Shown here in pieces: positions 1-64,000 of a DNA stretch of 64,000 nucleotides. Origin of the DNA: Hysterangium stoloniferum (taxonomy: Eukaryota > Basidiomycota > Agaricomycetes > Hysterangiales > Hysterangiaceae); NCBI GenBank assembly GCA_015178975.1, contig WHVD01000019.1, positions 372,001 through 436,000 on the forward strand, read 5' to 3'. Position 1 is the stretch's first letter. The number at the start of each line of letters is the position of its first letter. The translations under genes and the position numbers were made by a program. The notes beneath the pieces were generated by a model. That model was not told the DNA's origin, ran no database searches, and saw only the letters and a program-made list of their open reading frames with translations.

Positions 1-127
1 CAGGCAATGACCAAGGAAACATGGAGATGCTAGCCAGGAAAGGGCAGAGTCTGATGGGGCCTGGATCATAACAGGAAGTGTGTAGTTGAGGGTAGAATAC
101 CAGAATAGGATTTGAGTTGAAGGGTAC

Positions 128-933
128 TTGAGGGATGAGGTCAGGTTCCAGTGGATTCTGGATCTTGATACTAGTCTGGAAGATGATTCAGAACCTGATA
201 CATGTATGATGTCCAGGAAATACTCTGTGGAGTCTCTGGGAATGTATCTTCACAACCCTATAAGCAAGGTGGAATGTAAAGGAATTCAAATTGAATGGTA
301 TTTTGAAGTTGGGTTGAAAAATTCATAAGTGTTGTTTTTCTTTTTGATTTTGTTGAATTTTTTGTTTTCTAACAATTTTTGTTGTTAGTTGCACAATGTG
401 CTACAATACCAGGATTATGTGTGAGAAAACCAATGCATCCACAAATTGTAATTGATGCTCACAAATGCATCATGCTTGTTATTGGACAGTTAATAGGCCA
501 CCTGGAAAACCCTGACAAAGTTGAAAAAAAAGTTGAAAGGTTATTGAGGAATCAGAAGATGGTGAAGTCAAAAATGGCAGTCCAGAGATTTGAAGACTTG
601 GGCAAAGGAAAAATGCTTGTCAAAAAGCTATGTCAAAAATGTTGGTTTTGTCAAGAAGGTTGAATCATTTCTAGGAGGTCAGAAATTGTTTGTTGAGTGG
701 GAGAAAAAAGGTTGGAAAGTAACTTGGAACAGGAAGTCCAATTGTTGTGTGAAGAAATATCGACAATGCAAAACACTATTCATGTTTTGGTAAATGAGGT
801 TAAAGGGTTTAGGGAAGATTATTTGATGATATTGAAAAAATTGGTCAAATATGGTGATTGGAGTGAAATGACTGATATTAGTGTTGGTAACAAGAGTTTT
901 GGAAGGCTTGGCATAAGAAGATGGAGAGGTTGA
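128..933 (+). pseudogene. decayed ORF fragments, possibly a relic of the gypsy accessory gene
   Basis: Several short plus-strand frames are open: 128-328, 379-663 and 697-933. The second has scattered Cys residues (around CATIPGLC and AHKC). The third ends in a helical stretch around VNEVKGFREDYL that resembles the C-terminal helices of the accessory ORF described at 1852-5866. A T-rich stretch ending in TTCTAAC and GTTGTTAG (about 360-390) looks like an intron 3' end. I infer a decayed relative of that accessory gene; there is no intact frame, and it could instead be an unrelated dead gene. Confidence 0.25.
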
Positions 934-1000
934 GAAAGGAAGGTATTTTGGATACTTGATTGTTAATGAATTTTTTTTTAATTTGATTTTTTTGACGTTG

Positions 1001-1196
1001 AGTTATTGAAAAGTCAAAGAGTTGAAAAAATATTGATAATGATGTTAGTTGAAATTTTGAGATCTTGGTAGTCTTGAATATTTTTGATGAAATTCTTTGA
1101 TAAGGTTGAAAGCATGTTCAAGATCTTGAGAACCTAACCAAGAAGTTTCTTCATCTGTCCTTTTGTATTATAACCATGCAACTAAATATCACAATG
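1001..1196. other. no gene seen
   Basis: AT-rich sequence with no credible coding frame or structured repeat. Confidence 0.5.
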
Positions 1197-1415
1197 TGTT
1201 AAGATCTAAGCCAAGAGGGGGGAAATGCTCTAGTCAGATAGATTACCCCCTCTTAATTTCAGTCCTCTCCTCTCATCATTATATCCTTAGAAGGCATCTT
1301 TGGCAAGCTGTGACTCCTTATCCTCTGACTCTTAGTGATTTGGCCCTCCAGTCAATTGAGCTAAGTGTTGATTTATACTTGTAATGTACTATCCACTCTG
1401 TTTGAAATACTAGTA
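1197..1415. mobile_element. rearranged fragment of LTR family E
   Basis: It starts TGTTAAGATCTAAGCC, which matches the inverted end of family E (compare 37295). It finishes with ACTATCCACTCTGTTTGAAA, shared in direct orientation with 61404-61425. The two parts lie in opposite orientations, so this is a chimeric remnant abutting the 3' LTR of the left family-D element. Confidence 0.4.
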
Positions 1416-1674
1416 CAAACTAAGATCACAATAAGATGGAATCAGTAGTATTCCAAAATGGGAATATAATAAGCAAACAAGTGAATACTTGTCAATTGAC
1501 AAATTACCAAATGTGGAACAAGGGTGAGATATGGAAGTACAGGAACTATAAATGTTCTGTAGTCAGAAGCCGGGATCAGATATTGAGATAGGAAGCCGGA
1601 TTGGAGACTTGGGGCAGAGGTTGGATGTTCCAGATGATATCAGATATTGAAGTATCTGGGAATGGGTTGTAACA
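1410..1674 (-). repeat. 3' LTR of left family-D element, truncated
   Basis: The reverse complement starts TGTTACAACCCATTCCCAG, as in the LTRs at 37825 and 43305. It runs about 265 bp and then breaks at the family-E fragment. The adjacent internal sequence on the minus strand, GGCCTAACAGGGGGGTAC, is the polypurine tract preceding the LTR and matches the one before 57326. Confidence 0.75.
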
Positions 1675-1801
1675 GTACCCCCCTGTTAGGCCAAAGTCCC
1701 ATAGAGGTGATTAGGTACTGAGCATTGAATTGTCGGTTATGCATTATGTGTTGTGAAATTATGCAAATTTGGAAGTGGGGGGTTTTGGCTGCTGATCTGA
1801 G

Positions 1802-1809
1802 TATAAAAA
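1802..1809 (+). promoter_or_regulatory. TATA box of antisense accessory gene (left D copy)
   Basis: TATAAAAA lies about 50 nt before the ATG at 1852. The same motif at the same spacing precedes the accessory ATG in the right D copy (minus, 57199-57194) and in element A (minus, 16232-16225). Confidence 0.5.
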
Positions 1810-2310
1810 CTTCCAAATATTCAAAATAATGATATTCTTTCTTTAACTTGCATGTTGATTTGTCATCCTTTGTTTGCCACCACTCTGGAAGATTCAGATG
1901 CTGAAATTGCTATACTTGCCAAAATGTCGAAGGTCAAAGAACTTCAATGTAAATGACAGAGGATGGAGGAGTTGAGGCAACAACAAGAGGAGGAGGAGGA
2001 GAGAGAGTTAATGTGGGAATTGAAGGAGGTGGAACAAGTGGAAAACACGAGTTGGAGCAGGTGAAGGCAGAGAAAGAAGCAGAGGAAAAGAGAAAGGAAT
2101 GGTTGTGGAAGGTGATGAAAGATTGGAGGTTGCGGGAAGAGGCAGAGAAGAAACAGCAGGATGCCATGGTGGAAGAACAGCAGTTGAAAGAGAAGTGGGA
2201 CAGAAAAGTAAGTGAGCTGGAAATGTTCCATGTATCCCTGATAACAGTAGACAACAGCAGAAAGCCAATGAAGTGGATGAGGAGGAAGAGGCTGGGCCTT
2301 CAAGTCTAAA

Positions 2311-2360
2311 GGTAAGTGATTTTGTAATAGTTTTGGAATATGACTAATTTCCAAAACAGA
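2311..2360 (+). other. predicted intron in accessory gene
   Basis: A GTAAGT donor, a branch-like ATGACTAAT and an AAACAG acceptor give an intron of about 50 nt. Removing it keeps the acidic exon (ending SSLK) in frame with the cysteine-cluster exon (starting KQKTRAP). Confidence 0.55.
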
Positions 2361-2524
2361 AACAAAAGACCAGGGCTCCAGAACAGATGGAGACTGCCCA
2401 CAAAATTCCATGTCAGTGTTGTGTGAGCTGGGGCATTACTTGTCGGAGACAGAAGGTAAGATGGGGTGGAACCTGTTTCCCTTGCATGGTAAACAAAATT
2501 CTTTGCACTCTCACTGTGAAGTGG

Positions 2525-3928
2525 TGTAGAGAGTTCAATCAGAAAGCAACTTATATGGTTATAGTTTCAAGTCACGTCACAAGCACAAATTCTTATATAT
2601 ACTTTGGCACTCAAGACAAATTCCACACAGCCAAATCAGTTTCATCAATCAGACATGCAAAAAACTCCATCATGTTCAACACTGCATCATCCTCCAAAGT
2701 AACCCTCAGTTCCTACTTGAAACTGACTCCTCACTCCCTAATAGAACTCCAGCCAATAACATCTCAATTCTCTTCATGCTCAGACATCATATGTGAGCCT
2801 GAACCAGCCTATTCATACTCCTCAAAGAAACACCGTTGTTACCTCCATCAAAAAGGTATTCGACCCCCATATGCTCCAGATGATCCTGTCTTTATCCATC
2901 TATATGATAACTCCCATGAACTCTTCCACTATTGATTCGATCAAGTACTCCGGTGAGAGTGTTCCTCACTGTCACAGGGATTCTTTTACAAGGCAGCATT
3001 CACTCCAGTAGGAGGTCATAGAGGAACCTTGGTGAGGATGTTCCCAGTTCAAGAAGGGAGTCAAGTAGAGCCTCGTCGAGGTCATTGCCAATTCATGTTC
3101 CTTGCATGGTTGTGGAGCCTACTCACCACCTGGTTCTAATGCAGATATTAGTTGCTCCTTCTTATACTGCAAAAGTAGGAACAGAACACATCCAATCTCA
3201 GTTCATCGATTGGTAGTATTGTCAAGATTTCAAAATCAAGCATAGCATTTGAGGGTGATGCATTATCATGGGATTCTTGAGTGTTTCTGACTCATTATCA
3301 TTGATCTTTCATCAGCCATCACTTCTATCACTCCATCTCTCCTATTGTCTGACTCAGTCTCCCCTATTGTTCTATTGTGTTTTCCCATTTATCTGTATCA
3401 CATGTCTGATCTTATCTTTTGTTTGTCATTCTCTTATTGTCCAGCACAGCCTCCCCTTTTATTATTCACAGCTTTACTAACATTCTTATTGTGATGATTC
3501 AGAGATGACTCACACCATATCACATTGTTATTGTGACATCATTTGTAGATGTTTGTTTGACCTGTGCTTCCTCATGTATATAAGGGCCTCTCTTTTGCCC
3601 ACTATTGAACAAGCAATTTCGTTGTATCTCATTTTGAAGCTCATTCTTAAGGACAATCTCTTAAGTCTTACTCTCAGTCTCACTCCTATGGCCAGTAAGA
3701 GATACTGTAGTGTCTCTTATTGTTGAAGTTCTACACTCCTCGACATTGGGCTTATGTCAGCCTTTTGTGTTCATCTTTGATTATGTCATCCAAGGTCTGA
3801 TCTCTAGCCTCTCGCCCCGAGTGTGTTTGGTTATAGACTGGTTTCATGAATGACTGTGTTAGTGACCATTATAAAGACTTGACCATTGCATGCAGGTTAT
3901 TAGGTATATTCCTAGTGACAAACTTACA
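2525..3928 (+). mobile_element. LTR-like insertion of 1.4 kb in the accessory gene
   Basis: It starts TG and ends CA, with the 4-bp duplication gtgg on both sides (2521-2524, 3929-3932). The accessory reading frame resumes after it when compared with the right copy. It contains a TATA-like TATATAAGG near 3574. Orientation is not fixed and no coding capacity is seen, so a long solo LTR is the best guess. Confidence 0.5.
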
Positions 3929-4274
3929 GTGGACTCCAAAAAAAGAAAAGGCTCAAAAGGTAAAAAAGGTGGAAAAAACAGAAAAGGTGGAAAAAGTGCA
4001 GTTGTGGAAACCTTGGGAATGGCCAAGCCTGCAGAAACTGAAGTGCCAAATATGGATGATGATACCAGCATTATTGGACTCCTCAGAGATACTATTAATG
4101 TGATGGTGTTTATTAGGATGGAGTTAATGAAGGTTTGGGAGGCCTTAGAGCACCATAACAATGTCCAACAGAAGGGTTTCCAGGCATTGAATCAGAACTT
4201 CCAGAAACAAAATGAGTTCCTGGAAAAGGTAATGGTCAGCATTGGTATTATTGCAGTTTCTGAAAGGTATGCTG

Positions 4275-5680
4275 TGTTACAACCCATTCCCAGATGTTTC
4301 AATATCTGACTTCCGACCTCCAACTTCCAACTTCCAACCTCCAACTTCCGACTTCCAACCTCCAACTATGGAACATCATAGTTACCGTATCTTCCACATT
4401 CTTCCCTTGTTCTGCATTTGGTAATTTGTCCGTTGACAAGTATTCACTCGTTCGTCTATTATATTCCCATTTCGGAATATTGTCTCCCCGATATGTCTTA
4501 TTGTATTCCCGTTTTAGAATACTCCTATTTCTGTCTTATTATGGTCTTAGTTTGTAGTACAATAACGAGAAGACTTATATTAGTTTCCACGAATTTGTAC
4601 TTTACTTCAGATCTGATATCGACTTAGTTTCTTATTCCCTCTTCCATCTTTCTGTACACTTGATATTTGGAACTCTTCGGAACTCTGAATATCTGTATCT
4701 TCCATTGTAAGTCTCACCTCTGAAATTAAGGACTTTGAGCATTTGTGTAGAGGTGCAGCATATAAGCTGAAGCCAATGTCCTGACCCTATGTTAGGATAC
4801 GTACAGGGTGGGTTTCCAGAGAAACCTGCAGGATATCCAGTAGGACTTGGCTTCAGCTTATAGGCTGTGCCCTTGCTAGATCGTGTTGTCCAATTTCAGA
4901 CAGGTGGACGGGAATCCTGGGGAGTCCGGGCGGGGGTCGTGGGTCGGGGGATTGTAGGTCGGAGGTCGTGGGTCATGAGTCGAGTTTGGTAAGAGAGATA
5001 GATGTGCCGGAGCCCGTGGGCTCTGACTAGTGCGAGCAGTGTGATTCAAGTAGGGTTTTAGAGCGGAAAATGTATTAGATTACTGGGGGGAATCTAAGCT
5101 GATTTTCTGACTGGATTGTATGTACAACATCTGCCAGTTTAAATAGACCGTGGAGTGAATGTCATACTGAATCCAGTAATAATGAAACGGAATGAGCAAA
5201 ACATAAAACGGGAATAGTAAACAGCAAATTGGTGTTAGGAACAGGACGGAACAGAGCAGAGTCCGAATAGTGACAAATCATAAACCATAATGGGAAATGG
5301 AGCAGAAGTGGAGTCTGAATTGTGACAGGTCATTTGACTAAAACAGGAACGGGGCTCTGTTAGAGAGGTGATGGGTTTTCTGAGTGGGGTCCGGTGACTG
5401 ACACGCGGGACAAGGTCAGAAATAGACAGAGACGGAGTCCAGTGAGTATTCCGGTGACTGAAACACAATGTAATGAAGTCAAATGTAGACAAGTCTGATG
5501 TACGGAGTCCAGTGGGAATTCCGGGAAACTGATAATGGGTGCGTATAGGGCGCGGGTGGGTATAAGTTAGTGCCCAGAGTCTGGGTGGGATTTCCAGTTG
5601 TAACACCCTATCTGATAGTTCCCAACTTCCCGGTGACTTTCTGATAGTTCCGGAATAAGTTCCTGACATGGCACTTAACA
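4275..5680 (+). mobile_element. solo LTR, family B, split by an LTR C
   Basis: It begins TGTTACAACCCATTCCC and ends GGCACTTAACA, with TSD tgctg at 4270-4274 and 5681-5685. Removing the nested LTR C leaves about 585 bp, close to the intact solo copy at 43305-43848. It contains short TTCCAACCTCCAAC repeats near 4310-4365. Confidence 0.9.
4790..5605 (-). mobile_element. solo LTR, family C (inside LTR B)
   Basis: 816 bp in inverted orientation: the plus strand reads TGTTAGG...GTTGTAACA. TSD cccta lies at 4785-4789 and 5606-5610. It is similar along its length to the LTR at 62829-63646. Confidence 0.9.
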
Positions 5681-5866
5681 TGCTGATAAAGAGTGGGATG
5701 AGCTGAATGATCCATTGGTGGATATTGTTGAGAAAGGTGGGTGTTGGGAGAAAGGCTGGAAAGTGAAAATGGGAAGGTGCAGGAAATGGTGGAGAGTGCA
5801 GAAATTGTGAATGAGATGGGAGTTGGAGTGGAGGAAGGATTTGGAGTACTGGAAACACTACAATGA

Positions 5867-5984
5867 TTGTATCTTTATTTTTAACTTGCACAAATATATA
5901 TATTTTTGACATGACTTAAAATTGTGTGAAAGAGTGTTATATTGGAAGTGTTGGAAAACAGACAGGGAAAAAACAGAGGAAATC
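5867..5984. other. spacer between accessory gene 3' end and pol 3' end
   Basis: AT-rich spacer shared with 55494-55633. The two genes converge here tail to tail. Confidence 0.5.
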
Positions 5985-6758
5985 AGAGTGATGATAAAGG
6001 TCTGGGTTTACTAGGAAAGGTGATGTGGAAATCAGTTACAATTTCCATAGTGTGTCCAAGTTCTGTGGCCAATATCCATGAAGTTTCTTCATTGGTACCT
6101 TCATAGCCTGCCCATTTGACTAAATAAAGCAGTTTACAAGTCTGTTGGTGACTATCAATTTTAGAATCCAAATCTCGGAAACTTCGAATTTGGGTTCTCT
6201 GTCAATGATGACTAGAGGAGGTGGAGGTTGAGTATATTCCAGGATGTTATTGGGAACACAAGGTTCTAACATGGAAACATGGAAAATGGGATGAACTGCT
6301 TGCATACTTTCAGCAAGTTGGGAGAGTCCAGGAAAGTGAGCTGGCTTGTGCTATAATCTCCAAAGGACCTATGAATTTCTTGGCAAGTTTTTTGGAAGGT
6401 CGTGTAGTTCAGAAGAATTGAGCTTTTACAAAAACCTGGTCTCCAATTTTGAAGTTAGGAGGTGGGATTCTGTTTTTATCTGTGGAATGTTGATAATGTT
6501 CCTGAGTGGAAGAAATAGCTTTCTGAAGTTCTTGATGTAACTCATCAAGGTTGGTAATAAATTCTTGAGCACGAGTGGAAGCCAAATCTCATTCAGGATG
6601 AACTGCAAGATTAGGATTATATGTATCCTTTATTGGTGAAGAAGGGAGAAATGCCAGTAGTGGTGTTTGGAGAGTTATTGTACATAAGCAAATTCTGCAA
6701 GTGGAAGAAGGGATTTCCAGTTGTCCTGTTGGTAGTTGCAATAAATGCAGAGGTATTG

Positions 6759-8443
6759 TGACACAAATTGGATTTTACTCAATAAAGTTGAATAAACAAT
6801 TGAAGAATATTCAACAATATTGAATACAGATGCCTCATTCGACAAGGTATTAATTTGTCCTGTTGATAAAGTGTGAGGCAAAGATAGGATACAGAGGCTC
6901 ACAAATAATTAATAGAAAGGAGGACTTGGAAAAAGTTCAATGATTATATAATACAGTTAATAATATAATTATTGTACAGGTTTTCTGACTGACTTCCTTT
7001 GTTCCTATCATTGCCCTTATATACAATATGTCAGGAACCAGAAAACCCGCCAGTCTCCGGCCTCCTGGACCCCATCCTACATGCTCCCGACCCTCTATAT
7101 TGTATAGTTACAACCAAAGTTCCTGCTGGAGCCTGCATGTCAACTTGTTTATGGCTGACTTTCTGTGTGCACCCCACCCTATCTGCACCCAACTCTCTGT
7201 ACCCACTACCAGACAACCTGCCGGGGCCCGGGATCCACTGTGTATGCACCTGACCCACTATATGGAACCCAAAATACAGTTCCAACCAGAGTTCCTGCCG
7301 GGACCCACCCATCACACCTGTCTGTACCTGACATGTCTGTACCCATACCTGTCTGTATGTGACACTCTGTGTCTCATGCACCAGTCCTCAGACTCTGCCA
7401 GACCTCCTGCACATCAAACCTGTCTATACCTGACACTATCTTGTGCACCAAGTCACCGGACTCCGACTGGACTTCCGGAACCCCTCTAACAGAGCATAGA
7501 ACCCTGCTCCCGTTATGGTCAAACACTCTATCATGTGTCTCATGTACCAGTCATCAGACTCCACTGGACTCCGAACTCCACTCTATATACACCCAACACT
7601 CCATATCTCACAGACCAGTCACCGGACTCTGACTGGACTCCCCGGAACCCCTCTAACTGAGCCCCGCTCCAGTTATGGTTAAATGACCTGTTATGTTTTG
7701 GACCTGCTCCCATTCTGTTCCATCCCTAATACCTAGTTTGGTATTTACTTGTTTCATTTTATGTTTAATAGTTCTGCCTCTCATTAATACTGGATTTGGT
7801 ATTATTACATTTCACAGTCTATATAAGTCTCCTATATTCATGTACTTAGAATCCAGTTTCAATCTTGAACAAGTTTGACCCTCGAACAAGTTACACCCTC
7901 ATCTTGATCCAGTCTCTAGTCCTCTTGTCTGTCTGCATGCTTGATTCCTGGAGCTCCCACGGGAACTCCAGAATCTACATCTTCCTTGTATGCATTCTGT
8001 CAGCTCAAAATATGGACATCTGAATGAGTGTACGAGGGCACAGCCCATAAGCTGAAGCCAAGTCTATCTCAGTGTTACTCTTCTGGTAATTATTCTGATA
8101 CCACACTCCTTGTACTACTAATCCCCGGAAACTCCCCAGACCTATTCCCCAGGGACTCCATGGGACAGTTCCTGGGAAAAAGTGTATTCAGAATAAATTA
8201 CCAGAAACCTCCATGGGACTTCCTCAGAACTTATCCTCTTTGTTTTGGAACTTAACACAATATATCATTTACCTATGATGATAATATGATATCAAAGTGA
8301 AATCATCAAATGACATCAAACTGAGACAAGTTGAAGAATAGTCAAGTGAGAAATTGAGTTGGAAATTGAGTCAGAAAGTCAAAGGAATGTTGAAGAAAGT
8401 TAAATTAAATATTATTGAAATATGAGCTTGTATATTCATGACA
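6759..8443 (-). mobile_element. solo LTR, family G, split by LTR F
   Basis: On the minus strand it starts TGTCATGAATATAC and ends TTGTGTCA, with TSD caata (plus strand tattg at 6754-6758 and 8444-8448). The net size without LTR F is about 451 bp. A related copy is seen around 36690-37140 (shared TAAATGATGG, GGGCAATGA, GTGAGCCT). Confidence 0.75.
7029..8257 (+). mobile_element. solo LTR, family F
   Basis: 1229 bp, TGTCAGGAACC...GGAACTTAACA, with TSD caata at 7024-7028 and 8258-8262. The same family as 38377-39620. The conserved R-U5 motif is at about 8034-8068. Confidence 0.9.
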
Positions 8444-9851
8444 TATTGTTCCAGGGTTTGGTTGACACGTTCCATTTGTCTGTCACCTGGATGATATCCC
8501 AAAGCAAAGTGTAATTTCATATTGAGAGCTTTTCCAAGGGCCTTGAAGAAATGGGAAACAAACTTGGAACCTCAATTGGAAGTTATGTGAGATGGAACAC
8601 CATGTTTGGAAAATATGTGAATGATGAAAAGTTCCACTAATTGCAAGGATGTGATTGTATCATGAGTGGGTATGAAAATTCCTTGTTTTGAGAATCAGTC
8701 TACAACAACTAGAATGGATGTAAAGCCTTCAGATGTTAGGAGTTGTTCGATAAAATCCATGGAAATTGAGTTCCAGGGTTTTTCTGGTATCAGAAGTTGC
8801 TTGAGAAGGCTGTATGGCTTATGTCTCTGGGATTTAGAGCATAAGCAAGTGGTGCATGACTTACAGAACTGATTTATGAAACCTTGGAGGTTGGGCCAAG
8901 TATATTCTATTTGGATTAAACCAAGAGTATTGTTAATGCTGTAATGTCCAGAAATTGGATGATTGTGTTTGTACTGAAGTAGGTGGAGTTGGAGATTGTC
9001 AGACTCTGGAACATACATAGATATGTACATCCATCGAGATGGATGAAACCTTGAGAGTCTTAGGACCACCAGGGTTGATTGGGGTCATTGGGAACTTCTA
9101 GGTGTGAACTGAGAGCTGGATCAGAAGTAAGTGTGGAAAGGATATCTTGATGGAATTTTTGAGGTATCAGTATTATCTCATAAAATTTTCTTAATTTTCT
9201 TTGAAATTAATTAGTATTTTTTGAATTTATTGTATTTTTATTATATTTTTATTGTGAAATATAAGGCCTAATTCCTTTTAAATTTGCATAATAATAGCAT
9301 ATATGAGCTCATATAATGCTATTATATCTTAATTAATTAATTATAATTTTTAACTAATTATTTATCTCTTATTTACTTAGTTATTGTTTCCTAGCACTTT
9401 GCTTTACTTGTGCAATGAGCTCTTGAAGTGCAGGAACACATTATGTCATCATTCATGCCTGGCACTTCAAATTTGGGATTGAGGGAATGATTTGTCAGCA
9501 GGTGACAATTACAACATGTGACAGCACGAGTCATTGGCTTTTGCTTCCATCCCAGATCCAGATCTTAGCCTCTAAACTTTCGAGTTCAGGCTTAGATTTG
9601 AACCCTTGTCTCAGACATGGGAGTCATAGGATAGAAAAAGGGTAATAAATAGTTAAACATGATATTATTATTGACTCAGTGATGATATCATAAAATAATT
9701 AAATAGTTAAATAATTAGTTATCAAAATGTATATAAGGAGGGCCAGAAATCCACAATAAATCAACTTATCACACACATATTTTACAGCACAGCTCAGAAG
9801 CTTATCTCATCATCCTAAGGACAATAATAGCCTTAGTCTGATATACTAACT

Positions 9852-10571
9852 TGTTACGACCGTGTCGCAACCCTATCGGCCCCGAGGTTATCGCCACTTG
9901 TCAACGTTTCAAGTCGTCCCCTCGGAAACCATCGGCCCCGAAGCTGACGAATGTTTCGCGAAGATCAAACTCCATTTACGCCCACGTCAAATAACTCGTA
10001 TTGTCTGGTCAAACTTTGATACGTCCCCTTTATTATGTTGATCCGTTCAATCTTATGTTTCGCATATGTCTATCTATATTTGTAGTCCTCGAACCATTTC
10101 CTTTTATCGTAATTCCGCTCTCGGTTATCATCGGCCTCCGAACTAATCATAAACTTCCCGTTCCTAGTCAAGCTTATTGTTAATACCGTGTTCCGCCCTT
10201 CTCCCCATTAGTATTTTCCAGACGCCTGTTACTTGTATATGAACCCGCTGTAATTGTAGTTACTAGACAATCAGAATATCGACTCAGAACACCCTCATAC
10301 ACCTGTATCAGTCTCATACTAAGACTTCCCCCATCCGCCTTCGCGTGCGCTCGCCCACTCCCGGCCCCGACCCCTTGGCCCGACGCTCGACTTGTCCTTC
10401 GATTCCGATCGGTATCACGCTGAAAGGTACTCACTAGGACTAGTCTTCGCCCGCCCGAAATTTAAGGACATCCTGCGGATATTTGCGAGGGCGCAGCCCA
10501 TAAGCTGAAGCCAAGTCCTTCCGATCGGTCCCTGTCGGCCACCGACATTAGTCAGTTTCCAGTTCTTAACA
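9852..10571 (+). repeat. 5' LTR of element A
   Basis: 720 bp, TGTTACGACC...TTCTTAACA. Transcription is predicted to start at 10269, because the 11 nt from there are complementary to the primer site. The R-U5 part contains the conserved motif at 10484-10518. Confidence 0.97.
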
Positions 10572-10573
10572 GT

Positions 10574-10584
10574 ATATTCTGATT
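10574..10584 (+). promoter_or_regulatory. self-complementary primer-binding site of element A
   Basis: ATATTCTGATT lies 2 nt after the 5' LTR and is the exact reverse complement of AATCAGAATAT at 10269-10279 in the LTR. Tf1/sushi elements use such an 11-nt pairing of the RNA 5' end to prime reverse transcription without tRNA. No tRNA-like TGG site is present here. Confidence 0.8.
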
Positions 10585-10609
10585 TCACACTCGCATTTTC
10601 CGTCTAAAC

Positions 10610-11908
10610 ATGCCTCCGAGGAAAAATGCCAAGCCTAGCGGCGAAGCAGAATCTTCCACTCTCAAGTCTCCTTTTCTGTATACAGCCCGAGCTACTCAGA
10701 AAACTCCGCTACCAGAAACCTCCGAAGAATCTCGCTTTGTGGAGATTACCGGCGATGCTGAAGAAGTAACTGAAGCAACCGATCCCGAAGCAACTGAGGA
10801 GATTAACAATCAACCAGTTTCGGAACACGAACCCGAGGATGGTGACCAACCTCAGGCTAGTGGCTCCAAGAAGTCTGCAAAGAAGAAACCGGCTCTCGAC
10901 CCTGAAGAAACATGGGAATTGTTTTCAGGTACACTAGGATCCCTTAATGAATTCCTTAAAAGCAATATCAAGGAAAAGGAACCTGGGCAAACCCGAGTCA
11001 ACAAACCCGAGCCATTTACTGGCTCAAACCCGAAGAAATTGCCGACATTCCTTATGCAATGTCGATTCAACTTTCGGGACCGCCCGGCTGCATTCGCAAC
11101 GGATGACCGAAAGGTAAACTTCGCACTCTCATACCTTAAGGATTCCGCAGCAGCCTGGTTTGAACCCGCATTTTCTGGCCTCACCTCTGAAGACCCCGAT
11201 TGGCTCCACGATTGGGATGCCTTTGTCGAGGAACTCGAAACCAACTTCGGCCCCTACGACCAAACCGGCGATGCCGAAACCGCGCTTTCTAATCTCAAAA
11301 TGAAAGACACTCAGCGCATCACCGATTATATCGTCCAGTTCAACAACCTCGCCGCGCGTTGCGACTGGGGCGATTCGGCCCTCCGTTACCAGTTTTACTC
11401 CGGCCTTCCGTCTCGCCTCAAAGACGAAGTCTCCAAAGGAGAGACCGGCAAGCCGAAAACCCTCCCTCTCATGCGCCTGAAAGCCCAAAACGCAGACGCT
11501 CGATACTGGGAACGACGTTCGGAAATCAGTCGCGAAAACCCGTCGGACAAAAAATCATCGGACAACAAAAATGCCAATAAGTCTGGTAACCAAAACACCA
11601 ATATAACTGGCAACTCGACTTCCGATAAGAAGTCCGAAAACAAAGGGTCTAACGACAAAAAAGGCAAGGGCAAACAGTCGAATAAGTCTCAAGACAAAGA
11701 CAAACCCGACCTAACTGGCAAACTCGGCTCCGATGGCAAGCTCCTACCACAGGAAAAGCAACGCCGAATGGACAACAACCTTTGTTTGTTGTGTGCAGAT
11801 CCCGGACACCGAGTCGCTGCATGCCCAAAAGCCACAAAAGCCCGATCGGCCAACACGGCCACGACCTCACAACCGGCCAAGCCGGCTGCCGAGTCGAAAA
11901 AAGATTAA
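10610..11908 (+). CDS. gag: Gag of gypsy element A
   Basis: 432 residues, starting with MPPRKNAKPS, the first ATG after the primer site. An acidic N-terminal region is followed by the retrotransposon Gag core (about residues 130-300, including AAAWFEPAFSG, WDAFVEELETNFGP and YSGLPSRLKDE). A Lys/Asn/Ser-rich linker precedes a CCHC zinc knuckle (CLLCADPGHRVAAC, C-X2-C-X4-H-X4-C). Gag forms the particle and binds the RNA. The frame ends in TCG AAA AAA GAT TAA and overlaps pol, which lies in the -1 frame. The reading frame is intact. Confidence 0.95.
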   Translation: MPPRKNAKPSGEAESSTLKSPFLYTARATQKTPLPETSEESRFVEITGDAEEVTEATDPEATEEINNQPVSEHEPEDGDQPQASGSKKSAKKKPALDPEETWELFSGTLGSLNEFLKSNIKEKEPGQTRVNKPEPFTGSNPKKLPTFLMQCRFNFRDRPAAFATDDRKVNFALSYLKDSAAAWFEPAFSGLTSEDPDWLHDWDAFVEELETNFGPYDQTGDAETALSNLKMKDTQRITDYIVQFNNLAARCDWGDSALRYQFYSGLPSRLKDEVSKGETGKPKTLPLMRLKAQNADARYWERRSEISRENPSDKKSSDNKNANKSGNQNTNITGNSTSDKKSENKGSNDKKGKGKQSNKSQDKDKPDLTGKLGSDGKLLPQEKQRRMDNNLCLLCADPGHRVAACPKATKARSANTATTSQPAKPAAESKKD

Positions 11909-14900
11909 GCAACTCTCTGGATTCCGTGCGGTTGGAGAGTTGCGTTGAATCTCCTCGCACACCGGAAAATTGTCATCTTAACGCATCCGCATTGTATGAT
12001 CCTAATTCTTTGTTCATAAATCTTACTTCGGAACCTCTCGGGAGTTTCACTTTTCGAGCTCTCATAGATTCAGGTTCAACCCATTGTTTTATAGATACAA
12101 GTTTTTCCAGAAAAAATCAGTTGAAAACCTATGCAATAGATCCGATTCCGCTTCGACTTTTTGATGGTACCTCAAACTCCGTAATCTCGCAAGCCTGCGA
12201 ACTCCGACTTCGGTTCCCGTGTGGAACCTTTCAGACAGTTACGTTTTTTGTAACACAGTTGGACTCGAGCTGCTCCGTGGTTCTAGGACATAACTGGCTC
12301 ACCCGCTATAATCCGTTGATTGATTGGGTATTGGGCAGTATCCATTTCCGAACCCCGTCGGCACCCGATACGACTGTTCCGTTTCCGCCTGTTTCGGCAA
12401 ATATGGCCTCTACAGCACCTCCAGCCCCCGTGGCAAATCCGAGCTCTCCGCCGCCTGTCTCTCTAATAAACGCCGCAGCTTTTATGAGAGCCATCAATTT
12501 GGACGGCTCCCGAGCATTTACAGTCAATCTTAAAGTTGACGAAGTCACCGGTCGCTTTGCATCCCCGGTGACCGAACCGATCACAGATTTAGAAGGTGTT
12601 CCTAAAAAATACCATGAATTTGCAGATGTCTTCAGTAAACAAAAAGCCGATCGACTCGCCCCTCACAGGCCTTACGATTTGAAAATTGATATTGAAGATG
12701 GTTCACATCCGCCCCTAGGCCCAGTTTATCCTCTCTCGCAGTCCGAATTATCGGCTATCCGAGATTTCTTGGATGAACATTTGGCTATAGGTTTTATCCG
12801 ACCCTCAAAGTCTCCCTATGGAGCCCCTGTCCTATTCGTTCGGAAAAAAGACGGTTCCCTTCGACTTTGCGTTGACTTTCGAGGACTAAACGCGATTACT
12901 CGAAAAGACAAGTACCCATTACCATTAATCTCCGATTTACTCGACGCCCCTCGGAAGGCCCGAATTTATACAAAGATAGATCTCAAACACGCCTATCATT
13001 TGGTTCGGATCGCCGAAGGCGACGAATGGAAAACGGCTTTTCGCACTCGCTATGGCTCCTTTGAATGGTTAGTAATGCCTTTCGGCCTCACCAACGCTCC
13101 GTCGGTCTTTCAACGTTTTATCAACGATGTCTTTTCCGACCTCCTTGACGTCTTTGTCATTGTGTACCTAGACGACATCCTCATCTTCTCCGAAGACCCT
13201 ACACTTCATGATGAACACGTCCGTGAAGTCCTCCGAAGACTCCGAAAACATGGTCTTTTTGCGAATGGTAAAAAATGTTCTTTTGATGTCGACACGGTTG
13301 AATACTTAGGCTTCATGATGGGACCCGATGGTCTCCGCATGGACGACGCTAAAATTCAAGTCATTCAAGATTGGCCGGAACCCCGAAAGGTTAAAGATAT
13401 TCAATCCTTTTTAGGCTTCGCCAATTTTTATCGCCGTTTCATTCACAATTACTCAAAAATTACCGTTCCGCTCACTCGTCTTACTCGCAAAGACACCCCG
13501 TGGAATTTCTCCGAAGAATGCCGATCGGCATTCCAGGAATTGAAAAGTGCGTTTACATCCGCCCCTATCTTGTCGCACTGGAAACCCGACGTTCAACTCA
13601 TCGTGGAAACTGATGCTTCGGACTATGCGCTTGCCGCGATATTGTCCATTCTGGACACCGATGGTGAAGTACACCCAGTAGCTTTTCTGTCTCGCACATT
13701 TTCGGCGCCCGAACTCAACTACGACGTTCACGATAAGGAATTACTCGCAATCTTTGAAGCTTTCAAGACATGGCGACATTATTTGGAGGGCTCGGCCCAC
13801 CCGGTAGATGTTATTACAGACCACAAAAATTTAGTTTACTTTTCAACCACAAAACTTCTCACCCGTCGACAAGCTCGATGGTCCGAATACCTCTCCGCTT
13901 TCAACATGGTAATCCGCTTCCGTCCCGGCCGCCTTGGTGGAAAACCCGACGCTATGACTAGACGATGGGACGTCTATCCTAAAGAGGGGAGTAGCGACTA
14001 CGCCACAGTTAATCCGCATAATTTCAAACCTATGTTTTCATCGGAACAACTGTCCGCATCTATCCGAGCCACTTACCTCATTCATCCAGTCTTGCGAAGT
14101 GTTATCCTTATGGATACCGAAAAGTTACATCAAGACATGCTATCGGCAATTCCATTAGACCCAGTCACCAAAGCACACCTCGATAACCCGTCCGACCCCG
14201 ATCAGCCCCGATGGTCATTAGACTCACAAGGTTTCATTCGACTTGACAATCGCATTTATGTACCGGATTCCGACACCCTTCGGCTGCGAATCCTACAACA
14301 TAAGCACGACCACCCAATCTCAGGACATTTCGGCCTCAATAAGACCCTCTCACTCATTAGAAGAGAATATACATGGCCCGGCATCCGAGATTTTGTTAAG
14401 CACTATTGTAAATCCTGTACTACGTATTTACGCTCTAAATCACAGCGACACAAACCATATGGCCTACTCAAACAATTACCGATACCGGAAAAACCCTGGA
14501 ACTCGATCTCTATGGATTTTATCGAGCACCTACCGGCATCCTAAGGTCACACAGCAATCCTAGTTGTTGTGGATCGGCTCTCAAAGCAAAGTATTTTCAT
14601 TCCAACATATGACACGATAACATCTGTACAGTTAGCTGAATTATTCGTTACCCACGTATTTTCCAAGCATGGCGTTCCGTCGCATGTCACATCCGATCGC
14701 GGCTCCGAGTTTGTCTCTCACTTCTTTAGGTCACTCGGAAAAGCACTAGACATGAAGTTACACTTCACTTCGGGCTATCACCCGGAAGGCGATGGACAAA
14801 CTGAACGCATGAATCAAACCTTGGAGCAATACATCCGTGTCTATTGCAACTATCAACAAGACAATTGGAAATCACTACTACCGCTGGCCGAATTCGCATA

Positions 14901-15594
14901 CAACAACGCACCAAATGCCACTACTGGCATTTCGCCTTTCTTCGCAAATAAAGGCTACAACCCCAACATCGCAATCCACCCGGAACGCGATCTCGCATCC
15001 GCCCGTGCTCAAGACTTTGTTACAAACCTCGACGAGCTACATCAAGAACTTCGTAAAACTATCGCAATGGCTCAAGAACGATACCAACGGTCTGCGGATA
15101 AAAACCGACTTCCACCTCCTGATTTCAAGATCGGAGACCGAGTATTCGTTAAAGCCGAGTTTTTCCGAACTACTAGACCTTCTAAGAAGCTCTCTGAAAA
15201 ATATTTAGGTCCTTTCGAAGTTATAGCACAAGCCGGCACACTTTCATGGACGCTTCGGCTCCCCGACAACATGCGTGCAGTGCACCCGGTATTTCATGTA
15301 TCTATGTTAGAACCTTGTGTTCCTAACAATATACCGGATCGCATACAGCCACCACCTCCACCCGTGATTATTGATGGGGAACCCGAATTCGAGATATCAG
15401 AAATCCTAGACTCAAAAATCGACAATCGCCGACGCTCATGCAAATTACTTTATTTGGTCAAATGGGCTGGCTATGAAGGTACAGATGAAGAAACTTCATG
15501 GATCCTAGCTACAGAGCTCGGTAATGCCTCGGAAATCGTTTTAGGGTTTCACCAAGCTTATCCGAACAAACCCGGTCCTCTCAATTCCTTATAA
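11782..15594 (+). CDS. pol: Pol of gypsy element A: protease, RT, RNase H, integrase, chromodomain; one premature stop
   Basis: Open in the -1 frame relative to gag across the overlap 11782-11908. In order: protease (LIDSGSTHCFID), reverse transcriptase (YLDDILIFS; GLTNAPSVFQRF), RNase H (ETDASDYALAAIL), the integrase HHCC zinc domain (HPISGHFGLNKTL ... CKSC), integrase core (SMDF; TSDRGSEF; GQTERMNQTLEQ) and a C-terminal chromodomain (LYLVKWAGYEGTDEETSW). A TAA at 14542-14544 interrupts the frame just after EHLPAS. The same frame continues to 15594, and relics have a Glu codon there, so this is one point mutation. The copy is probably defective in integrase unless the stop is read through. 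Confidence 0.95.
11896..11902 (+). promoter_or_regulatory. candidate -1 frameshift site, gag to pol
   Basis: G AAA AAA, aligned with gag codons AAA AAA, sits one codon before the gag stop. Slipping by -1 enters the pol frame (continuing RLSNSLDSV). The D relic keeps an A-run at the same place (41882-41891). Confidence 0.5.
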
Positions 15595-15847
15595 GACTAT
15601 CACGCGGTACCCGACCTTTTTCCGACTATGCCTTATGTTTTCACGCTATGATTTGTTTGTTTAAAAAGAAAAACCGATATATTTCACTATCTAATTTTCT
15701 CCCTCTACAACTTCTCCCTCCTCTCCGACCTCCGAACCCACCTCCGCACTGACAGCCACCGATACCACATCACCGACCTTCTCCGAAACCCCAATTTCAT
15801 GCCCACCGCAACTCCAGCCTTGCGCTAACAGATATTGTCAGTAAGGT

Positions 15848-16174
15848 TCACAAAAGACACCAGAGCCGACTCACTTTTCCCTCCCGCTTTTTTTTCGCCG
15901 CCTCCTCCCGTGCCCGATCGGCCTCCTGCTGCTTGTTCTTTGCAAGCACTGCTTCCCAGTGCTTGCGCGCGGCCTCTTCTGCCGCCTGTTTCTTTTCCTC
16001 GGCCTCGATGGCCGCCAACTCCTCCTTCTCTTTCTGCTCCTCCTCTTCACGCGCCTTTTTCTTCTGCTCGAGTATACGCCGACGCTCTTTCGCGTTCGCC
16101 GTACCACTCGGCGCCGACATGGGCGCAACTGTTAACCTAACCGGGAAGGGCTTTGACCCCGAGCCTATGGTCAT
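15848..16174 (-). CDS. antisense accessory ORF of element A, charged coiled coil
   Basis: 108 residues on the strand opposite to pol, between pol and the 3' LTR. The context CACCATGACC is favourable, and TATAAAAG (minus, 16232-16225) lies about 50 nt upstream. A second in-frame ATG begins MSAPSGTANAKERRR. Most of the protein is a Lys/Glu/Ala-rich coiled coil (AREEEEQKEKEELAA, KKQAAEEAARKHWEA). It matches in position and composition the accessory genes of the family-D elements but lacks their cysteine cluster. Near its end a GTGAGT donor, TTACTGAC branch and TTAG acceptor (about 15877 down to 15828) may form an intron, so the C-terminus is uncertain. No known function. Confidence 0.65.
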   Translation of the reverse strand: MTIGSGSKPFPVRLTVAPMSAPSGTANAKERRRILEQKKKAREEEEQKEKEELAAIEAEEKKQAAEEAARKHWEAVLAKNKQQEADRAREEAAKKKREGKVSRLWCLL

Positions 16175-16224
16175 GGTGGTTAGAGGAAGGGAAGTGGAAT
16201 TTCAAGCGCCAGGAACTCTCAAAC

Positions 16225-16232
16225 TTTTATAT
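16225..16232 (-). promoter_or_regulatory. TATA box of accessory ORF, element A
   Basis: TATAAAAG on the minus strand, about 50 nt before the ATG at 16174. It lies inside the element, about 115 bp from the 3' LTR. Confidence 0.5.
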
Positions 16233-16347
16233 GCAAACTTTTGCCGAGTCACATGATGTTTGACACACCCAGCCGTACCCGACAAGTTTTTACGTACGGG
16301 ATCTAGATTTTCGGCCTCCTTGGGATTTCGGCCAAAAGGGGAGATAC

Positions 16348-17067
16348 TGTTACGACCGTGTCGCAACCCTATCGGCCCCGAGGTTATCGCCACTTGTCAA
16401 CGTTTCAAGTCGTCCCCTCGGAAACCATCGGCCCCGAAGCTGACGAATGTTTCGTGAAGATCAAACTCCATTTACGCCCACGTCAAATAACTCGTATTGT
16501 CTGGTCAAACTTTGATACGTCCCCTTTATTATGTTGATCCGTTCAATCTTATGTTTCGCATATGTCTATCTATATTTGTAGTCCTCGAACCATTTCCTTT
16601 TATCGTAATTCCGCTCTCGGTTATCATCGGCCTCCGAACTAATCATAAACTTCCCGTTCCTAGTCAAGCTTATTGTTAATACCGTGTTCCGCCCTTCTCC
16701 CCATTAGTATTTTCCAGACGCCTGTTACTTGTATATGAACCCGCTGTAATTGTAGTTACTAGACAATCAGAATATCGACTCAGAACACCCTCATACACCT
16801 GTATCAGTCTCATACTAAGACTTCCCCCATCCGCCTTCGCGTGCGCTCGCCCACTCCCGGCCCCGACCCCTTGGCCCGACGCTCGACTTGTCCTTCGATT
16901 CCGATCGGTATCACGCCGAAAGGTACTCACTAGGACTAGTCTTCGCCCGCCCGAAATTTAAGGACATCCTGCGGATATTTGCGAGGGCGCAGCCCATAAG
17001 CTGAAGCCAAGTCCTTCCGATCGGTCCCTGTCGGCCACCGACATTAGTCAGTTTCCAGTTCTTAACA
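16348..17067 (+). repeat. 3' LTR of element A
   Basis: 720 bp, with the two differences from the 5' LTR given above. It is preceded by the purine-rich AAAAGGGGAGA tract (16334-16344). Confidence 0.97.
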
Positions 17068-17072
17068 TAACT

Positions 17073-17652
17073 GCAAGCACCTACACTTGCAGAATCTAGA
17101 ACTCTTTGTCAGCAAGTTGAACTTAGCTAATCATCTAAGTTCCCCCAGCCTCACAGCCACCCCTTAGGCTTATTAAATACATAATAAACCTAATAAGTAT
17201 TCTCACTGAAATCCCTGCCAACACTTAGATTATTCAAGGCCCATACCTAAGTTAGTGAATTAATCAAGTACAAGCACTGAATTAATCCAATACAAATTAT
17301 TCTCTCTATTAATAAAATATTTAACTCTTTGTTAAATATCTATTAATAGTTACAAATAAGCATACAAGAAAATGAAGCTTTATGTCAAGTCTCTGCTAAG
17401 TTACTGTGCATATACTCAGCTTTTAGCCCCTATTCTCAAGGAATAGCTGTTTATTTGCTAAAAGACTCATACACAGTTCTATTGAACCTTTCAATAATAA
17501 AAATTAGCATTGATTTTAGTTGTTTAAGCTTAATAGCACAACTAATTAATCTATCAGTATTTAAATTACTGGACCTTTGCTTGTTTTATTGTTGAAGCTC
17601 TGTGACACTATAGCATATATTGAGCTATTTAAGAGAAACCCCTAAATACATT
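17073..17652. other. right part of element J, no gene
   Basis: AT-rich. Positions 17528-17655 are nearly identical to 50205-50331. Confidence 0.5.
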
Positions 17653-17850
17653 ACAGAATTGCTCAGTGTCCATAATCATAATGCTACGCATAATTGGATG
17701 GTAGAGAGAAGTTGCTCGGATAGATGTGGAAAGTTACTGTGTTGTAAAAACCAGTTTCATGTTGTGTGGATTAACAATGGTGTAGTTACTTTCTCCCTCT
17801 TTAGGATAGATGTCCCATCGTCGAGTCATGGCATCCAGTTTTCCACCAAG

Positions 17851-18809
17851 GAGGATAACCCAAAACTTTTAAAATGATTTATTCAATAAAGTATATACAT
17901 TCATAATGTTTGCTGTAGAATTAATATTTAATCAAATTCAGTTGATTAGGTATCACTCTGAAGAATGCAAAAATATTAATATTTATCCTATATCTGACAA
18001 AATTTAGTCAAACAATCATCTGTAGATTATTCTTTTGGAATAAATTGCACAATGGGGATTGGTACCCCAGATAGTTCTGGCTAACTCTCTAAACCAACCA
18101 AATTTAAATTATATGAAATATATTTGAAAGTTTGCTTGTATACAAGAGAATACATCATAACCCAAAGATTAAGTCATAACCCAAATAATCTAGGTTAACC
18201 CAAATAATCTAGGTTAACCCAAATAATCTAGGTTAACCCAAATAATCTAGGTTAACCCAAATAATCTAGGTTAACCCAAATAATCTAGGTTAACCCAAAT
18301 AATCTAGGTTAACCCAAATAATCTAGGTTAACCCAAATAATCTAGGTTAACCCAAATAATCTAGGTTAACCCAAATAATCTAGGTTAACCCAAATAATCT
18401 AGGTTAACCCAAATAATCTAGGTTAACCCAAATAATCTAGGTTAACCCAAATAATCTAGGTTAACCCAAATAATCTAGGTTAACCCAAATAATCTAGGTT
18501 AACCCAAATAATCTAGGTTAACCCAAATAATCTAGGTTAACCCAAATAATCTAGGTTAACCCAAATAATCTAGGTTAACCCAAATAATCTAGGTTAACCC
18601 AAATAATCTAGGTTAACCCAAATAATCTTGTGTAACTATGTTATTTGTGTGTATTTTAAAAGGGCATGCATATTTTAAAGATGAAATTTCAGATAATTAA
18701 ATATAAACTCATAGAATAAGTTGTCATGGCCAGAAAGAATAGTCTCACTTAAAGAATATGAGGGTTATTCAGTAAAATTTTGTATATTCAATAAAGTGTG
18801 ACCATCCTC
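17851..18809 (-). mobile_element. TIR element H (copy 1) with expanded tandem array
   Basis: Ends GAGGATAACC and ATCCTC form short inverted termini, with TSD ccaag at 17846-17850 and 18810-18814. Pol flanks join cleanly across it (GLLG to GGKLDAM). Outside the array it matches 58772-59389 and 44442-45824 in inverse orientation. Noncoding and MITE-like; superfamily unknown. Confidence 0.75.
18178..18628. repeat. 19-bp tandem repeat, about 24 copies
   Basis: The unit AACCCAAATAATCTAGGTT is repeated almost perfectly over about 450 bp. The junctions create the palindrome GGTTAACC. It lies inside H1 where the other H copies have only one to three related units. Confidence 0.97.
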
Positions 18810-21572
18810 CCAAGAAGTCCGGATTGGAAATGGATAATCATGTTGAAAGTGGAGAGAAATTTGGACCAGCAGACTTGCTGTCGGGTCAAAGGTTTAGTGG
18901 TAGAAAAATACTCCAAATTTTTGTGATTGGTAACAATATCAACAGGAGTTGTGGAACCTTCAAGGTAGTGCCACCAATGTTTGAAAGCCTCAAAGATTGC
19001 CAAAAGTTCCTCATCATGAACATTATAATTGAGTTCAGGAACTGAAAGCATCCAAGAAAGAAATGTGACTGGGTGAATTTCACCATTGGAATCTTGAATG
19101 GAAAGAATTGTAGCAATTGCATAATCAGAAGCACAATAATCAGAATATCAGGTTTCCAATGAGAAAGAATTGGAGTGGAAGTGAAGGCATTTTTTGGAGT
19201 CTGAAAAGCAGAATGGCATTTGTCATCAAAAACCCATGGTTGAGATTTACGGGTAAGGTGAGTGAGTGGTCTTGTAATATCCAAATAGTTCTGAATAAAT
19301 CAATAGTAGAAATTTGTGAAACCTAAAAATAACTGGATATCCTTGACTTTCGGTGGTTTGGGCCAATCACAGACAACTTGAACCTTGGTTTCATCCATAT
19401 GGAGACCGTCAGGTCCAATAATGAAACCTAAATATTCAGTAGAATCCATGTCAAAATAGCATTTTTTACCATTAGTGAAAAGACCTTTTTTTTGGAGTTT
19501 TCGGAAAACTTTGTGGACCTGCTTGTCATGAAGAGCAGGATCCTTGGAAAATACCAAGATGTCATCCAAGTAGACTATAACACATACATCAAGCATGTTG
19601 GAAAATATATCTAATATATCATTAACAAAACATTGAAAAGTGGAAGGAGCATTGGTAAGGCCAAAAGGCATTACCAACCATTCAAAGGATCCATAGCAGG
19701 TCCAGAAAGCAGTCTTCCCTTCATCACCTTCAGCAATTCAGACCAAATGATAGGTGTGTTTAAGGTCTATTTTAGTGTAAATCTGAGCTTTCTGTGAGGG
19801 CATCAAGTAAATCAGTAATGAGTGAAAGTGGATACTTATCTTTCTGTGGTATAGAATTTAAACCTCAGAAATCAACATAGAGTCAAAGGGAACCATCCTT
19901 TTTCCTGACAAAAAGGATGGGCACTCCATACAGGGACTTTGAGGGATGGATAAAACCTATTGACAAATGTTCATCCAAGAACTCCCAAATAGACACAAGT
20001 TCTGATTGGGACAACAGGTACATAAATAGGTCCTAAGGGTGGGTTTAAACCAGGCTCAATATTGATTTTTAAGTCATAAGGTCTATGTGGTGCGAGCCAG
20101 TCAGCTTTCTGCTTACTGAAAATATCTGTGAAATCATGGTATTTTTTGGGAACTCCTTCCAGGTCAGCTTTTAGCTCAGATCATTCTGGAGTTGTAAAAT
20201 GTCCAGATGCTTCATCAACTTTTAAGCTGATTGAAAAAACACTGTGATCCATCCAGTTTACTCACCTTAACAAATGCTGCAGCATTGATGAGAGAGATTT
20301 TCAGAGTTTCGGAGGTTTTGGTAGAAGCCAGAGATGCCGTAGAGACTGAAGAGGCTCTGGCCAGATTAGATGCTGCAGGAGGAATGGAAGTGTTGGGAAT
20401 CTGGAAATTAATACTGCCCAATACCCAGTCAATCAACAGATTATATTGGGTGAGCCAGTTGTACCCAAGAATGACTGAACAACTAGAGTCCAACTGTGTT
20501 ACAAGAAAGTAACCATCTGGGATGTTCCACATGGGAACCAGATAGACATGTCACAGGCTTGAGTAATTCCTGTGTTGCTAGTGCCATCAAACAGATGCAA
20601 GGAAATTGCAAGAATAGAGTGGAGTTTCAGATTATGTTTTATAGCAAAGGTGGTATCTACAAAACAGTATGTGGAGCCAGAATCTATCAGAGCTCAAAAT
20701 ACTAAATTTCCAAGAAGGTCAGAAACAAGTTTTACAAATAATGAGTTGGGATTAAAGAGAGTGGATGCATTGAGATGGATAATCTCAGAAACACAGAGAG
20801 TGTCAATGCAACCCTCTGTCTGTGCAGATTCCAGAGGGTTGCTTACTCTTTTTTCAACTCTGTGGCAGGTTTTTCCTTGGACATTGTAGTCATAGTGGAA
20901 GTTGCCATGTGAGCCTTGGAATAGTTACATAGACTTAATGGTGCAATTGGAAACCTTGTGTCCACCTTTTCCACAGAAAAGACAGAGATCATTATCCATG
21001 TGATGTTGTTTCTCCTTTGGGGTGAGTTTACCGTTGGAACCTAACAGGTGGGAAATGTTGGGTTTATCAGAAGTTGACTGTTTTTCCTTGTTGGATTTTT
21101 TGTCTTTCTTCTGATCATGATTTGATTTGTCAGTATTAGTGCCAGAGTTGCCGGTGTTATTGCCAGAGTTACTGTATTGCCAGAAGACTTGCTAGTCGAC
21201 ACCTTATTGCCTTGGAAACATTCCATCAGATTTTCTCAGGAAATGTCTGCTTTTCATTCCCAATAGCAGGCATTGGATGTCTGAGCTTTCATCTTCATGA
21301 GTTGGAGAGTTTTCAGCTTTCCATCTTTGCAGATGTCATCTTTTAGGTATGACAGAAGACCCATATAGAAATGGTGCCTGAGGGCAGAATCATCCCATCC
21401 ACAGCATGCAGCAAGGGTATTGAACTTGACAAGATAATTGGAAACTTGTGGGATTCTCCTTCATCTTATGCATCATTAGTTCATTTTTTGCTTTGCCAAA
21501 TTGATTGTAAGGTCCAAAGTTAGTTTCCAGTTCTTTGACAAATTTGTTCCAGTCATCAAGCCACACAGGTGT

Positions 21573-22575
21573 TGTCAGGGCAATATATACATATAATATA
21601 TATTTTTGCCATTTATTTTTGATTTTAGTTTATTATATCTACATGTAGCAGTGCAGGCAGGCACAGCAATGATTATGTAATCATGCCACCACTGCCATTG
21701 AAAGCAGTCATGCTGTGATGCACAGGTACACTGTGCAGTTGCAAAGTCTGCACACTGCGGAGTCACAAAGTGTGCACACTGCACAGTCACAATGTGCATG
21801 CACAGCATAGCGGCATTATGGAATCCTCACGTCGGCACCAATGCAAGGCTGCCACCACCGCCTACACCCTGATGGATATACAGTGCAAAGCATTGAAAAA
21901 GAAATCTTCCGATGAACTGACTGAAATGATATTTATCAACTCCATTGTGAAATTCACTGACTATCTGAAATCTGGTGAGGAAAGCAAAGAATCATCCCAC
22001 ACCAGAGTGAAATAATCCAAACCATTTACCAGCAAGGATCCAAAAAAGTTGAAGAATTTCCTTCTCCAGTGCCATTTCAGTTTCCATGATTGACCTGCTG
22101 CATTTAAGTCCAACAGTCAAAATGTCAACATCACACTCTCTTATCTTAAGGATACCACTCAGGATTGGTTCAAACCTGGACTTTCTGGAATATCCAATGA
22201 GACACCTGTTAGGGCAACACTAACAAGGCTACCAAACACAAGATAGAATATAGAAATATGAAGTGGAGAGAGGACAGCTCAATGACAGGGGAGATCACAC
22301 TTGTTTTAGTGGGATTCCTAAGAGATTGAAACTAAAGAAATGAGTATGTACAGGTCTACCATTTATACTATTTATTTAATATTTATTTAGTATTTTTTAA
22401 TTATTAGAACTCTGAGAAAAATACTAAAAATGGCATGTATGCACCCTACTAGCCACACCTCGGCACTTATATAAGCCTACCTGGTGCTGTGTAGGCCTGT
22501 GTGGCATGCTGGTGCTTGCATAGGCACCAACTGCATTTGCAGTGCTGACACAAGGAGGCCCCATGGGCACACAGT
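21573..22575. mobile_element. solo LTR, family I, split by a local inversion
   Basis: The 5' half (21573-21895) and the 3' half (22207-22575) are in opposite orientation, separated by a gag segment (21896-22206) that is inverted relative to the rest of gag. The outer ends carry the same TSD: ggtgt at 21568-21572 and its complement acacc at 22202-22206. The halves sum to about 692 bp, against 680 bp for the intact copy at 44577-45256. Confidence 0.8.
21896..22206 (+). pseudogene. inverted middle segment of family-D gag
   Basis: Plus-strand sequence similar to 40875-41185 (EMIFINSIVKF, ESKESSHTRVK, TQDWFKPGLSG), whereas the gag around it reads on the minus strand. Moved by the inversion described for LTR I. 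Confidence 0.85.
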
Positions 22576-22763
22576 GGTCCAGTTGTTCTTCTATGTTGTC
22601 ATCGGAAACCTTGGGGAGCATTGGGATCTTTCACTACCTCAGTAAATTCTTCAATGGAAGCTGATGCTATTGACTGAGCTGGGGTTTCAGGTTGAGTGGC
22701 ATAAAGTTGCAACAGGGATTGAAGTTTGGATGGTCCTTTGGCAGCTTTGTGTTTGGGACCCAT
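22576..22763 (-). pseudogene. N-terminal gag relic, family D left copy
   Basis: Starts MGPKHKAAKGPSKLQ on the minus strand, matching MGPKCKAAKGPFQLQ at 40535. It lies just downstream of the primer site. It breaks at the inversion. Confidence 0.8.
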
Positions 22764-22784
22764 GATGAGTGAGTCACAGAGTTG

Positions 22785-22795
22785 AGATCTGATAT
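22785..22795 (-). promoter_or_regulatory. self-complementary primer-binding site, family D left copy
   Basis: Minus-strand ATATCAGATCT, 2 nt after the LTR, is exactly complementary to the LTR site at 23050-23040 (minus AGATCTGATAT). Confidence 0.75.
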
Positions 22796-22797
22796 AC

Positions 22798-23227
22798 TGT
22801 TAAGTACTGTGTCAGGAACCTATTATGGAACTATCAGAAAGTGTCTGGGAACTCAAAAACTTCCAAATAGGGTCAGGATGTCAGCTTCAGCTTATGTATA
22901 TCCTGTCCCTCTACACAAATGCTCAGAAGTCCTTAATTTCAGAGATAGGATTTACACTGGAGGATACAGATATTCAGAGTTCTGAAGACTTCTGAATATC
23001 AAGCATACAGAGAGAAGGAAGGAATAAGAAACTAAGTTAATATCAGATCTAATGTAAAGTACAAATTCATGGAAAGTAATATAAGTTTTCTCATTATTGT
23101 ACTACAAACTAAGATCACAATAAGATGGACTAAGGAAAGTATTCTGAAATGGGAATACAATAAGCAAATGAGTGAATACTTGTCAATCGACAAATTGCCA
23201 AATGCAGGATAAGGGTGGGGTGGTTCT
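22798..23227 (-). repeat. 5' LTR of left family-D element, truncated
   Basis: The plus strand begins TGTTAAGTACTGTGTCAGG, the inverse of the D LTR 3' end. About 430 bp match the other D/B LTRs; the first 90-120 bp of the LTR are missing. Confidence 0.8.
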
Positions 23228-23713
23228 TCTGATTCATGAATTTCTGTGGCCATTGCATTTTCAAGCATTGTTGAAAATCACAGTTACATAGCTCTCATTG
23301 ATTTCATCCTCAAGAGTAGCTGCAGTGTTGTGTGGTGGTCAGGGATCAACACTGGGGTTATTGGTATGCCTTTGGGGTATTCAGGTCCATTTTGGCCTCA
23401 TTCAGTCAGCCTTGTCCACTTGTGATATTATGGATGTATACAGATGGAATGCATGTCTAATTGATCTTCACTGACATGTCTGATCTGGAGTTGACATGAT
23501 ATTCTCAAGATCCTCAAGAGGTTCCATCATTGCAAGTGGGATCTCATCCTACAGTCCATGTTGTACAGGTGTGTTGGTCAGTGTGTTTTCTACAATGCAT
23601 TGGGTGCTGTCATTCCCTCCTTCCACCAGCACATCATTCAAAATTCTGACAACTGATTCATTGAACTTGACATTTTGTTCCACTGTAACACATTGTTTTC
23701 CAGGTGAATAGGT
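23228..23713. other. no clear gene
   Basis: Decayed sequence before the Tc1 relic. It may contain the transposon's 5' end, but I see no inverted terminus. Confidence 0.4.
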
Positions 23714-24705
23714 ATGGCACTCTTTTCTTTTCTTTCACTGCTGAATCCTACCCAGCCCCCTTTGTTGGCCTTGAGTTCAAGTTTCCTGTGGTTTTCATTA
23801 AAGGTGGGATGTGGTTCAATGTTGCCAAATTATAAATGTCTGTTTCAGTGTGCTACAAAGCTTACCACAGCCATGATTGCCTATGATAGAAGAATAATTT
23901 GCATGGGGAAGGTTGATAATGCCACACAGGCAACCAAGAAACTTATAGACATCATCAACACTCCTATTACTTCACAAACAGTGTGTCACCACCTCAAAAC
24001 CATAGGCATGAGGGCTGTGGTAAAGAGAAAAAGGCCACTTCTCAAACCTCGTCATCAGAAATCTCGATTGGAGTTTGCAGAAAGGCATTTGGAATGGACC
24101 CTGGAGGACTGGAAGAGGGTCATATGGTCTGATGAGACTAAGATTAATAGGCTGGGATCAGATGGAAGGAAAAATGTGTGGAAAAATGTGGGTGAGGGGT
24201 TAAATGATAGGTTAGTAGAGGGAATAGTCAAGTTTGGAGGAGGAAACCTGATGATGTGGGGATGCATGGGCTGGAATGGGGTTGGGTTTGCAACCAAAAT
24301 TGATGGGAGGATGATGCTGAGCTTTAGGTGGAGATCCTGGATGATGAACTCCAGCAAACCCTCAAATATTACAACAAAACAGTGGCTGACATTGTGTTTC
24401 AACAAGACAATGACCCCAAACACACCAGCAAAAAGGCCCAGAAATGGTTCACTGACCATGATGTTACAGTCCTCAAGTGGCCTGCACAATCTCCTGACAT
24501 GAATCCTATTGAACATCTGTGGAATCATGTCAAAAAGAAGCTGGGGGAGTATGAACAGCCTGCAAATTGTGTTCATGAACTGTGGGAGAGGGTGCAGAAG
24601 GTGTGGGAAGAGATTCCAAAGGAGGAGTGTCAGAAGCTTATTGAGAGTATGCCTAGAAGACTTGCAGCAGTGATTAGAGCAAAGGGGGGCCATACTAAAT
24701 ACTAA
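23714..24705 (+). pseudogene. Tc1/mariner-type transposase, frameshifted
   Basis: Two frames join into one transposase. The first (23714-24300) has the helix-turn-helix region (MIAYDRRIICMGK ... ITSQTVCHHLKTIG) and the first catalytic Asp (VIWSDETKINRLGSDG), followed by NLMMWGCMGWNGVG. The second (24328-24705) has the second Asp (VFQQDNDPKHTSKKA) and the Glu (SPDMNPIEHLWNHVK). A frameshift and a TAG lie near 24310-24330. The DDE triad fits Tc1-like enzymes with about 34 residues between the second D and E. A 20-nt inverted repeat follows at 24736-24755 and 24917-24936 (GCAACAAAACCCTTACAATG and its complement with one change), perhaps part of the 3' terminus. Confidence 0.9.
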
Positions 24706-24735
24706 TTTCTTGTAATAATAGTCTCAAAATAGTGT

Positions 24736-24936
24736 GCAACAAAACCCTTACAATGAGCTATTGGTTTGTGTGTGATGTGGACTTACCAAATAAGGACATG
24801 GTGCCTTGTGGCTGTGCATTTCTGGAAGGTATGATGTTGAAGTATATTACATAATAGTTTCAGCAATTTACAGAATTTATTTCTGGAGGAATAGCCATGT
24901 CTTTCAAAAAGTGCAAAACATTGTAAGGGCTTTGTT
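24736..24936. repeat. short inverted repeat after the Tc1 relic
   Basis: 20-nt arms with one mismatch are separated by about 160 bp. This could be a terminal or subterminal repeat of the Tc1 element. Confidence 0.6.
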
Positions 24937-25059
24937 GCCTACCTGTATTAAAGAAAATATAATAGTCCATCCATCTTCTTTACCAATGTTATGTGAACCA
25001 AAAAAAATGGTCAGATAGTGAATATGGAGGTTACTTAATGAATATAGATCAGCAATCTT

Positions 25060-25740
25060 CCATTATAACAGGATCATCTTTTCATGATCATAGTGCAGAG
25101 AATAGAGAATTGTTATATAATGCTGTTAATTATTTAAATTCAAAAATTTACATAACAATTTAAAAATCACCTTAAATTCTGTCCCTCAATTCTTCCTTAA
25201 GTCTTTAAATGAGCGATCTCTAATTCTAAACAAAAAATGCTATTTACTATTGCTAACAATACTGCTCTCTTTAAAGCCCTATTCTCCAAAGCTCTTTAAT
25301 ATCCTAAACCCGTCAGTAGTATCATCTAAACTGGAAAATACTAGACATGATAAGACTCCTAATCCTCTAGTACTTATTTAAGTCTAAGTGGTCCTTCTTT
25401 TTGTCTAACTTATGAAGGGGTTTTGCCGAGTTCCTTAACAAGTCTTTGCTCTACACCTTAGTATACTCAACCAGCGAACTAGTGTTAATTTTGTGGAAGT
25501 TTATCCAATATCTTTTTATCAATTATGTATGTATAATATAACAAAATATAATATAATATTAATAAAACAGAATAAAGCAATAATAGCTAAAACTAAAATA
25601 CTAAAAGCAAAAATTAAAATAGGTTCACTACCCTCACTGATATTTATATTAATACCTATTGAATCATTTGGTTCAATTTTTTTTATATACAAGTTCAATA
25701 AAACTTCTTTCTAACTCATTAGTTTCAGAAAAATGTTTAT
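25060..25740 (-). pseudogene. probable nuclear insertion of mitochondrial DNA, including large-subunit rRNA
   Basis: On the minus strand, 25480-25410 contains GACTTGTTAAGGAACTCGGC followed by AAAACCCCTTC. This is the conserved segment of 23S-type (mitochondrial LSU) rRNA around the universal GAACTCGGCAAA. Adjacent sequence is very AT-rich. On the minus strand at 25690-25510 there is an open stretch resembling a hydrophobic mitochondrial ORF start (GSEPILIFAFSILVLAIIAL). Boundaries are approximate. Confidence 0.6.
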
Positions 25741-25759
25741 TAAGTAAAGAAATAAAATA

Positions 25760-26700
25760 ATACAGTGAATATTTTAATTCAATTAAATTTTCTCTAATCT
25801 GATTAACCTCAAAAAGGTAACCCAGTTCTATCCATCTCAGTTGAGTCTTGGGATAATGAAACTCCTGATACTTGGCTCTGTCGGCATTGGCGAGTGTGAA
25901 TTGGGATGAGGAGGACGGTGAAGGGGATGATGATTTTTGAGGAGATATGAGGAATGCTCATCGTATATCACTGCCTTAGTGTGCCGATACCATGTTGTGA
26001 TTGCTAATGGCGGATTTGGGAATAAAAAATGTTCTACCAGTGATCAATAAATTTCGTATGTCATGAATATCAGGGCCTCTAGACATGAATCATGCGATAT
26101 ATATACACTAATATTTATAAACTCGATTTTTTTTGCGGCGCTGTCGTTGATCAGAGTAGAAGGCTGAGGCAACGCTAAAAGTCACCGGCGTCTACCAGAG
26201 TGTCGCTGGGCAGACCACCGAAGATTGAACTTTGTCAGCTATGGCGCCCTTGAATTACTAATTAGGAGTCTACTACTGAGCCTGGTCCAAAGGGAGTGAT
26301 AAGATAGTCGATTCGTGCCGACCTACGCGTGCATCGAACTCTGAGAATCTTGGTGACTTAGTGGTGGGTAGTACACGGTTGGGCGGTACACCTGACAGGG
26401 GAGGCTTCAACCCGAGACCAACGGTCACCGAAGCTGACAGGTTGTGGACCGGGGCCAGCAGGTTTCCCTGCTGGATCGGATTTTGTCGGTGTCCATACAG
26501 CAAGACGATGGTAGATCAATTGGACATGGGCACTATAACCGCGATCGCGGATTTGTAAACAAAGAATGAATGCTGGAGACGGGGCGACTTCCATTTGGGT
26601 CTACCCTCAAGAGAATAAGACAGTGTGGTATAAGAGACGTGTGTCGTTAGCGGTGGCGAGCAGCCCCTTCAAAACACAGTTGATGACTTTTCCCATCATG
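25760..26700. other. unique sequence, no recognised gene
   Basis: Base composition changes to about even GC from 25860. Short frames on both strands (for example 26273-26503 minus) show no recognisable domain. Possibly the promoter region and first exon of the following gene. Confidence 0.4.
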
Positions 26701-26841
26701 GTGGTTATCAATGCAACAGAGAGTCAGTTCGAACGTGATTTTGACACCCTGCTATACCTGGGACACCATCTTCATCATTGACGTACGGCGAGTGAAACAG
26801 TTATTATTACTATTATTATTATTATTATTGATATTAATGAC

Positions 26842-27908
26842 ATTTTTAGGCATCCACGTCTCAATATTCAGCGCGATTGTCTACTTGCTCCTCTACAAAC
26901 CCGTCGCTGGAAGGGTCGCCTGCCCCTCACTTGTTTACAGTCTTTTGTTATTGGCATGCGGGACGATTAGTGCTGCAAGTGGTATTAGATTTGGCGAGAT
27001 GGCATGGCTTGGAAATGCAGCGTCGTGCAAGACTGACGGTCTTGCCAGGAGCATGAGTAGGAGCAGTATGGAGACAATGGGGAACGAGGCGTTCGTTGCC
27101 GCCAGGAGATAATGGACTTTTAGTTGGCAATATAGTTCTTGATTGATCCAAAGATGCCGCTAATCGTCCAAAATACTGTCCATTATAATAGTTCTTTAGA
27201 TGTTTCGTCCTCTGGAACCGTAATGGTCGTGTCATTGTGTTTCCTGCATCACTCTTTGTCTCATCTTTCGGTTCGTTCTGCATCTACGTACGATATGCCC
27301 TTTGATTTGAGACTCTAGCCCTCTCAATTGTCACTATATATCAGGCCGCAAGACTTGGGATGCTCTGCCGTCACCACAGGAATCCCCTACTGGTGTCTGA
27401 CAATCGCCTTCAACGTTCTTGCTAGCATGATGATTTGCGGCCGTCTTCTGTGGCATCGCCATACTGTTGCCAAAGTCCTCGGGAAAAGCCATACGACCCT
27501 TTATGCTACTCTCTCTGCTATGTTCATAAAGAGTGCAGTTTTATATGTCGTCGTAGGCATCATTCACGTTGTATTGTTTGCACGAGAAAGTAGTTACCAT
27601 AATATCAGCCTTGGTGTTATGGCTCAAGTGGAGGTAAGCTATTTCATCCGTTTGAACAATAGTATAGTGAAGTATTACTGTTACAATGTATCGCTCCCGA
27701 CGTAATGATTTTAAGAGTTGCCCTTGGCCGCGCAGGGTCTCTTAAGACGTCCCCACCCACTATCAGCGCGGATATCAAATTCGCTGAAATCTCAAGATGC
27801 TCCTCGAGCCTCCATCCAGAAATGGATATTTCTTCCACCGCCGAGACATCCACAGACTTGACTGTTCAAAACTCGAGTGCCGGGTCCCATTACTGTCACC
27901 CCGTTTAA
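26842..27908 (+). CDS. probable multi-pass membrane protein gene of an Agaricomycete family (spliced, maybe decayed)
   Basis: Exon-like segments give hydrophobic helices: GIHVSIFSAIVYLLLYKP (from 26848), then a segment with RCFVLWNRNGRVIVFPASLF (about 27200-27290). Next comes IPYWCLTIAFNVLASMMICG ... VLGKSHTTLYATLSAMFIKS (27380-27540) with ALYVVVGIIHVVLF-like helices, and finally MILRVALGRAGS and a hydrophilic tail ending at 27908. The order matches a large family of about seven-helix proteins of unknown function in mushrooms. A donor GTAAGC at 27634 is clear, but the matching acceptor is poor, so a mutated splice site or pseudogene is possible. An ATT microsatellite lies just before at 26800-26830. 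The start is not determined. Confidence 0.45.
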
Positions 27909-28029
27909 TCCTGCAACAGAGAGCTCTGTCGTTCCCGGAGTGAAAAATGCATGGTTGGGGCTGCCGTTAAATGGAATTCCGAGCTTGTAAAACGAGCATT
28001 ATCCCTGACATTAAGGAAGAGCCTTGATC

Positions 28030-29790
28030 CCTAGCGAGGCACGTCTTAGCTATAGCTAATGAATCGATGACAAAACGACCGGCTCACGGCAATCTGATAC
28101 AACAGAGGAATGAAACTGAGGATCTATGAGTACATGTTGACAGCAACACTGATATCACGTACGTGACCATAACAGCCGTCATGCCTGGGTTGGCAATGCT
28201 GAAGAGCATGATGATAATAGATATGATGGTCACTAAATGTCAGTTACAAAAGGCAACATGTTAATAGCGAATCTCATATAATTATCGATAAATTACCAAA
28301 TAGTCTGTGCAAGGGAATCACTTTAGTCTGTCTACCCGTGGAAGACATTGAAGGAAACGAACACTACCAAAAAGGCAAGCCCATCTCTAAGAAATGTGTA
28401 CATCAAGGGTGGCACGCGCCCTAATTGTCGCCAATTAATGAAAATTGCAAAAAATATGAGGGTCAGGTATATGCCTGGTGACAAGGGTTGAATACTGAGA
28501 AGGATGCGTTCAGCAAACAAGCCTCACATGAAGAGACTAAGAGTGGAATTCTACAACCGGGGAATAAATTATTTAAAGGCACAGATTATGGTAAATTGTA
28601 AAGACTCACAAGTTGATATACATGCTTTGCGGTGCGTTAAGGGGAACACATCCAGTAACTGGCCAGTTGGTTGTGTCAAGGAAGTAAAGCTTAAAAAAGG
28701 ATAGTGAATTCACTACGAATGGAACCTGAAAGGGGGTGTGGGTCAGTACCAAGGTAACAGAGTACTGTTGTAAGAAGAAAAAAGCTCTACAAACAGCTAT
28801 GGTGACTATCCCGACATGAGTAATCAGTCAGATGCCGGGATACTATCGTAGAGGGTGCTGACCGGTTAAAGAAAATAGCAGAAATGCAAGTACTAGATCA
28901 TGATGTCATATATTCAAATTCATGTGAAAAGTGTCAATACAGAACTTCCATACCACGTTTGCTTCTATTGTACAACGCATATATCCACAGGATGAAAAGA
29001 CCCTCTTCACACACTAATAGAGACATGAACCCACTTGAGAAGTGAGTGAGCTGTCGGTAGGAAGTAATGTTCAATGCGTAGACTCTTGTACTCACAACGT
29101 ATAAATGAATATCCCTGAGTGGCAACTGAGGCGAAGAAGTCAAGGTCAACCTCTCTCACGGAGGATATGCTCACTACTAACACAAAAATAGTCAGCATTT
29201 CATGTGCATTAAATTATCAGATCGCTACCTCAATATCAGGATGCAAAAACAAACTAGCTTTCGAAGGCGGCTCTTAGCTTTACACTTTTGAGCAACACGT
29301 CAATACTTACAGACCATAAGGAAACTAGATGAAAGACGATGTTGATCCCGATTAGTTAAACGCTAGTGATAATCCAGACCCTTACTCACAGAATAAATGC
29401 AAGCCCAAAATATCGAGCGATTATACACAGGCAGTTTGGCAGTGTCCACTTTTTCCTAGCAGCAAAAGTATAATATGAAGGAGCACCAGCACTACTGGGA
29501 ACGATCATTAATTACCTCCAAATGTGTTCACTCTTGTATTGCGTGTGAGAAGGTGAAATCTATGGACAAAAGTTGTCGTTATTGTTACCCACCTCCTGAT
29601 CTAATGTTATAATCCAGTCGTAGGAAGCTAAGGTTGCAGCCATCACTTGAAGAGTAGTAAGTAAAGTATTGTGCCTCTTTGAAGCCTGGTATACCTGTAG
29701 TGTAGTTTGCGGTGTGGTTGAATGAAATAATAGTAGCTAGAACACCAGGTTCCAAAAGACGTAAGATACTACTAGACATGAGTGTTGGGT
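28030..29790 (-). CDS. DUF6533-like multi-pass membrane protein gene (spliced)
   Basis: Minus-strand exons join in frame. Exon 29643-29593 encodes MAATLASYDWIITLDQE. Exon 29559-29518 is followed by 29455-29390 (EHIWR joined to KKWTLPNCLCIIARYFG and then LAFIL), with GTGAGTAAG as the next donor. Further hydrophobic segments lie at 29100-28940 (CEEGLFILWIYALYNRS) and 28466-28340 (IYLTLIFFAIFINW, TFLRDGLAFLVVFVSFNV), then 28250-28180. The YDW-LDQE-EHIW-RKW-RY signature and the late RDG motif are typical of DUF6533 proteins, membrane proteins of unknown function expanded in Agaricomycetes. The exact first exon and the stop near 28030 are uncertain. Confidence 0.6.
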
Positions 29791-29799
29791 GAATAAAAA

Positions 29800-30670
29800 T
29801 CTATAGGAGTGGTGCGCATAATTATATACATGCCCATGCCGTGAAAACGGGCTTGCAAAATTTATGGGCATTGAGTGAGTAATATATATTTGCAAATTGA
29901 AATGCTGACATGTCTGTGAATATGGGCTCAACGGCTCCTCGGTGATCTCAGTATATATTGCCGATGCCGAGGTGACCTTATTTTCCCAGGAATATATTGC
30001 CATAGACAAATAAAAATAGATTAGCTACCTTTTTTTTCATGATCCGGAATCCCTCCGCCGCACTCAATAACATCGTGAGGCTTAAACGAAAAACACCTTT
30101 TAAGGCGTTCCGAAGAATCCACCTAATACCTCCCTCCTACGTAGAGGCATTTCAGCAGTGTCCACTTGTGCCCAAGTTTAAAGCTAGCGACGAATTTGTA
30201 AATACAGCTTACAGCTCGGCTGGAGGACGGTTCAGTGCCGCTCGGCACCCGCTGCTGCGATCATCTCATAAAGTTCCAACCATGCGTATCGAGTGACACC
30301 CGAAATCCACTGGTTTCGCTGAAAAGAGCCGGATCCGAGTGATTTGTAAATTTTATGTCGACCTGCTAGCCGATGCTATGTAGATCTGGTAAGGTTCCAA
30401 CGACGTGTGATTGTGTGATTGGCAGGGTGTATACCAAGCACAACTTCCACACATCATCTTTATGCCTGTAGCCAGCATATATTGGCAGCCGCGCATTCCG
30501 GGTATGCTGGAGAGAAAGCTACTAATAGTAATTACGTGTTATTTTGGAAATCAGATATATATTCCTCTTTAAAGTCATCGGGGAGGCTAGGGGGGTTGTG
30601 AAACAGAATTATTCTATAATATTAGAGTAAAATTTAAACAATTAATATATATTGGCAAATTGAATGGTGT
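29800..30670. other. mostly noncoding; small ORF at 30039-30296 (+)
   Basis: An 85-residue frame begins MIRNPSAALNNIVRLKRKTP. It is basic, has no recognised domain, and composition like the host genes nearby. I cannot tell whether it is expressed. The rest holds nothing I recognise. Confidence 0.25.
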
Positions 30671-30673
30671 GAA

Positions 30674-30921
30674 TGTTAGAGTATGATATTACAGCTCTTA
30701 CATAGTCTATGATGTTACCTATATTTTTCTGATATTTGTAGTATTTTTCCCAGCACTGTAGGTGCAGTATTGAGTGAGTTACCTAGTAAGGTAACTGATG
30801 TGTAGGTGCTTAGGTAAGCACCCTGTAGTATACTCCGCTGTGGGTGTGGGAAAGTCTCCTTAGTGTTTACTTTCCTCACACTCACAGGGTGTTTGTCAAG
30901 AGTTATTCAACTGTTTCAACA
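30674..30921 (+). repeat. 5' LTR of copia element
   Basis: 248 bp, TGTTAGAGTATG...GTTTCAACA. Confidence 0.95.
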
Positions 30922-30935
30922 GGTTATGGGCCCTG
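30922..30935 (+). promoter_or_regulatory. primer-binding site for half initiator-Met tRNA
   Basis: GGTTATGGGCCC is complementary to the anticodon stem-loop of initiator tRNA-Met, not to the tRNA 3' end. Drosophila copia uses the same half-tRNA primer. Confidence 0.7.
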
Positions 30936-31522
30936 GCTTCTAAACCGGTACATCCAGTTGTCATCTGCGCAATCCATCACTTTGCACATCTTTTCTGACA
31001 ACTTCTACTTGTCCAAAACACTCTACATTGCGTTTGGATTTTATTTTGGTTATATCTCCTTGGATTTTGGCCTGATTTGGTCGCTTTTTGGACTCACATC
31101 TCACACCTGTGATTGTGCGCATTTATCGCCCATTTAGGCGCCCGTGTCTATAAATGGAAATATATTCCCACGCTCCAAATCGCTTGTCGTCGCTCAATTT
31201 CCCTTTTTTGGGCAACTTCATTTTTATCACCCTTGTGACTCACCCTGTCACACCCTGTCACCTCTCTCTCCAGTCACACTCTTCCCTCACACCTCAAGCA
31301 CTTCACAGTATCATCTGGGTCTGTGCCACGTCATTTTCCCTTTTTAACACGGTCTTTTAGATACATTGAACTTGAACTGTTGGCATTGTGCTCTTCAGTG
31401 GGCCTTTGTTTTTACCTTCCTTGCAATATCACGGTAACCCTGTTGAGCAAGGCGGTGTTACAACTGCGAGTCCAATTACTTAGTTCTTTTTAAGTTAAAT
31501 TCTTGGTGGATATTGACGTGTC

Positions 31523-32101
31523 ATGGCATCCAGTGATACTTACAAACGTAGTGTCATATTGGGAGAGAATAATTATGAGGATTGGAGACATGACGTAATT
31601 GGTCTTTTGCGTATGGAGAACTGTCTCTCTATTGCCACTGGCAAAGAAAAACAACCTAGTGAGACTAGTTTACAGTCTGCCTGGTTGGAGCGCTCCAATA
31701 AAGCAGCTGGTATCATATGGCGCTCTCTTGGACCTACACAGCGCACTCATGTTGACATTGATGATGGTCCTGATGATATGTGGTCTAAAATTGACAAGGC
31801 ACATAATAAACAACTCCCTGCAGTTCGTTTTAGTGCCTACAATGACCTCTTTAATATTCGGAAGGAACCTGATGAATCTCTAACTTCATTAATGAGTCGT
31901 GTTGACAAGGTTTGTGCACGTGTCCAGAACTTGCGTCCAAAGGGGTACACTCTTGCCATGCTGGATGATGAGCTTGCTGCTCTCACTTTACTTCGTTCTC
32001 TGCCTGAATCTGACTCTGTGTGGACTTCATCTTTAATGATGAATACTGCTATCACATTCTCTGATGTCAAAACTCACTTTGCATCACAAGAGAGTTTGTA
32101 G
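31523..32101 (+). CDS. gag: copia Gag (N-terminal part)
   Basis: 192 residues from MASSDTYKRSVILGENNYED to a TAG. It has the copia-type Gag fold region (NYEDWRHDVIGLL; WSKIDKAHNKQLPAVRFSAY; TLLRSLPESDSVW). The zinc knuckle lies beyond the stop in the same frame, so the TAG probably truncates a single gag-pol polyprotein. A C-to-T change from CAG is the simplest cause; deliberate readthrough cannot be excluded. Confidence 0.9.
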   Translation: MASSDTYKRSVILGENNYEDWRHDVIGLLRMENCLSIATGKEKQPSETSLQSAWLERSNKAAGIIWRSLGPTQRTHVDIDDGPDDMWSKIDKAHNKQLPAVRFSAYNDLFNIRKEPDESLTSLMSRVDKVCARVQNLRPKGYTLAMLDDELAALTLLRSLPESDSVWTSSLMMNTAITFSDVKTHFASQESL

Positions 32102-34054
32102 TCTGCCAGAAGTTTAGAGACGGCGAACAAAATTGTGTCAAAGACTTCCAACACTTCTGGTAAAGTTCCTTGCACATTCTGCAATGGTTCCACCCACACC
32201 CAAGACAATTGTTACGAGTATGCAAATGCACAGAAACAGGCAAAGGCCAAAGTTGAGCAGAAGAAAAAGGAGTATAAAGAAAGAAAGACTGCTAAGGCTG
32301 ACAAAGCTAATGTGTCTGACAAGGTATCAGAGGAGAAGAAACCAGAGAGTGCTGGAAATGCAAGTGTTTCTATCCCTGACTCTACTGATCCATCTTGTGC
32401 TCTCCTTGTCAATGCTAGTTCTGACTGGACTGCTGACACAGGTGTTTCTTCGCACATGACTCCCCATCGTCATTGGTTTTCAAGTTATACCCCATTTCAA
32501 ACACCTATCCAAGTTGCAAATGGACAAATAGTTATGTCTGCAGGGATAGGAGCAGTGCGGTTTAAGCCTAAAGGGAATGGAAATGTAATAATAGAGTTTG
32601 AAAGGGTTCTCCATGTTCCCCATCTCACAAGTAACCTCCTCTCCGTTTTGTATTTGACAAAGAGAAAGAATTTCCGTGTCTCTATCTTTCATTCCACCAT
32701 GTCTTTCTATTTGAGAAAGGTCTTGCGTTTCACTGCCACAGTCAATGAACATAACCAGGCCTATTTGGATGGAATGACGGTACCTATGACGGATTATGCA
32801 GGTCTTGTTACAACCTGTCCCTTGGACTCCACACTTTGGCATCATCGCTTTAATCATCTCAATCATGCCGATATCCAGAAGCTCCTCAAAGGTGATTTGG
32901 TTGGTGGGATAAAGATTGACTCTCACACGTCTCCTGATCCTATTTGTGAACCTTGTTTGGCTGGAAAACAGAACAGAGTGATTAATAAAATAGCAACAAC
33001 ACGCTATACTAAACCACTTGCACTCATTCACAGTGATGTTCATGGTCCCTTGCCTACACAAACTGTGGAAGGGTTTTGCTACTGGATCACTTTCATTGAT
33101 GATGCCTCACACTATGCTTCGATTGCATTACTCAAAAATAAGAGTGATGCTTTTCAGGCATTTAAGCAATATAAGGCTAAAGTGGAGAACTTGCTTGGTC
33201 AGAAGATCAAGATATTCAGAGATGACAAGGGTGGAGAATATATGTCTAAGGAGTTTGATACCTTCCTTTCCACTGCTGGCATCAGCCGGCAGCATACTGT
33301 GCGGAATGAACCACATCAGAATGGGGTTGCTGAACGCTTCAACAGAACATTGGAAGAAGGGGCTACTTCAATTATGGCTGAATCCCACCTCCCTCCCTCA
33401 TTCTGGGGACATGCTGTCATTGCCATTACTCATGTGCGCAACTGCTCACCTACCACTGCTCTTAAGCATTCTGTGCCTTATACTGTTTGGCATAGTAGGA
33501 AACCAGAAGTATCACATCTTAGGGTATTTGGCTGTACTGCTTATGTGCATGTACAGAAGGATCAACATATTGGACTTGGCTCTCATACACAGAAATGTGT
33601 CTTTATTGGATATCCTCCAGATTATAAGGGTTGGATGTTTTACAATCCCTTGACTAAGAAGACTATTATCAGTAATAATGCTGTCTTTGATGAGAGAGTC
33701 TTACCAGGCTTGTCTAAACCTGCCATACCTTCTACTCCTACTGCTCCTGATGTTCTTCCTGATACTCCACAATTTATTGATTTGTTTATTCCTGGACCCT
33801 CTAGGTCTATTCAGGTGGGAGCCCAGCCTAATCAGATGGGAGCTCCACAGGAACCAAATCCAGTGGGAGATGGTCAGAATAATGCTTTGCCTCCTGGTCC
33901 TAGTTCCAACTCTGATTCTAATTCTGAACATTCTGAACGTTCACCGAGTCCTCCTCCTCAACCACGTCGCAATCCACCCAGAAACAGAGTTCCTCCTAAG
34001 CGTTTCTGGCAAGTTGACCCTGCTCACATCCACAACTATAGAGAATCTAGTTGA
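32102..34054 (+). CDS. pol: copia zinc knuckle, protease and integrase (same frame as gag)
   Basis: A CCHC knuckle (CTFCNGSTHTQDNC) is followed by a protease with DTG motif (WTADTGVSSHMT). The GAG-pre-integrase zinc region comes next (LWHHRFNHLNHADI ... CEPC), then the integrase core with D, D and E in LIHSDVHGPL, FRDDKGGEYMS and GVAERFNRTLEEG. A proline-rich linker ends at a TGA (34052-34054) where the frame is lost. RT continues in the next frame. Confidence 0.92.
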   Translation, partial: SARSLETANKIVSKTSNTSGKVPCTFCNGSTHTQDNCYEYANAQKQAKAKVEQKKKEYKERKTAKADKANVSDKVSEEKKPESAGNASVSIPDSTDPSCALLVNASSDWTADTGVSSHMTPHRHWFSSYTPFQTPIQVANGQIVMSAGIGAVRFKPKGNGNVIIEFERVLHVPHLTSNLLSVLYLTKRKNFRVSIFHSTMSFYLRKVLRFTATVNEHNQAYLDGMTVPMTDYAGLVTTCPLDSTLWHHRFNHLNHADIQKLLKGDLVGGIKIDSHTSPDPICEPCLAGKQNRVINKIATTRYTKPLALIHSDVHGPLPTQTVEGFCYWITFIDDASHYASIALLKNKSDAFQAFKQYKAKVENLLGQKIKIFRDDKGGEYMSKEFDTFLSTAGISRQHTVRNEPHQNGVAERFNRTLEEGATSIMAESHLPPSFWGHAVIAITHVRNCSPTTALKHSVPYTVWHSRKPEVSHLRVFGCTAYVHVQKDQHIGLGSHTQKCVFIGYPPDYKGWMFYNPLTKKTIISNNAVFDERVLPGLSKPAIPSTPTAPDVLPDTPQFIDLFIPGPSRSIQVGAQPNQMGAPQEPNPVGDGQNNALPPGPSSNSDSNSEHSERSPSPPPQPRRNPPRNRVPPKRFWQVDPAHIHNYRESS

Positions 34055-35759
34055 GTCCAGTGATGAGGCAGAGGATTCTCCACTACATTCTCCTCCTCCA
34101 GTTGAGTCTGAGGAAGAAGCCCTAGCTGCCAGTGAGGGAGATCTTTACATTGGTGTGGATGAAGCCTTTGAGTTTGCCTACAAGGCCAGTGCTCATGATG
34201 ATGCACCGAGAACTCTCAAAGAGGCCTTACAAAGTCCTGATGCTGACAAGTGGTATGACGCTGCATATGCAGAAATGCAATCCCTGCTTGAAAATGGCAC
34301 TTTTCGCCTTGCTAAACTACCTGAGGGTCGTAAAGCTATTGGCTCTCGTTGGGTGTTTGTGATCAAGCGTAAGAAGGATGGGTCAATTGACAAGTTCAAA
34401 GCTCGTCTTGTTGCAAAAGGCTATGCACAACGACCAGGGTTTGACTTCACTGATACCTTTGCTCCTACTGCCAAATGGGCCACTTTGCGTGCTGTCCTAG
34501 CATTGGCTGCACTGGAGGACATGGAACTTGAGAGTGTAGATATCTCCTCTGCATTCTTGAATGGTGAACTTGAAGAGGAAGTAGACTTGCAGCAGCCTGA
34601 AGGTTTTCACCAAGGTGCTCGTGATGAGTTCTTACTTCTTCTGAAAGGACTATATGGTTTATGCCAGTCACCTCGTATCTGGCACAAGAAGTTGAATGCT
34701 GTCCTGCTCAGTTTGGGTTTCAAACAAGTGCTATGCGATCATAGCATTTGGGTCTTCCAAAAGGGTGATGTCAAAGTCATTATACCAGTATTTGTAGATG
34801 ACATGACTATTGCATCTAAATCCAAGGAGGCTATCAAAAAGCTCAAAGATGATCTAAAGATCCACTTCAAATTGCATGATCTTGGTCCTACTTCTTACTT
34901 GTTAGGTGTTGGCATTGAAAGAGACAGGACAAAGCGTACTATTACTCTATCACAGCGTCAATACATCTTGGACATGTTACAGCGTTATGGTCTTGCTGAC
35001 TGCAATCCCATTGGTACACCTATGATACCTAACTCAAAATTGAGTAAAGACCAGGCTCCAGTGTCTCCTGAAGAGATTGCATACATGAAGGACATTCCAT
35101 ACATCCATGCTGTTGGTTCTCTTATGTATTTGGCTGTTGCCACTCGTCCAGAAATTGCCTATACTGTTGGAGTATTAGCCAGATTTAATCACAATCCAGG
35201 AAAGGCTCATTGGCTAGCAGTACAACATCTCTTTCGATATCTCAAAGGCACCCTTGACTTGGGCTTGACCTTTGGCCCTAGTAATGACAGGGAATTGTTT
35301 GTGTCTTATTCAGATGCTGACCATGGAGGTGATAAGTCAACTGGAAAATCTACTGGTGCATATGTGGTTAAGATGGGTACTGGAGCCATTAGCTGGCAGA
35401 GCAAACTCCAGACTATTGTAACTCTCTCTACTACTGAAGCAGAGTATATTGCAGCAGTGTCAGCTGGTCAGGAAGTGCTATGGTTGCGAAACTTATTTGA
35501 GGAATTGGGATATCCTCAAAAGACTGCATCCACTTTGTATCTTGACAACCAATCTTCTATTGCAGTTGCCAGAGATCCTGAACATCATGGCCGTATGAAG
35601 CATCTGGATTTGAGAACATATTGGTTAAGGCAGGAAGTTGATAGTGGGAAGATCAAAGTTGTTCATCTCCCTACTTCAGAGATGCCTGCTGATTTATTGA
35701 CAAAACCATTGGCTAAGCCAAAGGTAGAATACTTACGAAAACTACTGGGACTAGCATAG
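34038..35759 (+). CDS. pol: copia reverse transcriptase and RNase H
   Basis: The coding frame enters around 34038 (IENLVESSDEAEDS), +1 relative to the integrase frame. RT motifs: WVFVIKRKKDGSIDKFKARL, ESVDISSAFLNGEL, GLYGLCQSPRIW, FVDDMTIA (the catalytic VDD with F in place of the usual Y). RNase H motifs: YSDADHGGD, LSTTEAEYIA, LYLDNQSSI, KHLDLRTYW. The stop at 35757 is just before the 3' LTR; CAGGTGGGAG at 35771-35780 is the likely polypurine tract. Confidence 0.93.
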   Translation: MENLVESSDEAEDSPLHSPPPVESEEEALAASEGDLYIGVDEAFEFAYKASAHDDAPRTLKEALQSPDADKWYDAAYAEMQSLLENGTFRLAKLPEGRKAIGSRWVFVIKRKKDGSIDKFKARLVAKGYAQRPGFDFTDTFAPTAKWATLRAVLALAALEDMELESVDISSAFLNGELEEEVDLQQPEGFHQGARDEFLLLLKGLYGLCQSPRIWHKKLNAVLLSLGFKQVLCDHSIWVFQKGDVKVIIPVFVDDMTIASKSKEAIKKLKDDLKIHFKLHDLGPTSYLLGVGIERDRTKRTITLSQRQYILDMLQRYGLADCNPIGTPMIPNSKLSKDQAPVSPEEIAYMKDIPYIHAVGSLMYLAVATRPEIAYTVGVLARFNHNPGKAHWLAVQHLFRYLKGTLDLGLTFGPSNDRELFVSYSDADHGGDKSTGKSTGAYVVKMGTGAISWQSKLQTIVTLSTTEAEYIAAVSAGQEVLWLRNLFEELGYPQKTASTLYLDNQSSIAVARDPEHHGRMKHLDLRTYWLRQEVDSGKIKVVHLPTSEMPADLLTKPLAKPKVEYLRKLLGLA

Positions 35760-35780
35760 AGCTGTCTCATCAGGTGGGAG

Positions 35781-36085
35781 TGTTAGAGTATGATATTACA
35801 GCTCTTACATAGTCTATGATGTTCCCTATAGTTTTCTGATATTTGTAGTATTTTTCCCAGCACTGTAGGTGCAGTATTGAGTGAGTTACCTAGTAAGGTA
35901 ACTGATGTGTAGGTGCTTAGGTAAGCACCCTGTAGTATACTCCGCTGTGGGTGTGGGAAAGTCTCCTTAGTGTTTACTTTCCTCACACTCACAGGTATGT
36001 AGTTATTTCACAGTTGAATACATTAAGTGTTTACTTTCCTCACACTCACAGGGTGTTTGTCAAGAGTTATTCAACTGTTTCAACA
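35781..36085 (+). repeat. 3' LTR of copia element, with 57-bp expansion
   Basis: 305 bp. It differs from the 5' LTR by two transversions and an extra 57 bp that carries a second copy of AGTGTTTACTTTCCTCACAC and flanks. Confidence 0.93.
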
Positions 36086-36090
36086 GTGAA

Positions 36091-37294
36091 TCAAATGGAC
36101 ATGAAGAACACACTATCACATATATTTCATTTTTTTAGTATAGTCCAATAGAAAACTGAAGGAGGTTGTCAACATCACAAGAGGTGCGAGTTTCAGGTGG
36201 TTAGCTTGACTCAAGCAGTCAGATTTATATTAAGATAGGGGGTACTGCAAATCCAGCACCCCCTTACATAAGCAATTGCCATTCAAACTTCTATCCCTTT
36301 CAGCAACAGCAAAAAAATATATTAAGTATTATTGCTAGGAACTACATTTCAAAAAAATAATTTAGTTAAAAAGATATTCTTCAAAAAAAACTATTTTTTC
36401 TTACTTTTTTTTTGGTGTTCTCTTGCAAATGCTGGTACAGTAGATGTCTCACAATGCATGACCTCACCATGCATGATTCTAATGTTGCATCAAATTTTGT
36501 CTGAAACCAGGTTGGTTAGTAATGACTTTGTACTGGGGTTCACACATCACATAATGCATCTAAATTTGTGTACAATTATGCATTGTCAGATCAGGTATTT
36601 CCATATTTGGGTCACATTATCTAAGCAACAGTAAGCTGAAAAATCAGAGAAAATCACTGCTTCTGAGAAGAGTCTTTTCCTAGTGCCAAGTTCTGTATCC
36701 ATGCCTGTCATTGTCACAACTGTCACTGTCACAACATTGTCACAAAAACATTCAAGGTAACATTTGACTTATCTTTGACTCTTTGACTTGACTCTTTGAC
36801 TTGACTCTTTGACATGTCTCAGTTTGACATCACGAATGATTTCATTATTAAATCATAATGTAGTCATAGGTAAATGATGGAAAGCATAAAAGGGCAATGA
36901 AGAGTGAAGGACCTCAGTCAGAAAATCCCTCCATTGTACATTAGTTGTTTGTATTATTAATCTACTCTTGATCTTATCCTTCATAATTGTCAAACCTCTT
37001 CAACATTAACATCTGTGAGCCTTTGTGACTGGTATTAGCCTCTCACTTTATTGACAGGGCAAATCTATACTTTATCAAATGAGGCTTCTGTATTTGGTCT
37101 AGTAGAATATATTATGATTATTATTCAACTTGATCAAAAGAAATTCAATTCATATCAGTCATACAAAATGTCTCACAGCTTAAACAGAAGCCCCACACTG
37201 AGCATGCTCCCTATAAGACTCATATAGCCCAACAAGTCATAAACAAGGATTCTCCCAAGAGCTCTGTCCAAACTGCTTCATCACAAAGGCACAG
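36091..37294. other. noncoding; contains LTR G-like fragment
   Basis: Repeated CTTTGACTTGACT units lie near 36775-36815. About 36690-37140 resembles LTR G (see 6759-8443). No gene is seen. Confidence 0.4.
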
Positions 37295-38279
37295 TGTTAA
37301 GATTTAAGCCAAAAGGGGAAAGGAGGGCTCTAAGTTGGGTGTAAAGAGTTGTGTATTCGGACCACTCTGTATATGAAGAATATTGACTATTGCAGTGCGA
37401 TATTAGAGAGAGTGAGAGAGAGTGAGAGCTAGATGACGAGTTCAAAGCCTGAGATGTTAGTTAGCTCAGATAGTTCAGATAATGCTACTTATGTAGTAGC
37501 TGGCATATTACCCTAATCACCGCTCGTAGTAGACCTAGTTTAGTATCTTACAAGTGGTGGTTTCTGGGTAAAAAGTGTGTCTTTCTATTTGGTGCTGAGT
37601 GCACCCACAAGTATACACAGCACTTCGAACTAATGAAATGGTGCACTATTCAAAGAATGTAAAGAATAGGAAAATATGAGTGAAATATGTAAAATATAAA
37701 TAAAATAAAAGGAGTATTTTACTTTAATAAAACTATGGCCAGGGCATATCCCTCACATTGGGGGTCCAATGATTGGAAACAAGCTAATTGGGGGGCCGAT
37801 GATAGAGATCATACTAGTCGGGAGTGTTACAACCCATTCCCAGATACTTCAATCTTCCATAATTATCCATAACTTTCCATAACTTTCCAACCCAACTTTC
37901 CAACCCAACTTCCAACCTAACTTCCACCACAGAACATTTATAGTTCCCCTACTTCCAAACCTCATCCTTGTTCCACAGTTGGTAACTTGTCAGTTGACAA
38001 GTATTCATTTGTTTGCTTGTTGTATTCCTGTTTTGTAATACTTACCCTAATCCATCTTATTATGATCCTAGTTTGTAGTACAATAACAAAAGAACTTATG
38101 TATATTAGTTTCTGCAAATTTGTACTTTACCTCAGATCTGATATCAACTTAGTTTCTTATTCCTTCCTTCTTTCTGTACACTTGATATTCAGAACTCCTT
38201 GGAACTCTAAATATCTATAATCCTCTGGTGTAAATCTGGTCTCTGAAATTGAGGACATTCTGAGCATTTGCATAGGGGT

Positions 38280-40390
38280 TGTTACGACTGGAAATCCTAC
38301 TGGACTCCAGGCACTAACTTATATGCACCCACACCCTATACACACCAGTTATCAGTTTACTGGAATACCTGCCAGATGTCAGGAACTGGAATACCCGCCA
38401 GCCTCCAGCCTCCTGGACCCCATCCTACATGCTCCCAACCCTCTATATTGTATAGTTACAACCAAAGTTCCTGCCGGAGCCTGCATGTCAACTTGTTTAT
38501 GGCTGACTCTCTGTGTGCACCCCACCCTATCTGCACCCAACTCTCTATACCCACTACTGGACAACCCACCAGGACCAGGACTCCGCCCTATATGCACCTG
38601 ACCCACTGTATGGAGCCTAACATACAGTCACAACTGGAGTTCCCGCTGGGACCCGTCCATCACACCTGTCTGTACCCGACACATCTGTACCCATACCTGT
38701 CTGTACCCTCTGTGTCTCATGCACCAGTCCTCAGACTCCACCGGACCTCCTGCACATCAAACCTGTCTATACCTGACACTATCTTGTGCACCAAGTCACT
38801 GGACTCCGACTGGACTTTCAGAACCCCTCTAACAGAGCATAGAACCCTGCTCCTGTTATGGTCAAATGCTCTGTCATGTGTCTCATGTACCAGTCATCAG
38901 ACCCCACCGGACTCTGAACTCCACTCTATATACACCTGACACTTGTATCTCACAGACCAGTCACCAGACTCTGACCGGACTCCCCGGAACCCTTCTAACA
39001 GAGCCCCGTTCCTGTTATGGTCTAATGACCTGTCATGATTCACACCCTGCCCCCGTTCTGTTCTGTCCCCAATACCTAGTTTAGTATTTACTTGTTTCGT
39101 CTTATGTTTAATAGTTCTGTCTCTCATTAATACTGGATTTGGTATTATTACATTTCACAGTCTATGTATATAAGTCTCCTATATTCATGTACTTAGAATC
39201 CAGTTTGAATCTCGAACAAGTTTGACCCTCGAACAAGTTTGACCCTCGAACAAGTTACACCCTCATGCTGATCCAGTCTCTAGTCCTCTTGTCTGTCTGC
39301 ATGCTCAATTCCCGGAACTCCCATGGGAACTCCAGAATCTACATCTTCCTTGTATGCATTCTGTCAGCTCGAAATATGGACATCTGAATGAGTGTATGAG
39401 GGTGCAGCCCATAAGCTGAAGCCAAGTCCATCTCAGTGTTACTCTTCTGGTAATTATTCTGATACTACACTCCTTATACTACTAATCCCTGGAAACTCCC
39501 CAGACCTATTACCTGGGGACTCCGTGGGACAGTTCCCAGGAAAAAGTGTGTTCAGAATAAATTACCAGAAACCTCCATGGGACTTCCTTGGAACTTATCC
39601 TTTATGTTTGGAACTTAACACCAGACTCCAGACATCAGACCTGTCCATGCTTGACCTTCATCACTTCATGTATCAGTCACCAGAATACCTGCTGGAACCT
39701 GCTCCTGTCCCATGCACCAGTCACCAGACCCTGCTCAGAAAACCAGACAGCTCTAACTGAGCCCCATTCCCATTATGGTCAAATGACCTGTCACATTTTG
39801 GACTCTGCTCCCACCCCATTCCCATTATGGTCTAATGACCTATCATGATTCAGACTCTACTCCACTCCATTCCATTCCATTCCTAACACCAAGTTTGGTG
39901 TTTACTTATCTCATTTCATGTTTGCTAGTTTAGATTTCATTATTACCAGATTTGGTATGTTATACATTCCACAGTCTATATAGTCTGGCAGATGTTGTAC
40001 ATACAATCCAGTCAGAAAATCAGCTTAGATTCTCCCCAGTAATCTCAGTACATTTTCTGCTCTAATCTCCTCTTTGAAACACACTGCTCTTTACCTCATC
40101 GGAGCCCACAGGCTCTGACCCATGTATCACTTAACCTCCAAACTATCTATCTCAAACCCCAACTCATCTCCACCTGACCCCTTGACTTCTGTGGGATTTC
40201 TGCAGTCAACTCCCCAACCTCTCAACCCACAAACCCCTCCCATACTCCCCAGGATTTTTCATCTGCCCATCTGAAATTGGACGACATGATCTCACAAGGG
40301 CACAGCCTATAAGCTGAAGCCAAGTCCTACCGGCTTTCCTGTGGGTTTCTCCAGAAACCCTCTGATAAGCTCCATGCATAACACTTAACA
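38280..40390 (+). mobile_element. solo LTR, family C (inside D LTR), split by LTR F
   Basis: TGTTACGACTGG...CACTTAACA with TSD ggggt at 38275-38279 and 40391-40395. Net size is about 862 bp. Confidence 0.9.
38377..39620 (+). mobile_element. solo LTR, family F (inside LTR C)
   Basis: 1244 bp, TGTCAGGAACTGG...GGAACTTAACA, TSD ccaga at 38372-38376 and 39621-39625. Homologous to 7029-8257. Confidence 0.92.
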
Positions 40391-40502
40391 GGGGTGCAGC
40401 ACATAAGCTGAGGCCAATGTCCTGATCCTATCTGAAAGTTCCCAAGTTCCCAGTTATTTTCCAATAGTTCCAGAATAAGTTCCTGACACAGCACTTAACA
40501 GT

Positions 40503-40513
40503 ATATCATATCT
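40503..40513 (+). promoter_or_regulatory. self-complementary primer-binding site, family D right copy
   Basis: ATATCATATCT, 2 nt after the LTR, is complementary at 10 of 11 positions to AGATCTGATAT at 38134-38144. The left copy matches 11 of 11. Confidence 0.6.
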
Positions 40514-40534
40514 CAATCCTGTGACTTGCTTATC

Positions 40535-41890
40535 ATGGGTCCAAAATGCAAAGCTGCCAAAGGACCATTCCAACTTCAATCTCCATTGCAACTTTATACT
40601 ACTCAACCCACAACATCAGCTCAACCCACAACATCAACTCAACCCACAACACCAGCTCAACCCACAACATCAGCTCAACCCACAACATCAGCTCAACCCA
40701 CAACATCAGCTCAACCCACAACATCAGCTCAACCCACAACATCAGCTCAACCCACAACATCAGCTCAACCCACAACATCAGCTTTCATTGAAGAAGTCAT
40801 TGAGGTAGCAAAAGATCCCAACACTCCCAAAGTTACCAACAATGACAATGAGGAAAATCAACCAGACAAATCAAAGAAGACATCTTCTGATGATCCAACT
40901 GAAATGATGTTTATCAACTCCATTGTGAAATTTGCTGACTACCTGAAATCCATTGAGGAAAGCAAAGAATCATCCTGTACCAGAGTCAAAGAACCTGAAC
41001 CATTTACTGGCAAGGATCTGAAAAAATTGAAGAATTTCCTGCTTCAATGCCATTTCAGTTTCTGTGATCGACCTGATGCATTTAAATCTGACAGTTGAAA
41101 AGTCAAATTTTCACTCTCATATCTCAAGGATACCACTCAGGATTGGTTCGAACCTGGACTTTCCAGAATATCCAATGAGACACTCATATGGATCGATGAC
41201 TGGGATGCATTTGTTGAAGAACTAGAGACTAATTTTGGACCTTATGATCAATCTGGCAAAGCAGAAAACAAACTAATGGCACTTAAGATGAAGGACAATC
41301 AACAAGTTTATGATTATCTCATCAAGTTCAATACCCTTGCTGCATGCTTGTGGATGGGACAATTCCACCCTCAGACACCATTTCTATATAGGTCTTCCAT
41401 TACACCTAAAAGATGACATCTGCAAAGAAGGAAAGCTGAAAAATCTCCAACTCATGCAGATGAAAGCTCAGAAATCTAATGCCTGCTATTGGAAATGAAA
41501 AGTGGAAATTTCCCAAGAAAATCTGACTGAATGTTCTTAAAACAATAAGGCATTGACTAGCAAGTCTTCTGGCAACAACTCTGGCACTAACTCTGGCAAC
41601 CCTGGCAATAATACCAGCAAATCAAATTCCAATCAGAAGAAAGACAAGAAATCCAACAAGGAAAAACAGTCAACTTCCAATAAACCATTTCTCACTTGTT
41701 GGGTTCTACAGTAAACTCATCCCAAAAAAGAAACAATAATGTATAAATAACAACCTCTACCTTTTCTATAGAAAAGGCAGACACAAGGTTTCTGGTTCCA
41801 CTGTTGAGTCAAACTCTTCAAAGGCTCACACAGCAACTTCCACTACAACTTCAACATCCAAGAAAAAGCCTACCACAGAGTCAAAAAAAA
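40535..41890 (+). pseudogene. Gag relic, family D right copy
   Basis: Starts MGPKCKAAKGPFQLQ, then a hexapeptide TTSAQP repeat (40606-40785). The Gag core follows (EMMFINSIVKFADYL, TQDWFEPGLSR, WDAFVEELETNFGPYD) and a Gly/Asn-rich linker. A TGA at about 41096 and later stops break it. An A-rich run near 41882 matches the frameshift site of element A. Against A it has lost many CpG sites. Confidence 0.85.
40606..40785 (+). repeat. 18-bp coding minisatellite in gag (TTSAQP repeats)
   Basis: About ten copies of CAACCCACAACATCAGCT. The 18-bp unit keeps the reading frame. The left D copy has only an unexpanded equivalent (ATQPETPAQS). Confidence 0.95.
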
Positions 41891-42640
41891 AGAGTAAGCA
41901 GCACTCCAGACACTGCATGGACAGAGGGTTGTGTTGACTTTCCCTGTGTTTCCAAGATTATCCATCTCAATGCATCCAATCTTTCTAATCCTGACTCATT
42001 ATTTGTAAAACTTGTTTCTGACCTTCTTGGAAATTTAGTATTCTGAGCTCTGATAGATTCCAGCTCCATGCACTGTTTTGTAGATACCACCTTTTCCACA
42101 AAACATAATCTAAAACTCTGTTCTGTTCCCACAATTTCCTTGCATCTGTTTGATGGCACTAGCAACATGGCAATTACTCAAGCCAACATGTCTATCCATG
42201 TGGAACATCCCAGATGGTTATTTTCATAACACAGTTGGACTCTAGCTGTTTGGTCATTCTTGGATATAACTGGCTCACCTGATATAATCCATTGATTGAC
42301 TGGGTATCTAGGCAGTATTAATTTCCAAATTTCTGACACTTCTGTTCCTCCTGCAGCCTCTAATCTAGCCAGAGTCTCTTCAGTCTCAATGGCAATTCTG
42401 GTATCTACTGAAACCTCTGAACCTCCAAAAATCTCTCTTATCAATGCTGCAGTATTTGTTAAGGTGAGTAAACTGGATGGATCACAGTGTTTTTTGACCA
42501 GTTTAAAAGTTGATGAAGCATCTGGACATTTTGAAACTCCAGAATTATCTGAGCTAAAAGCCAACCTGGAAGGAGTTTCCAAAAAATACCATTATTTTGG
42601 ATATTTTCAGTAAGCAACAAGCTGATTGGCTTGCACCACA
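41891..42640 (+). pseudogene. pol N-terminus (protease) relic, family D right copy
   Basis: Segments match element A pol: LNASNLSNPDSLFVKL, the protease region (around 42040-42110) and [18 protein letters not shown], ending at the codons for LAPH. DNA transposon K then interrupts it; the following GGCCTTA (48531-48537) supplies the next codons (RPY). Confidence 0.85.
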
Positions 42641-43304
42641 TATGGTGCAGCAGAATTAGTCATCACTACTTTTGTACAGTGGCCAAATTGGCCACAGAAT
42701 ATTTTTTTGAAATTTAGACCTCCAATTTTGAGCTGAAAGAAGATTAAAATTCATGTGTAAAGGCACAATGATTGGCAATTTTTTGACTATTTCTACATAC
42801 TCTCCAAAATGCCCTACAAGAACAAGTCTAAAAAGAAGTCAATTGCAAATGCATGCAAAGTTAAAGCTCAAAAATGGCTCAACAACATGCACAATGCTTC
42901 TGAAACAGATTTAGACTTGGACACCGAGGTTACGGCATGGACAGGGGGTGTGAGCAATCACCTCATTGTCTCCAATGACAGTGATTCAAGTGATGAAGAA
43001 GTTGATGAGTTGGTGGAAAGTTTGCGAAGAGAAATCGAGCACGAGATCTGATTGCTGCTGTAAGGGCAACCCCTGCAGCCTGTGGTACTCACCAGTAGTC
43101 TAAAAATAACTCTACCTATTACAGAACAGGGGGCCTTCCCCCAATGGAACACTACTACTATGAGAAGGAGAGGGAAAGTGATGGATGGTATGGGTTGGAC
43201 TGTAGACTCAGGGACTCCAATAAGATGAGGAAATGGTACTTCCTGGGGTCTGTGACAGAGGTCCCCTGACAGCTGCAGGAGCTGGAACCAACACCATATG
43301 AGAG

Positions 43305-43848
43305 TGTTACGACCCATTCCCAGATGTTTCAATATCCGACTTCCGATCTCCGACTATGGAACATCATAGTTACCGTATCTTCCGCATTCTTCCCTTGTTC
43401 TGCATTTGATAATTTGTCCGTTGACAAGTATTCACTCGTTTGTTTATTATATTCCCATTTCAGAATATTGTCTCCCTGATATGTCTTATTGTATTTCCGT
43501 TTTAAGATTATTTCCGTTTCCATCTTATTATGGTCTTAGTTTGTAGTACAATAACGAGAAGACTTATATTAGTTTCCGTGAATTTGTACTTTACCTTAGA
43601 TCTGATATCAACTTAGTTTCTTATTCCTTCTCCCGTCTTTCTGTACACTCGATATTCGGAACTCTTCGGAACTCTAAATATACATATCTTCCATCGTAAG
43701 TCTCATTTCTGAAATTAAGGACTTTGAGCATTTGTGTAGAGGTGCAGCACATAAGCTGAAGTTGACGTCCTGAGCCTATCTGATAGTTCCCGACTTCCTG
43801 GTGACTTTCCGATAGTTCCGGAATAGGTTCCCAACACGGCACTTAACA
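43305..43848 (+). mobile_element. solo LTR, family B (inside K)
   Basis: 544 bp, TGTTACGACCCATTCCC...GGCACTTAACA, TSD gagag at 43300-43304 and 43849-43853. It retains more CpG than neighbouring relics, so it is relatively young. Confidence 0.95.
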
Positions 43849-44441
43849 GAGAGGCTCAGCACTATCAAAATCACTGCAAAGGAGTGGAAAAAGGCAGAGC
43901 AGAACCATGGGCTAGGATACAATGGACATGGTGAAGGGACACAGAGGAAGAAACAGCAGGAGATGTGAGAAAAAGCTGAAAAGGACAAAGCTGTGAGAAA
44001 AAAATGAATTTTACTTCATAATAACAAGGAATTTTTCTCACAAAATATCAGCAATGGTGCTGCCATGATGTGTGAATTTCTCAGTAAACCAAGGGTTCCC
44101 AAAGAAACTGCATCAACAGGAGTACAATGTGTCTGAGACAGAGAACAACAATGCATTGAAGGAGAACAGTGTTCTGCATCCAAATCTGGCTCAGCACAAC
44201 CCCACACACCAGAAGAAGCCTCTGTCATCACACATGAAATCTTCACAGGATACATATCTGATATTGAGGAAGATGATGACAATGAAATGGATAGGACTCC
44301 TTGAGTTGGAGAAGCTGTGGATCTCACAAAAACAACTTATGAGGACTCGGAGTGGGAGGATGTTTCTGAGGGCCTCTTCTGTGTTCAAAATCCACCTCTC
44401 AAGCAACAGTGACATAATATTCCCATTCATGTAGCATGGAA

Positions 44442-45824
44442 GAAGGATAGTCACAATTTGAATATACAAAATTTTATGAAAAACTCCTCATATTTTTAAG
44501 TGAGACTACTTCCTCTGGCTATGACTACATGTTTTAGGGGTTTATATTTCATTACCCCAAAATTTGATCTTTAAGATGTCAGGGCAATATATATAATATA
44601 TCGTTGCCATTTATTTTATTTAAGTTTATTATATTTTTCTACATTTTTTCTACATTTTTCTATATTTTATAAGGTCCATATATGCACCTACACACAGATA
44701 TAGGTGCGAATGCAATTACATAATCACACCACCATCGAAAGGCCATGCCATCATTGCAAAGTCGTTGCCACTGTTGCCATCATTGCATGGCAGTATCTGC
44801 CATCATTGCAAGGCCACAGCCATCGTTGTCATGAGGTCGATGCAGCCATCGTCATCGCGAGGTCACCACAACCACCATTGTCCTAAGGCCGCCACTGCTG
44901 CCCATAGCCTGGTTGACACACAGTGCAAAGCACTGTGTGTCTAAAGTCATCCCTGTGCACAGATGTGCACCCACCACTGCAGAACAAAGTCGGCACCAAC
45001 GCAAATGCTGAGGTGCCAGTTAGACACCGAAGTGCCAGTTTGCTCAATAACAGTGCATATATGCACTTTCTTTTAACTTTTCATAAATAATAACTAGTAT
45101 AAATAGGGGGCATGTACATAGCTAGTCTTTAGTTTCAATCTCTTAGGAATCCCACTAAAACAAGTGTGATCTCCTCTGTCATTGAGCTATCCCCTCTTCA
45201 CTTCATATTCTGTGTTTTATCTTGTGTTTGGTAGCCTTGTTAGTGTTGCCCTAACATAAGACTGTATGTTCTTTTAAAATATGCAGAAATGTCATGGTTG
45301 TACAAGATTATCTGGGTTGTTACCTAATATTTGGGATAAAATGCATTCTCTAGTATCTCCATGACTTTTAAAATGTCCATAAACATTATAGTTAACCAAA
45401 ATTACTCAGGTTATGACTTAATCTTTGGGATGAGATGCATTCTCTAGTATCTCTGTGACTTTTAAAATGTCCACAAACATTATAGTTAACCAAAATTATT
45501 TGGGTTATGACTTAATATTTGGGATGAAATGCATTCTCTTGTATATTATGCTAACTTTCAAATATAGCTCATATAATTTAAATTTATTTGGTTTAGAAAG
45601 TTAACCAGAACTATCTGGCCAACCAATCCATGTTGTGGAATCTATCCCCAAAAGGATAATCTATATATGTTTGTTTGACTAACTTTTGTCAGATACAAGA
45701 TAAATAATATTTCCTTATTCTCCAGAATGTCATCTGAATTTGCTTAAATATTAATTTCACAACAAACAATATAAATATATACACTTTAGTGGATAAATAA
45801 CTTTTAAAGTTTTGGGTTATCCTC
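44442..45824 (+). mobile_element. TIR element H (copy 2), split by LTR I
   Basis: Starts GAAGGATAGTCACAA and ends GGGTTATCCTC, with near-TSD tggaa/tgaaa at 44437-44441 and 45825-45829. Net size about 700 bp. It contains two to three loose units around GTTAACCAAAATTA that correspond to the 19-bp array of H1. Confidence 0.75.
44577..45256 (+). mobile_element. solo LTR, family I (inside H2)
   Basis: 680 bp, TGTCAGGGCAATAT...GTTGCCCTAACA, TSD taaga at 44572-44576 and 45257-45261. The undisturbed H3 copy shows the empty site (58905-58920). It contains the hairpin CAGTGCAAAGCACTG near 44922-44936. Confidence 0.93.
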
Positions 45825-46975
45825 TGAAAAAGCAAAGAGTTGAAGTGCAACATGAGTTGCAGGAGGCTTTGACAGCAGTAGAGAAGCTTATTGCATCGAA
45901 GAAGAGGGTCTTCAAGGCAGGAGAAATAGTCTTCAAGAATATTGACATCAAGCCATCCACATTGCACTTGCACATGGTCTTGCACAACAGGAGCATTGAG
46001 GCATCAGAAAGGGCTGCTGAAAGTCAAGGTTTTGCAGCAAAATGGGGTGGCAGACTTGTCCATCAATGGGTCAGGAAATGGGTGACATCGAGAGAGTTAC
46101 CTGTGTCTTCTCATGGTTCCCATGGAAAAGTTTATTCCCTTCTCGATGATCCAGCCATCTGTGCAGAACTCAGGTCATATCTAAGATCAAACAAATGGTC
46201 CATGGATCCCACAAAGCTGGCCAAATTTGTGAAAGCAGAATCAATACCAACTGCCACAGAGAAATATATCTGCCACTTGGTTGATGAAGAGATGCCATGA
46301 GGATTGAAGAAATATATGGAATTGGAGTTATTCCCACACATCCAGTATTGCAAGGTTGGCAAAGGCATCACCCTTGAGACAGCACATCAGTTCTTGCACA
46401 AGAAAGGCTTCTGATTCACAGAGCACAAGAAAGCTCTATATTACAATGGACGTGAGTGGCCAGATGTTGTGGAATATTGACAGAATGTCTTCCTCCCAGC
46501 CATGGAACAGTACCGGCATCATTTGGTGGAATATACTGTCAGTGATGTTAGAAAGGAGCTTGAGAAACAGCTTGCAAATTATGTTGAAACCTGATTAGTT
46601 CTTGTCCCACATGACGAGATGACAGTGCAGCAGAATGATGGCAAAAAGAAGAGCTGAGTTCTTGACAGTGAACATGCATTGAAGAAGAAAGGTGTGGGTT
46701 GGGGCATTCATGTATCAGGGGTAATCTGTGCAACAAAAGGGTATCTCAATGATGCAGAGCAGACAATGGAATATGGGAAAAATTATGAGGGCTATTGGAC
46801 AGGTGAATTATTTGTGAAGCAGGTGAGTTTTCAAGTTCAACAACTTTTCCATACAGAAGATTCACTGATATTAAATTTAGCTTCATGAAAAGATTATTCC
46901 TGCCTTTGAAAAGGCTCGTGGGCCTGGCTATCAGGCACTCATCATTGTTGACAACTCTCAAGGCCATTCTGCTTA

Positions 46976-47650
46976 GGGAGGGTGTTTATAATTACTATAA
47001 TCTCAAATACTTATTAATAAAAGCCTTATTTTTACAAAACTCCATCTTTAAATAGTGATATCTATTCTGAAGCAATTATATTGTCAAAAAACAATCATCA
47101 GAAATAGTTCTCCATATTACATTTTATACAACCCATAGTTATTTAATAAATTCTATTGTATATAATTTCCTTCCTTTTACAGATACCTACTAATACTTTT
47201 ATTAGTACTTTGTTTTTTAAAAATTGTAATGTAGTTATTTCCATGTAAAATATGTAAAATATTATTGGAAATTTTTCATACCACAGTTGTCTTTATTAAG
47301 TGAAATCACCTATATATTCTGGGTATGTTGAATCAAGTAGAAATCTGTTCAGATTGACAGATCCATTCTGAAGTAATACATATGTATTTAAAGGTGCCAA
47401 TGATATACATATGCATGGAATGGACTATCTAAAAGTATCTATTTTTTAAAAGTATTAGTGTTTCAAACTACTAATTTTTTTATTGTCTACTCATGTCCAG
47501 ATAGATTCTTTAGTCTGTAATGTATGAGAGAGTTTAAAAGTTTTTGAAAGTTTTAAAAACCAAATTATGTTTGAATCACATCCCAAATGTTTAAATGACC
47601 TTTAGAGTATATTAGAATTTGGTATACTTAATAGTTTTCAGATATCCTCC
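46976..47650. mobile_element. AT-rich MITE in the K transposase gene
   Basis: 675 bp starting GGGAGGGTG and ending ATATCCTCC, flanked by TA (46974-46975, 47651-47652). Removing it joins DNSQGHSA to YSEDALLV, the order expected for this transposase. No coding frame. Confidence 0.65.
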
Positions 47651-48537
47651 TATTCAGAAGATGCTCTCTTGGTATCTCAGATGAATCTTCATCCAGGTGG
47701 AAAACAAGCACATATTCACAATGGTTGGTTTATTCACAATGGGGAGAAGATTGACCAACCAATGATGTATCCACCAAATCACCCAGAGTTCCCCAATCAA
47801 CTGAAGGGTATGTGGGCCATTCTCATGGAGAGAGGACTTTGGACAGATAAACTCTGCATGCAGTGCAAAGGCAACTGTACCTCAAGCTTGTGTTGTGCAA
47901 AATGGATCCTTGAGCTTCAGCCTGACTTCAAAGCTCAGCAGTCACTTGTTCAGGAAGTCATTGAAGACATGGGCCATCTTTGCCTCTTTCTCCTGAAATT
48001 TCATTGTGAGTTGAATTACATTGAATTCTTCTGGGGTGCAGTCAAATGATGGCTCCATGAAAATTGTGATTACACCTTTCAAGGTTTGCAGGAAAATTTA
48101 CCAAATGCAATGAGAGCTGTTGCACTTGGCACAGTTTGGAAATGGGAACACCAAATGTATCAATGGATGGATGCTTACCAAGGTGGGTTATCAGCTCGTG
48201 ATGCTCAATTCAAAGTCAAAGCATTCAGCTCAAGGAAGTACACATCTCACCAATGAGTTCCAGAGTCCTCTTGGTTGATTAGATGACTGTTATCGTATCT
48301 TATCATATCCATATATAGATATGCCTTCCATATTATTACATAAGGTGGCCAAATTGGCTGCAATGAATTTTTTTATCTCCACCAGTTTTGAAGTAAATAA
48401 AAATCTGTCTGGTAGTTTTCATCAGCTTACCAAAAAGAACATTTTTACCAGACCAATAAGAAAAGGGGGAATTTTTCGGCCTAGTAATTTCTTTGTACAA
48501 AAGTAGTAGTGACTAGTATGTTGCACCATAGGCCTTA

Positions 48538-49208
48538 CAGTGGCTCAAAAAATCATTCCAATGTTGTGTTGTGTTGGAAGAAGTGATTCACAATCCAAAT
48601 ACCAGACATCAGAAAATTCTTCAAATATTATCCCATATCGTATAGCATATTAACTTGAAATGGATGCTTAGCTTATGTAATTTGAAGCCAAAATGATCTA
48701 AGTTGATCTAAGTCAATATTCTGATTGTCCAATAACTACATTTACAGTGGGTTTATATACAAGTTGTCGGCGTCTAGAAACTACTAACTAAGGGAAGAGC
48801 AGAAACACGATTGACAAATAAACTTGACTATAAACTGGAAGGTTATGATGAGATCGGAAGCCGAGATTTAGCTGAGAGCGGGATTACAAGAAAAGGGAAT
48901 AGTCCACAGGCTACAAGTATATATGGGCATATGTGAAACATAGAGTAAAACAGATCATCATAATGAAAAGGGACGTATCAAAGCATAACCAGATGGTACG
49001 AGTATATTTTGACAGGGGCGTAAATGGGGTTTGATCGCCGTGAAGGTACACGTCAGTGTCGGTGTTCCGATGGTTGCCGAAATAATGACCTGATCAATAA
49101 CTTGGAACATCGATAGATGGTAGTATTCTCAGAGACCATCGGGTTGTGACATGGGTTACGACATGGTCGTAACAGTACCAAACATTGGAAGGGTTTTTTG
49201 AGTCACTG
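48538..49208. mobile_element. non-autonomous Tc1-like element L with an LTR A fragment inside
   Basis: Left terminus CAGTGGCTCAAAAAATC and the inverse right terminus (GGTTTTTTGAGTCACTG), each next to TA (48536-48537, 49209-49210). A further partial copy in opposite orientation is at about 50052-50205 (shared GGCTTCAAATTACATAAGC). Confidence 0.55.
48716..49174 (-). repeat. truncated LTR, family A-like
   Basis: The minus strand starts TGTTACGACCATGTCG at 49174 and follows the element A LTR to just after the R start (GACAATCAGAATATTGACT). It then stops, leaving essentially U3. Confidence 0.75.
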
Positions 49209-49210
49209 TA

Positions 49211-49692
49211 GCTCTTGAAATCTTGACAATGCTGTTCAAGCTACCCAATTCATTAATTCTACTATCCCCAAATCTGTCACTCTCCAAACAGTCAGGAATG
49301 TGCTCAAGAACAATGGTTTTTACTCTGCAACAAAGAAGAAAGGACCCATGTTGAAGAAGACTCATTATGTATTAGAAGTCACTTGAGTTTGCTCAGTACT
49401 ATGAAAACTGGACTATGACACCTTTCCACCAGATGCAATTTTGTTAATATTGGTCTTATCTATCCACAACACTCTTTTGCAGTCCCCTACAATCCAGGTT
49501 TTATGGTACTAAGCAAACTCAAGTCACTTCTGATAATGAGCCTTCTTCAACATGGGTCCTTTCTTCTTTGTTGCAGAGTAAAAACCATTGTTCTTGAGTA
49601 CATTCCTGACTGTTTGGAGAATGACAGATTTGGGGATAGTAGAATTAATGAATTGGGTAGCTTGAACAGCATTGTCAAGATTTCCAGAGCTA
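49211..49692. repeat. inverted repeat of Tc1 transposase fragments
   Basis: Arms 49211-49413 and 49500-49692 are inverse copies (about 95% identical by eye) of the same Tc1 N-terminal coding segment (LDNAVQATQFINSTIPKS, GFYSATKKKGPMLKK). They are separated by about 86 bp. Confidence 0.85.
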
Positions 49693-49940
49693 ATTTGATG
49701 GACAATTGACTGTTTGTCGTGAGTAATGAGCTTGGAAGGATGGCCAGCTAGGGTGTTTTCTTTATCCAAAAGTACTTCAGCCTTGATCACACTTATTGTA
49801 TCCCTTCCTGAGTCAGTGTTAGTCTGGATTTGAGGATAGGAACACCCCTCTGGAAGAAGAGAGATAATATTAAAGTGCTGAGTAGCAAAAATAGCTTTCA
49901 TAGTACAGTAATGGTAAAAGCTAAGAAGTGGTTGAACCAA
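49500..49940 (-). pseudogene. Tc1-like transposase N-terminal fragment
   Basis: The minus-strand frame encodes the DNA-binding region: GRDTISVIKAEVLLDKENTL, GHPSKLITHDKQSIVHQISS, IPKSVILQTVRNVLKNNG, SATKKKGPMLKKAHYQK. The catalytic domain is missing. It is a different subfamily from 23714-24705. Confidence 0.8.
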
Positions 49941-50204
49941 CTGTCAACATGTCAAACAGATGTAACAAAGTCACATGACATGTTCATTATTATTACAATT
50001 GGGTTAGACTTATATTTTTACTGAAATAGTAGCTTTTCTGTTAAAATAATATAGGGTCAAAAAATTGTTCCAATGAGGGATTATCTTGTTTCATTTATTA
50101 TTCCACCATTTTGGCTTCAAATTACATAAGCTAAGCATCCATTTCAGGCTAATATGATATACTATATGGGATAATATTTTAAGAATTTTCTGATGTCTGG
50201 TATT

Positions 50205-50331
50205 AATAGTGCAACTAATTAATCTATCAGTATTTAAATTACTGGACCTTTGCTTATTTTATTGTTGAAGCTCTGTGACACTATAGCATATATTGAGCTA
50301 TCTAAGAGAAACCCCTAAATACATTACATAT
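50205..50331 (+). repeat. fragment of element J
   Basis: Nearly identical to 17528-17655. It ends at the same base, ATACATTACA, and abuts gypsy pol. Confidence 0.8.
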
Positions 50332-50335
50332 GCCA

Positions 50336-51070
50336 TTGTTAACCCGCACAATATGAAACCAGTCTTTACAATGCAACAACTTTCCACATCTATCTGAGCA
50401 ACTTCTCTCTTCCATCCAATGATGTGTAGTGTTATGATTATGGACATTGAGAAATTACATCAAGATATCCTCCCCACACTCACTTCCAATCCCACTCTCA
50501 AGTCACACCTAGAGATTCCTGAAGATCCCAATGAACCCTGGTGGTCCCAAGATTCTCAAGGTTTCATTCATCTCAATGGATGTATTTATGTTCCAGATTC
50601 TGACAATCTCTGACTGTTAGAACTGATTGTGTTGCAAGTCATTCTATGCTCTTTGTTTTTAATGTAGTTTATTTTATGATTGGCTAAGTAGTATTTTACA
50701 GTAGCTTAGTCATCAGTTGTATTTTAGTAGGGACTTTGTCACCCCTCACCTGTATGAAAACCCATCATTTATTCTTACACTGACTCCATGTACTTCAGTA
50801 CAAATGCAAACATCCAATCTCTAGACATTACAGCATTAACAACACTCTTGGTTTAATCCAAAGAGAATATACTTGGCCCAACCTCCAAGATTTTGTAACC
50901 CAGTTCTGTAAGTCATCTACTACCTGTTTACACTCCAAATCCCAGATACATAAGCTGTATAGCCTTCTCATGCAACTTCTGATACTGGAAAAACCCTGGA
51001 ATTTAATTTCCATGGATTTTATCAAACAACTTCCATCTTCTGAAGGCTATACATCCATTCTCATTGTTGT
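50336..51070 (+). pseudogene. pol (RNase H-integrase junction and integrase N-terminus), family D right copy
   Basis: Contains VNPHNMKPVF, MDIEKLHQDILPTLTSNP, FIHLNGCIYVPDSDNL (then TGA for an Arg codon), the zinc region and LEKPWNLISMDFIKQLPSSE. It is broken by about 180 bp of foreign sequence near 50615-50820 and then by LTR C at 51071. Confidence 0.85.
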
Positions 51071-51635
51071 TGTTACGACCGGAAAACCCACCAGACTCCA
51101 GGCACTAACTTATATGCACCCACACCCTATACACACCAGTTATCAGTTTACTGGAATACCTGCCAGACTCTGGACATCATATCTATCCACGCTCGACCTT
51201 CATTACTTCATGTATCAGTCACAGGAATACCCGCCAGAACCATTTCCTGTCTATCTCCAACCCTGTCCCATGCACCATTCACCAGACCATGCTCAGAAAA
51301 CCCAACAGCTCTCTAACTGAGCCCCATTCCTGTTATGGTTAAATGTCCTGTCACATTTCGGACTCCACTCCCACCCCATTCCCATCATGGTCTAATGACC
51401 TGTCATGATTTGTACTCCGCTCCATTCCATTCCATTCCTAACACCAAGTTTGGTGTTTACTTATCTTGTTTCATGTTTGCTAGTTTAGTTTTCATTATTA
51501 CTGGATTTGGTATGTTATACATTCCACAGTCTATATAGTCTGGCAGATGTTGTACATACAATCCAGTCAGAAAATCAACTTAGATTCCCCCCAGTAATCT
51601 AGTACCCTTTCCACTCTAAACTCCTCTACTGCTTC

Positions 51636-54198
51636 TGTGATGTATTAGCCTTATTTTAATACTATCTCCTGAAAAAGGAGTCCAGTGCTCTATCAAAATG
51701 TGCAACTACTCAATTCACTGCAAGTAAAATAATTTAAGTATTTGATATTAATCAGTGGCAGCCTGAATAGACTTAGAACCCCTGAAGTCAAGAGTTTACT
51801 TGAATATATGCACCCTACTTCGCAAAGAAGGTTTTGAGAGCTGCTTTTGCAAGCTGTTCTTTTTCTGTGAAAACAACTACTAAAATATGAATAACAATTT
51901 ACTGATTCCAAAACTCGATTCGACTTCGATTCTAGCTAGTATATATATATTTTATACTATTTACCAAACAGTAAAAATATTTATAAACAGGTCAAAGATT
52001 AAATATAGAATAAAACACTATTTGGCTAATATATGCTTTACTTATACTAACCTACCAGATCTACTGTGATACTAACTTATCAGGATCTTAATGTAGTCTT
52101 AAGGATTCTGCAAGAATATTCTCAGTATTTATTTATGCTCAAAACCGGGTAGAAATTAGAAATGTATTCCTAATCTCAACAATGATAACCAACAACTCAA
52201 CTAGAGGTGGATAAGTAATAAAGGATAGCCAGCTACTTAACAAAGAGGTGGCAAAGAGAACAGTTGATATGTTTATTTATTTATTATTGATTGATAACCA
52301 ATAACTCAACTAGAGGTTGTTAAGGGATTAGATTATGCTAACAGCTCAACTAGAGGTAGCAATGGGATTGGCTTATGTCAACAGCTCAACTAGAGGTGAC
52401 TAAGTGTTTGTATGTATTTGTCCAACAGCCCAACTAGGGTGGAATATAACTGCTTGCTGCAGTGGCACACTGATGTGGCTGATAAATGTAGTTAAATTGA
52501 GTTTTATTTCAGTGGTGGAACAGAGCTCCCTATATACAGTAAGATCTAAGACATGGGAGAATATTCTAGCTACTTGTTTTACCTATTTTTAGCTATTTTA
52601 CTTGGAATCTGCTGGAATATTCCAGGAGTTTCTGCTACTTTCCATTGTAGCATATATGCTGATGTAATACTCTCATGTGTCATGTTGATAATTTTTGTGC
52701 GAACATACTGATTACTTAATTTTCCCACACCTGTCACTGTGTTTCCATGTGTGACATTATTGTTATTCAGCCGTTTGTGACAGCTGGGTCACATTTGTGA
52801 CAGCTGGGTCACATTTGTGACAGCTGGGTCACATTTGTGACAGCTGGGTCACATTTGTGACAGCTGGGTCACATTTGTGACAGCTGGGTCACATTTGTGA
52901 CAGCTGGGTCACATTTGTGACAGCTGGGTCACATTTGTGACAGCTGGGTCACATTTGTGACAGCTGGGTCCCATTTGTGACAGCTGGGTCCCATTTGTGA
53001 CAGCTGGGTCCCATTTGTGACAGCTGGGTCCCATTTGTGACAGCTGGGTCCCATTTGTGACAGCTGGGTCCCATTTGTGACAGCTGGGTCCCATTTGTGA
53101 CAGCTGGGTCCCATTTGTGACAGCTGGGTCCCATTTGTGACAGCTGGGTCCCATTTGTGACAGCTGGGTCCCATTTGTGACAGCAGGGTCCCATTTGTGA
53201 CAGCTGGGTCGTGTTTGTGACAGCTGGGTTGCATTTGTGACAGCTTGTGAGAGGTACTGCGAAATATACTCCAAAACATAGTCTGGACAAGCCTATACTA
53301 TATTTCCATTATTATTTCTATTTTCTCTCTATTTTATTATACACATATATTTAGTTCAACAACCTATACATTTGGTACATTGACTCTTGTGGGTGCATAC
53401 ATGCCAGACCTATGTACTGTATTCTAGTGCCGATAGTTAGAACTCAGACACTTTTTACCCAGTAACCACGACTTGCCCAGACACACACTTAGTGTCCTGC
53501 AAGTTGTGATTGGGGTATGTCTCAACCATCACAGATGGGCTTTAACTACCAGCGCAATCATAGTTTCAAACTACACTAGTCAAAACTCGAACCGTTATCT
53601 TGATCCGTGTGGACTATATCCACACTACTCTGTTTATTCAACTCTCTTGTTATTTCCTTAAACACTCGAGTGCTCATAATTGAACTCCAAAGTCAATTCT
53701 CTTTTATTCATCTTAGCTATCTATTCTACTTAGGATAGCTAATCCTCTTAACTGTATTGAACTATATAGTCAATACGTGTTTGGCCTGTATTAGACTTAC
53801 ATAGATAGTCAATACATCATTGTGTTGTACCTAAACGGTCGATATTCTTTGTATATAGAACGGTTAGAACTTCCACCACTTCACACAGTGGGGTCAGCTT
53901 GTTGTTTGTGACAACTTGTTGTATTTGTGACAATTGTCATGAAATGTGACAATATTGTGCAATAAGCACCAGATAACTGACTTTGAAGATGTTTAGTTAA
54001 AAAAGAATAAACAGTAGAAATTCAATAGTTTTCCCAAAATAAATGATAAAAATATGAAATAAATTGTAAAAATCCAGGTTAATTTCAGGAGACTATTGTA
54101 CAATAATTTTGTCACAATATAAGTACATTTAAACCTGTTTTTATCAATTTATTTGGGGAATTTTGTAAAAAATAGAAAAACCTTAGAAATACATAACA
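51636..54198. mobile_element. element N, 2.56 kb, satellite-bearing
   Basis: Begins TGTGATGTATTAGCC and ends ATACATAACA with TSD gcttc at 51631-51635 and 54199-54203. No coding region. It holds five loose repeats around CTCAACTAGAGGT (52190-52440), a 20-bp satellite, and a stretch near 53380-53500 related to 37560-37640. A large noncoding LTR or a LARD-like element. Confidence 0.7.
52775..53245. repeat. 20-bp satellite, about 23-24 copies in two blocks
   Basis: Unit TTTGTGACAGCTGGGTCACA (first nine copies), then TTTGTGACAGCTGGGTCCCA (about twelve), then degenerate edge copies. The period is exactly 20. Confidence 0.98.
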
Positions 54199-54467
54199 GC
54201 TTCAACCTTGTTGGAGCCCACAGGCTCCAACTCTCCTATCACTTGACCTCCAACTTATCAATGACTCCACGGGTTTCCTGCCATTAACCTCCCCGACTCC
54301 CGACCTATCATCTATCCCCAGACTCCCTGGGATTCCTGTCCGCCAGTCTGAAATTGGACAACACAATCTTGCGAGGGTGCAGCCTATAAGCTGAAGCCAA
54401 GCCCTACTGGCTTTCCTGTGGGTTTCTCCAGAAACCCTCTGATAAGCTCTGTGCACAACTCTTAACA

Positions 54468-55493
54468 GTTGTAGACCAATTCTCTAAACAAGGAATTTTC
54501 ATACCCACTCACAATACAATTACATCCTTACAACTAGTGGAACTTTTTATCATTCACATATTTTCCAAACATGGTGTTCCATCTCACATAACTTCCAATA
54601 GAGGTTCCAAGTTCATTTCCCATTTCTTCAAGGCTCTTGGAAAAGCTCTCAATATAAAATTACATTACACTTCATCTTGGGATATCATCCAGAAGGTGAC
54701 AGACAAATGGAACATGTCAACCAAACCCTGGAAAAATACCTCCATATTTATTGCAACTATCAACAGGACAACTGGAAATCCCTTCTTCTGCTTGCAGAAT
54801 TTGCTTACAATAACTCTCCAAATGTCACTACTGGCATCTCTCCCTTTTTCACCAATAAAGGATACAATCCTAATATTGCAGTACATCCCAAATGAGATCT
54901 TGCATCCACTCATGCTCAAGATTTTATTACCAACCTCAATAAGTTACAACTTCAGAAAGCTATTTCTTCTGCCCAGGAACATTATCAACATTCTGCAGAT
55001 AAAAACAGAATCCTGCCTCCTAACTTCAAGATTGGAGACCATGTTTTCATAAAAGCTCAATTCTTCCAAACTTCCTGGCCTTCCAAAAAACTTGCCAAGA
55101 AATTCTTAGGTCCTTTCAAAATCATAGCACAAGCTGGCTCACTTTCCTGGACTCTCTGACTTTCCGATAGTATGCAAGCAGTTCATCCCATTTTCCACAT
55201 TTCCATGTTAGAACCTTGTGTTCCTAACAACATCCCAGAATGTACTCAACCTCTGCCTCCTCCAGTCATCATTGACAGAGAACCCAAATTCAAAGTTTCT
55301 AAGATTTTGGACTCTAAAATCAACAATCACCAATGTACTTGTAAATTGCTCTATTTAGTCAAATGGGCAGGCTATGAAGGTACCAACAAAGAAACTTCGT
55401 GGATATTGGCCACGGAACTTGGACATGCTTGTAATCAACTTCCACACCACTTACAGTATCCTAGTAAACCCAGATCTTTATCAGCATTCTGAT
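54468..55493 (+). pseudogene. integrase core and chromodomain, family D right copy
   Basis: Segments from QFSKQGIFIPTHNT through FSKHGVPSHITSNRGSKF, HPEGDRQMEHVNQTLEKY, CNYQQDNWKSLL, VHPIFHISMLEPCVPNN and a chromodomain (LYLVKWAGYEGTNKETSW) to a stop at 55491. Several frameshifts. The catalytic Asp in TSDRG reads Asn (TSNRG). Confidence 0.9.
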
Positions 55494-55633
55494 GCTCTGT
55501 TCCCTATCTGTCTGTCTAGTTTCTGACCATTTCCAATCATTTCCCACACTTCTAACTTTAATCTCTTTCACAAAAGTTTTCAAGTCATACCAAGAAATTT
55601 TGTGCAAGTCAATATTAAAAAATAAAAATACAA

Positions 55634-57152
55634 TTAGTTCAATATTTCCAGTACTCCAAATCCCTCCACTTCAACTCCCATCTCATCTGAAATCTCTGTC
55701 CTAATTTCCACTCCCTTCACCATTTCCTGTATCTCCTCATCTTCACTTTCCAGCTTTTCTCCCAATACCCACCTCTTCTCAACCATATCCACCAATGGAC
55801 CATTCAGCTGGTCTTTTTCCTTATTGGCATATCTTTCAGAAACTGCAATTATGCTGATACTGACCATTACCTTCTCCAAGAATTTGTTTGGTCTCCAGAA
55901 GTTTTGATTCATCATCTGGAATCCCTTTTCTTGCATGTCATTATGATGCTCTAAGGTTTCCTGAGTTTTCATCAACTCCATCCTGATAAATACCATCACA
56001 TTTACAGTATCTCTGAGGAGTCTGATACTGGTATCATCTTCCACACTTGGCCCTACAGTTTCTAAGGCTTGGTTGTTTCCAAGGTTTCTGCAATCACTAT
56101 TTTTTCAGCCTTCTCCATTTTTTTCCACCTTTTTTTGGCCTTCTGAACCTTTTGCTTTTAAAGTCTGCTTCACAGCAAGAGCACACAGAATCTTGTTTAC
56201 CCTGTACATATGTTCCACCCCATTTTACCTTCTGTCTCCAACAAGTAATACCCTGGCTTGTACATCACTGACACAGAACTTTGTGGGCAGTCTCCACATG
56301 TTCCAGAGCCCTGGTCCTTTGTTTCTGTTTCAGATATTAGTCACATTCTGGAACTCTTACAAAACAATTCACTTTTGGACTCAAAGGCCCAGCCTCCTCC
56401 TCATTCACTTCATAAGCTTTCTGCTATTGTTTTCCATTATTGGAAACATGTGGAACATTACTGGTTCACTCACCTTTCCATCCCATTTAGCCTCTGCTCT
56501 TCTGCCTCGGCATTGCTGTTTCTTCTTCACCTCATCCTGCAATCTCCAATCCTCTGCTATTTTCCAAAACCATTCCCTCCTCTGCTCCTCTTTCTCTTTC
56601 TCCACCTTAATCCACTCCAACTCATGCTTTTCCACCTCTTCCACCTCTTCCACCTCTCTCAACTCCCATGCCAACTCTTTCACCCTTGTAAGGCTGTGGT
56701 ATCAGCCTCACTCAGTTGGTAACAGATAGGACAGAATTATTATGTTGGGTGATTCTTCTCTACTCTAAGACAGATGTTTCTTCTAAAATATAGGGATCGG
56801 AACCCTATAGTATTTGCAAGTCTATATTGGGGTAAGAAGAGATGAGGGTCCCAACCTTGGTCCAGATCCACTGGGAGGGGAGTATGGAGAAACTGATCTT
56901 ATTGAGTCTCATCTCAAGTTGGGCTCGGTGAGAGGGAATAATTAGAGTGCAGTTGTGGTTGGCCATGTCTGTGTAGTAAGTTTGTGTGGTAAGACTTCTG
57001 GGATCACACACCTCCTCTTGTTGTCACCTTACCTCCTCCATCCTCTGTTATTTGTGTTGAAGTTCTTCAACTTTCAACATTTCAGCAATTTCAGCTTCTG
57101 AATCTTCCAGAGTGATGGTAAATAAAGGATGGCAAATTGACATGCAAGTCAT
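55634..57152 (-). pseudogene. antisense accessory gene, family D right copy
   Basis: Minus strand, from ATG (57152; MTCMSICHPLF-like start with LEDSEAEIAEML). A charged coiled coil follows (KHELEWIKVEKEKEEQRREW, 56683-56405), then a decayed cysteine cluster (56310-56190, where several Cys codons are changed). The C-terminal domain (56044-55634) has DDTSIRLLRDTVNVMVFIRM, EKVMVSISIIAVSERYA and an acidic tail ending VEGFGVLEILN. About 320 bp of foreign sequence interrupt it near 56690-57010. A TATA-like box lies at 57199-57194. It is the better-preserved copy for the C-terminal domain. Confidence 0.65.
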
Positions 57153-57325
57153 GGTTAAAGAAAGAAAAATCACTATTTGAATATTTGAAAGTCTTTATAC
57201 TCAGATCAGCAGCCAAAACTCTCCACTTCCAAACATGCATTTTTTCATGACACATAATGGATAACTGATGGTTCAATGCTCAGTACCTAATCACCTCTAT
57301 GGGACTTCGGCCTAACAGGGGGTAC

Positions 57326-57869
57326 TATTATGACCCATTCCCAGATACTTCAATCTTCCATAATTATCCATATCTTTCCTTATCTTTCCAACCTGACTTT
57401 CCAACCTGACTTCCAACCACAGAACATTTAGAGTTCTGATACTTCTGAACCTCATCCTTTTTCCACATTTGGTAACTTGTCAGTCAACAAGTATTCATTT
57501 GTTTGCTTGTTGTATTCCTGTTTTGGAATACTTACCCTAATCCATCTTATTATGATTTTAGTTTGTAGTACAATAACAAAAGAACTTATAATGTTTTGAT
57601 GAATTTGTACTTTACCTCAAATCTGATATCAACTTAGTTTCTTATTCCTTCCTTCTTTGTCTACACTCAATATTCAGAACTCTTCAGAACTTTGAATATC
57701 TGTAATCCTCTGGCATAAATCCCGTCTCTGAAATTAAGGACATTCTGAGCATTTGTGTAGGGGTGCAGCACATAATCTCAAGCCAATGTCCTGACCCTAT
57801 CTGGAAGTTCCCAAGTTCCTGGTTATTTTCCAATAGTTCTGGAATAAGTTCCCAACATGGCACTTAACA
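57326..57869 (+). repeat. 3' LTR of right family-D element
   Basis: 544 bp. The first bases TATTATGACCC are mutated from TGTTACGACCC. Preceded by the purine tract AACAGGGGGTAC. Confidence 0.9.
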
Positions 57870-58757
57870 GGGAGGCCTGACTCTATAAATGTAGTGGAGC
57901 CTGGCTTCAACTTATGTATGTGTTGCACCCTTGTACAAACTGTTAGGGTGCTCCAGTATTTCAAACAGAGCAGATAGTACAATAGAGACAAAGTTCAATA
58001 CTTAGCTCAATTGGCTGGGGGGCTGAAATACTAAGAGTCATAAAGTAAGAGTTCACAGCTTGCCAAAAACATCTTTGAGGGTATTGAGAAGGGAGGAAAG
58101 GGACTGAGAACTACAGTAAATAGGGAATAATCTAAGTCAATTTTTGAACTGAAGAACTGTAGTATACATGAAGAAGATTTTATACTACAATGGGATGGAT
58201 GACTAGAGGGCCAATCAAGGAAGTGAAAGGTTAAATGGATCATAAGAAGTTGATGACAAGGTGGAAAGAGTAAATGTAAGATATTAACAATACTAAAGGG
58301 GTCTGAGGTGGCAAGTGAGACATGTAGGAAGAGACAGTGATGGGGGAGCAAATGGGACAGAGATGGGATGAAAAGCCAAAAGGTTAACTATGTATTATAC
58401 TGAAACAGGTGTTTGGGATGCTGTGAGTGGTGATACCTAGGGTGGGGTTCCAACAGTGAGTCAACAGAGGGTTTTGAGTCTAAGACAGGTTGTGGGGGTC
58501 CAAAATGATGGGATCCTAACACACAGCAACCTTACCTTGCATGACTGGATGTCAGTCTTTGCATATATTGATATTAAAAATAGTATGAGTTGACTTATTG
58601 TAATACACAATCTACAAGTGGAAAATAGACTTGTAATAATAGTACTTATTTGTCAATCAATGTGTCAGTTAGTGAATCACCTTCTGACTTGATAGGTAGG
58701 ATGCTAGTTTAGGTGTACACTGGTTCTGGCATGCATTAACCTCAGAAAGCATGGTCC

Positions 58758-60046
58758 TGTTACGACCCATGGAGGATAGTCACAATTCATTGAATACACA
58801 AAATTTTATGAAAAACTCCTCATGTTTTTAAGTGAGACTATTTCTCCTGGCTATGACTACATGTTTTAGGGATTTATATTTCATTAACCCAAAATTTCAT
58901 CTTTAAGACTTGTACACTCCCTTAAAATATGCACAAATGTCATGATTATACAAGATTATCTGGGTTGTTACCTAATCTTTGGGATAAAATACATTCTCTA
59001 GTATCTCCATGACTTTTAAAATGTCCACAAACATTATAGTTAACCAAAATTACTTGGGTTATGACTTAATCTTTGGGATAAGATGGGTTCTCTTGTATAT
59101 TATGCAAACTTTCAAATATAGTTTATATAATTTAAATTTATTTGGTTTAGAAAGTTAACCAGAACTATCTGGCCAACCAATCCATGTTATGGAATTTATC
59201 CCCAAAAGGATAATCTATATATGTTTGTTTGACTAACTTTTGTCAGATACAAGATAAATATTAATATTTCCTTATTCTCCAGAATATTATCTGATAGACT
59301 GAATTTGCTTAAATATTAATTCTACAACAAACAATATAAATATATATACTTTAGCGGACAAATAACTTTTAAAATTTTGGGTTATCCTCCCATGTGCTTG
59401 GCACACCATCGGACCTGATCGGACCTCATGCAAAACTCCAATTGTTTGCAAACTGTCGGTATTCCGACTAACCCCATTAAGCACCTTCATTGTTCCTGAT
59501 TAGTATTTCCATCTGCCCCTTATCCTATATAACCAGTTTATGCCTTTTCTGCCCCCATAGTAATCTATGTCCAGATTTATAATGTTCCATCTATTGGTCT
59601 CTGTTTTCATGTCACTCTATATGTAGTTCCATCTTCTCCATTAGTACTTTCCTTTGTTCTGTTTTTATTCAGATAAGTGCCAGATTTCCATATATATGCT
59701 GCTCATGTATTGTAGTATTAGGACAATCAGAATATTGACTCAGAACACTCCTAAACAACTCTCATAGTCTCACTCTAAATATCCCGCTCTCCACCTCTGC
59801 TTGCACTCATATACCTTCAGTTTCCAACTCTCAGTCTCTGACCCTCCAACCAACCCTCAACTAATCCTTCGGCTTCCAATTGGTGACTTACTGAGAGGAC
59901 TAGTTGACAGGACTAGTTTCCCGCCCACCTGAAATTTAAGGACACCTGACAGTAATTTGCAAGGGTGCAGCACATAAGCTGAAGCCAAGTCCTTCCACTC
60001 AGTCCCCATTGGTCTACCAACATCAGTCAGTTTTCTGTTCTTAACA
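58758..60046 (+). mobile_element. solo LTR, family A-like, split by element H3
   Basis: TGTTACGACCCA...TTCTTAACA with near-TSD ggtcc/ggacc (58753-58757, 60047-60051). Net size about 666 bp. It shares GACAATCAGAATATTGACTC and the R-U5 motif with element A. Confidence 0.85.
58772..59389 (+). mobile_element. TIR element H (copy 3), uninterrupted
   Basis: 618 bp, GAGGATAGTCACAATTC...GGGTTATCCTC, TSD ccatg at 58767-58771 and 59390-59394. It has one or two units where H1 has the 19-bp array. Confidence 0.85.
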
Positions 60047-60051
60047 GGACC

Positions 60052-60753
60052 ACAATTAGCATCCTCCTATGAAAAATGAGGAAATAGGTGAACCACCCCT
60101 AGGAAAAGAGTGGTTCCATCACCAATTCTAACAATTGATGCCAAGGGTGTAGTTTGAAGCAACCTTGGTCAGGTGGTTTGGCACTGGCAAGACATGTTGT
60201 GACTAATCACAGTCACATAGTTATTTAATGTCACAATTGTCTGTAAGTGTATATTCTTAATAGTGCATTATAGAAGTAGCTGTACCAACATTATGCATTG
60301 TGACAACATCTACTGATTTTCCATTTTTGAAGGGAAAATTTGGCAGTCATGTGACCTCTTACATGCCCAAATATAGTAAGTGTCAAAATACACACAACAA
60401 CCCAGGTCAAAAATTTAACAAAAACCAGTCTCAAATGATATTAAGGTATATTTTGTCTTGCACTTCACATTTAAATGGCAAACTGATTAGCCAGATTTAT
60501 AGATGCTGATATTAAAGGACTCAAGCTGTGGGCAAACATAAAATACCATGGAAATCAAGTTCTGCTGGATAATATCCTCAGAATGTTTGAGGAAGGCCAA
60601 TCTTTATCACTTTTAATTTTAAAAATCTTTTGTCATATTTCCTAGCCTTGCTCCCTTAAAAAAAAATTCTAAGGGCACATTTGGCACATCATGTGACATA
60701 GGCACCCATATTACATCAGGTGCTGGATTTGTGGAGCACCCATTCCTGGTCAG
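60052..60753. other. no recognised gene
   Basis: Mixed, decayed sequence between two LTRs; a 69-codon frame at 60300 has no recognisable features. Confidence 0.4.
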
Positions 60754-61581
60754 TATTAGGATCCTCACCCTTTTGGGCCCCCACAGCTTAGTCTTACCTT
60801 GGTAACCCTTCTGGGACCCTGACACCAGTGCCTTGGACTATGGAGCCACTGCCATAAGACCCCAACACTTGGTTTATGCTGGGATCTCTGTCTTTCAGCC
60901 CCTGGAACTTGTTTCTACCCTGGACACCTTTCTGGCACCCTGACATTGGCACCCTGGGGCCACCACCTCAGCACCCTATCACTTGGTTTACTGTAGATTA
61001 TCCATCTAGTCATTCCATTCAATCTCCATCCTGACACTCCCTTCATCTGCTCTACATGTAACACTATTTGCCACCTCATACTCTTTAGAATACTTTTGTC
61101 ACATCCCATTTAGTTCTAGTTTGTTCCTTGTTCCTTCCCATGCTTCTTTTGACCTGTCATGACCTCTTGCTTCTCCAATCAGCCTTCCAATCATCCTTTA
61201 CACTCAGTATAGAGTCTTTCCCATATATGCTACAGTTCCTTAGTTGAAACTCAACTTAGATTATCTAGTGTTTAATTCCCTCTACCATCCTCCTATTCTC
61301 ATTGAAGATGTCATTGGCCAGCCATAACTCTTACTTCCTTGAACTCTTAGCATTTTGGCTCTCTGGTTGATTGAGCTAAGTGTTGTCTTTAGTCTCCATC
61401 ATACTATCCACTCTGTTTGAAACACTGGAGCACCCTAACAGTTCTTGTGAGGGTGCAACACATGTACATTGAAGCCAAGCTCCACCTTGTCTTATAGAAT
61501 TGGACATCCCAATTAGTACAATTCACCATTTTTGGATCTCTGAAATCATCCCCTTTTGCCCCCTTTGCTTAGATCTTAACA
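60754..61581 (+). mobile_element. solo LTR, family E
   Basis: 828 bp, TATTAGGATCC...AGATCTTAACA with near-TSD gtcag/gtcaa (60749-60753, 61582-61586). It contains a diverged R-U5 motif (GAGGGTGCAACACATG ... GAAGCCAAG) at 61447-61481. Confidence 0.7.
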
Positions 61582-61586
61582 GTCAA

Positions 61587-62247
61587 GTGGTGAATTTTAT
61601 TTATTTATTTTATTTATGTATCTATTTGTTTCACTTTGGCACAGGTTTGCATAGCTCAGTCCTTGATATCAAGTTAGTGTGAAAGTTTGACAGAGGCAGT
61701 TTGGACTAGCAGAAGATATCACAAGCATTGTGTTTTCTCACAGAAATCAGAAGGGCCTGCCCAGCTTGGTGCCTAGTCAAAGTTGTCAAGCACTGACAGA
61801 AAACTTCCCATACTTCACTATAATTAGTTACATATCTTAGATTAATACTAATGGTTTCTTAACATGAATTCCACCTTCTAGCCATGAAATCAAATGAACA
61901 AAAATATTTGGTTTCCAGATCAAGCTCATTATAGGTGTGCCCACTTGGCTAGCTAGTTAGTATGTACATAACCTCAAATTGTTGAATATGTTGATTTTGG
62001 ATTATAGTTCACTTTCAGACACTATTGATTGTGCTGATATTTTACACTTTTGTAGTACTGTACAGTTGCTTAATAACAATACCATTGTTTTTGTTCACAT
62101 CCACCATGTATCTGTATACCTCCCCACCCTAATTCTAACAGGTTATCAGCCCTACAGACACAATGTTGTTCCTTCAAGTAATCACTTATTGTATTATTTT
62201 GTTTAGGTAGCTGTATTAAAGGACTTATAGGCTGCATTACTCACATG
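61587..62247. other. no recognised gene
   Basis: AT-rich; a 75-codon frame at 61979 looks fortuitous. Confidence 0.4.
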
Positions 62248-62685
62248 TGTTAGGATCCTATCATTTCAGACCTCCACAACTTGGTTTTACTCTTGTAACT
62301 CTCTGGCACCCTGCTATTGGTATCCCCAACCATGGTCTCACCACCTGTGGCACCCTGACACATGTTTCTTTGTAGATTACCCTTTTAGTCATCCCATCCC
62401 ATCTCACCCCAATGCCCCCCCATCACCCATCCGACATGCATGCCCCACCTGCCACCCCACAACCCCTAGAACACATGTGTCCCATCACACCCAGCCCCAG
62501 CCCAATCCCCATCCCCTCCCCCACTCCCTTGATCAGCCTTCCAATGATCCATCATACTTTGTATAAGAACCCTATCATATATATGCTGTAGTTCTTCAGT
62601 TCAAATATCAACTTAGTGAGTATGAAATACCTGTCAGCCTTCCAATATCATTCTCCTTTCTGTCTTTAGACTTTAGATCTTAACA
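62248..62685 (+). mobile_element. solo LTR, family E, shorter variant
   Basis: 438 bp, TGTTAGGATCC...AGATCTTAACA with near-TSD acatg/gcatg (62243-62247, 62686-62690). A C-rich stretch lies at 62395-62530. Confidence 0.7.
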
Positions 62686-62828
62686 GCATGAGAAGGGTCA
62701 GGGCAGTACATTCAACTTGCAGAATACCTCTGCAGTTGGTTAACTCCTGTGGGAAGGGCTCCACACTTCATCTAATAATGGAAAATGAGAATTGCTTTCA
62801 GAAACTAGGGGAGGATAATTATAGTACA

Positions 62829-63646
62829 TGTTACGACCGGAATTCCCACTGGACTCCAGGCACTAACTTATATGCACCCATGCCCTATATGCACCCATTG
62901 TCAGTTTACTGGAATTCCCACTGGACTCTGTACATCAGACTTGTCTACATTTGACTTCATTACGTTGTGTTTCAGTCACCGGAATACCCACCAGACTCTA
63001 TTCCTGTCTATGTCCGACCTCATCCCACGCATCAGTCACTGGACCCCCGCTCGGAAAACCCATCACCCCTCTAACAGAGCCCCATTCCCATTTTAGTCAA
63101 ATGACCTGTCACAATTCGGACTCCGCTCCCGCTCCATTTCCCGTTATGGTTTATGATTTGTCACGATTCAGACTCCACTCCGTTCCATCCCATTCCTAAC
63201 ACCAAATTTGGTGTTTACTATTCCCGTTTTATGTTTTGCTAGTTTCATTTCATTATTACTGGATTTGGTATGACATTCATTCCATGGTCTATTTAGTCTG
63301 GCAGATGTTGTACATACAATCCAGTCAGAAAATCAGCTTAGATTCCCCCCAGTAATCTAATATGTTTTCCGCTCTAAACTCCTACTTGAATTACACTGCT
63401 CACACTAGTCAGAGCCCACAGGCTCTGGCACATCTATCTCTCTTATTTATCCCGACCTCTTGACCCATGACCTCTGACCTACGACCCCTCAACTCACGAA
63501 CCCCACCCAGATTCCCCAGGATTCCCATCCGTCTGTCTGAAATTGGACAACATGATCTCACGAGGGCACAGCCTATAAGCTGAAGCCAAGTCCTACTGGA
63601 TATCCTGTGGGTTTCTCCGGAAACCTGCCATGTACATACCCTAACA
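62829..63646 (+). repeat. 5' LTR of a family-C gypsy element
   Basis: 818 bp, TGTTACGACCGG...TACCCTAACA. A primer site and gag follow directly, so this is a 5' LTR, not a solo one. The R-U5 motif is at 63560-63594. Confidence 0.9.
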
Positions 63647-63648
63647 GT

Positions 63649-63659
63649 ATTTTCTGACT
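63649..63659 (+). promoter_or_regulatory. self-complementary primer-binding site, family C
   Basis: ATTTTCTGACT, 2 nt after the LTR, is exactly complementary to AGTCAGAAAAT at 63323-63333. Confidence 0.75.
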
Positions 63660-63683
63660 AAGACTCACAGATTGTTCTCAATA

Positions 63684-64000
63684 TACCACCAAGAAGAAAA
63701 GCGCACGCACAGGCATCATTACCTGGACCGTCGACTCTTCATTGCCCGTTAACTTTGTATACCAGCCAGATGCTTGCGAACCAGTCAGAAGCCATGGAAG
63801 AAGCCTGTATCAAAGAAGTCCCAGAAAACCAGGATGAATCTGAGCACGAGGACGAATCTGTGGCCCCCAACAAGGGCAAAGGTGTCGAAAATCCTCTGTC
63901 CAATGATCGACTGCCACTTTCAGATCCCACCTCTGAGTATTTAGCAATCACTTTAGAAAGGTTGATGAATCATATGCTCGGAGAAGGCAAAAAGAAAGAT
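63684..64000 (+). CDS. gag: Gag N-terminus of family-C gypsy element, partial
   Basis: Open to the window edge. It begins with IPPRRKAHAQ, which aligns with MPPRKNAKP of element A Gag, so the start codon appears changed from ATG to ATA. The next in-frame ATG is at 63770 (MLANQSEAMEEACIKE). The visible part is acidic (ENQDESEHEDES) and corresponds to the acidic leader of Gag; the core lies outside the window. Confidence 0.7.

Follow-up and report, generated by a model that had tools for sequence, protein, structure and literature searches.

In this study, we found that a Ty3/gypsy retrotransposon of the basidiomycete Hysterangium stoloniferum carries an additional gene on the strand opposite to gag and pol, and this antisense gene is very probably protein-coding and spliced, with the splicing predicted from the DNA. 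The intact gene consists of three exons and is located between pol and the 3' LTR in the related copies of the genome. The window, which is the whole stretch of 64,000 nucleotides analysed here, contains one copy of the gene in an element named A and two in elements of family D (D1 and D2), and the features of these copies are collected in Table 1.

Element A is a Ty3/gypsy element with Pfam matches to gag, RT, RNase H, integrase, SH3 and the chromodomain. Its two LTRs differ at 2 positions in a 720-bp alignment, and the element is bordered on either side by TAACT; therefore, element A (9852-17067) looks like a recent insertion. The pol frame is interrupted by a single in-frame TAA at 14542. 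A purine stretch was observed immediately upstream of the 3' LTR (16348).

The initial annotation described a 108-codon antisense ORF in this element, and such an ORF is present on the minus strand at 15848-16174, with the start context CACCATGACC, the end of pol (15594) on one side and the 3' LTR on the other. The TATA box reported upstream of the ORF was also found (TATAAAAG, 16231-16224), 57 nt before the ATG. However, the ORF turned out to be only exon 1 of a larger predicted spliced gene, which is about 2.7 times longer. Its last eight codons (VSRLWCLL) and the stop codon fall within the predicted intron, and exon 1 ends at 15875.

The window copy of the gene is a deletion derivative. A comparison with an intact copy (L002) revealed that 492 nt are missing, beginning after the initial ten bases of exon 2 and reaching to the late part of exon 3. 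The rest of exon 2, intron 2 and the early part of exon 3, including a six-cysteine cluster and a heptad stretch, were lost, and the remaining tail is out of frame; thus, the window copy is a broken allele that cannot make the full protein. A separate exon 3 in the window copy, which was an impression from the alignment, was ruled out by the longer loci that revealed the deletion. Two other copies (L035 and L082) showed different internal deletions within the antisense gene.

Table 1. Position of the antisense genes and of the other features of their elements in the window.
Feature	Position	Strand	Remark
TATA box of the antisense gene, TATAAAAG	16224..16231	-	starts 57 nt 5' of the ATG
Exon 1, 100 codons, charged (E/K/R) helix	15875..16174	-	omega 0.14 without CpG sites in 22 open copies; no frame-breaking length change in 67 copies
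Predicted intron 1, 50 nt, GTGAGT..CTGAC..TTAG	15825..15874	-	GT-AG and CTRAY across copies
Exon 2, initial ten bases, then deletion junction	15815..15824	-	492 nt absent compared with L002
Exon 3 remnant with the acidic tail and the stop; not in the frame of exon 1	15691..15814	-	
Element A 3' LTR, TGTTAC...TTAACA, then TAACT	16348..17067	+	720-bp alignment
Element A 5' LTR, TAACT before it	9852..10571	+	
Element A gag	10610..11908	+	Pfam Retrotrans_gag
Element A pol: protease, RT, RNase H, integrase, SH3, chromodomain	11821..15594	+	
D1 TATA-like box, TATAAAAA	1802..1809	+	50 nt before the ATG at 1852
D1 predicted intron 1	2208..2257	+	exon 1 precedes, start approximate
D1 exon 2, QKANEVDEEEEAGPSSLK	2258..2311	+	
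D1 predicted intron 2	2312..2359	+	
D1 exon 3 six-cysteine cluster, CX2CX6CX10CX2CX6C	2411..2506	+	stop-free
D2 antisense gene, decayed, insert in exon 1	55634..57152	-	stop 55636-55634
D2 intron 1	56473..56424	-	
D2 exon 2	56423..56373	-	
D2 intron 2	56372..56325	-	

A protein search of the genome from which the window comes (111 Mb, 554 contigs) gave at least 150 copies of exon 1 with 66-100% amino acid identity, a lower bound as 150 of 323 candidates were scored. This number of matches greatly exceeds what chance would give. The DNA search of the same genome, in which 40 of 247 candidates were scored, gave close copies only. We checked a set of 67 copies that excludes the window copy and is composed of 7 close and 60 distant ones. 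Conservation of the ORF in other copies, which the initial annotation had expected of a selected gene, was seen both in the number of matches and in exon 1, where length changes that break the frame were found in none of the 67 copies. In intact copies such as L002, the exons have a length of 300, 84 and about 495 nt, all in phase 0, giving a product of about 292 amino acids. Intron 1 has about 50 nt and intron 2 has 45-63 nt in the related copies. The GT-AG borders were kept in 66/67 copies for intron 1 and in 65/67 for intron 2, and intron 1 harbors a branch-like CTRAY in 64/67. The TATA-type box is also conserved as had been proposed: 61 of 68 copies have TATAAA at a distance of 54-59 nt upstream of the start.

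The length changes are distributed differently between exons and introns. Frame-breaking changes were found in 0, 3 and 18 of the 67 copies for exons 1, 2 and 3, respectively, while changes that are not a multiple of three were found in 17/67 copies for intron 1 and 34/67 for intron 2, exon 3 being about ten times as long as an intron. Because the copies were searched for with exon 1, its undisturbed frame is in part a matter of ascertainment, which does not apply to exons 2 and 3 or to the introns. The antisense gene is fully open in only 22 of the 67 copies. Three deposited H. stoloniferum proteins were found, and the predicted junction of exons 1 and 2 is present in two of them, as is that of exons 2 and 3 in two. 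A deposited hypothetical protein of this fungus with 306 amino acids (P0004) has a DUF6533 N-terminus joined to antisense exon 1 and exon 2 sequence, which reflects either a fused gene model or a true fusion between host and element.

In the predicted product, exon 1 encodes a charged helix and exon 2 an acidic segment, and exon 3 of the intact copies encodes CNRCTKRGRTCHPRTNGRGRTCQECADQKLGC, a heptad stretch and an acidic tail. Zn2Cys6 proteins have the consensus CX2CX6CX5-12CX2CX6-8C, and in Gal4-type factors the cluster is followed by a linker and a coiled-coil dimerisation segment. The cysteines of exon 3 are arranged as CX2CX6CX10CX2CX6C, which is a Zn2Cys6 spacing. This exact spacing was found in 62 of the 67 A-type copies, 8 of which have a stop inside, and it did not arise in any of 200000 shuffles of the exon 3 product. 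The heptad pattern after the cluster (residues 186-251) was equalled by 20 of 5000 shuffles. The product had been described as a coiled-coil protein, a label that overlooks its main feature, the six-cysteine cluster with the heptad stretch. The heptad score of the exon 1 helix was reached by 2623 of 5000 shuffles; exon 1 is without a heptad pattern, and the heptad stretch is in the part of exon 3 that the window copy has lost. A coiled coil in exon 1 was rejected, and we describe this part as a charged helix.

The spliced product showed no match to Pfam Zn_clus up to an E-value of 10, so the term Zn2Cys6-like is used here, and membership of this family is not claimed. It resembles the Zn2Cys6 (Gal4-type) factors in the spacing of the six cysteines and in the heptad stretch after the cluster; it differs from them in the missing Zn_clus match, in its origin from an antisense gene of a retrotransposon and in the long charged helix before the cluster. 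Other Pfam matches of the spliced product were at chance level (best E 0.57), and the 108-residue ORF matched no Pfam family at E 0.001. The Zn_clus family (PF00172) was placed at 52 sites in the genome, none of them on the listed antisense-gene copies when compared by eye. For PF24626, which was searched in the genome for other element families, 150 of 2638 candidates were scored. A PDB search with a part of exon 3 gave no convincing match (best E 0.43). The protein search with the 108-residue ORF alone gave 195 candidates and none at E 0.001. The search with the spliced product (E up to 0.001) gave two proteins, both from Hysterangium, and that with a profile of 10 sequences (E up to 10) gave three, all from Hysterangium. 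No homologue outside Hysterangium was found among the candidates listed, a list crowded by E/K-rich words.

The initial annotation also pointed to equivalent genes in two family D elements of the window. These were found to be homologous to the gene of element A by their intron positions, by exon 2 and by the cluster, which the profile of the A copies matched in D1 in the hhalign comparison (E 1.5e-5, probability 79%). The TATA-like boxes noted for these genes are present as well: the D1 box precedes position 1852 by 50 nt, and the D2 box precedes position 57152 by 47 nt. On the other hand, the genes are not intact ORFs as had been thought, being decayed and interrupted. By eye, the D1 gene has at least one, probably two, insertions in exon 3 (about 2530-3870 and about 4280-5650), and the D2 gene has a non-homologous insert in exon 1 with approximate limits of 56700-57060.

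We compared 30 sequences of family D, namely the two window copies and 28 loci, leaving out one incomplete sequence. GT-AG was present in 23/30 for intron 1 and in 19/30 for intron 2. The length of exon 2 is a multiple of three in 22/30, and its product is mostly acidic and ends in SPK or SLK. Exon 3 resembles KQKTRAPE..CQ.CVSWGITCWRQKVKWGGTCFPCMVNKIPC. The exact cysteine spacing was found in 8/30; six of these have a stop inside, and window D1 and L071 are stop-free. The D copies are old and decayed. Judged by the common intron positions, acidic exon 2 and cluster, the antisense genes of A and D share ancestry. The identity between A and D is 68% over 111 amino acids of pol and 29% over 38 columns of the cluster; thus, evolution seems to be faster in the antisense protein than in pol.

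Other repeats were also observed in the window. The copia element at 30666-35995 (gag_2, integrase, RVT_2) has no room for an antisense gene because its last ORF ends 13 bp before the 3' repeat. There are two long tandem arrays, at 18025-18750 and 52671-53330, with units of 19 bp and 20 bp, and an inverted repeat at 49209-49692 with arms of 160 nt that are 98% complementary and 164 nt apart.

By analogy with HBZ, we propose that the spliced antisense gene of this chromovirus lineage encodes a nuclear DNA-binding regulator of the element, a proposal for which we consider the chances to be about even. The protein of about 292 amino acids would be composed of the charged helix, an acidic stretch, basic NLS-like patches, the cluster, a short linker, the heptad stretch and the acidic tail. 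Its introns could persist through retrotransposition because the genomic RNA that is reverse-transcribed holds them in antisense, where they would remain unspliced; antisense placement would thus let a retroelement retain introns. The protein would enter the nucleus, dimerise via the heptad stretch and bind by its cluster to CGG-type half-sites in the LTR and promoter of the element. Its acidic segments may contact the transcription machinery, and in this way sense transcription might be tuned or silencing countered. The sequences themselves support a conserved promoter position, conserved intron signals, selection on the coding product and a layout like that of DNA-binding proteins; that the gene is transcribed and spliced in vivo, and that its protein binds zinc, enters the nucleus, dimerises, binds DNA and acts as a regulator, is inferred.

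The same product may instead be an RNA- or particle-associated factor that takes part, for example, in the export or packaging of the genomic RNA, like the CERV protein of the C. elegans element Cer1, with a cluster that would bind zinc and contact RNA or protein instead of specific DNA. We consider this unlikely; the exact Zn2Cys6 spacing of the cysteines followed by a linker and a heptad stretch, as in Gal4-type factors, speaks against it. The lack of a match to the DNA-binding Zn_clus profile and the long charged helix fit such a factor, and a retroelement-encoded nuclear RNA-export factor has a precedent (PMC10309623).

A regulator that binds DNA was considered together with the motifs of the LTR, which were counted in the stretch 16346-17065, two bases off the LTR ends (16348-17067). 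CGG-N0-11-CCG occurs 6 times in the LTR compared with 2.35 expected, a number reached by 6 of 300 shuffles. Plain CGG/CCG showed no enrichment (30 compared with 27.7 expected). Zn2Cys6 proteins are known to bind CGG triplets. In the LTR and promoter together, CGG-N0-11-CCG, which was the motif set a priori, was not significant (30 of 300 shuffles). TCGGCC occurs 6 times in the LTR and promoter (0.45 expected, 0/300 shuffles) and CGGNNCCG occurs 3 times in the LTR (0.18 expected, 0/300 shuffles), both being motifs picked post hoc. The four CpGs of the motifs were kept in 188/238 cells and the other thirteen in 457/777 among the 60 distant copies, which is a modest difference, and in the 40 close copies one motif CpG belongs to those with lower retention (35/40). 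This motif excess is a lead to candidate target sites, and the predicted binding of the antisense protein to its own LTR is a tentative assumption. Likewise, it is conceivable, if rather doubtful, that a Gal4-like spliced antisense factor binds CGG palindromes in its own LTRs and promoter and forms a self-regulating circuit.

In the 60 distant A-type copies (L079-L138), 60-67% of the CpG cells were kept. The decay was alike in the LTR part, the promoter, exons 1 and 3, and intron 1, which has one CpG. This uniform decay across the regions suggests that the element copies are methylated. In Arabidopsis, VANC protects VANDAL elements from CpG methylation. The antisense protein may similarly be an anti-silencing factor that shields the element from CpG methylation, not a promoter-specific activator or repressor. 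The CpG decay throughout the element is consistent with such a role; the present results give no distinction between it and ordinary transcription control, and we regard this alternative as quite unlikely.

The initial annotation had suggested selection on the antisense gene. We calculated dN/dS (NG86) for 300 of 1910 eligible pairs. The median in the antisense frame was 0.23 in exon 1 and 0.24 in exon 2, and the two parts of exon 3 had medians of 0.24 and 0.16. Apart from the mirror sense frame, 14 of the 16 values of the other frames and segments were 0.89 or more, and the two exceptions (0.49 and 0.70) belong to exon 2, a segment of only 84 nt. The divergence of third codon positions is about twice that of the other positions in the exons; intron 1 is flat by position and intron 2 is uneven (0.18, 0.28, 0.21). 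Single-change omega in the 22 open copies was 0.33, 0.44 and 0.36 for exons 1 to 3. As CpG decay could bias these estimates, omega was recounted without CpG, TpG and CpA contexts. The 22 open copies then gave 0.14 for exon 1, 0.18 for exon 2 and 0.24 for exon 3, and the whole set of 67 copies gave 0.16, 0.31 and 0.19, respectively. The values are well below 1 (0.14-0.24 without the CpG sites in the open copies), in agreement with the selection claimed. These results indicate that the coding strand is the antisense strand and that it is under purifying selection.

An antisense transcript could also act as RNA, as a decoy or a source of dsRNA, with an incidental reading frame. Antisense transcripts are described as possible regulators of elements or as feeding silencing (PMC7264820). 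However, frame-specific purifying selection, with exon lengths mostly preserving the frame and intron lengths being free, makes this explanation highly improbable. It is extremely improbable that the ORF is open by chance as the mirror image of a coding frame on the sense strand. In the window copy, an open sense frame does lie opposite exon 1 (15753-16256, plus strand), and values are lowered in the mirror frame as well (median dN/dS 0.25-0.42, pooled pN/pS 0.33-0.45). However, the mirror frame shares the wobble position, its values exceed those of the antisense frame in all four segments, each sense frame is interrupted by 3-12 stops over the length of the gene in the 8 intact copies that were examined, and the splice signals point antisense.

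The initial annotation was unaware of a description of this gene in fungi. However, an antisense gene named brtn was already published in 2011 by Zhao et al. for the Boty-like elements in Botrytis cinerea (cited in PMC8365987, PMC7264820 and PMC4227169), so this kind of antisense accessory gene is already known in fungi. The Boty-like element is described as a gypsy element with a CHROMO domain and an additional antisense gene (PMC4227169, PMC8365987). In PMC7264820, brtn is also reported in Sclerotinia sclerotiorum and is grouped with the antisense ORFs between pol and the 3' LTR, and a BRTN-like transcript of Monilinia is mentioned in PMC5987419. PMC8365987 states that the most recent annotation for the genome of B. 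cinerea B05.10 does not include brtn. The brtn gene is similar to ours in being an extra antisense gene of a fungal chromodomain gypsy element; its hosts are ascomycetes, while the Hysterangium gene is from a basidiomycete. In the open literature, outside of which most subscription journals lie, we found no report of such an antisense gene in a basidiomycete, nor of one that has a zinc cluster or conserved introns, although either feature may be part of the original description of brtn.

Antisense ORFs between pol and the 3' LTR have also been described in the plant elements Grande, RIRE2, Retand and PvRetro13 (PMC7264820). Gene23 of Grande was reported to have its own promoter and to encode a nuclear protein (PMC7264820, PMC11963269), and for the TRP28 proteins of Retand, which were likened to the antisense genes of HTLV, DNA binding was predicted (PMC11963269). 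The text of PMC11963269 on TRP28, as far as available, contains neither the word "intron" nor "zinc". Both PMC7264820 and PMC11963269 describe the antisense genes close to the 3' LTR as having an unknown function. The zinc-cluster-like layout, the splice sites, the selection and the candidate LTR sites make this question directly testable in Hysterangium, and searches with a single ORF catch only fragments of such genes. The plant genes of Retand, Grande and RIRE2 are similar to the Hysterangium gene in position and orientation and are present there in most copies; Retand differs in belonging to the non-chromovirus plant elements, and TRP28 has a different domain.

HBZ is a bZIP factor with a spliced form and an acidic domain. 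In HTLV-1, it is an antisense-encoded nuclear retroviral protein that is important for the life cycle (PMC11963269), and the antisense promoter of this virus is located in the 3' LTR (PMC7264820). The Hysterangium protein shares with HBZ the antisense coding; HBZ differs from it as a bZIP protein of an animal retrovirus with its promoter in the 3' LTR, and the analogy is a functional one only. If the proposed circuit is true, it would be comparable to that of HBZ in HTLV-1, and it would be built on a zinc cluster and kept across diverged families of retroelements.
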